From Apostichopus japonicus (lineage: Eukaryota; Echinodermata; Holothuroidea; Aspidochirotida; Stichopodidae): a stretch of DNA of 64,000 nucleotides. Shown here one piece after another: positions 1 through 64,000 of the stretch. Numbering within the stretch: the first letter of the stretch is position 1; each line of letters starts with the position of its first letter. The position numbers and the translations under genes are program-made. Location: positions 19,337,501 through 19,401,500 of the forward strand of contig NC_092569.1 of the NCBI RefSeq assembly GCF_037975245.1, read 5' to 3'. Below the pieces are notes generated by a model, which worked only from the letters and a program-made list of their open reading frames with translations, did not search any database and was not told the DNA's origin.

Positions 1-154
1 AGTTCATTATATTTCAAAGACTGACAATGTAAGATACGCTAGGAGGAAACAACTCAAATAATATGTTTCTAATTGATGGAAGTTTGCTCAAAGTTGCGTA
101 GACCAGATATTGTGTATGTGTTAGTTAAAACCTTTCTTCCTTTTCTTTGAACAG

Positions 155-426
155 GTGAGAGTGTTGACAAAACCGGTTCCTACGACGACGCCCTCTATTT
201 GAGTATACTCATCTACTGTGTGGCCTTTGTGTTGTACCTTCTCGTACCCTTCTACCAGAAATGTTTCACCAAACGATTCATCATGGCCAAAGAAAAGAAG
301 AGGAAGATAACGCTCGCTGATGAGTGGGGTGTTGGTGGACCACACCCTAACATTGACCGAAGAGAAAGTTTCTCACCTTCCCCGCTGACAAACGAAACTC
401 GCGTCGAAAGAGAAAGTTGCGTCTAA
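155..426 (+). CDS. 3' terminal coding exon of a membrane protein (partial gene)
   Basis: A pyrimidine-rich tract ending in ACAG at 151-154 precedes an open frame that begins in phase with two leftover bases and runs to TAA at 424-426. It encodes about 89 residues. The first ~15 are polar (ESVDKTGSYDDA), followed by a hydrophobic segment of about 20 residues (LYLSILIYCVAFVLYLLVPF) that should span a membrane. A basic stretch (AKEKKRKI) and a Ser/Pro-rich tail follow, as expected for a short cytoplasmic C-terminus. I do not recognise the family. The upstream exons lie outside the window, so neither start nor function can be given. It shares nothing with the FReD genes downstream. The strong acceptor and the membrane-anchor-like composition support a real exon; transcript evidence would settle it. 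Confidence 0.5.
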
Positions 427-1827
427 CACTGAGCAGGAAAATTGATTTCTTTTCTCGTCAACAGTACTAACATTCCATTGGAATGAAACGCATGAAAGAA
501 ATTCATGTTTTCTGTTTTTGACATCATTGGTAGAGAATGATTTTGACGAGTCGTTCCTTCAATTGACGCAAGACAACTTTGTAGTTTGTCCAGTCCCGCG
601 AGGCAGGGTCGAAATCAGGACGATTTACAACCCAGTTAGGGCTTATGGATGTTACTCATGGTTTATTAGAACATTGGGAATGGGTTGGGGGGGGGGGGGA
701 GGGAATTGTGTGTGGCGGAGTTCATGTAATAAGCAAATATGTAAGATTTCTTGACGGGCTGCTCAAAATCTAAAGACATTATCCTCTGTCTTGACTCCCT
801 CTCACCCGACACCCCCCCCCCCCCCCGTCGCATACTTTGTATGATGGTATGACACTAAGCAAGCTTCACAGAAAGTTTACTTGAACAAAAGGAAATAAGA
901 GTGTATGAAGAGTATGCATGCTCGGTAATGAAATAGCCATAGCTCACAATTCCTTTAGCTTGAAAAATCTGCCAAACTGCCACACCAGAACTCTTTTTTT
1001 TTCTAACCATAAAGTGATTGGTTTATTTGTTTACATTGTATATGTCATACTAAAAGAATGACAGCCAAACATATTAAATCTATACGAGCTATACTTCTGA
1101 CAGAATGCATCAATGCTAAAGTTAAAATAGGAAACGTTCGTTATTAAACAAAATGGTGTTTCAACATATTTGCAATCAACCGCTAACTGGCTTAGACATG
1201 GCCAAGAACAAAATTGTGTCACTGAGTGAAACCATTCTTAAACATTGAGTGAAACCATTCTTAAACATGACATGATATTAACATATAGACACTACTGTTT
1301 GGTTTCAGGTTGATTATTCCACTACCATATACAGAGTGCATAAGGGTACTGCATAGCAGCTCTTGTTTGCCGTGTCGTGTGTACGTGCGTGATTAAAGAT
1401 ATTATATTCGTCTTTGATAACGTGTCGAGCTCTTTCAGATAAGATGAAACATTGACCAACCAATTAATCCTATCAATTTCGCGGGACAGACTTCCAAAGT
1501 TCACGTGTATAAGTTGAAACCAATTAATTATATGTAGCGACGGTTCTAATTGCTGTTTACTTGTTGTTGTCTTGATTAATACAACTTATTTGTAAACATC
1601 CATTACTAAGATAGAGTAAACAAATTCAATACTAATTGCGTTGTTTTCTTTATTTATTCTAAACTATAGAGTAGACCAGTCACCTATATATACCGATGGC
1701 CTATAGCATTATCTTTGATAGATTATGAACCAGATATCTAAAGACTATAGTTGTCATGCAGCTAACAAATGACACAAGTATATATGCTGGTCCGCAAGGG
1801 TAAAAACACAGCGGTAGTCTTGCCGTG

Positions 1828-1831
<4 letters not shown>

Positions 1832-1896
<65 letters not shown>
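1832..1896. repeat. (TA)n microsatellite
   Basis: A perfect alternating TA run of about 65 bases, visible directly in the sequence. Confidence 0.95.
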
Positions 1897-1900
<4 letters not shown>

Positions 1901-2037
1901 TATATAACACGATATCACAACAAATGTGTATATTTGTGTCAAGTTGCCGAATTAAGCTAACGTTCATTCATTATCAAATTGTCGTGTTGCTGCGTTGTTT
2001 CTAAACTTGATAAAAATGGATTATAGTAGTTGGTATA

Positions 2038-2957
2038 TGACGTCATCATATATATATATAGGCCTATATATATATATATATATAGGCCTATATATATATA
2101 TATATATATATATTCTTCAATAGCTTTACTTGCCTATTATAATTCGATTGATACCTAGAAATGCTTAGCATTCCTTGTTTTTCTCTTAATTTAGAATTTC
2201 ATCAAAACGCAACTTTTCTTTGTAATTTTCTTTTAATTAGTTTCTTCTAATGAAAATGATTTGAAAGATAAAACATGAACAGATTTTCAGCTCTGTATCC
2301 ATGGTGACATGGTAAAAATGTCTAGCAGTTTTGCTAAGCAATCAACTTCAGCCTAAGTGATAGGCTATTCTTGTAAGAAACTGATTTTGACACTTTCTCA
2401 GTTACTATAGAAAGATAGTAGTTACATTTTTTTATATATATTTTAATCATTTTCGAAATTTGATGAACACCTGGACAGTATTAATAGTTTTGCTTATTTT
2501 CAATATTTGCCTGAGAAATATTTTTTATCTTGTTTGGTTAGAAATCTGACGAAACTTATTTTCAACGAAGAAGAAGAAGAATGTTGGTATATACCTTGAA
2601 GTTGATGGTGTCAAAAGTTGAGGAATGAATAGTTCACACCTGATGACGTCATCTAGTCTTATCGATATCCAACGATGTAGTGATATCATAAAAAGGTCTT
2701 TATGCACATAATTGTCAGAAATGTGGGAAAGAGTTATTCAGGCCAGGGGTGGAGCGGAAGGGGAGGAAGTAGAACCAGTGGTTGTAATTATATTTTCTCT
2801 TCCTTCTGGAAAATATTTACCGTTGAATTTTTTTTTAGCCTCAGTATAAATCGTCAAAAAATCGGTTGGGTATATCGCATATTTTACGTGTACATTTATA
2901 AGATATATTTCCCCTTCATCTAAAAGACACCACGTCATTAGGTATTGTATGACGTCA
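2038..2957. promoter_or_regulatory. Three perfect TGACGTCA (CRE-type) palindromes
   Basis: TGACGTCA occurs at 2038-2045, 2644-2651 and 2950-2957. It is the consensus binding site of CREB/ATF bZIP factors. The sites lie in non-coding DNA between the first gene and unit A, and no promoter is identified nearby, so a regulatory role is only suggested. Confidence 0.25.
2048..2113. repeat. (TA)n microsatellite with AGGCCT interruptions
   Basis: A TA run broken twice by AGGCC, so that each break forms a TATAGGCCTATA palindrome. The whole tract is self-complementary. Confidence 0.9.
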
Positions 2958-4296
2958 TGCGAATGATGCAAGTTTATTTTGAGTAGCCATCGAACGGCAT
3001 TATAGTCTTTTCTCTGTTTCTGTTTTTTTTTTGGCTTCTCTTTGAACAAACATCTTTGTATTGTCTTGCTTAATTATATGTAGTTTTTCAGTTTTCGTTT
3101 TTACTTTGTTGTTGACTCTGTTGTTTACCGTCGTTATGTTTGAAAGTTCGATTTTTCTTTTTCAATTCTCAGCTGTCACAGTCAAATATTGATAAATATT
3201 ATAACATGCTAGTGGATGAATATGGTAAACGTTACGTGCTATAATAGATATGTTATAAAGGTCATATAAATATTATTAACTCCTCCTGACCAAAAAAAGA
3301 AACAAACAGTGAGAAAATATATATTTCTTGATGATAACATGTAAAACAAAATCGCATTACCTGAAATTTGAAAGATTTTTTTTTCATCGGATTTTAGAAT
3401 AAGTGATGGTAGGTGCGTACATTTAGTTGTTAACACGTTTCAGGTACGCAAAAAATAAATAACGTCGTTTTGCGTCAACGTCATTTATGTTTAAGAATGA
3501 CGATGACGCAATGTCATATAATAATGTAAAATCGAACGTTGTTATGTTTTACGCCATCTGCATCATCATAGCAGGAGAATATATTACACCAATTTGAAAG
3601 ATTTGGGGTTGACTGTGTTACATGTTATTGACGCATTTTGCTGTTTTGATATAATTTACAAGTAAGACCAGTATATAGTTATAAACTGTTTATATTTCGA
3701 ATTTCAAGAGTAAAATAAAATAAAAAAGGCAATATTTATATTCAAAGTTATACGTCTCATTAATTTCTCGTTGCAATCTCAAAGTATTATACACAAACCA
3801 CGTTGGGTGAGGTGGGGTGTGACCGTGATGGGTTGGTGGAGGGGGTAGAGAGGAAGGGAGAACGTAGTGCAGGGGTATGGTGGATAGTCGCGTTCGTGAT
3901 CACACGTATATTCAGTCGTATCGGCAGATAAAATTGGACTTGTCCACGGATACCCATAAGAAGGTTAACATAAAACACACCAGAACAAAACACTGCTCCA
4001 GCCCACCCGTGCGCATGCTCGCCATATACATTGTCAGCCGGGAGTAAAACGTCCTGTAGGGGCATTTGTTGCATTAAATATGTCAGTTCGGGCACAGGAC
4101 GCCCTTCGATAAAGGTTCCTTGCCACTATGGTTATATCAGTCGGTGAAATTTAGAATTTCCATCCCACCATCCCCTCCCGTTCCCGCCTTCCCCAAACCC
4201 TCAAAACCCATTTTTTAATCCTTCACTGGCGCTTCCGTCTGTTGGTTCTTAATAAGTGTTACATACGTCATAATATACGTCATATTACATTACAAA

Positions 4297-4384
4297 CATA
4301 CATACATACATACATACATACATACACGCACACACGCATACATACATACATACATACACGCATACTTACATTACATACATACAT
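4297..4384. repeat. (CATA)n tetranucleotide microsatellite
   Basis: Tandem CATA units with CACGCA interruptions, visible directly. Confidence 0.9.
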
Positions 4385-4849
4385 ATCACATTACATACGT
4401 CATAATACATTTAATAGGGTATATCGTGTTGGGCAGAATAGTAGGGGTAAATAGAGGGCGATCAATTTAAATTTCGTAAACACGGTCTTAACCTACTTGA
4501 AGTGATGGGGCTATACTGATATGTTGACATTCTTCCATTATTCTTATTTTGAGATTCAATGAAGGATCACAGGTAGCCAACAATTCCAAGAGCAACGAAA
4601 CCAATTTCCTGTGAAAATGATTCGTTTATTAGGAATCCTATTACAGAGACAAACAGCTATTGAAAGAATCCACACCTTTATGTTACTGTAATGTAAACTG
4701 GAGCAATATGTAGGTTGAAAGCGAACAAGTAATTAAAACGAAAAATGTCACTTGATATATTCGAGGTCCTCATCCAAATTTCTTTCGTAAAGCCTAGACG
4801 ACAAAATGGTTCATTCTGCCTCAAAGACCATACTTTAAAGGGCAATAAA

Positions 4850-6246
4850 AGTAGCACTATAAACGGATGACTTTGGTAATGAATAGTAATAATAAACTCA
4901 AACATACCCTTTACTGATTGAGGTTATCACTTGAGTCTGTGGGAAGGCCATGTAGTAGTGTGTTCCCCCTTCCAACCCGAGAAAAAAAAGGTTCATTCTT
5001 AAGGCATAATTACCATATATAATGTAGGTCTATGCAGCAGCTCTGAAAGGAAGATTGTGCTAACAAATAAAGATAATAAACTAAAAAAGGCCCCATACTT
5101 CACTAAACGTAAACCAAGCTTTCATAATAGAGGGAATAGCTGCCGTGGAGTCGTTGGAACCGTTTAATATCAATTTAGGGGTAATGGCGTCATCGACCTC
5201 AGATTTTGCTTTTAATGTAGACATCAAGTGGTATACTTCTGAGGCATATACCATAAATACAGTCCACATAAGTAGCCCATAACGCATTTTGATTTGGAAA
5301 ACTTTGTGTGAGGCTGTTAAAAATCCCCGACCAAACCATTTGTATACGGCTGACGATCGGAGGTGGACCCCCTTCACCTTTGAGCACGCCGTTGCTCTCC
5401 ATTGCCCTACATTGGTGGGGAACCTCCCCCTTCAGTGTACATTTGAGAGAAGCTTAGGATTAAGAAATCAGAGAAGACTTTATAATATCGGAGAGACCAC
5501 TTTCCGCCCCTCCCATCAGACAAACAAACTGGGCTCATGTGAAACACCGAAGGGGAGATGATACGTTTAAATACTAGTGACGTACACAAGTGGATGAGGG
5601 AGTGGGACATAGTTCAGTCGGAGATTTCTAGAATCAGTGTGCAGAGAATTTGATCATTCGTGTGCCTCCCTCCCTATTTCAACCCCACACACAAATCCAT
5701 GTCGTCTTACATGTTAATGTTTACTCACGACAAGATATTTGAATAGGAACATGTTGATAAAAATAATCGTTCAGTCGGAGTTTTCTTAAATCAGTGTGGA
5801 AAGAATCCGACCAACCATCCGTGTGCCCCCCCCCAATCCCCGCATTTCAACCTCATATAAACCATTTCATCGTAACGGAACAGTTCAATTTGACGTGCAA
5901 TTGATAGAAAGCGTGACGCATGTACAGACACATAAAAAACATCATTATTATTATTATTATATTTGTAGTTATTCGTTATTAGATCCGGGTAATATTTTCC
6001 TCGTGTTTATACAATAGAATTTAACAAACCATTATACTGTAGCTTTCAGTAACCATCTTTAATTACATGCAATGACCCTAAAGGAAGGTCACAAGATAAA
6101 AAATTCCATCCTTGCCGGTGACAAATGATCCCTTGGTCCTCCGTACCTTTCGTCATCTTCCGCTAAACTGCTGCCAAGTGTGCTTGACATCGATTTAGTT
6201 TGATTCAGTGTTCCACGGAGAATCAGCCAGAAACCATTATTTCAAA
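4850..6246 (+). repeat. Upstream block of duplication unit A
   Basis: This block recurs, diverged, upstream of copy C (about 47.39-49.24 kb), in the collapsed unit (about 38.7-39.67 kb) and in part upstream of copy B (about 25.23-25.50 kb). Shared landmarks include TTCTGAGGCATATACCATAA-type text and the ATT-repeat near 5945. It should contain the copy A promoter, but I see no convincing TATA box. The last 230 bases before the start codon are well conserved between A and C. ATTTCAA at 5676-5682 is the single-copy empty site of the MITE found in unit C. Confidence 0.6.
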
Positions 6247-6330
6247 ATGTGGATCCCAAGAAAGCTACGATTTCTTATACAATTTTGTTTCTTTGTCCTG
6301 TCAAGAAATATAATCTGTTTCCACGGAGAG
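6247..6330 (+). CDS. Copy A exon 1: signal peptide
   Basis: ATG in a good context (AAAATGT) opens 28 codons beginning MWIPRKLRFLIQFCFFVL: a basic start, then a hydrophobic core typical of a secretory leader. The exon ends in phase 0 at a consensus donor, GAG|GTGAGT. The following intron is about 3.3 kb. Confidence 0.75.
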
Positions 6331-9300
6331 GTGAGTACATTTCTTTCATTCTATTATTTCAGACTTTTTGTAATTTATTTTATTATAAAATTGTGGTTAT
6401 TATATAACTAATTTAATGGTAATTTTACCTATTTCAATAAATAAAATGTTAAATATCATTTTACTTATTCCAATGTATTAAATAGTACTAAATATTTCCT
6501 TCGGTGAGGTAGATTTTAAATCCCGTTAGTTTTTCTGCCTTTAGTTGGATTTTAACTTTAACAAATTTCATTAACTATTCTCAACAGGCTTCCTAAAAAA
6601 TACCAAAAACCAAACCCAAACCAAATGGGTTCCTAAATGTAGAACCACAGCTGTGTGTGTAGTTTTTATTAGTTGTCATCCCCAAATATAGGGAATACAT
6701 TTGAAAACAGAAATCATTTTTAATTTGATTTCCAGATATGAAAGCTATATGTATGAAAAACACGCGGTATTTAAAGTGATGTGAAAAGTGTAAAGTATTT
6801 TGTGTTGGCAGTTTTATATATAGTTGTCATCTCTCAGTATGTATAGGACATGCACGAGAAATTAAAGTCATTTCTATTTTTTGAATGGAATTCAAGAAGT
6901 TAAAGCTAGTCGTGACAAATACATGGCATTTAAAATTTTGTCCTCTTTGAATATGCATTTTTAGGAACTATTACTAAAAAAACTTTCCTGATTATTCTAA
7001 ACAAAATTCTGTATAGTATAGAGACTGTAAAATTTCACTCGCGTCACAGACCGTCATTTAAAATAATGTAAAGATCGTAGTTTCATTTATTTCTCTCAAT
7101 AAGTTTGTGTGTGTGCAACTTGTATATTGTTGTCATCTCGCAATAAAGATCCAAACTGGTCAAAAATGATTTAATTTTTAGATCTATTTCAATTGATTTC
7201 CAGAAATCAAATCTAAGTACAACACAAACATGTTATGTAAACCTCGCTCTCGTTGGACAAGCAGTTGTACAATCTATCCCCCATAAAACGGCAAACTCAC
7301 TGCTGTTTGATATTCTTTAATAGTGAATTTCTATTCTTCCAAATTAACAGACTTAAACTTGGCTTTTAAAAGCTATATCATATATCTTTATGTTCATTAG
7401 AGTTCTCTAAAATACCAATAAAAGTATATTATTTAGCTTGATTGTGAGATATTGAATAAGTCAATTCTTTCAATTATTTATCAAATCTGATTGCGATTGA
7501 TCAAACAAAGACATCTGTCTAGAGCCTGCTGCTATTTTACATTAAGAGTAAATAAAATCTCATCTCGTCCATTCTGAGAAATTTAAGTGCCTGTCACGTT
7601 ACTATTGTTTCTAACCACACCAAACTCAGACGAAACTTGATTGAGTGAATCAAGTTCAAACGACTGTGACTTCAGTATTATCGTAGCCTTATAATAAAAA
7701 AAAAAATGTATTCAAAATGTTGCATTACTTTATAATTAGCGGGCATACATTTTTTGAACTAGTTAGGATCAATTTTACCAAATTTCAAATTAAATGTTCC
7801 TGAACTATGTTGTATATATATTCAATATATATTCTAGACTACTATAATTAAAAATGTCTAGGAATGACCCCAAAAAATGAAGAAGAAGATGGAATCGCGA
7901 GGAATGTATAATGATTGAATTCCGAAAGTGTATGTAAATTAAAACAGTCATGACTATATTTCTCAAACAGATCAATCTAGAATACAATTATTTCATAGAA
8001 ATTAAATCAAATCAAACATATTCCATCTTTTTATTTTTAAGATCTCAATTTGTTCAACTTTAGGTTTGTGTCGACTTCATGTAAACAATTACTCCGTTAA
8101 TACTTTTCGTTGAGTGCGCAGTTTATCTACTCAATAATTTTACTTGCATTTTCGTCACTTGAAATTACTCATACAATTCCGTCAAACATCTTTAACTTTA
8201 AGAATAACTTACATTGTCAATCCATTCTTCGTTGTCACGATAAAGTAATCTACAAAATATTAAATATAAATTTACCCCCTCCCCCTAAATCAAATTAAAA
8301 AAGTAAGACAGACAGGTGGTATCATAAAAGCGATGTCGTAGATAGAACGGTTTTTAGTACAGTAACAAGATCGCTGATTCAATCCGTTGTAGACGCTATT
8401 TTCACATTGGTAAAAGTATCTTTATCTTCAAACGCTCTTTACCTAATTCCAAATCCAAAAAAAAAAGAGAAACAAACGCTTAATGATTCTATTGAGCTAC
8501 AAATTCTAAGGTAAACGACTATATATCATTTAGACTGTTGTCAATCAACTAACAGCGTTAAAATAGTTACTGTGTTAATATTGTCATAGTGTATCTTACG
8601 ATAATTGATGCTTAATTCCCACACCAAGGAAGTAGACCTCGGCTTAATTCATTGCTTCAAAACACAAAATTTGAAGAGAAATCTATCTAGCGATTGCGTT
8701 TGCATTTGGTTAATGTATAAGATAAACGGTTCTTTATAATCGGCAAATTTAAAAAGACAATGTAGAAACACTGTAATTCATATTTAGTTCTATTTTTAGC
8801 AGTTCGAGATAATGAGTACAAGAGTTTATTGTGTGCTGTAACGGCGTTCTTTAGATTGAAAAGTTAAACTTCGGGTGAATGTCAATGTATTGCATTGAAG
8901 TAACGTTTCCAATGGGTAATCAAAGGATATTTAAATCTTAGTTGAAAACGAATCCGAACTCTTAATTTGTAATTATTGAAATTACTAATGAGTTTAAAAT
9001 GAGAGCAATAAAATAACTTAATGAAAACTGTTAAACGCTGATCAGCATAACGAAAATTATATTTCTGAAGAACAGAAACTATGGTATATTGATAATATTA
9101 TCTTTATTTTCGTGTACTTAGTTCAATAAAATACTTAAAGCAAATTTTAACATATTCATTGTAAAATGTATCAATTTTTTTCAAAAATAATAATAATAAT
9201 AATAATAAAATAAACTCTCTCTGATTTGGCCTTCAACATTTTTTGGAATATACACAAATTAACACAAACCATTCATTGTACTATTTTCTGCAAACAAAAG

Positions 9301-12300
9301 TTAACATAATTTCTTTTTACTTAGCTCAATGATCCCAACGCATTTCAACATGCAACATTTTATGACTTTTAGAACATTTATGACTGAACTCAATTCCAAC
9401 TCCTAATACACTAGCTTTACCTCAATCCTCGCTGTTATTACTCAAGTAAAGTATAAAGAAGTATTTGCCATTTGCAGGAAATAAGCACAGCCGACTCAAT
9501 TTCGTATATATGCCCTCGTAGTTTACCACTGAACATAAATTATAAATAAGTTAACGACATGTTAGTCAAATTAAAACTGTAGGGAAGAATATGTTGACTA
9601 TATTTATCGCTGATAACATATGCATGATGCTTTTAATATCCTTTACTCAGAGTAATCAACAACTCTTTGTAGGAGCGACTGAAAGCAAAGTTCACAGTGA
9701 GTGTTTATTCATTTTCTATGATTTAACGTTTTTCTTATGTTTTTTCAATCTCCTGTTCATCGTACAATTTCTCATTGACTGATATTTTTATTCCTCATAA
9801 TCCATGCCAAACATTTGTCACGGCAACATCCGTTAAACTTGTTATGATCACTTACTCTCGTGTAATATGAGAAGAGAAATATTCCTTCTACTTATTACTT
9901 CCTTCAGTCACGAGCAAGAAAAACATTTCGACATAAGAAATAACGATAGTTTTTAATAAATCTTCGACCCTATATATTTGAACTTTGTACACATATTGCA
10001 TGATAAAGCCTTTAATTATTTGTCAACATATTGTACGGTTCACGTTGTGAATTAGTAAAGGATGTGTTAAATATTTGTCCATGAATGCGCTCATTTTTTA
10101 TAGCAGTATTTTTATCACTTTATATAAAAACTATTTAAAAGGTTATTTACATTTGACTGCTAAACTTGCAGATTATCTAAGCAACCTTGTGAAATTATCA
10201 TTCACGTTTTTTTTATCGTGTATTAGTTGCAAATTGTGTACCAAATATTAGCTTTCATACATTTCTGTCACATATGTTCCAAGATTATAAATTTTGTACA
10301 AAAGTAAGAAACCTAAAGTAAACTTTTTTTTTGGAAAGGAAGTGATGTCTGAATTGAGTTTAACTTTCAAAAGCAAATTAGTAATAAATTATGTTATTAT
10401 GTTTTTCGGGATAACCTTTGATATTTTTTTATAGTATATCCGATAGTAAAATCATTTTAATTATTTTCATAACTTTTACTAAGCTTGAATGTCCCGTTTA
10501 GTTATTATTTTTTGTGACTTTTCTACAATTATTTAGATAAGTGTCGTTGTGACGAAATTTTCAATAAATTATCGATTTATAAAATATCACTGACAGTTCA
10601 AGACATGTCAAGGCAAACCAGGCTATCATTTATCATATCAATTGTCACCGGTATATGTGGTAAAATTGATCAATAAACTAAAAAGGCAAAACGTTCATCT
10701 AAGTTAATAAAGAAATATGCTTCCATATTGCGTCTACTGACGGGTTCAAAGTCATATTTTCTGTTAAAACTCATGTTGTACCGTTGCAACTCATGTCTTA
10801 CTATTGCACTCTTGCTCTTGGTGTGTTCATCTAGCATTAAGTCGAGATGAAACATAATTATTGCTTAATTATTCATTTTGGGTTTACTAATAGGTATCAT
10901 TCATGGATAAACTTCTGTCGTTACATGATAACCTAAAGACAAATCTTGAAGACAACTGAGTTCTCATGATATCAGAATCACTACTTGTTCTTCTTTTACA
11001 GACTATTTTTTCCTTTATCAACGTCCTGAATACCCTAGAGATTGTCACGAAGTGTTGCATCGTTGTTCATCTACAAGTTCCAGTGGTGTTTATCTCATTA
11101 AACCAGACGGTTATGCCGAACCTTTCGAAGTCTACTGTGATAACACCGTAGAGGATGGCGGATGGACGGTACGTAGTTCAAATTGAATTATGAATGTTGA
11201 TGCCAAACATCAGCCAGATATTCAGCTTCTTTCACATCAATGAGCAAGTTTTATAATGTTAGCCCTCATGTTTCCTTAATACTTTAAATTATTTTATGAT
11301 CGTGTTTACTTTTTCATCCTCTTTTCATAAAATTCATTTAAGTTGATCACAATATACATTTCTAACTAAAATACAAAGAAAATTGTACTTTTTACCATGC
11401 TATAACTCGTTTCATTTGTCATCCTTTCCATAATGTATCTGAATATGCATATGAAATACTTCTTCACCCAGATGGTCAGCTTCTTAAGATCTTCAAATGG
11501 GATTGCTTCTGTAGTGGCTAACAATCTGCCATAGATTTAAACTTTTATGTCACAAAATAAAGAACAAAACATTGTTTGAAACGTTAATGAATGGTAAGTT
11601 TTAATAATAATTCTAATTTAACTTAATATCTCGTATGAATTATGTTCAAATTACTTGTTCTGTTATGCAGATCATACAACGTCGGTTTGACGGAACGATT
11701 AATTTTAATCGCAGCTGGGAAGATTATCAGCTAGGATTTGGTTTTCTTTCGAGTGAATTGTGGATCGGTAATAAGAGGCTTTCATACTTAACCAATCAAA
11801 AGAGATATCAACTCCGTATCGACTTGACGACAACAGATGGTTCGTCTTTTTATGTGACGTATGACACATTCCGAATAAGCGATGACTTCAGCAACTACAA
11901 GCTCGTCAAAGCAGATATAACCAACAGAACAGTAGGTAAATATATAGAAAACCTTTCAGATACGTTTATTTATGTCCCAAATAAGTCTTATCTGGTCGAT
12001 CGAAGATTCGATATATATGAAGAAATAAGGATGCAGGATTTCGAAGGATATCACGAATTTCAAGCTAACTAAAGTTGTCACGATTAAGGAGTGTGATGAT
12101 ACCTTCGTCAATATTCAAGCTTATCAATTTTTTGTTTTGTTTACTTCCCTTCACCTTAATTCGTGTTTCTATTATTATACACTGTTTTTGTTGTGTATAA
12201 TGTGAAGAAAAAAATTAACACAATGAACTAAATTGAACTTACTAATTAACTCCCATAGTTACATCCTTCTGTACAGCCTATGTCTACAGCTATATCATCT

Positions 12301-15300
12301 CCTAAGCCTAATCTTCATCTAATCTATTCATTTTATTTTTGCTTTATTCATTGTTTTTTGTCTAATTTAGCCAACTGCCTGTCCAACTGACTTGTTAAAA
12401 GTCAGTTTGAATTTTCAAATTATAAATCTGTCTTCGTTTCAGTTTGTCTCTGACGAAGATCTAGCTAGGATTGATAAGCCAGGCCCTCTCACTTATTCAG
12501 TTTACGAAATTGTATTTGATCATAAGCTAGACTAAAGTCAAGTATCATTTCAAAATATTTTCGCATCAACTAGAACGATCTTGAAATGTCACAGTTCCTT
12601 CTTGCGTGTTAATACTTTTATACAAAGTGGTGTCGTTGTGGAGTAGAAAAACTCAGACTCAGAACATATTTCGTAATTTATAGAAATTGTCAACCAAACA
12701 CCAAACCACTGCTTGAAGTTATAACCCTTTATTAAGCCAAGTTCGTTATGTTTCGTTACAGAGTTCATAATAAGAATAGCTAATATTTAAGTATATTTTT
12801 CTTATTCTCATAGGCTATGTAAATAACTACATTGAATGGTGTCCAACAAATAAAACCTACAATGAGTGTCAACTTTGCGAGGCTACCTGTGCAGATCCTG
12901 ATAGTTGTATCAATACTTCCTGCAAAGGATCTCATTCGTGTGTCTGTCCTGGAGGATTTTTGATGAACGATGATAACTGCATTAGAATAGAGGACTGCGG
13001 ATGTTACATCGCAAGTGAAACAGATGGAGAGAAAGGTGTATTGTTAAAAGTAAGTATTTTCTTTCAGATTGTGATATCTATTACCAACAGTGTAACAATT
13101 TAAATGATGCTTTCAAAAACTGGGGTTAGTGGATCGATTTGCATTTGCCTCTGACCTCTTCCAACCCGCACCCTCGTCAACTTTGGATATACACAATTTT
13201 GCCAGTAAAGTTAGGAAAACTGATATATCTTGTACGTGTTTGCAGTATTTCATCTTATCACTACTTGAAGAAACCTTTTCAAATCCCTAAAGTTACTTAT
13301 GATACGTGTAACGATTTTCTACTCTCCAGGAAGGAGGAATTTACGTCTCTCCAAACTGTGACAAGAAATGTTCTTGTACGAATAATCATCTTTCGTGTGA
13401 CGATAGTTATCAATGCGATTCTAACGCAGATTGTGAAGAAAGGAACGGTATTTTACAATGTTACTGTCCGCCAGGGTTTAGCGGAGACGGCACACAGTGT
13501 AGGCCTACAGGCGGCACAGTTCCTTCTGACTGTAAAGAACTGTACAACAATGGCGAGAGAACAAGTGGCGTTTATGAAATCAAACCCACCATTTGGCCTG
13601 ACTCTCCGTTTGAAGTTTACTGTAATATGTCTGACGGGGGAGGCTGGACGGTAAGTGTGACAGTTTTTCTTAAACCAGTGATCCGCAAGCTTTTAGGTAG
13701 ACGACACACAAGTCATCCATGAATACCAAACCACGACCCACCAGAGCCCAATTCCTCATAACGGACGTTCAAAATACATAAAACCTAGTTTGGATTGTGA
13801 ATATGATGTTCGATTTGATACCCGTAAGCTAGTTTAAACAACGTTGCTGTATGTAGAACACGGGATTAGGCTGCCCTTTAGACGGAGAAAGTTGAATGCC
13901 TAATTTATTGCCACTAGGAGCGCATTCCCTAAGAGGAAGCATTCTCTATGTTTTGTTAGTACTTTCAGGAATTTATTAGTAGAAACTTCACGAAACTTTA
14001 CATATTGGTTGTTCTTTGGATAAGGGTTGATTTTTTGTGTGTAATTTTTATATTAACGGGCAATAGTTATGGCATCAAAATATTGGTGGTGAGAACCACT
14101 TCTAAATGACTGTAATGATGTAATACATGTATGTTCCTTAAGAACTAAATATTTACGTTGATTGTTTTAGGTATTCCAGCGTCGCGTTGATGATTCACAA
14201 GACTTTTATCTTTATTGGGATGACTACAAGATTGGCTTTGGTAATCGAAGTCGGAACTTCTGGCTCGGAAATGAAAAGATATATAGCTTGACGAACCAAA
14301 GACAGTATGAACTCCGGATCGACTTAGTTGGCCGTTACGGCGCCCCTTACTACGCCAAATACGATTTATTTCGTATCAGTGACGAGAACGATAACTTCAG
14401 GCTAGATGTTGGAGATTATTCTGACGGAGATGCAGGTAGGTTAATTTCTGCCGAATTATCAATCATTTCCTGTTATTTTCGTCAGTTTGACATCATATAT
14501 CATGCTTATATCTCCCGAATTATCAATCCTATCATGTTATTTTTTTTTGTCAGTTTGACATAATATATATTGTTTATTTAAGAACGAAGTATGTAGTACT
14601 ATTTGTATGATATAATTCACTATCCAATCACTTACTAGTTTATACACAATGTTTTGTCTTTGGTGATGATTCGACGGCAGATCCTGGTGACTTACTGTGG
14701 TAATAGTTTGTTGATCCAAGGAAGGTGCATATATCTAGTAGGTAGAAATCTCTGGACAAATAGCTGGACCTTTGGACCTACGAACACTCAAAATCAAGAC
14801 ACTTCAGTTAGTATCATATAAACCCGCCATATCATACAGTACCTAATTATGTTTATACTTCTTTGCATAAGGCACATACATAGGGAAAAGATCAGTAATT
14901 TATATTCGACAAGATAGACCGAATACTAGCAGTAATTGTTAATGTTATCAGACATGTAATGTAACGACCAAATATTACAAATCCATACTCAAAAGGAAAA
15001 TATGGAAACATCACAGGGTAAGATGATTATGTACCCTACGCAAATCTTCATGCACACGTACAGACACACACGCGTGCGCACAAGCACAAACTTAAATATG
15101 CATATTGTATCATTGTACGGTGCTGGACTCCCGAGTAGCTCGTGTTTAGAGGGTACGATAACAGATCTTGACAATTGGAGTTGTTTTAAGTGGTAGGCTA
15201 ACAATTCTAGATATGAACGATTCGTTAAAGTTGATCTCTATTGATTGATTTATTTACTCCTTCTTCTATCAAATTTTTGTCAGCGATAAGTGATGTAAGC

Positions 15301-16372
15301 AAAGATATCACATTTATTCATACCGCCAGCATGCTATATAAAAGTAACGATGATGAGATTATTCTCGTTCGAATACAAAACAGATGCAGTCGACATGCGT
15401 GCTCGCCTAGAACAGCTACGTCATAAAATATCATTGTAGGTCATGTAAAAAAAGCTGACAGCATCAATTAAATATATTCTTAACTATTACATAGCAACAG
15501 TAAACCAAATACACCGTAGCTGTTCTTGTAAAGGAAAGCCGGATCATTGTAATATTGCACTGAATAGAAATGTTCTGCATGACAATTGTCCTCTATTCCA
15601 GTCTTGAAAACTTATAGATAAAAATAAAATCAGATGTAAGGATGACAAAACAAAGTTATTCAAAATGAGGACACATGAATGAACTTCCTTTAATTTACAA
15701 ACGGCCAGATCGGGGAACTCTTGCGGTACTTATGAATATTACGATGAAAGTAGTGCATACTTCGACCATGTCGGAATTTTTTTTATTGATGTCATCATGA
15801 AAGAAAATTCGTTACAAAAAAAAAAAAAACTAAACGCTTTCACAATATGAACAATAGTTCAACAACATAATAAGCCAAACATAATATTTGACAACCCCTT
15901 TCCCTCCCCCTTCCCTTTCTACATATTTTCGTGTTTAATAATCATAGATATAACACGACGTTTAGTTTAACACACGTTAATTAAAATCAAAATCACATTT
16001 AATATCTAATTGTTGGAAGAACATTTTGCTAAGTATACTGAATCGATGCAATGAACTAATTTTTAAATTTCTTTCTGTTTCTTCTTCTTTTGTTTTTATT
16101 TAACAGGTGATTCGCTGACCTATCATGATGACAAACCGTTCACTACACGAGACAACGATAACGATGACGTCGACTATAGTTATTTTAGCTCCGAAGGTAA
16201 CAATGGAGCCCGTTATTATGATGGTGCATGGTGGTACGGTGATTATTATTATTCATCTCTAAACAGTCCCTATGGGAGTTATTACTTTTATTGGTATAGC
16301 CTTCCAGGAAATTCTTATTATAACATAAAATTTACAGAAATGAAAGTTCGCGCAATCGATGAAGAACAATAA
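6247..16372 (+). CDS. FReD gene copy A: secreted half-FReD/TIL/EGF/FReD protein (intact)
   Basis: Eight exons join in frame: 6247-6330, 9651-9696, 11002-11168, 11671-11935, 12814-13049, 13330-13650, 14171-14435 and 16107-16372 (1650 nt, 549 residues plus stop). All introns are GT..AG. Order: signal peptide (1-28), linker (29-44), incomplete FReD1 (about 49-188), TIL domain (197-251), TILa/EGF-like region (267-323), full FReD2 (333-549). FReD hallmarks are GVYLI, FEVYC, GGWT, QRRxD, GFG, WLGN and GAWWY. Invertebrate FReD proteins are secreted lectins that bind acetylated or other glycans, often in immunity; that role here is inference. Sequons (N-R-T, N-K-T, N-T-S, N-M-S, N-R-S) suggest glycosylation. 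This is the only copy without a coding lesion. Confidence 0.85.
6331..9650 (+). other. Copy A intron 1
   Basis: AT-rich intron with no exon-like frame. It is homologous throughout to intron 1 of copies B and C and to the orphan stretch at 39.67-41.11 kb, which shows that these regions arose by duplication. It contains a short (AAT)n near 9187-9208. Confidence 0.7.
9651..9696 (+). CDS. Copy A exon 2: short linker
   Basis: 46 nt between TTTACTCAG and GTGAGTG, encoding SNQQLFVGATESKVH plus one base (phase 1). Same length in copy B and 3 nt shorter in copy C. It links the leader to FReD1. An ATG at 9591 happens to be in frame through the acceptor in A only; copies B and C have one extra base there, so I treat it as intronic. 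Confidence 0.7.
9697..11001 (+). other. Copy A intron 2
   Basis: No exon seen. Near 10,800-10,845 it holds the short unexpanded sequence (ACTATTGCACTCTTGCTCTT) that corresponds to the site of the large minisatellite in copy B. Confidence 0.65.
11002..11168 (+). CDS. Copy A exon 3: start of FReD1
   Basis: 167 nt, phase 1 to 0. Encodes the classic N-terminal FReD subdomain: RDCHEVLHRC, SGVYLIKPDG, PFEVYCDN, DGGWT. The extra cysteine in HRC is unusual next to the FReD2 counterpart. The donor GTACGT follows GGWT, the same place where the FReD2 exon 6 ends. Confidence 0.85.
11671..11935 (+). CDS. Copy A exon 4: middle of FReD1
   Basis: 265 nt, phase 0 to 1, encoding IIQRRFDG, FNRSWEDYQLGFG, LWIGN, YQLRIDL and TYDTFRISDD. 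It is the paralogue of exon 7, with identical length and phases. The expected next FReD exon (calcium site and GWWY region) does not follow; a TIL exon is spliced on instead. Confidence 0.85.
11936..12072 (+). other. Open read-through extension of exon 4
   Basis: If the exon 4 donor is not used, the frame stays open for 45 more codons (GKYIENLSDT...) to TAA at 12070-12072. Copy C keeps the same extension (to 54849); copy B stops after 14 codons. An intron-retention isoform ending here would be leader plus half a FReD. Confidence 0.25.
12073..12813 (+). other. Rest of copy A intron 4
   Basis: No exon seen. Homologous to the corresponding introns of B and C, with small indels. Confidence 0.6.
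12814..13049 (+). CDS. Copy A exon 5: TIL cysteine-rich domain
   Basis: 236 nt, phase 1 to 0. Residues 197-251 follow the trypsin-inhibitor-like pattern CPxNxxYxxC-C-C-C-C-C-CxC-C-CxC: WCPTNKTYNEC, QLC, EATC, DSC, TSC, SCVCPGGF, DNC, EDCGC. In VWF, zonadhesin and mucins such domains organise disulfides; free-standing ones inhibit proteases. Which applies here is unknown. Confidence 0.8.
13330..13650 (+). CDS. Copy A exon 6: TILa/EGF-like module and start of FReD2
   Basis: 321 nt, phase 0 to 0. EGGIYVSPNC-DKKC-SC-LSC resembles the TIL-associated (TILa) region. It overlaps a six-cysteine EGF-like stretch (LSC, YQC, ADC, LQC, YC, CPPGFSGDGTQC). After a Gly/Thr linker come SDCKELYNNG, SGVYEIKP, PFEVYCNM and DGGGWT, the start of FReD2. 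Confidence 0.8.
13651..14170 (+). other. Copy A intron 6
   Basis: 520 nt, the same length as copy C intron 6 and nearly identical to it by eye, in contrast with the more diverged introns 1-3. No exon seen. Confidence 0.7.
14171..14435 (+). CDS. Copy A exon 7: middle of FReD2
   Basis: 265 nt, phase 0 to 1: VFQRRVDDS, YLYWDDYKIGFGNRS, FWLGNEKIY, YELRIDL, YAKYDLFRISDENDNFRLDVG. Typical FReD B-subdomain motifs. Differs from copy C by about one residue. Confidence 0.85.
14436..16106 (+). other. Copy A intron 7
   Basis: No exon seen. The first ~1 kb is almost identical to copy C; similarity drops gradually after about 15.5 kb. A long pyrimidine tract (TTTCTTCTTCTTTTG) precedes the exon 8 acceptor in all three copies. 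Confidence 0.65.
16107..16372 (+). CDS. Copy A exon 8: C-terminal (calcium/ligand pocket) part of FReD2
   Basis: 266 nt ending in TAA at 16370-16372. Encodes DSLTYHDDKPFTTRDNDNDD, with the DxDND calcium loop at residues 477-481, then GAWWY at 501-505, SLNSPY and KFTEMKVRAIDEE. The two cysteines that normally flank GGWWY (NCA..., WWYxxC) are missing. This exon varies most among copies. Confidence 0.85.
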
Positions 16373-16714
16373 AGAACCTACAACGGCCTGTATGAAACTA
16401 TAGCACAAGAACAGTTTCCAACAGTTAAAATATAATGATGTATTGCTTCTATGTTTTGTGTATCGTAATGGCAATGCTTTTATCAATAATTATGTTACAA
16501 AACATGCTGACTCCTTTTCTTTTCTTTTTTAGTTTAGTTCGACAGAACTTCCATTCCATGTAAACGATTGGTAACTATGCACTATGGTTTGTGTATTGCT
16601 TACAAAATTGGACCTCTCCCCCCCCCACCCTAATGTTCTCAATGTTTCAACTTTTTGAGTTCTCTTAAATTTCCAAACGCAGAAATGAATATGAGAGACA
16701 GTTGCTGGATAAAA

Positions 16715-16720
16715 AATAAA
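16715..16720 (+). terminator. Candidate poly(A) signal, copy A
   Basis: AATAAA about 340 nt after the stop. An AATAAA lies at the corresponding place after copies B (35801) and C (59362), which supports it as the shared 3' end signal. Confidence 0.4.
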
Positions 16721-16857
16721 CGAAAAGCCAATATATAAGCAAACATGGCGAGACCTGTCGGAGCTTGTGGTTTGCAGAATTCTATCGAAATTAGACCATT
16801 ATGTCTTATGCATTCATTGTATTTATTTAGTCTTTCCCCAATCTTCAATCGTAACAC

Positions 16858-17243
16858 GTTGATAGTAGTTTATAAACACGCCTAGCCCTAACTTTTTTTT
16901 ATAGTAGATATAAAGTACACCTTACCGTTATGTGTTTTTAAATACACCATGCCCTAACATGTTTTAAAATACGCCTAACTCTCACATGTTTATATAAGTT
17001 TGTAAATACGCTTACTCCCAAACTTATGTATAGTAGTTATGTAATGCACCTTACCCTAGCATATTCTTAAATACACCTTACCCTAACATGTTTTAAAATA
17101 CGCCTAACTCTAACATGTTTATATGTTTTTAAATACGCCTACTCACAAACTTATTTATAAGTAGTTATGAAATGCACCTTACTCTAGCACGTTCTTAAAT
17201 ACACTTTACCCTGACATGTTTTTAAATACGCCTAACCCTAATG
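16858..17243. repeat. Degenerate ATACGCCTTACCCTAACATG minisatellite
   Basis: Irregular tandem units of roughly 25-40 bases containing ATACGCC, TACCCTAAC and ATGTTT, sometimes with a TAGTAGTTATAAA insert. A remnant reappears at about 18,830-18,925, and related arrays follow copy B (35.93-36.21 kb) and copy C (59.44-59.53 kb). Confidence 0.75.
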
Positions 17244-18825
17244 TATTAGTTTAATAATTGCAACTGGAACTTACTAATAGGCGATATCTTTCTTAGGGTA
17301 AAAAATGATGTCCTGCTTACTTTATACAAAAAAAAAAAAAAAAACATTTAACTTAATTGATACAGACTATATCACTGGGGAGGGAATTCACAATTTCCCG
17401 TTTGCTTTATTTCTATTTTTTCTTTACCACTATAAAGTCTCGAACGAAGTCAATGGAGCGCCCCCCTTTAACTTTTCCTCATTTCTCTAACCCGTATGGT
17501 GGTATAAGTGTTATATAGTGTTGTTCCGAACGCTCCAATCTCCAGAACAAGCGGCTGGTTTGAAGATAGGTCAAAGATAGAAACGGGAACACGCACGCCC
17601 CTAGGTGGTGACGTAGGTTTCCGGCTCTCAGCAAAAATGATCGACTAAAATATAAAGATTCCAACCATTTTCTAATACATTTTCCAGGATGTAAATATGT
17701 AAATATAACCTTACAGATGTGATATTAAACACATTTTTGCAACGAAAACAATATGTACCAACATTCATCACGACTATAATAATTCCCCAGTCATAGTATG
17801 GTAACAACACATTAATTATTTACGAACACAAAATGTAACACTTTATAAGATTCGTAAGTTCTTAATTCTTGGTTACCGTCTTCCTTGATCAACGATGATA
17901 TTCCACTTCAAAATGTCTTCATGACTAATCTCTTATACGTTTCTTTTTACGTACCAACTCAATTAAATGCTTTCTCGAAATCCTCCCTAGGGTTTGCTAT
18001 TGAAGATGAAGAAATGTTTAATGATGGCTTCATTTTTTCTTTTGTTTTCTTTAAAGCAAAATTGCAGTTCAGATTATTCCATGCCCTATGGTATGAATAT
18101 TGAATGCAATTCACGACAAAGTATATTTATTGTATACTCTGGCAAATAGATCGCAGCCATCTAGAGAAATAGCATTAAATGTACTTACATGGTAAGGACT
18201 CTTAATTAGTTTAACGACAGCATCCTGAGCTCTCTCTCTCATGACACCCGGTCTCCCAACACGATGCGACGACGATAGGCGTTAACATCCAAACAGTGAA
18301 AACAAGAAAAGAGAAGTTACTTTCAAAATTTATCTACTGCCGCAAACACTAATAAATAACTGCCGGCCCAGCTACTAGATTACTATCTCGTGGCAATTTC
18401 TGGTGAATTAAGTTACAATAATATTGAGCTTCTTTAAGATGTATCTCCTCTGTATGGAAAGTAATTTCGGAGTGTCTTCCAAAATATCCATAATTTCGCC
18501 TTCCGAAAATAAGAAAGGACATTTTAATAAACAAAGCTAAACCCGCTTAAGCTGCTTATTTACGTAACCAATTCCGGTCATTAGGACATTTTGAGAAGCT
18601 GTGTATAAAAAAAAAGGTTTTTATACTCTACATATTAAATAAATCCAAACAAAGCATAACCTGGCGCTTAAATCCAGTCTTTCATGAAATTTCTTTAGGG
18701 AATACGGGATTAACCAAATACTTGAACATGTCTAGCCGCGATAAGGCAATCAATATATCCAAATGTTTGTTTAATCGCATGAATTACAGCCTCTAAGATT
18801 AACCGTGACGATGTTTATATATGAT
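17244..18825. other. Copy-A-specific insertion splitting the minisatellite
   Basis: About 1.6 kb with no counterpart at the same place after copies B or C; the minisatellite resumes on its far side. No terminal repeats, protein domain or exon could be recognised. It holds a poly-A run at 17,327-17,344. Confidence 0.45.
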
Positions 18826-19684
18826 TTTAAAAACGCATAACTCTAACATTTGTATAGTCGTTATAAAATACGCCTTACCCTAACAACTTTTGTCAAATGG
18901 CCTTACCCGATCATGTGTTAAGCATGAAAAAATAAACTTGTTTAAAGGTACGTAATATATATACATATAAATCGTATATTGAATTAATTTAACTAATGAG
19001 ACATCCCTGTCGGTGAGAATCTACAATGACATCCGTTCAGCATAAAAATCAATCCCAAATCATATTACTGTAACGCGTACTCAAACTCAGTTTCAATCAA
19101 CGACGTACATATGATTTCAAAGGAGGCGCTGTGTGATTCTAATTTCTCTCGACTCGGTGCATTTTTGAAGATTTTGGAACGGGCGTCCTGAGCCCCGGTG
19201 AGGTGGTCTCATATTTAGTGAATGCAATGGAAATAATGCCCACACTGAGATTTACACATCCACTTCGACCGGGGTTCTAGTAGCCAATGTTGTTATTAGT
19301 TTTGTTATACATTTGACCCTGTGACGTTTGACCCATCACTGACGAAGGTACTACAAGACAACGCCAGGTACACATCCTACAAGTTCATCGGCTTCAGGTT
19401 AAGGAGGAGCAGACTGCCTGGTACACTTTTTGTTCATACACAGACACATAAAATCTCGCACACTCATCACCATGACATATAAGTTTTAGACCACTATGTC
19501 CTAAATGGTAAATCTACCCCATTTGATTGAATCACACTAAGGAATCCCTCTTCCAATGTCCACCAGTTTCAGTTACAAGTTCTGCTACAACTTTTATTTA
19601 GCCACCTTCCAAAATCCCTTTTCCAACAAAATGAGATAAAGGCTCTGCCTGCATTGCTCTTAATATAGATAGTCTAAAATACTG

Positions 19685-19800
19685 ATCTCCCTCTTTCCTT
19701 CCCATCGCACCCCTTTCCCTTCCCATCTGTCCCTCTCGCTCTTCCCTCTCCCCTCTTTCAGTACCCACTCTTCTCCCACTTCCCCTCCCTTCCTCACGGT
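19685..19800. repeat. Polypyrimidine (CT-rich) tract
   Basis: About 115 bases almost purely C/T on the + strand. The same tract recurs at 38.24-38.37, 42.66-42.78 and, cut short, 61.61-61.65 kb. Confidence 0.85.
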
Positions 19801-20127
19801 AGCCTTTGTAAGTCGCTGAAGAATCACAAACTGTCTATATGCCTACACATAGTCAACCAGGGCAATATTTGCTGATTCTACGACTGGAAGTCAACAAACG
19901 TGCTGTAGGCTGTACTGTATATTATCGCTTGGCGATTGCTGTGCAGCGCCACTATTCAATCAGCCAACGCTCGACATACAAAAACAGTTACATTTGTACA
20001 GCTGCATATGTTATGGAGATTTGCTTACCATAGTATCCTAACCCAATCACACTTCACGGACAGTAAAGCTATGACAGAAACCGTTAACAGTAATTAAAAT
20101 AATAGTAAGAGTTAAATTGGGATCGGA

Positions 20128-20204
20128 ATGGCCGTTCTAACCAAACCGTGGAAGAAAATGGGTCAGACAAACAGAGAGTGTTGTCAACAAGGTGGAAGCA
20201 GCAT
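20128..20204 (+). pseudogene. Broken copy of a small 5' coding exon
   Basis: Homologous to 43119-43197 (ATG..., AACAGAGAGTGTTGTCAACAA, then GTAAGTG) but 2 nt shorter, so the frame is lost. Probably a remnant of a neighbouring gene's first exon carried by the duplication. Confidence 0.3.
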
Positions 20205-21682
20205 GTAAGTGCCAAACCTCGAAGTCCTTGGCTTACGTTAGCCTAAAAAAACAACTTAGACAGGCCCAATACAAATATACTGTATCATTTGGTATGTCTA
20301 GCATAGGCTTATACTAAGTGTATTGTCCTAGGATTTAACTTTCAGTGATGCGTTCCTTAGTCATACTTCATCCATAAGAATGACTGATGGTAATTATTGT
20401 AGAGCGAATGCGCGTCACAATATTGTATTCGTTAGATTAATCGTCCATTAGGCATTCGGTGCAAAGCACCGTATGTTCGTAAAATTTCGTTAACTAGGCG
20501 AGGTTACAGTAACATTACAGACATTACATAGCTTGTAATTGCATGGTGGCCCTTGTACTTTCTAGTTGGTATTATAGAAAAAAAACAGTCTTGAAAAGGA
20601 ACAGCCGTAATATACTTAACACTGGCCCAAAGTTAATAAGACTACATAGGCCTAGCTGTATTATCTGCAGTATTCTACTACAGTGCACTGTACTGTAGGC
20701 TAGGTATAGTAACGGATAGTTACGTTAATTTTAAGCTACCGTGTTAAGTAAGCACAGTGCAAACGCAAGTGCTGATGATAAGTTAGGCCTCATGTGCCCA
20801 CTGATGCAAATGTTATCAAAATTAGCTACATGACAGAAATGTCAGTTGCAGTTCGCCAATATAAATATCATACTAAAATAATAAGAAAGTTGTACTATTT
20901 ACCCTGCTAACCTTTCAGTCGTCTGTGATAATGGCGTATATAATGGTGGGTGGACGGTACATAGTTTGAATTATAATATTGATGCCAAACATCAGCCGAA
21001 AATTCAGCTTTAACACCTAATGAGCAAAGTTTTGTACTGTGATCTTTCATGTTCCCCTAATCCTTTACACTATTTTATGATCATGTTTACTTTTTTTTTC
21101 TTTTTCATCTTTTTCTTTTATAAATTTGATCACAATGTACATTCCAAGCTAAAATACAAAGAAAGTTTTCCTATTTACTCTGCTAGAACTCGCTTCATTT
21201 GTTATTTTTTTTTCCAGAATGTATCTTAATATGCATATCAAATATTACTTGCATTCACTCCATTGACAAACTCCGAAACCTATAGTAGATTTTCAGACGT
21301 CATCAAAAATCCCACGGACACACCCAAAATTTCTTACGAACCACATTGGAGTTGACCACGAAGACTAGTTTAAAAATTGATTTGTTACGCAAACCATCCA
21401 AAAAAAGATATCCCTGTTGCCGTATGTAACATATGTAGGTACCAAATAGTCGACAAAACTTTGAGATTTTAAGATTGGCTTGATTTTTTGCTATTGTGAG
21501 GGCTTTCCCTAAGAGGAAACATTATATTAGCATATACATTTTTTGACGGGGGAGGGGGGGGGGGGGGTTGGATCAACAGACAAATATGAATGAACTCAAA
21601 ATATTGGTGGTGGGAAACACTTTCAAATTACTAAATGTCTGTATGTTCCTTCAGAACTGAATCTTTACGTCGATTGTTAGAG

Positions 21683-22630
21683 GTATTCCAGCGTCGCGTT
21701 GATGATTCAGAGTACAATTATCTTTATTGGGATGACTACAAGATTGCCTTTGCTGATCGAATTCAGAATTTCTGGCTCGGAAATGAAAACATATATATCG
21801 TGACGACCCAAAGACAATATGAACTCTGGATCGACTTTGTTAACCTTTAAGGTGATTCTTACTACGCCAAATACGATTTCTTTCGTATCTTGGATATTCT
21901 GCAATTCTAATTTATTGATGGAGAAGCACATTTCACACATTTGCAGATCTGGTTTTTGCCACCTTCGGAATACTAGTCGTCAGCTCAAAAACTGGTCCAT
22001 GATTTAGTTTCGTCGAGAATTTATTGGTGTGATTCACTGATCGCTGGACTTCCTATCTGTAAGTTGAAACCTTAAATTGGCGTTCAGAATACTGCCGCCA
22101 AAATTGTAGTTGAGGCTCGTGGTACGACCATATCACAGACATTTTTATCAGATTTCATTGGTTACCTTTTTGTTCAAAGAGTTTCAAATTATTGTTGTTA
22201 GTTGAAAAAAGCCCCTCATGGCCTAGCCCAGCTTTATTTATGTGAATTGGTTCAGTGGTTAGTTCCTGTTAGAAGTCTTCGCTCAGGTTCTATATATATA
22301 TATAGCGAAAAAGAAGTCTGTCACAGAGTCTAAGAGTAATGAAACATTTTTATGAGATTTTATATAAATATCATGCTTTTGATAATTTAGGTCCACGACG
22401 TTTCAACGCTTCTCCTCCATATGTCCGTTCTAGTCAAACTCATAACGTCTTTAAAAGTCGCATCAAAACACATTTATGCAAAATTCCTTTAATCTCTAAT
22501 TTGTGTACTTTCTTTCATGTTAAAAGTTTATTGAGTTTCAAAGATTCAACATTATTTTATTATTTGTAACATTCGTAGCAGTGACGAGAACGACAACGAC
22601 AGGCTAGATGTTGGCATGACGGAAATGGTA
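21683..22630 (+). pseudogene. Fragment D exon 7, interrupted
   Basis: Starts after an intact AG acceptor with VFQRRVDDS and YLYWDDYKI, but has Trp in place of Arg in the YELRIDF motif, a stop at 21848-21850, and a 682-bp insertion after TTTCGTATC. The exon resumes at 22580 with AGTGACGAGAACGA. Confidence 0.8.
21890..22571 (+). mobile_element. 5'-truncated, decayed non-LTR retrotransposon (CR1/L2-like ORF2 end)
   Basis: Flanked by an 8-bp near-perfect target duplication (TTCGTATC at 21882-21889, TTCGTAGC at 22572-22579). Conceptual translation in shifting frames gives the usual C-terminal reverse transcriptase order of Jockey-superfamily LINEs: HISHICRSGFCHLRN, a degenerate LHWLP-type region, KAPHGLAQLYLCELV, VPVRSLRSGS, then FNASPPYVR and FKSRIKTHLCK. 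Several stops and frameshifts show it is dead. Clade assignment is tentative. Confidence 0.75.
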
Positions 22631-23890
22631 TTTACTTCCCGAATTATCAGTCCTTACCGTCAATGTTGCATCATATATTATGTTTATTGAAAAACAATGA
22701 TAACAATAAATATATATATATATTCATATTCTGTTTTGTCCCTGTGGAATATGAGCTTATTAAGAAATTGAATGTAGATTCTGGTAATTTGTACTTTAGT
22801 AATTTTTTGTGGATCCAGATAAGGAGATACCTGTTGTGCAAGAAGACTAATTTATACTTGTTATGAATATCTCTCCGGCCAAATATCTAGTAGACCATTG
22901 CACCTATCAAAAATTCAGGCTTTGAAAATTAAGTCACTTCAGTTAGTAACATAAAAACCCATCATATTATTCATAACCAAATTATTTATTTTATTCTTGG
23001 CAAAATGCAAAAACAAAGTGAAAAGATTAGTAACCACACGCATTCGAAAGAAAGATGGAATATTCATAGTTATTTTGAATGCAATCAGACATGTAATTTA
23101 AGAGCCAATCATTTTACAAATCTCTTACCCAAAAGGAAGATACTGAAGTACCACAGTGCAGAATGATATGTACCATACGCAAATCATCACACACACGCAT
23201 ACGCATACGAACAACCAAAACCATGCGTGTGGTATACCGTACCTGTTCTTGCAGAGGAAAGCCGAATCGCTTGTAAGCAACAACTTACATTCTTGACTAG
23301 AAAAACGTCGTCTTAAAATATCATTGTATTGGAAGGATTAAACTTTTGTCATGTAAGAAAAGAGGGCGTAAAGGTGTCCATATCGTAAATTAAATATATT
23401 ACAGACTATAACATGACAATGGGCATAGGCAAATATACCGTACCTGGTCTTGTATAGGAAAGCCGAAAGTGGAAAATTTTCTTCTACTCCCCGTTTTTAT
23501 AGAAACGTATAAATAAAATAAATAAAGGCTATATAAAACACAATATAGATCACAAACTAACCTGCAGAAAATGAGCACACACGAATGCACTTCCTTTAAT
23601 TTACAACAGACCAGATCAGGGGTCTCTAACGTTACTTATAAGTATTATGTTGTAAATAGCGTATACCTCGATCATGTAGGTAATTAACTAAAGAATTAAA
23701 CAATATTAGCAATAGTTCAGTAGCATAACAAAATATACATATGTCTACATACATACAGGAGTTGATAATCCCTTCCCATTTCTGGTATTTCCGTTTAGTA
23801 ACGATAAAAATAGATAACACTCCACGTTGTTCTCACACTTCTCAATAAACATTTGTAATAAAAAATATTTTTTTGCCAAGGTGCATGGTA

Positions 23891-24520
23891 GTGCATTGAC
23901 ATTTTTGTTGTTGTTCAGTGACTGTAAGTAGTGTAATAGTTAGAAAAGTCAATCGATTTCCAATTCCTAATAAAAGTGCGCAGAAACGTCACGGCTGGAT
24001 TGTAAAATAAACCAGGCTCTATGTTTGTTTTAAAAACTCGTACGTCAGGTGCACTTTCATATTTAGTGATATAATTGGGGAAACACGTGCAAAGAAGATT
24101 GAGCTGTTTAAACCTTCCGTACGTATATATCATCACCAATGAAACGGAGTACGACATGATAGGCAGTGGCATTGAGAGCTAGATCGGGGCCCTACAGGGG
24201 AAACATGCCAACGCATACCATGTGTTCCATATGTACCATACCAATCATTATCCAAGGACCTCAATATTGTAACCCAATGGTCAAGCAATCCCTCTCCTCC
24301 CCGTGCACCCAGTAATATCTGACCATAACAATCTGCAATGTTTGACCTATACTAAATTCTCAAAGCATCTTAATTGGATTCCTAAGATATCCGTAAACTG
24401 AAACAGAAAGAACAATAGGATACATGTATACATTGAGGTAGCACGTATTTGTTAAAGTATTTCCTCAAACGTGTGGATGTTTTCAGAATATATTTATTTT
24501 CGGAAATACGGTTACCTGGC
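23891..24520. other. No feature recognised
   Basis: Unique sequence between fragment D and the copy B leader. No exon, repeat or mobile element could be supported. Confidence 0.5.
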
Positions 24521-24526
24521 ATTTCA

Positions 24527-24554
24527 TATATATACTAGCAAGACGGAAACTTCC
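24527..24554 (+). promoter_or_regulatory. Candidate copy B promoter: TATA and kappaB-like motif
   Basis: TATATATA at 24527-24534 and GGAAACTTCC at 24545-24554, which fits the Rel/NF-kappaB consensus GGRRNNYYCC, lie about 250 nt upstream of the copy B start codon. I do not see this pair upstream of A or C. Both motifs are short and could arise by chance. Confidence 0.25.
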
Positions 24555-24798
24555 TTATTGATTATCACAATATTTCGCCAATCGACCCTTCAACCTACAT
24601 GTATCCTGTTGGTTACAGTCTTCAGCTTCTAAATATCCTGGTTTACTGATACCTTTGTTCAATATCTACTGACCAAGTAGAGGAAGTACATTGATGACAA
24701 AAGCACCACAGGTGATTTTGCTGTAATTCAGCAATGCTCTTAATTAAAATACATTCCATTCGTGTTGTCAATCATATTATAACCAACCATTTATAATA

Positions 24799-24879
24799 AT
24801 GGACTGCCTCCTTGTCCGAGCAGTGCTTGTATCTTTCCTATGTACAGTGACGATCGGTTTCACTTTGGCAGACGGAATG
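24799..24879 (+). CDS. Copy B exon 1: alternative signal peptide
   Basis: 27 codons, MDCLLVRAVLVSFLCTVTIG..., with a basic residue, a long hydrophobic core and a TLA-DG cleavage-like site, ending in phase 0 at ATG|GTGAGT. No sequence similarity to the copy A leader, but the same exon phase. Confidence 0.65.
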
Positions 24880-27598
24880 GTGAGTTCAACATGTTATGAT
24901 CCTTGTTCTTGTTGTATCGAAGAATTCTTAGTTTGTAAGATTTTACTTTCCATCTGTGTGGAAATGAATACCTTATTTAAACATTTGAAAAGCTTAGTTT
25001 TCTATAAGTTTAAATATCTTCGGATTTTATAGCTGAAAAAAAGTTGTTTCTTTTATAAATATGAAGAAAATGTTATCATACAAATATAGTTGCCATGAAG
25101 TAGGCCTACAAAATGCTGTGATACGTAACACACATTTGCTACAGGCATATAAGTGGAAAAAGTAAAGATTGAATTTCATTGTATTTAAAACTATAAATTC
25201 AAGATTCCTTATGGCTTCTTACAATTTATCAAGTCATTTTGAAGACGATAACAATGGAGGGAATAGCTGCCCTGGGGTCATTGAAACCGTTTTATATCAA
25301 TGTAAGGGTATATGGTCATCGGCCCCAATTTCTTTTAATTTAGACGTCAAATGGTCTGAGGCATATGCTATAAATGCAGTCTATATAAGAAGCTAATAAC
25401 GCATTTTACGTATGAATACTTTTGCAAGGCTGTTTATTAACCCTGACCAATTATTTATCCCCCGCTGATGATCCGAGGTGGTCCTCCCATGAGACATGCA
25501 AATAGGTAATACAGGTATATATATATTGATAGGTAATATATTTCAAAACGGAAATCAATTTCATTGTTTACAGAAATGAAAGCTATTTGTATGAAAAACA
25601 CTTGTTATTTAAAGTGATGTAAAAAGTGTTATTTATTTTGTGTTGGTAGTTTTGTATGTAATCTCTCAGTATAGGCCATGCACGAGAAATGAAAATCATT
25701 TTCTAATATAAAGATGGCATTTAAATTTCGTCCTCTTTGAGTAAACATTTCTAGGAACAATTGCTCAGAAAGCTTTCCGGATTATTCTCAACAAAATTCT
25801 GTATAATAAAAGAGACTGTAAAATTTCACTCGCGTCACAGGCTTACAATTAAAACAATATACACACCGTAGTTATATTTATTTCTCTCAATAAGTTTGTG
25901 TGTGTGTAGTTTGTATATTGTTGTCATCTCTAAAGGTCCACACTGGTCAAAAATGATTTAATTTTTAGATCCATTTCAATTGATTTCCAGAAATCAATCT
26001 AAGTACAACAGAAACATGTTATGTAAACCTCGCTCTCGTTGGACACGCAATTGTACAATTTCTCTCTCAGAAAACGGCAAACACTGCTTTTGGATATTCT
26101 TGAAAAGTGAATTTATATTTTTTCGTTTGAAGAGACTGTTCACTCGGTCGGATTACAGGCTTGCGCAATAGCATGTATATTTATCTTCATTAGAGTTCTG
26201 TAACATACAAGTTAGTATATAGTATTTAGTTTGATTACGATTTGATCAACATAGACATCTGTCTAGAGCTGCTACTTTAAATTAAGACTCTGTTTTAAGT
26301 TTTATCATAATTTGAAGAAATTTTTGTTGTTGTAATCAAAACATTGCATTTATATACACCTAATACGCGCTCATGTGTTCTTTCTGGAGAATCTCTGGAA
26401 ATCCTTCACATTAAAGGTTCCTGACCCTATCTTGCATATATAATCCAAAACTGACGTGGTTTTTCTGCAACTGACTTCATCCTACAATTTGGTCTGAGAC
26501 GACCGCAAATGGACAAACACCGTACAATTAGGAATTTCTAGGAACCAAAAGAGATAAAAAGGAATCGAGAGGGATGAATAGCGACAATTTTACGTTTATG
26601 GTGATATCTTTGTTTTCATAGAAGACACCCCGTATAATGAGATTCTTTCTCATCAATTTAGTCAAGTCTCATTACAGATGATGGAGCAAAAAATTATGTT
26701 TTCGAAACTTCTTTCATTTCTAATTTGCTGTTTTACACGTGACTGAATTTAACACGACAAAGTTGTCTTGAAAACGAAAGTTAGAGAATCAAATTAAATT
26801 CGTAATAGTACTCACTCGTTCATTTATGTAATACTCCTTTGCGAGATATATAACTATTTCCACTTCAAGTTTCAGTCAACTTTACCGAATTATTTATTTC
26901 GTAAAATTATTTTGGTTGAGTTCGCAGTGACATATTGTTGGTCGACTAATAATTTTACTCGAATTGCCGTTACTTGATATTCCTCTATTTCATACAACTG
27001 TAAATTTAATTATAAATTACATTGTTAAATCATTCTTCATTGCAACGATAATGCAATCTGCCAATTATGCAATCGTAAATGTATTACAAAAAACTAAATT
27101 AAAGAGAGGAGGTTACTTATTACCGGTTTACTTGCATAAAGTGATATCGTAGATAGAACGGTATTCAGTTCAGTAACAAATCGCTGATTCAATCTGTTGG
27201 AGACACTATTTTCATATTGGTAATAATATTTTTATCTGCAGACGATTTTTACTTTTTCCCAAAATCCAACCGAAAGAAAAATTAGCTTAATGGTACTATT
27301 TAGCTACATATTCCAGGGTAAAACAATATATATTAGTTAGATATTTGTGAATCAATTAACAGCGTTGAAGTAGTTTCTGTGTTTATATTTTTATAGTGTA
27401 TCTTGCGATTATTAATGCTTTATTCCCCCATCAAGGCAGTAGACATCGGCTTTATTCATAACTCAAAAAACAAAACTGAAAATGTGAAGAGAAAGACGTT
27501 CTAGCGGTTGCGTTTGGTTTATGTAAAAGGTACACGGATATTTATAAGACAAAATTTAAATTTAATTTAATTTAAAAGACAATATAGAACACTGCAAG

Positions 27599-27638
<40 letters not shown>

Positions 27639-30600
27639 ATTTTCGTTTGTTCGTTAGATTTAAAAGTAAACCTTCGAGTGAATGTCAATGTATTGCATTG
27701 AAGTAACGTGTACAATGTGTAATCAAAGGATATGCAAACATTAGTTGAAAACGAATCCCCACGTTTAGATTGTCATAATTCGAATTTGGATAATTCTCTT
27801 CAGTTCTTATTTGTTCAGAGCAATACAAGAACTTACTAAAAATTATTAAACATTGATCAGCATAAAGAAAGTCAGAAGTCTGAAGAACAGAAACTTCGGT
27901 AAATTGATAAAATTTTATTTTTCTCGTTGCATTTTGGTATACATACTTCAATGAAACTTAAAAGCAAATTTTTACACAGTTCGCTGTCAAACATAATATT
28001 TTGTAAAAGGAGAGAAGTAAAGAAACTCTCTCTGATTGGCCCTTCTAATTGTTCAGAATATACACAAAATAACAAAAAAACATTTATTGTACTATTTTCT
28101 GAGAAGAAAACTAAACAAAGTGTTTTTTAAGTATATTTAATGATCCCAACGCATTTCAACATGCAACAATTTAAGAATTTTAGACAATTTAGGACTGAAC
28201 TCGATTCAAACTCCTATACAATAAGCTTAACTCAAACCTAGCTGTTATTACCCAAGTAAAGTATAGGAAAGTATTCGCCATTTGCAGGAAACAGGCACAG
28301 CAGATTCAATCTAGTACACATATGACCTCATAGTTCACGACTGAATATAACATGTAAATAAGTAAAGCACGAGTGAAATTGAAAATTTAGGAGAAAATAT
28401 GTTTACTATATTTATCGCTGATAACATATGCATAATGCTTTTGATTCTCTTTTACTCAGAGTAATCAGCAACTGTTTGTAGGAGCGACTGAAGGAAACGT
28501 TAAGAGTGAGTGTTTATTCATTTTCTATTAATTAACCCTTTTCTTATATTTTCTGTTTCCTGTTAATCATACAATTTCTCATTGATTAATATTTTCATAT
28601 CTCATACTCCATGACAAACATTTGTCACGGCAACATATGTTACAATTGTTATGATCACTAACTCTCGTGTAATATGAGAAGAGATATATATTTGTATTTT
28701 ACTTATTAATTCCTTCAGTCACAAGCAAGTCAATACATTTCGAACGTAGGAATTAACGACAGTTTGAACAAATCTTCGACAATATATGTTTGAAATTTGT
28801 ACACAAATTGCATGAGAAGGCTATATATCAACATATGGTACGTTACACGTTGTAAAATAATAAAGGATGCTCGGTGGTCTTAAATATTTGTTAATTCATG
28901 GTTTCATGTTTTTTTCTCAGTATTTTAATCAATGTATATAAAAGAATTTAAGTTTATTTGTATGTTGCATATATTGCATATGTTATTTATATATTTTGCA
29001 ATTTGTGCACCAAACATTAAGCTTGTGTACATATACATCACACATGTTTCATGATTTTTTTCCGTACAAAGTAATAAACCTGAAATAAACTTTTCTTGAA
29101 AAGAGTTGTAATGTCTGAATTGAGTTTTACGTTCAAAAGCAAATTAGTAATAGTTTATGTTGTCATGTAATTCAGAATGTACTCTTTTTTATTGTTTATT
29201 GTAGTACATCCCATACTCAACCTTCATTTTCATAGCTTCCACTTAACTTGAATTTTTCCGTTCAGTTCAGAATTGACCATCTATTATTTGTTTAACGTTA
29301 CAACAGCTATTTGGAGAAGTGTCTTTGTGAAGAAGTTTTCAGTAATGTATTGATTTATAAAATATCACTAAATTTTCAAGACTAGTGAAGGAATACCAGG
29401 CTATCTTTTATCATATCAATTGTAATAGTATTTTGAAAAAAAAACGTTATATTTAGTAAAACTTATCAATCAACTAAAAAGCAAAACGTTCCTCTAAGTT
29501 ATATAAGAATGCGCGTCTCTATAGCGTCTAATGACGGGTTCAAAGTCATTTTGTAATACTATTTTGAAAAAAAAAACAACCTCGTGTCTTACTATTGCAG
29601 TCTTGCTCTTGTCTGCTGCAGTCATGTATGTTGCAGTCATGTCTGTTGCAGTCATGTTTGCAGCAGTCATGTTTGCAGCAGTCTTGTCTGCTGCAGTCTT
29701 GTCTGCTGCTGCTGCTCTTGTCTGCTGCTGCTGCTGCTCTTGTCTGATGCAGTCTTGTCTGCTGTAGTCTTGTCTGCTGTAGTCTTGTCTGCTGCAGTCT
29801 TGTCTGCTGCAGTCTTGTCTGCTGCAGTCTTGTCTGCTGTAGACTTGTCTGCTGCAGTCTTGTCTGCTGCAGTCTTGTCTGCTGCAGTCTTGTCTGCTGC
29901 AGTCTTGTCTGCTGCAGTCTTGTCTGCTGCAGTCTTGTCTGCTGCGGTCTTGTCTGCTGCGGTCTTGTCTGCTGCGGTCTTGTCTGCTGCGGTCTTGTCT
30001 GCTGCGGTCTTGTCTGCTGCGGTCTTGTCTGCTGCAGTCTTGTCTGCTGCGGTCTTGTCTGCTGCAGTCTTGTCTGCTGCAGTCTTGTCTGCTGCAGTCT
30101 TGTCTGCTGCTATTGTCTGCTGCAGTCTTGTCTGCTGCAGTCATGTCTGCTGCAGTCTTGCAGTCTTGCTATTGATGTGTTAATTTAGCATTAAGCCGAG
30201 ACGAAATATATGATTGTTTAATTAAACCCATTTTGGGTTTACAAATCTGAAATATTCATGGATAAACTTCTGTCGTTACATGATAACATAATGACAAATC
30301 TTGAAGACAACTTTGTTCTCATGATATCTGAATCGCCCCTTGTCCTCCTTTTACAGACAATGTTTTACTTTATCAGCGTCCTGAATACCCAAGAGAATGT
30401 CACGAAGTGTTGCATCGTTGTTCATCAACAAGTTCCAGTGGTGTTTATCTCATTAAACCAGACGGTTATGCCGAACCTTTCGAAGTCTACTGTGATAACA
30501 CCGCAGATGATGGTGGATGGACGGTAAGTAGTTCAAATTGAAATATGAATGTTGATGCCAAACATTAGCCTAATATTCAGCTTCTTTCAAATCAATGAGC

Positions 30601-33600
30601 AAAGTTTTAAAATATTAGCTAGTATATTTCCCTCATCGTTGACGTTCTTTTTAAACCAAACGATTAGCAGAAAATGCTTCAATAATATAACAATATTTGT
30701 ACTTGACATTTGAGAAATAACAAGCAAAGTCTGTGAAAAAAAGTCATTGATCGAAAGCTCAGCTGATGATGAACATGTTTACATTGTTTGTTTACGTTTT
30801 TCATAAAATTAATATTAAGTTGATCCCAATGTATATTTCATACTTAAATACGAAGAAATTGTATCTCTCATGACTTATGTTCAAATTACTTGTTCTGTTA
30901 CGCAGATCATACAACGTCGGTTTGACGGATCGATTAATTTTAATCGCAGCTGGGAAGATTATCAGCTAGGATTTGGATTTCTTTCGAGTGAATTGTGGAT
31001 CGGTAATAAGAGGCTTTCATACTTAACCAATCAAAAGAGATATCAACTCCGTATTGACTTGACGAAAACAGATGGTTCGTCTTTCAATGTGACGTATGAC
31101 GCTTTCCGAATAAGCGATGACTCCAACAACTACAAGATCGTCAAAGCAGAAATTACTAACAGAACAGTAGGTAAATATATAGAACTACTTTATAGTACGT
31201 TTATTCATTTCTAAATAAGTCTTGTCTTGTCGAAAGAAGTTTCGATATATGTGAGTAAATAAGGATTGCAATGGATATGAAAAAAATTAAGATGACTAAA
31301 ATGTCACTATTAAAGAGAGTGATGATACCTTTATCAATATTCAAGCCCGAACGGGTTCTTAAGTTTACTTCTCTCCGCCTTATTTCTTGTTTCTACTACA
31401 CTGTGTTTGTTGTGTATAATGTGAAAACAACCAGCATACTGAACTGAACTGAACTTACTAATTATTCCCCATTTTGTAACATCTTTCTGTACAGTCTATC
31501 TGTTTAATTATATCATCTCCTAAGTCTGATCTTCATCTCATTAAGTTTTGCTTTATTCATTGTTGTTTATATAATTTAGTGAACTTTAGCGATAACATCT
31601 TGATGAGATCGTAATATAGTTTTGGTGATAATATCTTTATGGGAACGTAATATAGTTTTTATCAGTTACATTCACATTTGGAGTAATTCTGTCAAAATTG
31701 TCAACCAAACACAAAACCACTGCTTGTAGTTCTCACTCTTTACTTGCAATTAGCAATACTGGTTATGTTTACTTGCGAAGTTCACTAAATCAATGGCTAA
31801 TGTTTTTCATATTTTTTTATTCTGCTAGTCTTTGTAGATAACTACATCGAGTGGTGTCCAACAAATAAAACCTACAATGAGTGTCAACTTTGCGAGGCTA
31901 CCTGTGCTGATCCTGATAGTTGTATCAATACTTCCTGCAAAGGATCTCATTCGTGTGTCTGTCCTGACGGATTTTTGATGAACGGTGATAACTGCATTAG
32001 AATAGAGGACTGTGGATGTTTCATGGAAAATGAAACAGATGGAGAGAGGGGTGTATTGCCAAAAGTACGTGTTTTCTTTCAGATCGTGATATCTATTACC
32101 AATAGTGAAAATAATTTAATAGATGCTTTCAAACTGGAGTTAGTGGATCGGTTTGCATTTGCCTCCGACCCCTTGCAACCCGCATCCTCTTCAACTTTGG
32201 ATATACGCAGTTTTGCCAGTAAAGTTAGGAAAACTGATATATCTTGTATATGTATGCAGTTTTTCATCTTATCACTACTTAAAGAAACTTTTTCAGATCC
32301 CTAAAGTTACTTATGATGCCTGTAACGATTTTCTACTTTCCAGGAAGGAGGAATTTACGTCTCTCCAAACTGTGACAAGAAATGTTCTTGTACGGATAAT
32401 CATCTTTCGTGTGACGATAGTTATCAATGCGATCCTAACGCAGATTGTGAAGAAAGAAACGGTCTGTTACAATGTTACTGTCCGCCAGGATATAGCGGAG
32501 ACGGCACACAGTGTAGGCCTACAGGCGGCACAGTCCCTTCTGACTGTAAAGAACTGTACAACAATGGCGAGAGAACAAGTGGCGTCTATGAAATCAAACC
32601 CACAAATTGGCCTGACTCTCCATTCGAAGTATACTGTAATATGTCTGACGGGGGAGGCTGGACGGTAAGTGTGACAGTTTTTTTTCTTAAACCAGTGATC
32701 CGCAAGCTTTAGGCCGACGACACACAAGTTATCCGGAAGGACCAAACTACCACCCACCATAGCCCCATCCCTCAGAACGGACGTTCAAAATAAATTAGCT
32801 TGGATTGTAAATATTATGTCAAACAATGACTTGAAGATAATCAATCTCCATATACATATATCTGAAAACTCCACCAACATATATTTAAGACCCACGTTCG
32901 ATTTTACACCCGTAAGCAAGTTTAAACAACGTTGCCGTATGTAGAACACAGGATTAGGCTACCCATTAGACAGAAAAAGTTGAATGACTAATTTATTGCC
33001 ACTGTGGTATTACTATCAGGGATTTATTTTTAGAAACTTCATAAAACTTTACCTATTGGTTGTTCCCTTGAATGAGAATTGATGTTTTATTTATTTTTAT
33101 TTTGTTACGTGCAATAGTTATGACATCACAATATTGGTGCTGGAAAACACTTCCGAATAACTATAATTAATATGTATGTATTTTTCTTAAGAACTAAATC
33201 TTTACATTGATCATTTTAGGTATTCCAGCGTCGCGTTGATGCTTCACAAGACTTTTATCTTTTTTTGGGATGACTACAAGATTGGCTTTGGTAATCGAAG
33301 TAGGAACTTCTGGCTCGGAAATGAAAAGATATATGGCTTGACGAACCAAAGACCATATGAGCTCCGGATCGACTTTGTTGACAAAAATGGCGATCCTTAC
33401 TACGCCAAATACGATTTCTTTCGTATCAGTGACGAGAACGATAACTTCAGGCTAGATGTTGGAAATTATTCTGACGGAGATGCAGGTCGGTTAATATCTC
33501 CCGATTAATCAATCCCATCATGTTATTTTCGTCAGATTGACATCATATATCAAGTTTATTTTATAACGAAGTGTTTATAAAGAAGTATGTAATACTATTT

Positions 33601-35465
33601 GTATGAAGTCCACTAGCCAATAACTTACTAGTTTATACAAGCTGTTTTGCCTCTGTTGATGGTAGAATCTGGTTACTTACTTTGGTGATAATTTGCTGAT
33701 CTAAGTAAGGAGCATATATCTATAAGGAAGAATTCTCTGGCCAAATAGCTGGACCTTACGACCTTTGGACCTACGAAAACTGAAACTCAAGACACTTCAG
33801 TTAGTAATATATAAACCCGCCATGTTATACAGTACCTAATTAATTCTATACTTCTTTGCATAAGGCGCACACATAGTGAAAAGATTAGTTATTTATATTC
33901 GACAAGACAGACCGAATACAAGCAGTAATTTTTAATGTTATCAGACATGTAATGTAACGACTAGACGTTTTTACAAATCCATTACTCAAAAGGAAAGTAT
34001 GGAAATAACACAGGATAAGATGATTATGAACCATACGCAAATTTTCACTCATACGAATACACCCACGGGCGTGGGCACAAACAAAAACTTAAATATTGAA
34101 TATATTATCATTTCACTGGGCTGGAAACACGCGTAGCTCGTGTTAGAGGTTACGATAACAGATCTTACCCTCGGGAGTTGTTTTAAGGTGTAGTCTAAAA
34201 GTTCTATAAATTAAAGATACGTTCAAGTTGATCTTTATTGATTTATGTATTAACAACTTCTATCAAACTTTTGTTAACTTAAAGTGATGTAAAACATAAT
34301 ATCACATTTATGTACACCGCCAGCATGCTAGATAAAATTAACAGTGATGAGATTATTATCGTTCGATTACAAACCAGTTCCAAAGAATCAATCACAAATT
34401 GAGCCTTTAAATTCCCGACTAATCCAACCTACATGGATTCATGTTTGCTGGCCTGGGACAGCTACGTCATAAAATATCATTGTATTGGAAGGATTACATG
34501 TAGGCTAAGGGAGCTCACAGCATAAAATAAATATATTCCTAACTATTACATGACAACAGTAAACCAAATACACGGTAGCTGTTCTTGTAAAGGAAAGATG
34601 AATCACTAGTTTAACGCTGACACAGAGCTGATCTGTATGACAATTGTCCTCTTTTTCCAGTTTTTAACAACTTATAGATCAAGATAAAAACAGATTAAAA
34701 GATATTGATAACAAAAAAAAACATATCAAAAATGAGCACACATGAATTAACGTCCTTTAGTTTTCAAAATACCAGATCGGGGAGCGCTTGCGGTACTTAT
34801 ACAAATATTGTGATGAAAATTAGCCTTACATATACCTCGACCATGTAGGTAGGATATTATGGTGATGTAATCATCAAAGAAAATTCGTTACATATAGAAA
34901 ATCATCATAATCTAAACGCTTACACAATGTTAACAATGGTTCAACAGCATAACAAGCCATAAAAAGAAGTTGATAGCCTCTTTACCATCCCCTTTCCCTT
35001 TCTACATATTTCGTTTTTAATAATCATAGATAATACACGAATTTTAGTTTAACACACGTTAATCAAAACCACATGTTATATGAAATATCGTAATTACTGG
35101 GATAACATTTTGCTAAGTATACTGAATCGATACAATGATTAAATTTTGATTTTCTTTTCTGTTTCTTCTTCTTTTGTATTTATTCAACAGGTGATTCGCT
35201 GACCGACCATGATGACCAACCGTTCACTACACGAGACAACGATAACGATGATTATGACTTTAGTGATTACAGCTCTGAAAAGAACAACTTAGCCCGTATT
35301 TATGATGGTGCATGGTGGTACATGAATTATGACTATAATAATGATTATATTTCATCTCTCAACGGTCCCTATGCGAGTTATTCCTTTTATTGGAATACCC
35401 TTCCAGGTTCTTTTAATTACATTAAATTCACAGAGATGAAAGTTCGCGCAATCGATGAAGAATGA
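24799..35465 (+). CDS. FReD gene copy B: own signal peptide, one frameshift in exon 7
   Basis: Exons 24799-24879, 28460-28505, 30357-30523, 30906-31170, 31829-32064, 32344-32664, 33220-33485 and 35191-35465, all with GT..AG introns and copy A phases. The domain order is that of copy A: leader, half FReD1, TIL, TILa/EGF, FReD2. Exon 1 is unrelated to the A and C leader. Exon 7 is 266 nt instead of 265: a run of seven T at 33260-33266 carries one extra base and leads to TGA at 33271-33273. If real, FReD2 is lost and the product ends after the EGF region and the start of FReD2. If it is a homopolymer error, the gene is intact (551 codons plus stop). More diverged from A than C is. Confidence 0.7.
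24880..28459 (+). other. Copy B intron 1
   Basis: Starts with unique sequence; 25.23-25.50 kb matches the block lying upstream of exon 1 in copy A. After a deletion near 25.5 kb it matches copy A intron 1 from about 6.69 kb on. A (AT)n microsatellite lies at 27,601-27,637. No exon seen. Confidence 0.6.
28460..28505 (+). CDS. Copy B exon 2: linker
   Basis: 46 nt, SNQQLFVGATEGNVK plus one base, flanked by CTCAG and GTGAGT. Confidence 0.65.
29597..30168. repeat. 15-bp minisatellite (GTCTTGTCTGCTGCA)n in copy B intron 2
   Basis: About 37 head-to-tail 15-mers with A/G variants (CTGCAG versus CTGCGG) grouped in blocks, and shorter CTG-rich units at the 5' end. The unit is a multiple of three and lacks stops, so long artificial frames (SRQDC repeats on the minus strand, SAAVL on the plus) run across it. 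Copy A has only the unexpanded seed and copy C has lost the site. Confidence 0.95.
30357..30523 (+). CDS. Copy B exon 3: start of FReD1
   Basis: 167 nt; LLYQRPEYPRECHEV, GVYLIKPDG, FEVYCDN, DDGGWT. Intact. Confidence 0.75.
30906..31170 (+). CDS. Copy B exon 4: middle of FReD1
   Basis: 265 nt; IIQRRFDGSINFNRSWEDYQ to ITNRTVG. Intact and close to copy A. Reading through the donor gives only 14 more codons (stop ending at 31214). Confidence 0.75.
31171..31828 (+). other. Copy B intron 4
   Basis: Homologous to copy A intron 4 with deletions. No exon seen. Confidence 0.55.
31829..32064 (+). CDS. Copy B exon 5: TIL domain
   Basis: 236 nt with every TIL cysteine of copy A kept. It begins VFVDNYIEWCP and ends GVLPK at GTACGT. 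Confidence 0.75.
32344..32664 (+). CDS. Copy B exon 6: TILa/EGF-like and start of FReD2
   Basis: 321 nt, open, ending DGGGWT|GTAAGT. All cysteines of copy A are kept. Confidence 0.75.
33220..33485 (+). pseudogene. Copy B exon 7 with +1 frameshift
   Basis: Reads VFQRRVDASQDFYLFLG then TGA. One extra base in T7 (33260-33266) relative to A, C and D. Downstream of the run the original frame is fully open (WDDYKIGFG, FWLGNEKIY, FRISDENDNF), so the shift is recent or a sequence error. Confidence 0.8.
33486..35190 (+). other. Copy B intron 7
   Basis: Homologous to copy A intron 7 but more diverged, with a short unique insert near 34,380-34,450. No exon seen. Confidence 0.55.
35191..35465 (+). CDS. 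Copy B exon 8: C-terminal part of FReD2
   Basis: 275 nt, stop TGA at 35463-35465. Keeps DNDNDD and GAWWY, but the loop after WWY is three codons longer than in A (MNYDYNNDYISSLN), and many pocket residues differ. Both canonical cysteines are absent, as in A. Confidence 0.8.
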
Positions 35466-35800
35466 TAAAGACCCACAACGGACTGTATGAAACTATAGCA
35501 CAAGAACAGTTAACAACATGCAGCTAAAATATATTGATGTATTGGTTCTATGTTTGTGTATCGTCATGACAACGCTTTTATCATAAGTTATGTTACAAAA
35601 CATGCTGACTCCTTTTCTTTTCTTTTTAGTTTAGTGAAAAATTAGACTGATTGACTGAAATGATTGATAATTATTCACTATGGTTTGTAAAATGCTTAAA
35701 AAAATTGCCCCCCCCCCAATGTTCTCAATGTTTCAAATGTTCAGTTCAGTTAATTTTCGAAACACAGAAATGGAAAAGAGAGACAGTTGTAACTTAACGT

Positions 35801-35806
35801 AATAAA
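35801..35806 (+). terminator. Candidate poly(A) signal, copy B
   Basis: AATAAA about 336 nt after the stop, positionally equivalent to those after A and C. Confidence 0.35.
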
Positions 35807-35929
35807 CGAAGAACAAATAAATAAGCAAACGAGACCTTTCAGAGCTTGTGGTTTGCAGACTTTTATTTAATTTATACCATTTTGTCTTCTGCACATCTTT
35901 CTGTTCATTATATTTGTAAAGCCTCCCTC

Positions 35930-36205
35930 AAATCGTTACACGTTTATAGTAGTTATAAAATACGCCTTACCCAAACAAATTAATTAAATAAGCCTTACCT
36001 TATAATTGTAACATGTTTTAAATACCTTAACTCTAACATGTTCATAGTAGTTATAAAATACGCCTTACTCTAACATGTTTTAAAATACAAATAACACTTA
36101 CTTATTTATAGCATTTATAAAATACGCCTTACCCTAACATATTTTTAAATACGCCTTAACCTAACATTTTTTTTAAATACGCCTAACATTAACATGTTTT
36201 CAACG
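35930..36205. repeat. ACGCCTTACCCTAACATG-type minisatellite after copy B
   Basis: Degenerate tandem units of the same kind as after copy A. Confidence 0.7.
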
Positions 36206-36299
36206 AATGTGTTTCAGGATACAATAAATACAACTTGTTTCTTCGATTTTTTACACATGCTTTTACGTATGTAATGTACTTTATTCGGATATCGCTTTT

Positions 36300-38690
36300 C
36301 ATTTAACTGATGAGATGGATATACACCCCTGTTGGTGAGAATCTAGAATAACATCCGTTTAACATAGAAATGAATACAAAACCATAATTCTGTACCGTGT
36401 GCATAAACCCAGTTAAAATCAACGACGTACATATGATTTCAAAGTAGGCGCTGTATGATTCTAATTTCTCCCGACAGGGCATGATATTTCGGGACGGGCA
36501 TCCTTGGCCCCGGTGAGGTGGTCTGATTTTACTCGATTGAATGCAGGGAAAAAATCACCGACTGAGAGTTATACCATCCACCTCGACCAGGGGTCTACTA
36601 GCCAATGAGATTGGGTGGACATGGCGGCACACCCATCACAAAATTCCGACTTGTATTTTGTATCTGTAAGTCCCTTTAACCAAACAAATGATTGTCTAGG
36701 GAAAAGGGGACTAAACGGATATTATCCAACATGTCTAACACCTCCCCTAACAAATCCGAACTGTAGCTACAGACCTGCTCCCGATTGACGCTGAAGGTGG
36801 GAACATGACAATGAGGGATAAGATTTATAACAACCCACCAACACAAATTCGCACCTCTCCTTGCGCCAATGATTTTCATGTGGTACGTTTGGACTCAGTC
36901 ATTATTAAATCTTGGAAATGTCAAACAATTACACGTGAACATGCCGAATGCCAAACTAGTATTTGGCCAACATGCATATTACAAATCACAAACCCAACAT
37001 CGTAGAAAAATATAAAAGTGATATATTGCACGAAATCCTATCAAGAACAAGGGACACTATAAAACCGGAGAGCAATTTCACCCAGTATAACTGTTCCACA
37101 CTCCATAAAATGTATGGACTTCCTTTAGTTTAGTAACCACACTCTATAACTAACATATACAAAACATATGTTTATGCAGACAGATTACACTGACACATGA
37201 AAACCACATCTGTTATAAATGTTATCCCTCATTAAAGAGTAATATTTTCAACTAAGGATTGGTAAACTAAGATATAACGTTAAATTTGAGTACGCACAGT
37301 GTTATCATACTATATAACAGTGAATATCTCCAAATTGAGAATAGTCGAAAGTAATTGCTATAAGTAGATAGAAAGCTATCTTCAAACCAGTGTGCAAATC
37401 GACGAGGCTTGGTGAGAATAATGACAGCTTTAAAAATGGACAAATACCAAAGCATCATGATTAGTCTACATGATAGAAATAATCTAATTCTCGTTTGGGA
37501 GATCTCACAGATTTAGGGTTTCCGTAGCAACAAAGATGGTGCATTGATGCCCTCTAACTATGACATTTGCGTGCATCAGTTATTCATGTGTTTTCTTATT
37601 ACAATATTTATTTGATGAAACAATTGTACAGCCTCAATGATCTTTGACTTTATGACCTTATAACGTCATCAGCTACATCTAGCGAAACATACTTTATGTA
37701 CAAGCAACACAGCCCACTCAATGATTTTACGTCCATTGGCCTAACGGTTAAGTGGCAAGTTTTGTTGGCATTCTTTTGACCTCCATTGATTTTATGACCA
37801 TTGTGTCATTTTACATAAATAAGTAAAAGTTAAACCTTTAAAGTTTGGTATATCAAACATTGGTTTGAAAGTTTGTGCTTGGTTTTACAGAATTCCCAAA
37901 AATGTTGTTATTATTAACAATTTTACCTTTGATGTCATCACTGACGAAGATATTACAAGATATTCCCAGATGACCTTCCACTAAATTTTAAATTCATCGG
38001 CTTCAGTTTAAGGAGAAGCAGACTACGTGGTACACTAACAAATTAAACTCTATTACGCCTCACAATGGCACATCACTTTTCGACCTCTATCCCCAAAATG
38101 GAAAATCTACTTCATTTGTTTGTGTCACACTGAGGTGTCCCTTTTTTAATACCGACCAAGTTTCAGCTACAAGTCTGCTACAATTGTGTTTCGGCACCCT
38201 TCAAAATCCCCTCTGCCGTGGCTCACAATAAAGCCAGTACACCCTCCTAAACTTCCTCTTTCCCCTCCCCTCGTGCTCTTCGTACTCCCTCCACTCGTAC
38301 TCTTCCTGCTCTCCTTTCCCTCTTACCCTTCCCATCCCCCTCTTCTCCCTGTCCCCTCCCTTCCTGTAACCTAAACAAGTCGCTGAAAAATCAGAAACTG
38401 TCCATATAGTCAACCAGGTAAATATTGGCTGACTCTACGACTGGAAGTGAGAACACGTGCTCTAGGCTGCGACAATAACGTATCGCTTGTTGATTGCTGC
38501 ACAGCGCCCCTATTTCATCAGCCAACCCTCGACATACAAATAGTATTGAACCTGTTACGAAACAGCCCGATTCTCTGATGCCATTGGTACAGTTACATAC
38601 GTGACATGTAGCCTCTGTACAGCTGTATAGGTTATGAAGATTTCTTAACCATAGCACCCTTTACAAACATTAAAGATATGACAGAAAATG
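36300..38690. repeat. Tail block of duplication unit B
   Basis: Homologous to 59.64-61.65 and 41.11-43.23 kb. Includes the polypyrimidine tract at 38,240-38,365. A minus-strand frame containing VPTFSVNREQV is shared with the block near 41.3 kb, but it has no splice context and I do not call a gene. Confidence 0.6.
38240..38365. repeat. Polypyrimidine tract, unit B
   Basis: C/T-rich run matching those at 19.69 and 42.66 kb. Confidence 0.8.
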
Positions 38691-41110
38691 GTTTATTCTG
38701 AGGCATAACTATTCTCATATAGGTCTATATAATGTTGGTCTATGATGTAGCCCTAAAAGAAAGATTGTGCTGATAAAAATTAATACATTACAATTTATTT
38801 TCTATCTGATTGAGGTAGAGGCCTCAACCTTGTCCAGACGTAAACCTTTGTTTTTATATTAGGGTGGGGGGGGGGGGCGTAGCTGCCGTGTGATCAAACC
38901 GTTTCATATCAATTTAGGGGTAATGGGATCATCGGACCCATATTTTGTTTTTGTATTTAGTCTTGACAACTTTTGAGGCATATACTATTAATGTGGTCCA
39001 CATCAGTAGCCCAATCAATTTTGCTTATAGATACTTTGTGTGAGACGGTTAGAAAAATACCCAACAAAACCAGTTTTACCGATTGACGATCTAAGGTGGT
39101 CCCCGCCCCCTTTGCGCACGCCACTCTCCTTTATTGCCCCTACATTGGTAGTGAGCCTCTCTGTTCAGTATACATTCGGAGGAAGCTCATGGTTTATACT
39201 TTAAAGAAGACTTTATGATATTTGAGACGCCGCCGTCTGCTCCTCGCATCAGACATGCAAACTAGGCTCGTTTGAAACACCGAAGGGGGATGCTACTTAT
39301 AAAGACTAGTGACGTTCACAAGTAGCTGAGAGAGGGGGGACATGGCTCAGTCAGGGATTTATAAAATCAGTGAGGAAAGAATCCGACCAATCCTCCATGT
39401 GCACCCCCCCTGCATAACGACCTCACACATTCCATTACTTCTCATTACATGGTATCGTTTACTCAATACAAGATATTTTAATTGGAACATATTTACAAAT
39501 AAGTTTTTATGTTTAAAATATTAACTGGCAATTTCTTTACTTTCAAACTTCGACGAAACAGTTCAATCTGACAAACAATTGGCAGAAAACGTGACGCATG
39601 TACAGAAACATCGAAAACCATAATTATTATTATTATTATAATTGTAGTTATTCCTTATAAGATCCAGGATAGGTGAGTACATTTTTCCATTCTAATATTT
39701 CAGACTTTGTGGAATTTATTTTATTATAAAATTGTGATTATTGTATAAATAATTTAATTTAACGGTAATTTTTACCTATTTCAATAAATTAAATGTTAAA
39801 TATCATTTTACAATGTATAAAATAGAACTAACAATTTTCTTCGGTGTGGTAGATTTTAAATCCTGTTAGTTTTTCTGCCTTTAAGTTGCATTTAAACTTT
39901 TTCAAATTTCATTAACTATTCTCAACAGGCTTGCTAAAAAAAACAAACCAGGCAAAAAACAAATGGGTTCCTAAAATGTAAATGTTTTAGTTTTCATCCC
40001 CAGCTCTAGGTAATATATTTTATTTTTTCAATATATTTTTATACATATTTTTTCCATTAATTTCCAGACAAGAAAGCTATAATTAAAAAAAAAGTACTTG
40101 TTATTAAAAGTGATGTGAAAAGTGTAAAGTATTTACTGTTGGCAGTTTTGTAGACAGTTGTCATCCCTCAATATAGGCAATGCACGAGAAATAAAAAACA
40201 CTTCTACTTTTGTTTTATGGATTCCAGAAGTAAAAGTTAGACGTTACAAATACATGACATTTAAGTTTTGCCCACTTTTAATTAACATTTGTAGGGACTA
40301 TTGTTCAGAAAACTTTCCTGATTATTCTTAAAAAAAAATCTGTATAATAAAAGAGACTGTACAATTCCACCCGCGTCGCAGACCGTCATTTAAGACAATA
40401 TACAGACCGTAGCTATATTTATTCTCACAATTAAGTTTGTGTGTTCCTATCTTGATGTTATATCCCAATAAAGGTCCACACTGGTAACATATGATTCAAT
40501 TTGTAGATCTATTTCAATTGATTTCCAAAAATCTAAATACAACTAAAACATTGTATTTAAAACTCGCTCTCGTTGGACAAGCAGTTGTACAATCTATCTC
40601 CAATAAAACAGCAAACTCAGTGCTGTTTGATATTCTCGAAAAATGAATTTCTATTCTTTTAAATTAACCGACTGTTCGTTAGGCTTTTTAAAGCTATATT
40701 ATATATCTTTATCTTCATTGGAGTTCTGTTTAATACAAGTTAAAGTATATTATTTGCGTTGATTGTTGGATTTTGAAGTCAATTTAATGATCTTTTAACT
40801 ATTTATCAACTCTTATTGCGATTGATCATACAAAGACATCTGTCTAGAGCCTGCTGCTATTTAACATTAAGAGTAAATATAATCTCATCTCGTCCATTCT
40901 GAGAACTTTAAGTGCCTGTCATCATACTAAATTTAAGATTTACTTCTAACCAAACTCAGACGAAACTTAATTTAGTGAATCAACTTCAAACGACTTTGAC
41001 TTCAGTATTATCGTAGTTTGGAATTAAAAAAATTGTACTCAAAATGTTGCATTACTTTATAATTAGCGGGCATATATTCCTTCTGAACCAGTTAAAATCT
41101 CAAATTAAAT
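38691..41110 (+). pseudogene. Collapsed FReD unit: upstream block plus orphan intron 1
   Basis: Upstream-block sequence (to about 39,665) joins directly to the exon 1 donor and intron 1. At 39,661-39,680 GATCCAGGATAGGTGAGTAC lacks the ~340 bases that in copy A hold the proximal 5' region and the exon 1 body. Intron 1 continues to about 41.11 kb and then jumps to tail-block sequence. No coding exon remains. Confidence 0.7.
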
Positions 41111-43230
41111 GTTCCTTAACCTATGCTGTATATTATGTCCATGAGATATGGTGGACATGGAGGCCAACCACTACAGAATACCAAACTGTTGTTTATATCT
41201 ATAAGTCCCCTTTACCAACCAAAATATTCTCAAAGGGGAAGGGGACTAAAATCATATTAGCCAACATGTCTGACCCCGCCCCCCATAAATCCGAACACTG
41301 TCTACGGACCTGCTCCCTATTGACGCTGAAGGTAGGCACAAGACAACATAAAACATTACCCCCCCCCCCCTTCTCACACACAAACACCTCCAATTGCGCC
41401 AATGATTTTCATGTGGTCGGCCTACATTTTTATTACAGAGTCATTATGTAATATCTGAAATGCTGAAACAGTTTTACATGCGCATGCCGAATGCCAAATT
41501 AGTAGTTGGCCTACGTTTATATCACGAAATACGAACTCAACATCCTCGGAGGAACTAAATGCGAGATATTGCAAGAAATCGTGTCAAGGAGAGGTGACGA
41601 TAAATATTCATATAGAGATCCATTTCACCCAATATCACTATTCCACACTCCATAAATGTAAGCTTCCTTTTATTTATTAACCACACATATTCGACAGGTG
41701 TGTATGTATCCAGACATATTACAATGATACATGAAAACCAAATCTGTTATAATGTTATCCCTCAATAAAGAGTAATCATTTTAACTAAGATTGGTAAACT
41801 AAGATTTAACGTGAAATTTGAGGACGCCTAACTTTGTCAACCCATATAAACATTGTAACTCTTGAAGTTACGAATATTGACGTATTAATTGTTATAAGTA
41901 GATAGATAGTTTAAACCAGTGTGTAAATCAACAAGGGTTGGTAAGAATAATGATAAAGTTACAGCACTGACTTGATCACTATGCAGCGTTAAAGAAGACA
42001 CCGACTAAACCATCATTATCTATCATATTATTCTCGTTTGGGAGAGGTTTCCCCAGCCACAAGGCTGGCATATTTATGTCATCTAACTATGGCATCTTTG
42101 AGCATCAATTACTAGTGGCTTTTTCCTTGTTTATTACAATATATATTTTCTGTAATGGAAATGGTGTTTTCAAATGCTGAATCTAAAATATTGAACATAT
42201 TATGGTGACCATATGGTAACCTCCATCGAATTGCATCACTATTATGGTGTTTTACGTTAATGAGTACGAGTTAAACGTTTTATGTTTGATCTATCAAAGA
42301 CTTTTACAGAATTCCCACAAATGATATTATTATTATTATTTTGTATTTTAACTTTTGCCCTGACGAAGGTACTACAAAACATGCCCACCCCCAATAAGTT
42401 TTAAATTCATCGGTTTCAGGTTAAGGAGAAGCAGACTACGTGGTACACAGGCACATAAAATCTCGCTCACGCATCACCATGGCACATCACCTTTCGACCT
42501 CTATCCCCAAAATGGTAAATCCACTTCATTTGATTTTGTCACACTAAGAAGTCCCTCCTCTAATGCCCACCCGTTTCAGTTACAAATTCTGCTACAACTT
42601 TTATTAAGGCACCCTTCAAAATCCCATTTTCCGACAAAATGGGACAAAAGATAGTATACCCTCCTGAACTCCCTCTTTCCCCTCCCCTCGTGCCCCTTTC
42701 CTTCTTCCTCCTCTACTTTCCCTCTTCTCCTCCCCATCTTGTAGCCCCCCTCTTCTCCCTGTCCCTTCCCTTCCTGTAACCTTAACAAGTCGCTGCAGAA
42801 ACAGAAACTGTCCATATAGTCAACCAGGTAAATATTGAATGGATGTCACAAAACGTGCTGCAGGCTGCGACAATAACGTATCGCTGAATGATTGCTGCAC
42901 AGCGCCCCTATTTCATCAGCCAACCCCGACATACAAATTGTATTGAACATGTTACGAAACAGCTCTGATGCGATAGTACAGTTACATACGTGTCATTTAG
43001 CCTTTGTACAGCTGCATAGGTTATAGAGCTTTGTTAACCATAGTACCCTTCACAAACAGTAAAGATATGACAGAAACCGTTATCAGTAATTGATAGTAAG
43101 AGTTCAATTGGCATCGAAATGGCCGCTCCAGCCAAACCATGGGAGAAAAATTGTGTCAGAACAACAGAGAGTGTTGTCAACAAGCTGGAAGCAGCATGTA
43201 AGTGCCTCACCTCGAATTCTTAGGTCTACG
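41111..43230. repeat. Tail block of the collapsed unit
   Basis: Close to 59.93-61.62 kb (GATATGGTGGACATGGAGGC, GGGAGAGGTTTCCCCAGCCA). Holds a poly-C run near 41,359-41,370 and a polypyrimidine tract at 42,655-42,775. It reaches further 3' than the unit C copy, to the small exon at 43119. Confidence 0.6.
43119..43197 (+). CDS. Possible 5' coding exon (PEX13-like N-terminus, tentative)
   Basis: ATG in a good context (CGAAATGG) opens 26 codons plus one base, beginning MAAPAKPWEKN, and runs into a strong donor, GTAAGTG. The short Ala/Pro start followed by KPWE is reminiscent of the extreme N-terminus of peroxin-13, but the match is only a few residues and no further exon is seen on this strand before the LTR. 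A frameshifted relative lies at 20128-20204. It may be the first exon of a neighbouring gene caught in the duplication, or chance. Confidence 0.22.
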
Positions 43231-43487
43231 CTAGCCTAACAACAACTTAGGCAGGCACAAAGCCCAATGCCCAGTGCCTAATGGCCAATTTCTTTGCTTA
43301 TATCGTATTCAAAACAAGATCCTTTGCTATCGATATTTGGCAATGGGAATGTACATAACGAAATAAGGAACCAGATAAAAGCTTGTATTCGGGTAAACAA
43401 TTTGAAGATTCAAGACCGTCTCCTTTCATAACTGCTGTAAACAGAATCTTTCTGTTATCATACATTTATGAATTCATATATTGGTAT

Positions 43488-44564
43488 TGTTACGATCAAC
43501 TCGATCAAGGCCAGAATACACCTCCCCTTGGGTTCACAACTCAAATGACTAAATAGCACACTGTAAAATGTAACTTTAAATATAACAATAAGTATTTATT
43601 TAATTGTGTGTTCAAGGTAATTAAAATCAAACAAAGATCATTTATCAATATCTAAGCAGTTTACACTTAAACAGATTTAACAAGTTATACTATAATTTAC
43701 TCACGACCTGGTGTGTGCCGCGACGCGAGCGCAGTGACAAAAAGTCCTGGCGAATATTCCAGCGAAACTTGTAGACGGACGAATGTCCAATATTGAAGAA
43801 ATCCAGCTCCCAACTTGATGACTTCCACTTCCGAGGTCGACTACTAATGAATGTCCAAGTTGTGCTTGCAGCTTGTTTATCCTTGGATTCCTGTCCTTGG
43901 GTAACTCAGAGGCCACAATAATTAGTGCTGACTGGCACAGAACCGAAGACGGCTACACAACGATGGGCGACTTCGAAGCCGGTAAACTTGTAGCAAATCC
44001 ACTAATAAAAAGACAGCTATAACTTTACTGTCAAACTAAGTGAGTATTTACTCACACTGGAATTGTAGGATTCACTTGAGCGAGAAGTTATTAAACTCCT
44101 GGAGCAAAGATGGTTAACAAACTTTGATCTCAAATTATCAGGTGCTTATATAGCATTTTCACAAGTCCAGAAAGATCTTGAAATGTCCATCCATTCTAGA
44201 AGCATCTTACAGTAGCTCCAGCTCAGTTCAACCAACCCAAAAGGTCACTTCACCTTTCCAGGAAATCCTCACCTAGTGTTCTAAAAATAGCACAGGGGAT
44301 GTCCCCTTGGCGGCACTCCAATGTTCTAGCTTGTTCCAATGTGTACTATTGAGATGTTCTACATTGTTCTCAAATGTTCTAACTCTTCTAGAAGCTTCTC
44401 AACTTTTCCAAATATTCTGCACACACCAGATATGCACACACACCAGGCAGTTCTATACTATGATTCTTAGATTAATTTATAATATTCTATGATATTGATT
44501 TATAATACAACTAATTGTTGCAAAAATCATACAAATTATTGAGATTACTTAGGGGCCTGTAACA
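43488..44564. mobile_element. Probable solo LTR
   Basis: 1077 bp starting TGTTACGATC and ending GGCCTGTAACA, so the termini are TG...CA within a TGTTAC/GTAACA inverted pair. It is flanked by a 4-bp direct repeat GTAT (43484-43487 and 44565-44568). A TATA-like CTTATATAGC lies near 44,149-44,158. No internal gag/pol sequence or second LTR is present. Short TSDs and TG..CA ends fit a Ty3/gypsy-type solo LTR. It falls between the collapsed unit and unit C and is absent from the other units. Confidence 0.55.
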
Positions 44565-45164
44565 GTATATCTATACATTTAGTTACAATAAGATTTGTGA
44601 CGGTTTACCACATAACCATTCACTCCAGGCAGCGATGGAAACTGTTACTGTAACATACAGCGTGGCTGTTTCTTCAAAAGTATAACAATTTGACTGTACA
44701 TCTTCAAATCATTAGAATTGTGTACTTTTATATTGATGATATTCAACTGTTCAACATTCGACAATAATTGCATCATTTTATTTTGTAATTCAACGGTCGT
44801 GTGAAACCATCCCTGTATGCGATAGGGCGAACACTGTTGGCCGTACTCGTTGTGCAACAAACCAAAATAGTTTTTCATAGGGTTAAATTTCACATGTCAC
44901 AGTAGTTTTGCCTCCCCCCCGCCCACCGGCAAGATTGTCCTCCATTAATATCTGCCATTTTGGTTTGCTACTGCTCCCCCGTCCGTCCGCTCCCCCGTAC
45001 GCCCGCTCCTCGTCCACATTTGGGATATACCATTCAGCACTACGAAGCAGGTCAATCGTCTTTCCCGGTAAAATTACACCAAATATTACATTTTTGATTC
45101 ATTCATTCCGATTAAAAATCTGAACCTATATGATTAATGATATACAATGATAAATTTAGGCAAT
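44565..45164. other. Unique spacer with a small unrecognised minus-strand frame
   Basis: A minus-strand frame at 44645-44893 (ending QPRCMLQ) has protein-like composition with an ATG five codons in, but no recognisable domain, splice signal or second copy. Otherwise nothing is seen. Confidence 0.2.
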
Positions 45165-47360
45165 TATTCGACATTCTGTAAGTTAACATTGTTTTTTTTT
45201 GTCTATACGTTTTAAGAAAAGTCAACCTGGCTACGAAAAACCAAACAACGAACAGAACCAACTGGTCCGCTTTAAACCTCAGTCACATTACACCGAGACT
45301 GTGAGGTGTGCATTGCGATTCCTCTAGAGGGGCAAATACTGTAGCACATGCTCTAACACAAACTGCTGAGACGACCTTTGTTGTGTAATAAACAATACAT
45401 GTTGCTGTTGCCAGTCCCGAGTAGATATTGAATAAACCAGCTAGTATGTTGTCACGAGGCAAAAAATAGCTAAAATGACCTAATGTAGTGCTTGTTTTAG
45501 CATTTTATCAGTTACCATCATTGCTTGGTTGTGTCATTGTGAAAGCATAGTTTTAAGTACAGAGGATGTCAAAATAAGTAAGATTGGAGGTGATATAAAT
45601 CATTTTAGAAATTATTTGGTTAAATGTTGATATTACTCCATGTGAGATGCCTCTGTTGACATACAAATAGATGGCAGTATTTACATTTACAGTACTATCA
45701 GAATACAGGTTCATTCGTTTCGTTCCTGTTAATGGTGATTATAATCAAAGACATTATAGAGACCTCAGCTATCATGTGTGGTTGGCAGGATCTGTCAGTT
45801 GAAAACTTCAATCCATGTTTTTGGGGGTCTTGAAAGTGACTAGTTTTATGTGTAAGTCAATGGAACGATTAATTGTGGTACGACATCTATACCGTGGTTC
45901 GACTGCACACTGTCTGTCGGTCTACTACGTATCTATATAAACCGTTTATAGTGTAATTGTTTGCGGACCTTCCTATAGCTAGCTATTAATCACTAAGTCA
46001 CTGAGTCACTTATAAGTCACTGGTTTATGGAGGTAGTAAACAAGAACTGATGCGACTATCGTTTCAGCAGACGTATAAGATATGATTTGTAATCATTGTA
46101 GTGCACGCATGTACTATCAACATCTGAGATATATCAAACAACCCGGACGTCTTTTCGGTAAAAGATACTACACGAAATTATTTTTTGTTGAGTATTTCAG
46201 TAATGATATATAACATGAAGCAAAACATGATTAAAATACATTACACATAATCTGAAACAATAATTGTTTGGGAAACAAGTTGATGCTATATACTTGAAAT
46301 TATCAGGCACAAGATACGGTTAGCTCACGTTTAAAGAATGCTTGTGCCTTGGTTAGTTATTCACGATGTAACTTCAATCGAAAGTCTGAGACATATAAAA
46401 CAACACATTCGTAATTTACGGTAAAAAGTAAACACATGTTACACTTCGTGTTGAGTCTTAAAGTTATGAAATATAACCTGAAGATATATGATAGAAAAAT
46501 GTTCATTCTATTATCTTGACTTTTATTAGACAGTAGATATACGGTTTGTTGTTGTTGTGGTAAAGAATGGATCAGCCATGATTTCTTCTTTTCGATTTTA
46601 AGTCATTAACACATGGTTCATTTTTGGTATATATACCCCCCTGTAAGTTTTGCAAAGCCCTGATGTGAAATTTTGATCATTATTGTAAATCGTTGCTTAA
46701 TGATTTTCAGTATTTATGTTGCATACCCTTTCTGCAGTTACTAAATGTAGCACAGTATCTCACTTGCCCTTTACCTTTTAGAGTATACAGACAAGTCTAC
46801 TTTTGATATACTCTTTGAATTCAGTAAAATTTAAATGAATTATATATAATAATGTTTTAACTATTACCATATATGGATCCCATTCTCCAGGGACGTATTA
46901 TGCTGGACTTTAAAGGTGAAGGAGGGGGGGGGGGGCAAAATTCCGACTGATTTATAAATCTGAACTTTTATGGAAAGGCCAAAGGCGAACAAATAATTTC
47001 ATAAAGGAAGAGGACTGCCCTGGGTTCATTGAAACTGACTCCTACGTAGAGGTGGGGGGGGGGGGGGGTCTGGAGGTCCTCCCCACTTTCTGTTTTTAAG
47101 TATAGACGTCAAAAGGCACATTTCAACCTGACATAAAAGCGTTTCATCTAATACATCGTAACGTTTACTCACGAAAAAGATATTTGAATAGGAACATGTC
47201 GACAAATAAGTTCAGTTTCATCTTTCAAAAATTACCTGGGAATATTTTCACTTTCTAACTTCGACAAACAGTTCAATCTGATGTGCAATTGGCAGAAAAC
47301 GTGACACATGTACAGAAACATCAAGAAGCATCATAATAATTATTATTATGATTGTAGTTA
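45165..47360. repeat. Head block of unit C, repeated at 61.75-64.0 kb
   Basis: Near-collinear with 61749-64000: shared ATTCGACATTCTGTAAGTTA, GATTCCTCTAGAGG, GACGTATTATGCTGGACTTT and matching poly-G runs (46,921 and 47,054 versus 63,610 and 63,739). No gene recognised. It marks the period of the tandem duplication, about 16.6 kb. Confidence 0.75.
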
Positions 47361-49238
47361 TTAGTTATAAAATCCAGGTAAATTAGAAGTAGCACTATAA
47401 ACGAAAGGTTGTGCTGATAAAAAGTAACAATGAACTCAAATGACCCCCCTCCCAACTGATTGAGGTAGTCACCTGAATCTAGGGGAGGGTGAGGGGCATG
47501 TAGTGGTGTTTTGCTCCTCCAAACCCTAGAAGAATTAAAAAAAAGGTTCATTCTGAGGCATAACTACATTTATATAGGTCTATATAATGTAGGTCTATGA
47601 CGAAGCTCTAAAAGGAACATTTTGCTAATAAAATGTAATGATTTACAATTTATTTTCTAACTGATTTAGGAAGGGGCCTCAACCGTCACCAGACGTACCA
47701 ATGTGTTTGTGATGGAGGGAGTAACTGCAGGTCACTGAAACTGTTTTATATCAATTTACGGGATATGGGGTCATAGAACCCAGATTTATTTTAAATTTAG
47801 ATGTGAAATTGTCTGAGGCATATACCATAAATGTGGTCCAAATAGGTAGCCCATAACGCATTTTTATTGATACTCTGTATGAGATTGTTATAAAATTAGA
47901 AAAAAAAAACATTCTTCCCCGGCTGACGATCTGAGGTGGTCCCCAGCTCAATTTTTCACACCATTGCCCTCCATTGCCCCTGTATTGGTGGTGAAACTCC
48001 CCCTGCATTTGAGAGAAGCTTAGGATTTATACTCCAGAGAAGACTTTATAATATCGAAGACACCACCTTCAGCTCCTCCCATCAGACATACAAACTGGGC
48101 TCATGTGAAACACCGAAGGAGAGACGTTTAAATAGAAGTGAAGTGCACAAGTGGGTGAGGGAGTGAAACATAGTTCAATCGGAGATTTCTAGATTCAGTG
48201 TGCACAGAATTTGACCACCCGTGTCCCCCTCCCTATTTCAACACCCGAGCCGAAAAGGTGTGAGCTTATATTTGTTCTTAACATATTAGCATATTATGCA
48301 TTTATATGCCAGGGTGTTATAACACACTAACACGTGTTATGTTTTGGGAGCATGCGGGAGCTAGATAGGTTAAAGATACAATACAGTAAATCGTAGTGGT
48401 ATTAAATATATATATTTTTTAATTTTTTTAAAAAAATTTTTATATTTTTATATAATATAAAATATTTTTATATATATTTTATTTTTATTTTTATATAATA
48501 TAAAATATTTTTATATTTTATATTTTTTATATTTTTATCTATTTTTTTAACACAGGCCGCAATAAAATGTGCCTCTAGCATAACACGTGTTATCATGTTA
48601 TAACACAGATGCATATAAATGCGCAATATATTCAAGTCGAAAACGCTATTATAAGCAACTGTACAATTCGGTTCGGGTGATTTCAACCCCCCACACAATC
48701 CATGTCGTCTTAATACATGTCAATGGGTCCTCACGACAAGATATTTGAATAGGAACATGCTGACAAAAATAATCGTTCAGTCTGAGATTACTAAAAAAGA
48801 ATCCGACCAACCGTCCGTCTGCTGCCCCCCACCCCTCACCCCCGCATATCAACCCTCACATAAAACCATTTCATCGTAACGGAACAGCTCAATATGACGT
48901 GCAATTAATAGAAAGCGTGACGCATGTACAGACACATCAAGAAGCATCATAATAATAACTATTATATTTGTAGTTATTCGTCATAAGATCCGGGTAATAT
49001 TTTCCTCGTGTTTATACAATATATTGGAACAAACCATTATACTGTAGCTTTCAGAAACCATCTTTAATTACATGCAAATGACCCTAAAGGAAGGTCACAA
49101 GATGAAAAATTCCATTCTTGCCGGTGACAAATGCTCCTCCGTACTTTTATTTATTCCCGCTTTGCCAAAGTGTGCTTTACATCGATTTAGTTTGATTCAG
49201 TGTTTCATAGAGAATCAGCCAGAAAATATTATTTCATA
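47361..49238 (+). repeat. Upstream block of unit C
   Basis: Homologous to 4.85-6.25 kb, with the MITE inserted at 48,242. The ~200 bases before the leader are well conserved with copy A, so the promoter, if present, may survive. Confidence 0.6.
48242..48679. mobile_element. 438-bp palindromic MITE with terminal inverted repeats
   Basis: Starts CACCCGAGCCGAA and ends with its inverse complement TTCGGTTCGGGTG (one mismatch). Flanked by a 7-bp direct repeat ATTTCAA (48235-48241 and 48680-48686); the empty site in unit A (5676-5682) has one copy. Subterminal sequence is also an imperfect inverted repeat (GCATTTATATGC, GTGTTATAACA, TAACACGTGTTATG on both arms) around an A/T-only core. No coding capacity. 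Superfamily uncertain; a 7-8 bp duplication would suit a hAT- or related group. Confidence 0.8.
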
Positions 49239-49321
49239 ATGTGGATCCCAAGAAAGCTACGATTTCTTGTACAAATTTGTTCTTTGTCCTGTCAAGAAAT
49301 ATAATCTGTTTCCACGGAGAG
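49239..49321 (+). pseudogene. Copy C exon 1: frameshifted leader
   Basis: Opens MWIPRKLRFLVQICSLSC as in copy A, but one T is missing in the TTTTGTTTC stretch and the frame stops after 21 codons. The donor GAG|GTGAGT is intact. Confidence 0.8.
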
Positions 49322-52300
49322 GTGAGTACATTTTTTCCATTCTAATATTTCAGACTTTGTGGAATTTAATTTACCATAAAACTGTGATTATTATATAACT
49401 AATTTAACGGTAATTTTACCTATTTCAATAAATAAAATGTTAAATACCATTTTAAATATCCCAATTTATAAAATAGTACAAACATTTCCATCGGTTAGGT
49501 AGATTTTAAATCCCGTTAGTTTTTCTGTCTTTAGATGGATTTTAACTTAAACAAATTTCAATAACTATTCTCAACAGGCTTGCTAAAAAAACTCAAAAGC
49601 AAACAAAAAACAAATGGGTTCTTAAATGTTAAACCACAGCTGTGTGTGTAGTTTTTATTAGTTGTTATCCCAAATAAAGGTCGTACATTTCAAAACAGAA
49701 ATCATTTTTATTTGATTTCCAGATATGAAAGCTATATGTATGAAAAATACGTGATATTTAAAGTGATGTGAAAAGTGTAAAGTATTTTGTAATGACAGTT
49801 TTGCATATAGTTGTCATCTCTCAGTGTAGGCCATGCACGAGAAATCAATATTAATTTCATTTTGAATGAAATTCCATAAGTTAAACCTAGTCGTGACAAA
49901 TACATGGCATTTAAATTTCGTCCTCTTTGAATATACATTTGTAGGAACTTTTGCTCAGAAAACTTTCCTGATTATTCTAAACAAAAGTTTGTATAATAAA
50001 GAGACTGTAAAATTTCACTCGCGTCACAGGCCGTCATTTAAAACAATGTATAGACAGTATTATATAATGTATTTGTCTCAATAGGTTTGTGTGTTTCTAT
50101 ATTGTTGTCATCTCCCAATAAAGGTCCACCTTGTTCAAAAGGGATTTAATTTTTTAGATCTATTTCAATTGATTTCCAGAAGTCAAATCTAAGTACAACA
50201 AAAAACATGGTATATAAACCTCGCTCTCGTTGGACAAGCAGTTGTACAATCTATCTCTCATTAAACAGCAAACTCAGTGCTGTTTGATATTCTCGAAAAA
50301 TGAATTTCTATTCTTTCAAATTAACCGACTGTTCACTTGTCTTTATAAAGCTACATCATATATCTTTAGTTTCATTAGAGTTCTCTAAAATACCAATTAA
50401 AGTATATTATTTAGCTTGATTGTGAGATATTGAAGTCAATTCTTTCAATTATTTATCAAATGTGATTGCGATTGATCAAACAAAGACATCTGTCTAAAGC
50501 CTGCTGCTATTTTACATTAAGAGTAAATAACATCCCATCTCGTCCATTCTGAGAACTTTAAGTGCCTGTCATGTTACTATTGTTTCTAACCACACCAAAC
50601 TCAGACGAAACTTGATTGAGTGAATCAAGTTCAAACGACTGTGACTGCAGTATTATCGTAGTTTATAATAAAAAAAAAATGTATTCAAAATGTTGCATTA
50701 CTTTAAAATTGAGGGCATACATTTTTTGAACCAGTTAGGATCAACTTTACAAAATTTCAAATTAAATGTCCCTGAACTATGTTGTATATATATTCAATAT
50801 ATATTCTAGACTACTATTAAAATGTCTAGGAATGACCCCAAAAAATGAAGAAGAAGATGGAGTCGAGAGGAATGTATAATGATCAAATTCTGAAAGTGTA
50901 TGTAAATTAAAACAGTCATGACTATATTTCTCAAACAGATCAATCTAGAATACAATTATTTTATAAAAATTAAATCAAATCAAACAAATTCAATACTTTT
51001 ATTTTTAAGATCTAAATTTGTTCAAATTTAGGTTTGGGTCAACTTTATTTAAACATTTACTTTGTTAATAGTTTTCGTTGAGTGCACAGTTTGTCTACTC
51101 AATAATTTTACTTGCATTTTCGTCACTTGAAATTCCTCATACAATTCCGTCAAACATCTGCAGCTTTAAGAATAACTTACATTGTCAATTCATTCTTCAT
51201 TGTCACGATAAAGTAATCTACAAAATATTGAAAGATAAATGTTCCCCCTCCCCCATAAAAAAGAGAAGAAAAATAAGAAAGAGAGGCGGTAGCCTAAAAG
51301 CGATATCGTAGATTTTTAGTACGGTAACAAGATCGCTGATTCAATCTGTTGTAGACGCTATTTTCACATTGGTAAGAGTATCTTTATCTACAGACGCTCT
51401 TTACCTTATTTCTAAATCCAACCGAACAAGAAACAAACGCTTAAAGATGCTATGTAGCTATAAATTATAAGGTTAAGAACTATATATTATTTAGATAGTT
51501 GTCAATGAACTAACAGCGTTAAAAGAGTTTCTGTGTTAAGACTGTTAGAGTGTATCTTACGATAATTGATGCTTAATTCTCCCATCAAAGCAGTAGACCT
51601 CGGCTTAATTCATTGCTTCAAAACACAAACTTGAAGAGAAATCTGTCTAGCGGTTGCGTTTGCATTTGGTTAATGTATAAGGTTAACGGTTCTTTATAAT
51701 CGGCAAATTTAAAAAGACAACGTAGAAACACTGTAATTCATATCTAGGTCTAATTTTAACGGTTCGAGATAATGAGTACAAGAGTTTATTTGTGTGTTGT
51801 AACGGCGTTCTTTAGATTGAAAAGTAAACTTCATTGCATTAAAGTAACGTTTCCAATGGGTGATCAAAGGAAACGCAAGTCTTAGTTGAAAGCGAATCCG
51901 CACTCTTAATTTGTCATTATTGAAATTTGGATAATTCTCTACAGTTATTAATCCTTGAGAGCAATATAAGCACTTAATGAAAGCTGTTAAACACTGATCA
52001 GTAAAAAAAAAATTATATGTCTGAAGAACTGAAACTATGGTATATTGATAACAAAAATTCTCGTTATTTTTGTGTACTTAGTTCAATGAAATACTTAAAG
52101 CGAATCTTAAACTATTCACTGTAAAATGTATCAATTTTTTTCAAGAATAATGATAAAAAAAACTCTCTCTGACTCGCCTTCAACATTTTTCGGAATATAC
52201 AAAAATCAACACAAACCATTCATTGTACTATTTTCTGAAAAAGTTAACAGAATTTCTGTTTACTTGGCTTCATGATCCCAATGCATTTCAACATGCAACA

Positions 52301-52585
52301 TTTTATGAATTTTAGAACATTTATGACTGAACTCGATTCCAACTCCTAATACACTAGCTTTACCTCAATCCTCGCTGTTATTACTCAAGTAAAGTATAGG
52401 GAAGTATTCGCCATTTGCAGGAAATGGGCACAGCCGACTCAATCTCGTACATATGCCTTCATAGTTCACGACTGAACATAAACTGTAAATAAGTTAACGA
52501 CAAATTGAAAATGTAGGGGAAAATATGTTAACTATATTTATTGCTGATAACATATGTATGATGCTTTTGATTTTCTTTTACTCAG
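49322..52585 (+). other. Copy C intron 1
   Basis: Homologous to copy A intron 1 across its length. No exon seen. Confidence 0.6.
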
Positions 52586-52628
52586 AGTAATCAACAACTC
52601 TTCGTAGGAGCGACTGAAAAAGTTCACA
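52586..52628 (+). CDS. Copy C exon 2: linker
   Basis: 43 nt, three fewer than A and B (SNQQLFVGATEKVH plus one base), phase preserved. Confidence 0.6.
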
Positions 52629-53782
52629 GTGAGTGTTTATTCATTTTCTATTAATTAACGTTTTTCTTATTTTTCAATCTCCTGTTATCGTACAATTTCT
52701 CATTGATTGATATTTTCATTCCTCATAATCCATGCCAAACATTTGTCACGGCAACATCCGTTAATATTATTATGATCACTAACTCTCGTGTAATATTAGA
52801 AGAGAAATATTTCTTCTACTTATTACTTCCTTCAGTCACAAGCAAGTATCACATTTCGGCATAAGAAATAACGATAGTTTTTTTTACAAATCTTCGACAC
52901 TATATATCTGAACTTTGTACACATATTGCATGATAAAGCCTTTAATTATTTGTCAACATATTATACGGTTTACGTTGTGAATTAGTAAAGGATGTGTTAA
53001 ATATTTGTCGATGAATGCGCCCATTTTTATAGCAGTTTTTTATCACTTTATTTAAAAACTATTTAAAAGGTTATTTACATTTGATTGCTAAACTTGCAGA
53101 TTATCTAAGCAACCTTGCGAAATTATCATTCAAGTTTTTTTTAATCGGGTATATAAATTTGTGTACCAAATATTAAGCTTTCACATTTCTGTCATATATG
53201 TTCCAAGATTATATTCTGTACAAAAGTAAGAAACCTGAAGTAAACTTTTCTTGGAAAGGAAGTGATGTCTGAATTGAGTTTAAATTTCAAAAGCAAATTA
53301 GTAATATATTATGTTGTTATGTTTTTCAGGATATCCTTTCATTTTGTTATTGTTTTTTTTTTATAGTTTATCCGATACTAAAAACTTTGATTTTCATAAC
53401 TTTCACTAAGCTTGAATTTTACGATTAGTCCAAATTTGACCATTTATTATTGGTATAACGTTACTGCAACTATTTAGAGAAGTGTCTTTGTGACGAAATT
53501 TTCAGTAATTTGTGTTTCATTCATAACATATCACTGAATATTCAAGATTAGAGAAGGCATACCAGGCTATCTTTACTTATATCAATTGTATTATTATTAT
53601 TTTGGCATTTCTAGCATTATGTCGAGATGAAACATTTGATTGTTTAATTAAACTCCTTTTTGTTTTCATAATCTGGCTGATTCACGGATAAACTTCTATC
53701 TTTATATGATAACCTAATAATACATCTTGAAGACAACTGAGTTCTCATGATATCAGAATCACCACTTGTTCTCCTTTGACAG
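52629..53782 (+). other. Copy C intron 2
   Basis: Homologous to copy A intron 2. The segment that seeded the minisatellite in B is deleted (around 53,605-53,620). No exon seen. Confidence 0.55.
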
Positions 53783-53949
53783 ACTATTTTTTCCTTTATC
53801 AACGTCCTGAATACCCAAGAGATTGTCACGAAGTGTTGCATCGTTGTTCATCTACAAGTTCCAGTGGTGTTTATCTCATTAAACCAGACGGCTATGCCGA
53901 ACCTTTCGAAGTCTACTGTGATAACACCGTAGATGATGGCGGATGGACG
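53783..53949 (+). CDS. Copy C exon 3: start of FReD1
   Basis: 167 nt, open; YFFLYQRPEYPRDCHEV to DDGGWT|GTACGT. Confidence 0.7.
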
Positions 53950-54447
53950 GTACGTAGTTCAAAATGTATTATGAATGTTGATGCCAAACATCAGTCGGAT
54001 ATTCAGCTAATTTCACCTAAATGAGCAAAGTTGTGTATTATTAGCTCTCATGTTCTCCTAATCCTTTAAATAATTTTATCATCATGTTTACTTTTTTATA
54101 CTTTCTTCATAAAACTCATGTTAAGTTGATTACAATATACATTTCCTACTGAAATACAAAAAAAAATGTACAATTTACCATGCTAGAACTCGTTTTATTT
54201 GTCATCCTTTCCATAATGTATCATAATTTGTATATGAAATACTTCTTCGCTCCGGTTGTCAGCTTTTTAAGATCTTCAAATGGGATTGCTTCTGCAGTGG
54301 TTCACAATCAGCCTTGAATTTAAACTTTATGTCACAAAATAAAGGAAAAAGGGAAAAAAGTTAATGAATGGTAAGCTTTATTAATAATTCTAATTTAACT
54401 TAGTATCTCCTATGAATTATGTTAAAATTATTTGTTGTTTCATGCAG

Positions 54448-54712
54448 ATCATACAACGTCGGTTTGATGGATCGATACGTTTTAATCGCAGCTGGGAAGA
54501 TTATCAGCTAGGATTTGGTTTTCTTTCGAGTGAATTATGGATTGGTAATAAGAGGCTTTCATACTTAACCAATCAAAAGAGATATCAACTCCGTATTGAC
54601 TTGACGACAACAGATGGTTCGTCTTTTTATGTGACGTATGACACATTCCGAATAAGCGATGACTTCAGCAACTACAAGCTCGTCAAAGCAGATATAACCA
54701 GTGGAACAGTAG
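54448..54712 (+). CDS. Copy C exon 4: middle of FReD1
   Basis: 265 nt, open; differs from copy A at only a few residues (SIRFNRS, ITSGTVG). The read-through frame continues to 54849 as in A. Confidence 0.7.
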
Positions 54713-55543
54713 GTAAATATATAGAAAACCTTTCAGATACGTGTATTAATGTCTCAAATAAGTCTTATCTGGTCGATAGAAGATTCGATATATATGAAGA
54801 AATAAGGATGCAGGATTTCGAAGGATATCACGAATTTCAAGCTAACTAAAATTGTCACGATTAAGGAGTGTGATGATACCTTTATCAATATTGAAGCTTA
54901 TAAGTTTTTTGTTTTGTTTACTTCCCTTCACCTTAATTCCTGTTTCTACTACACTGTTTTTGTTGTGAATTATGTGAAGAAAAAAATTAACACAATGAAC
55001 TAAATTGAACTTACTAATTAACTCCCATAGTTACACCCTTCTGTATATACAACCTATGTCTACAGCTATATAATCTCCTAAGCTTAATCTTCATCTAATC
55101 TATTCATTCTATTTTTGCTCTATTCATTGTGTTTTGTCTAATTTAGCCAACTGCCTGTCCAACTGACTTGTTGAAAGTTAGTTTGAATTTTCAAATTAAA
55201 AAATTGTCTTCGTTTCAGCTTGTCTCTGACGAAGATCTAGCTATGGTTGATAAGCCAGGCCCTCTAACCTATTCAGTTTACGAAATATTTTCGCAACAAC
55301 TAGAACGATCTTGAAATGTCACAGTTCCTTCTTGCGTGTTAATACTTTTATACAAAATGGTGAGGTTGTGGAGTATAAAAACTCAGACTCGGAACATATT
55401 CCGTAATTTACAGAAATTGTCAACCAAACACCAAACCACTGCTTGAAGTTCTAACCCTCTATTTAACAAAATTCGTTATTTTTCGTTAAAAAGTTCATAA
55501 TATGAATAGCTAATTTTTAAGTATTTTTTTCTTATTCTGTTAG
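54713..55543 (+). other. Copy C intron 4
   Basis: Begins with the 45-codon read-through frame shared with copy A (to 54849). The rest is homologous to copy A and shows no exon. Confidence 0.5.
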
Positions 55544-55779
55544 GCTATGCAAATAACTACATCGAGTGGTGTCCAACAAATAAAATCTACAATGAGTGCC
55601 AACTTTGCGAGGCTACCTGTGCAGATCCTGATAGTTGTGTCAATACCTCCTGCAAAGGATCTCATTCGTGTGTCTGTTCTGAAGGATTTTTGATGAACGG
55701 TGATAACTGCATTAGAATAGAGGACTGCGGATGTTACATCGAAAGTGAAACAGATGGAGAGAAAGGTGTATTGTTAATA
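55544..55779 (+). CDS. Copy C exon 5: TIL domain
   Basis: 236 nt, open, all TIL cysteines kept; CSEGF replaces CPGGF. Confidence 0.7.
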
Positions 55780-55983
55780 GTAAGTATTTCATTTCAGATT
55801 GTGATATCTATTACCAACAGTGTAACAATTTCAACTTTGGATATACACACTTTTGCCAGTAAAGTTAGGAAAACTGATATATCTTGTGCGTGTTTGCAGT
55901 ATTTCATATTATCACTACTTGAAGAAACCTTTTCAAATCCCTCAAGTTACTTATGATACGTGTAACGATTTTCTACTCTCCAG

Positions 55984-56286
55984 GAAGGAGGAATTTACGT
56001 CTCTCCAAACTGTGACAAGAAATGTTCTTGTACGAATAATCATCTTTCGTGTGACGATAGTTATCAATGCGATTCTAACGCAGATTGTGAAGAAAGGAAC
56101 GGTCTGTTACAATGTTACTGAGACGGCACACAGTGTAGGCCTACAGGCGGCACAGTCCCTTCTGACTGTAAAGAACTGTACAACAATGGCGAGAGAACAA
56201 GTGGCGTTTATGAAATCAAACCCACCATTTGGCCTGACTCTCCGTTTGAAGTTTACTGTAATATGTCTGACGGGGGAGGCTGGACG
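55984..56286 (+). pseudogene. Copy C exon 6 with 18-nt deletion and stop
   Basis: 303 nt. The deletion joins TACTG to AGACGG and so removes CPPGFSG of the EGF-like part; the junction codon is TGA (56119-56121). The frame after the junction is otherwise open through DGGGWT. Confidence 0.85.
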
Positions 56287-56806
56287 GTAAGTGTGACGGT
56301 TTTTCTTAAGCCAGTGATCCGCAAGCTTTTAGGTAGACGACACACAAGTCATCCATGAATACCAAACCACGACCCACCAGAGCCCAATCCCTCATAACGG
56401 ACGTTCAAAATACATAAAAGCTAGTTTGGATTGTGAATATGATGTTCGATTTGATACCCGTAAGCTAGTTTAAACAACGTTGCGGTATGTAGAACACGGG
56501 ATTAGGCTGCCCTTTAGACGGAGAAAGTTGAATGCCTAATTTATTGCCACTAGGAGCGCATTCCCTAAGAGGAAGCATTCTCTATGTTGTGTTAGTAATT
56601 TCAGGAATTTATTAGTAGAAACTTCATGAAACTTTACATATTGGTTGTTCTTTGGATAAGGGTTGATTTTTTTTGTGTAATTTTTATATTAACGGGCAAT
56701 AGTTATGGCATCAAAATATTGGTGGTGAGAACCACTTCTAAATGACTGTAATGATGTAATACATGTATGTTCCTTAAGAACTAAATATTTACGTTGATTG
56801 TTTTAG

Positions 56807-57071
56807 GTACTCCAGCGTCGCGTTGATGATTCACAAGACTTTTATCTTTATTGGGATGACTACAAGATTGGCTTTGGTAATCGAAGTCGGAACTTTTGGC
56901 TCGGAAATGAAAAGATATATAGCTTGACGAACCAAAGACAGTATGAACTTCGGATCGACTTAGTTGGCCGTTACGGCGCCCCTTACTACGCCAAATACGA
57001 TTTATTTCGTATCAGTGACGAGAACGATAACTTCAGGCTAGATGTTGGAGATTATTCTGACGGAGATGCAG
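56807..57071 (+). CDS. Copy C exon 7: middle of FReD2
   Basis: 265 nt, open, one residue different from copy A (VLQRR for VFQRR). Confidence 0.7.
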
Positions 57072-58776
57072 GTAGGTTAATTTCTGCCGAATTATCAATC
57101 ATTTCCTGTTATTTTCGTCAGTTTGACATCATATATCATGCTTATATCTCCCGAATTATCAATCCTATCATGTTATTTTTTTTTTGTCAGTTTGACATAA
57201 TATATATTGTTTATTTAAGAACGAAGTATGTAGTACTATTTGTATGATATAATGCACTATCCAATCACTTACTTGTTTATACACAATGTTTTGTCTTTGC
57301 TGATGATTCGACGGCAGATCCTGGTGACTTACTGTGGTAATAGTTTGTTGATCCAAGGAAGGTGCATATATCTAGTAGGTAGAAATCTCTGGACAAATAG
57401 CTGGACCTTTGGACCTACGAACACTCAAAATCAAGACACTTCAGTTAGTATCATATAATCCCGCCATATCATACAGTACCTAATTATGTTTATACTTCTT
57501 TGCATAAGGCACATACATAGGGAAAAGATCAGTAATTTATATTCGACAAGATAGACCGAATACTAGCAGTAATTGTTAATGTTATCAGACATGTAATGTA
57601 ACGACCAAATATTACAAATCCATACTCAAAAGGAAAATATGGAAATATCACAGGGTAAGATGATGATGTACCCTACGCAAATCTTTATGCACACGTACAG
57701 ACACACACGCGTGCGCACAAGCACAAACTTAAATATGCATATTGTATCATTGTACGGTGCTGGACTCCCGAGTAGCTCGTGTTTAGAGGGTACGATAACA
57801 GATCTTGACAATTGGAGTTGTTTTAAGTGGTAGGCTAACAATTCTAGATATGAACGATTCGTTAAAGTTGATCTCTATTGATTGATTTATTTACTCCTTC
57901 TTCTATCAAATTGTTGTCAGCGATAAGTGCTGTAAGCAAAGATATCACATTTATTCATACCGCCAGCATGCTCGATAAAAGTAACGATGATGAGATTATT
58001 CTCGTTCGAATACAAAACAGCTGCAGTCGACATGCGTGCTCGCCTAGAACAGCTACGTCATAAAATATCATTGTAGGTCATGTAAAAAAAAGCGGAGCTT
58101 CAACAGCTGACAGCATCAATTAAATATATTCTTAACTATTACATAGCAACAGTAAACCAAATACACCGTAGCTGTTCTTGTAAAGGAAAGCCGGATCTCT
58201 TGTAATGTTACACTGAAAAAGAACTGTTCTGCATGACAATTGTCCTCTACTCCAGTTTTGAAAACTTATATATAAAAATAAAATCAGATGTAAGGATGAC
58301 AAAACAAAGTTATTCAAAATGAGGACACATGAATGAACTTCTTTTAATTCACAAACGGCCAGATCGGCGAACTCTTGCGGCACTTATGTATGTTACGACG
58401 AAAGTAACGCATACTTCGACCATGTGGGATTTTTTTTTATTTTTTATTGATATCATCATGAAAGAAAATTCGTTACAAAAAAACAAAAACAAACTTAACG
58501 CTTTTACAATAATAATACTAGTTCAATAACAACATAATAAGCCAAACATAATAGTTGATAACCCCTTTCCCTTCCCTCTTCGCCTTCTATTTATTTTCAT
58601 TTGTAATGATCATAGACAATACACGACGTTTAGTTTAGCACAAGTTAATCAAAACCACATGTAAGTGTCAATATCTAATTATTGGAATAACATTTTGCTA
58701 AGTATACTGAATCGATGCAATGAACTAAATTTTTAAATTTCTTTCTGTTTCTTCTTCTTTTGTTTTTATTCAACAG
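57072..58776 (+). other. Copy C intron 7
   Basis: The first ~1 kb is almost identical to copy A intron 7; the last ~350 bases are less similar. No exon seen. Confidence 0.6.
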
Positions 58777-59036
58777 GTGATTCGCTGACCTACCATGATG
58801 ACAAACCGTTCACTGCTCGAGACAACGATAACGATGACTTCGATTACAGTTATCTTAGCCCTGAATGTAACAACTTAGCCAGTTATTGGGAGGGTGCATG
58901 GTGGTACTGTGATTATTATGATTCATCTCTAAACAGTCCCTATGATAGTTATGAATTTTATTGGTATACCCTTCCAGTTTATAATTACATTAAATTTACA
59001 GAGATGAAAGTTCGCGCAATCGATGAAGAACCATAA
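58777..59036 (+). CDS. Copy C exon 8: C-terminal part of FReD2
   Basis: 260 nt, stop TAA at 59034-59036. Keeps DNDNDD and GAWWY. Unlike A and B it has two cysteines in this region (PECNNLA and WWYCDYY), each shifted by two to three residues from the canonical FReD positions. About 16 substitutions and a two-residue gap separate it from copy A. Confidence 0.75.
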
Positions 59037-59361
59037 AGACCCACAACGCAGTGCATGGAACTCTAACACAAGAACAGTTAACAACAGTTAAAATATATTG
59101 ATGTGTTGGTTCTATGTTTTGTGTATCGTCATGACAATGCTTTTATTAATAGTTATGTTACACAATATACTGACTCATTTTCTTTTCTTTTTAGTTTAGT
59201 GTAAAGTGAGACAGAAATCCCATCCAATGCAAATGATTGACAACTATTCACTATGGTTTCACCCCCCCCCCCCAACCTTCAAGCTTTCCAATGTTTCAAC
59301 TTTTGAGTTCTGTTAATTTTCGAAACGCAGAAATGAAAAAGAGACAGTTGTTAGTTTACAT

Positions 59362-59367
59362 AATAAA
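59362..59367 (+). terminator. Candidate poly(A) signal, copy C
   Basis: AATAAA about 326 nt after the stop, in the same context (followed by CG) as after A and B. Confidence 0.35.
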
Positions 59368-59439
59368 CGTAAAGCCATGATATTCAAGCAAACATGGCGA
59401 GACTTTTCAGAGCTTGTGGTTTGCAGAATTTTACATGTA

Positions 59440-59525
59440 TTCAAATAAGCCTAACCATAACATATTTTCTTAAATAGCCGTACCCGATCATGTGTTTAAC
59501 AAAAACGCCTAACGATAAAATGTTT
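59440..59525. repeat. Short remnant of the downstream minisatellite
   Basis: A few degenerate units (AATAAGCCTAACCATAACAT and similar), far fewer than after A or B. Confidence 0.55.
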
Positions 59526-59639
59526 TCAGCGAGTGCGTTTCAGAATGAAGAAATACCACTTGTTTCTGTGTTTTTTTAAACATGTTTATTTGTACACAAT
59601 GTACATAAATCGGATATCGCCTTCGTTTAACTAATGATA

Positions 59640-61649
59640 TTGCTATAGGCCTACACTCCTGTTGTTGAGAATCTACAATGACATCCGTTCAGCATAAAAA
59701 TGAATCCAAAATCATAATTATGTACTGCGTACATAAACTCAGTTTGAATCATCGACCTACGTTCGTTACTAATTTCATTCGACTGAGGCATGAAATTTTG
59801 GGACGGGAGTCCTGGGCCCCGGTAATGTGGTCTTATGTTTACTCGACCGAATTCAAGAAAGAAAGCCCCGACTGAGATTCACACCATCCAATTCGACCAG
59901 GGTTCTACTGCTTAATTAGATATGGTGGACATGGAGGCCAACCACTACAGAATACCGACTTGTACTTTATATCTTTAAGTCACCTTTACCAACCAAAATA
60001 ATCCCAAAGGGGAAGGGGACCAAACTTATATTAGCCAACATTTCTGACACCCCCATAAATCCGAACACTGTCTACGGATCGACATGCTCTCGATTGACGC
60101 TGAAGATGGAAACATGACACCCTACAGCCTTACCCCGCCCCCCCCCCCATGTTCACACACAGACAACTCCAATTGCGCCAATGATTTTCATGTGGTCTGT
60201 CTACATTTTCATTACAGAATCATTATGTAATATCTGAAATGCTGAAACAGTTTCACATGCACATGCCGAATGCCGAATGAGTAGTTGGCCTACGTTTATA
60301 TCACGAAATACAAATTCAACATCCTCGGAATAACTAACTGCAAGATATTGCACGAAATCGTATCAAGGAGAGGTGGACGATAAATATACATTTAGAGATC
60401 CATTTCACACAGAATCACTTTCACGGCACACTCCATATACGTAAGCTTCCTTTCATTTACCACACATATTCGACAAGTGTGTATGCATGCAGACAGATTA
60501 CAATGATACATGAAAACCAAATCTGTTATACTATGTTATCCCTCAATAAAGAGTAATTATTTTAACTAAGATTGGTAAACTAAGATATAACGTGAAATTT
60601 GAGGACGCCTAACTTTGTCAACCCATATAAACCTTGTAACTCTTGAAGTTACGAATATTTACATAGTAATTGTTATAAGTAGATAGATAGTTCAAACCAG
60701 TGTGTAAATCAACAGGGATTGGTAAGAATAATGATTACAGCACTGACTTGATCACTATGCAGCGTTAAAGAAGACACCGACTAAACCATCATTATCTATC
60801 ATTCTTTTTCTCGTTTGGGAGAGGTTTCCCCAGCCACAAGGCTGGCAGATTGATATCATCTAACTAAGGGATCTTTGTGCATCAGTTATTAATGGGTTTT
60901 ATCCAATATATTACAATATTACAATATTTATTTTCTGTAATGGAAATGGGGTTTTCAAATGCTGAATCTAAAATATTGAACCTATTATAAAACGTAGTGA
61001 TCAAACAATTGTACGGCATTAATTATCTTTGACGTTATGACCCTATAACGTAAGTTAGCTATAGCAGCCTCAACATTGGTTATGCACAGGAAGTACACAC
61101 CACTCGATGATTTGACGTCCATCGGCCTGAGCAAGTTGTGTTTGAAAAAAGTCTGGCCAATATATGGTGACCTATACCGATTGCATCACTATTATGGTGT
61201 TTTACATTAATAAGTACGAGTTAAACGTTTTAAGTTTGATCTATCAAAGCATTTTACAGAATTCCCCCAAATCACATGATTATTTTGTATATTACCATTG
61301 CCCTGACGAAGGTACAACAAGACATGCCCACCTCCAATAAGTTTTAAATTAATCGGCTTTAGGTTAAGGAGAAGCAGACTACGTGGTACACAGGCACATA
61401 AAATCTCGCACACGCATCACTATGGCACATCACTTCTCGACCTCTATCCCCAAAATGGTAAGTCCACTTTATTTGATTGTGTCACACTAAGAAGTCCCTC
61501 CTCTAATGCCTACCCGTTTCAGTTACAAATTCTGCTACAACTTTTAGTAAGGCACCCTTCAGAATCCCATTTTCCGACAAAATGTGACAAAAAGATAGTA
61601 TACCCTCCTGATCTCCCTCTTTTCCCTCCCCTCGTGCCCCTTTCCTCCT
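59640..61649. repeat. Tail block of unit C
   Basis: Homologous to the tails of the other units. It ends abruptly inside the polypyrimidine tract (61,610-61,649). No gene recognised. Confidence 0.65.
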
Positions 61650-61655
61650 TATATA

Positions 61656-61689
<34 letters not shown>

Positions 61690-61732
61690 AATATATATAT
61701 ATATTAATATATATATATATATTTATATATAA
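61650..61732. repeat. (TA)n microsatellite at the unit junction
   Basis: About 83 bases of TA repeats with single-base interruptions, lying exactly between the truncated tail block of unit C and the head block of the next unit. Confidence 0.9.
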
Positions 61733-61748
61733 TAATACATATCAGCAA

Positions 61749-64000
61749 ATATTCGACATTCTGTAAGTTAACATTGTTTTTTGTCTAAACATTTTAAGAA
61801 AAGTCAACCAGGAAAGAACCTGGCTACGAAAACAAAACAACGAACCGAACCAACTGATCCACTGTCAACCTCAGTCCCATTACGCCGAGACTGTGAGGTG
61901 TGCATTACGATTCCTCTAGAGGGAACATAATGCAGCACAAACTCTAAGACAAAATGCTGAGAAGATCTTTGTTGTGTAATAAACAATACATGTTGCTGTC
62001 GTCAGTCCTGAGTAGATGTTGAATAAACCAGCCTATATCGTCACGAGGCATCTCTCACACATAATGTAACACAAAATTAGCTTACTGAAAAAATGGTAAG
62101 TGCAAGTTAATTTGATTTAATGCCAGGATTTTGATCAAATATTAAAATTCTGAAATAACTGTCATTAAGATATCAGACAGGCTGTATGCCTTGAATTACT
62201 TTAGCTCTCACAAACGCATCTCAGATACGTAAAAGATTGACTCCTATCGGTTGGTTAACGGTTGGAAATGGAATAGCTAAAATGACCTAATTTGTGCTTT
62301 GTTATCATAATCATTGTCAGGTATCATCATTGCTTTTTCTGCCTTAATGTGAAAGCACAATTTAAAACAGATGGTTGTGAAAATAAGTAGGATTGAAGGT
62401 GATATAAACTTTTTTAGAAAGTATTTAGTTCTATGTTGATATTACTCCTTGTGAGATGCCTCTGTTTACATACAAATAGATGGCAGTATTTACATTTACA
62501 GTACTATCAGAATACATGTTCATACGTTTCGTTTCTGTTGATGTTTGTTGTGATTATAATCAAAGACATTACAGAGAAATCAGCTATCATGTATGGTTGG
62601 TAGGATATGTTAGTTTAAAACTTCTATCTATGTTTTGAGGCCTTGAAAGTGACTAGTTTAGTGTGTTATTCAATGGAACGATTAATTGATGTACACCATC
62701 TATATCTGTCTGTCGGTCTACTGCGTATCTATATAAACCGTTTATAGTGTAATAGTTTGTGGACCTTCCTATATCTAACTATTGATCAAAGTCCCTGGTT
62801 TATGGAGGAAGTACACAAGAACTGTTGCGACTATCGTTTCAGAAGTCGTATCAGATAAAGTATGCAATCATTGTAGTGTACGCATGTACTATGTACATCT
62901 GAGATGTATCAAGCAACCCGATCGTCTTTCCGGTAAAAAATACTACACGTAATTATATCACTTTTTGTTGAGTATTTCAGTTATGGAACATAACCTGAAG
63001 CAACACATGATTAAAAAAAAATACACTTAATCTGAAACTATAAATGTTTGGAAATCAAGTTTAATATATATACTTGAACTTATCAGGCACAAGATATAGT
63101 TAGCTCATTTTAAAGAAAGCTTGTGCCATGGTTAGTTCTTTACATAACCTGAAGATAAAATGATCGAAAAATGTTTATTCTACTATCTTGACATTTATCA
63201 GACTGTAGATACGGTTTGTTGTTGTTGTTGTTGTTGTTGTTGTGGTAAAGAATGAACCAGCCATGATTTCTTCTTTTCGATTTTAAGTCATTAACATATG
63301 GTTCATTTTTGGTATATATATCCCCCTGTAAGTTTTGCAAAGCCCTGATGTGAAATTTTGATCATTATTGTAAATCGTTGCTTAATGATTTTCAGTATTT
63401 ATGTTGCATACCCTTTCTGTTGTTACTAAATGTAGCACAGTATGACACTTGCCCTTTACCTTTTAGAATTTAGAGTAAACAGACAAGTCTACTTTTGATA
63501 TACTCTTTGAATTCAGTAAAATTTAAATGAATTATATATAATAATGTTTTAACTATTACCATATATGGATCCCATTCTCCAGGGACGTATTATGCTGGAC
63601 TTTAAAGGTGAAGGGGGGGGGGGGCAAAATTCCGACTGATTTATAAATCTGAACTTTTATGGAAAGTCCAAAGGCGAACAAATAATTTCATAAAGGAGGA
63701 GGACTGCCCTGGGGTCATTGAAAATGACTCCTACGTAGAGGGGGGGGGGTCTGGAGGTCCTCCCCACTTTCTGTTTTTAGGTATAGACGTCAAAAGGCAC
63801 ATTTCAACCTGACATGAAAGCGTTTCATCTAATACATCGTAACGTTTACTCACGAAAAAGATATTTGAATAGGAACATGTCGACAAATATGTTCAGTTTC
63901 ATCTTTCAAAAATTACCTGGGAATATTTTTACTTTCTAACTTCGACGTAACAGTTCAATCTGACGTGCAATTGGCAGAAAACGTGACGCATGTACAGAAA
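61749..64000. repeat. Head block of the next duplication unit
   Basis: Collinear with 45165-47310, running off the window. It includes a (GTT)n microsatellite near 63,217-63,243. By analogy with unit C, another FReD copy may start a few kilobases beyond the window. Confidence 0.7.

Follow-up and report, generated by a model that had tools for sequence, protein, structure and literature searches.

A candidate gene family of Apostichopus japonicus with a half-FReD in front of TIL, TILa, EGF and complete FReD modules

Exons and modules of the copies in the window

The window, a stretch of 64,000 nucleotides from the sea cucumber Apostichopus japonicus, holds three copies of one gene, A, B and C, and a relic, D (Table 1). 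Copy A, in which no damage was seen, has GT/AG exon borders. As stated in the preliminary description, its exons 4 and 7 have the same length, enter in phase 0 and exit in phase 1, while exons 5 and 8 both enter in phase 1. By contrast, the earlier placing of its first exons has been amended to exon 2 and the likely exon 1 of Table 1. The module order attributed to all three copies is indeed common to A, B and C, but B and C are damaged: exon 7 of copy B carries a 1-nt insertion, exon 6 of copy C an 18-nt deletion creating a stop, and the candidate exon 1 of copy C, found at the matching place, is frameshifted. Exons 4, 5, 6 and 8 were not found in relic D, which is a recombinant join of FReD1 exon 3 with FReD2 exon 7.

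Table 1. Coordinates of the exons and copies within the window
Feature	Position	Strand	Description
Copy A candidate exon 1	6247..6330	+	28 aa, signal-peptide-like; phase-0 donor GTGAGT; placed from hydrophobicity and donor
Copy A exon 2	9651..9696	+	46 nt; enters in phase 0, exits in phase 1; acceptor and donor visible in A, B and C
Copy A exon 3	11002..11168	+	FReD1 start, extra cysteine
Copy A exon 4	11671..11935	+	FReD1 middle, 265 nt; last FReD1 exon
Copy A exon 5	12815..13049	+	TIL domain
Copy A exon 6	13330..13650	+	TILa, EGF, FReD2 start
Copy A exon 7	14171..14435	+	FReD2 middle, 265 nt
Copy A exon 8	16108..16372	+	FReD2 calcium site and pocket, tyrosine-rich, stop codon
Relic copy D	about 20900..22615	+	exon-3 end, intron 3, exon-7-like pieces with stop
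Copy B, exons 3-8	30357..35465	+	exon 4, 30906-31170; exon 5, 31830-32064; exon 6, 32344-32664; exon 7, 33220-33485; exon 8, 35192-35465
Copy C, exons 3-8	53783..59036	+	exon 4, 54448-54712; exon 5, 55545-55779; exon 6, 55984-56286; exon 7, 56807-57071; exon 8, 58778-59036

A Pfam scan of the spliced copy A protein supports the order half-FReD, TIL, TILa/EGF and complete FReD2. Fibrinogen_C is matched with 302.5 bits in two stretches: FReD1 covers only positions 2-125 of the 221 of the profile (132.2 bits) and is incomplete, whereas FReD2 covers positions 3-219 (180.9 bits, cut-off 22) and is a complete domain. It follows from these spans that the half-FReD is real. Together with the exon borders, they bear out the earlier reading of a truncated FReD1 onto which a TIL exon is spliced. 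In the whole protein, TILa reaches 33.2 bits (cut-off 27; 36.4 on the isolated piece) and EGF_3 32 bits (cut-off 28.5), while TIL, with 24.2 bits, lies slightly below its cut-off of 24.5 and reaches 27.3 bits on the isolated piece. A TIL followed by a TILa, as found here, is a feature of the zonadhesin/FCGBP type.

FReDs are known for a calcium-site motif, a GxWWY pocket motif and a pocket cysteine pair. When aligned to tenascin-R, exon 8 of FReD2 displays the calcium-site motif DNDND and the pocket GAWWY; the cysteine pair is present at another locus, L042, and absent from FReD2 of copy A. A structure model of exon 4 alone, built from an input of 3 rows, was uninformative (pLDDT 38).

The truncated FReD across the genome

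The exon that would supply FReD1 with a calcium site and a GWWY pocket had been described as missing, and indeed a search of intron 4 at 30 loci with a profile of eight pocket exons found none (best E 1.6). This intron is 274 bp long in two loci; at L018, which lost exon 5, 1500 bases were searched. A first set of controls was recovered entirely (4/4 at E<1e-29), but all four sequences were in the profile. Among loci outside the profile, 10 of 11 controls were recovered at E<=1.3e-15, L063 being missed.

In the genome, a tandem array of 16 copies extends over 308 kb. The exon order is also found in seven divergent loci on two chromosomes, which confirms that it is older than the local duplications, and at L039, L042, L043, L044, L045 and L059 it continues up to and including the pocket exon. 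Furthermore, for 78 of the 150 TIL exons listed, an exon-4 relative, out of 150 such relatives listed, lies on the same strand at a distance of 201-1166 bp upstream. The half-FReD is thus present at about 80 loci or more. Its extra cysteine in exon 3 occurs in 29 of 30 loci, the exception, L022, having a damaged exon 3. This residue is found in single-FReD genes too and is therefore not special to the half-FReD.

The phase-1 donor at nucleotide 265 of exon 4 is found in all seven divergent loci. The exon-4 donor is intact in 30/30 loci and the exon-5 acceptor in all 29 loci having exon 5. This retention of both sites argues against a separate transcription of exons 1-4 and exons 5-8 as two genes. 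An in-frame ATG does lie in an open stretch before the TIL exon in three of 29 distinct loci, with a hydrophobic run in L029 and L037. However, the other 26 loci lack such an ATG in the 150 bases examined, and the read-through past exon 4 varies from 2 to 47 residues, so that a pair of genes appears highly improbable.

The half-FReD is under purifying selection. Pooled dN/dS values are 0.24 and 0.15 for exon 4, 0.33 and 0.22 for exon 3, and 0.43 and 0.29 for TIL, and exon 4 has no stop codon across the 30 loci. In the same way, mean identity over seven loci reaches 62.6% for each of the FReD1 exons, 51.8% for FReD2 exon 7 and 47.3% for TIL. At least six of the 16 array copies, B and C of the window among them, are damaged somewhere, as would be expected if the half-FReD were a leftover without function. 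Nevertheless, the lack of stops and the low dN/dS of exon 4, as well as a similarity higher for the FReD1 exons than for TIL or FReD2 exon 7, make such a relic extremely improbable. That the half is conserved more strictly than its counterpart exon in the adjacent complete copy points to a use of its own for the FReD front part.

Ancestry of the two FReDs

The preliminary description proposed that one FReD was duplicated internally and that its last exon was then swapped for a TIL exon. The equal exon lengths and phases of copy A fit this proposal. However, exons 4 and 7 of this copy share 43.5% identity, and a clade uniting FReD1 and FReD2 is rejected (p-AU 0.0128 for exon 3, 0.0107 for exon 4 and 0.00102 for both; 0.00764 with a smaller set). 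Furthermore, single-FReD genes of the genome show the same exon 3/exon 4 border with a phase-1 exit, exon 4 of L040 being 271 nt long. Internal duplication is therefore very unlikely.

All 10 FReD1 rows in the trees fall into a single clade, which adjoins the single-FReD genes of C9 (16.2-16.7 Mb). Support for this position is 93/85 with exon 4 and 92/90 with exon 3, neither value being starred, and 98/98 with both together, and the single-FReD genes still stand beside FReD1 in single-exon trees from which the leader was removed. The grouping of FReD2 with single-FReD genes is rejected (p-AU 0.0081, 0.019 and 0.00076). At the level of sequence, these trees show that FReD1 and FReD2 are of separate ancestry. 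Among the single-FReD genes, L061 and L062 consist of exon 3, exon 4 and a pocket exon with no TIL found between; L040 has the same layout, again with no TIL found between, and a stop in its pocket exon. It was also considered whether these relatives combine exon 3 of FReD1 with exon 7 of FReD2 through recombination, an idea set aside since per-exon trees keep both exons beside FReD1.

A fusion of two types of FReD genes would be simpler than internal duplication, its second parent being unsettled. The half would most likely have arisen once, an ordinary gene with a single FReD contributing its 5' part, i.e., the leader and two FReD exons. This part would have been joined via phase-1 introns to a TIL-TILa-EGF-FReD gene, and the fusion would have dropped the last FReD exon of the first parent. 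L060 is a TIL-TILa-EGF-FReD gene with no half found upstream. A clade of the seven FReD2 rows without L060 is rejected (p-AU 0.0149 for both exons, 0.00385 for exon 4); with L060 included, it is not rejected for both exons (0.259) or for exon 4 (0.082) but is rejected for exon 3 (0.028). L060 therefore looks no more like a parent than like a product of exchange or a family member from which the half disappeared. This weakens its case as a clean parent, and for FReD2 a single clean fusion is unproved. The single-FReD genes may also have lost exons 5-7 secondarily, which is compatible with the trees. Taken jointly, it is probable that the family is genuine and spliced, that its N-terminal module is a retained FReD half, comprising what precedes the pocket, and that fusion best explains its origin.

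Alternative splicing, not considered in the preliminary description, would give another meaning to the same exons. With phase 1 at both ends, exons 5-7 form a symmetric cassette. If they were skipped, exon 4 would be joined to exon 8 and FReD1 completed; if retained, the product would be half-FReD-TIL-EGF-FReD2. A single pocket exon would then serve both FReD front halves, and exons 3-4, which are constrained according to the pooled dN/dS, would owe their conservation to the short form. Exons 3-4 plus exon 8 cover positions 2-219 of the 221 of the Fibrinogen_C profile with 166.8 bits, compared with 180.9 for FReD2, and the phase-1 acceptor of exon 8 is found in all eight loci checked. However, the sequence does not demand this splicing, three exons must be skipped jointly, and a fusion at phase-1 introns would lead to matching phases anyway without any need for cassette skipping. 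Such a splicing choice is thus rather unlikely.

Proposed working and known relatives

The FREPs of A. japonicus were described as greatly expanded, with clustered, tandem FReD genes, and this expansion was linked to visceral regeneration, during which they are up-regulated (PMC5638244). The expansion is alike, but the portions of that paper considered here mention neither a half-FReD nor a TIL module. Part of this very large sea-cucumber FReD expansion now has its build described. No half-FReD or FReD-TIL protein is described among the top-ranked open-licence PMC titles and abstract openings.

In known FReDs, the last third comprises the calcium site and the ligand pocket and returns a strand to the core. 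For the gene preferred here, spliced and derived from a fusion, the product would be a secreted, probably oligomeric lectin, the candidate signal-like exon 1 being hydrophobic. The conserved half-FReD, with its odd extra cysteine, could serve as a structural or pairing module and TIL/TILa/EGF as a spacer between it and FReD2. The complete FReD2, with its variable tyrosine-rich pocket exon, would be the putative end at which glycans of microbes or tissues are bound. The middle of exon 8 has a dN/dS of 0.83; the bootstrap interval of pN-pS includes zero, and positive selection on the pocket is thus not supported. A bolder and doubtful proposal treats the pocketless FReD as an independent domain, kept at about 80 loci for pairing, that would present variable tyrosine-rich FReD2 pockets; by including or omitting exons 5-7, a single gene would put either front half on the same variable pocket exon. 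The half-FReD loci are natural variants for testing the use of the FReD front part.

Mollusc FREPs, a diversified immune family, have a C-terminal FReD. Copy A likewise ends with a FReD but differs by its lack of an Ig domain, no such family being listed by Pfam at E<=1. Among the PDB matches (FIBCD1, ficolins, tenascin-R and angiopoietins), FReD2 can be aligned over nearly its whole length, whereas FReD1, over its full length, aligns to their first part; copy A differs from them by the missing pocket cysteine pair. To our knowledge, none of these proteins has a half-FReD in front, the PDB chains being mostly isolated domains. Unlike the Fc fragment of IgG binding protein, copy A has a FReD and an EGF, and Pfam lists neither VWD nor C8 for it; the order TIL then TILa is the same in both, the best stretch covering 9-127 of 142 residues.

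Domain order and selection on the half-FReD

The gene of copy A opens with a candidate signal exon and a short exon 2; then come two FReD exons, the TIL exon, a single exon encoding TILa, EGF and the start of FReD2, and two further FReD exons. Splice borders and phases match those of the preliminary description. According to profile matches, FReD1, the N-terminal half-domain (exons 3-4), covers positions 2-125 of 221 and ends before the calcium site and pocket, while FReD2, the complete C-terminal domain (exons 6-8), covers positions 3-219. Since an acceptor lies within an apparent ATG frame in copies A, B and C and this frame is disrupted in B and C, exon 2 of copy A was taken to be the stretch behind this acceptor (see table). 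No half-FReD or FReD-TIL protein is described in the literature searched (titles and abstract starts of open-licence papers); databases may well contain them as unnamed gene models.

Locations of the features (window positions unless preceded by C9, contig NC_092569.1)
Feature	Location	Strand
Copy A, whole gene	6247-16372	+
Apparent ATG frame, copy A	9591	
Exon 2, copy A	9651-9696	
Tyrosine-rich exon 8, window copies	16108-16372, 35192-35465, 58778-59036	
Signal-peptide-like open stretch, 5' of copy B	24799-24879	
Minisatellite-like repeat, 5' of copy B exon 3	29494-30168	
Pieces of another repeat unit, lying between B and C	38685-47318	
Family 2	C9 15.6 and 17.8-18.5 Mb	
Single-FReD genes L040, L061-L063	C9 16.2-16.7 Mb	
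L018	C9:19509919-19513182	
L044	C9:30463500-30473000	

The half-FReD is neither completed by a hidden exon nor decaying. A profile of the pocket exon (exon 8, which carries the calcium site and ligand pocket of FReD2) found no such exon between exon 4 and TIL in any of 30 loci, and detects it in 10 of 11 loci outside the profile, missing only L063. This gap is 274 bp in two loci (L015 and L024). The exon-4 donor is present in 30/30 loci and the exon-5 acceptor in 29/29. All seven divergent loci have a phase-1 donor exactly 265 nt into exon 4; in four of them there are further in-frame candidates. An extra cysteine occurs in the FReD1 of 29 of the 30 loci.

The half-FReD is under purifying selection. 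The pooled dN/dS values of the array (16 tandem copies, including copies A, B and C of the window) and of family 2 (loci L025-L038) are respectively 0.24 and 0.15 for exon 4, 0.33 (rows including the damaged L020 and L022) and 0.22 for exon 3, 0.43 and 0.29 for TIL, and 0.53 (nine copies, two damaged) and 0.29 for exon 6. Between array and family 2, exon 3 gives 0.13, the other exons being saturated at silent sites. In a comparison of exons 3, 4, 5 and 7 among the seven divergent loci, mean identity reaches 62.6% for the FReD1 exons, 51.8% for FReD2 exon 7 and 47.3% for TIL.

The main rival reading is that exons 5-7 are skipped, which would give a complete FReD1; this form matches the profile over 2-219 at 166.8 bits, and we consider it unlikely. 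Most likely, the unskipped copy A-type protein is a lectin-like protein with predicted secretion, whose conserved half-FReD would act as a structural or putative pairing unit and its cysteine-rich part as a spacer, the variable FReD2 being the presumed ligand-binding end.

The same order at other loci

Exon 3, exon 4, TIL and exon 6 follow the array order in all 14 family 2 loci examined, one of which (L032) has a TIL frameshift. The order is kept through the pocket exon in L039, L042 (chromosome C20), L043, L044 (pocket exon match split into two pieces), L045 and L059. L059 has a half-FReD, though it was chosen as a listed TIL exon without listed FReD neighbour. L060 (C15), chosen in the same way, encodes TIL-TILa-EGF-FReD, and no half-FReD was found within 5.4 kb upstream. 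Between its TIL and FReD2, L044 also carries extra pieces resembling TILa/EGF, perhaps a repeated module.

When the two match lists are crossed, at least 78 of the 150 listed TIL exons (at least 79 once L059 is added) are preceded on their own strand by a listed exon-4 relative, at a distance of 201-1166 bp; this is a lower bound since each list holds 150 matches. Among the matches listed, none lies within 2.5 kb downstream of TIL or on the opposite strand; taken alone, the absence downstream is no test of order because the FReD2 middle exon, truly 3' of TIL, is too unlike exon 4 for the list.

The array and its variable pocket exon

In the 671.6-Mb assembly, where the window is C9:19337501-19401500, an exon-4 query gave 150 listed matches. 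Sixteen of them, 89-100% identical and free of stops, lie on a single strand within 308 kb; the remaining listed matches are at most 70% identical. Among the exons inspected, damage affects at least six of the 16 copies, namely L010, L016, L018, L020, L021 and L022; for the 13 copies outside the window this count covers exons other than 1, 2 and 7, plus an exon-7 piece in L018. The order had been proposed as common to the three window copies: B and C do keep it but are damaged, copy B (L021) by an exon 7 frameshift and copy C (L016) by an exon 1 frameshift and an exon 6 stop. A decayed fourth copy, D, retains the end of exon 3, then exon-7 relics.

One array copy, L018, has lost exon 5 (TIL) as well as the stretch of exon 6 that encodes TILa/EGF, so that its half-FReD directly adjoins FReD2 sequence. 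The signal-peptide-like stretch 5' of copy B has a phase-0 donor and is unlike the first exon of copy A; copy B may use a different first exon. Immediately 5' of copy B exon 3, the minisatellite-like repeat has several open frames, with QDCSR or LQQTR units. No FReD exon match was found in the repeat pieces between copies B and C.

Exon 8, read fully in 15 of the 16 array copies and partly in L055, has conserved ends and a variable middle, with length changes directly 3' of WWY. This middle contains 23.8% tyrosine and 14.0% serine. The dN/dS is 0.40 in the first part, 0.83 in the middle and 0.14 in the last; these values suggest relaxed or diversifying change but do not exceed 1. Tyrosine-rich, variable exons with codon-sized indels after WWY are seen in the window copies and in L046-L058, and longer insertions in L043, L045 and L059.

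Separate ancestry of FReD1 and FReD2

The ten FReD1 rows form one clade (support 98/94 on both exons with the leader cut, 99/95 on exon 4, 83/81 on exon 3), sister to the single-FReD genes L008 (in L040), L061 and L062 (98/98 on both exons; single exons not starred). A clade uniting FReD1 and FReD2 is rejected (p-AU 0.00102 on both exons, 0.0107 and 0.0128 on each alone). The internal FReD duplication followed by exon replacement first put forward was thus not borne out: from these trees, fusion at phase-1 introns would explain the grouping of FReD1 with single-FReD genes better.

The seven FReD2 rows are also rejected as a clade (p-AU 0.0149; 0.00385 on exon 4), because L060 is placed beside the FReD2 of copy A. 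With L060 included, the clade is rejected on exon 3 only (p-AU 0.028; otherwise 0.082 and 0.259). These rejections speak against one clean fusion. L060 may be a gene whose half was lost, or genes may have swapped FReD2 exons, the FReD trees alone giving no direction of change.

In L061 and L062, exons 3 and 4 are accompanied by a pocket exon, and no TIL was found between these exons. The pocket exon of L040 contains a stop; in L063 none was found in the 2.8 kb searched with the profile that, of 11 outside loci, missed this one alone. All four single-FReD genes have the leader YFFYQEPEYPRDC and share the odd extra cysteine of FReD1. Their region of C9 is rich in FReD exons among the matches listed.
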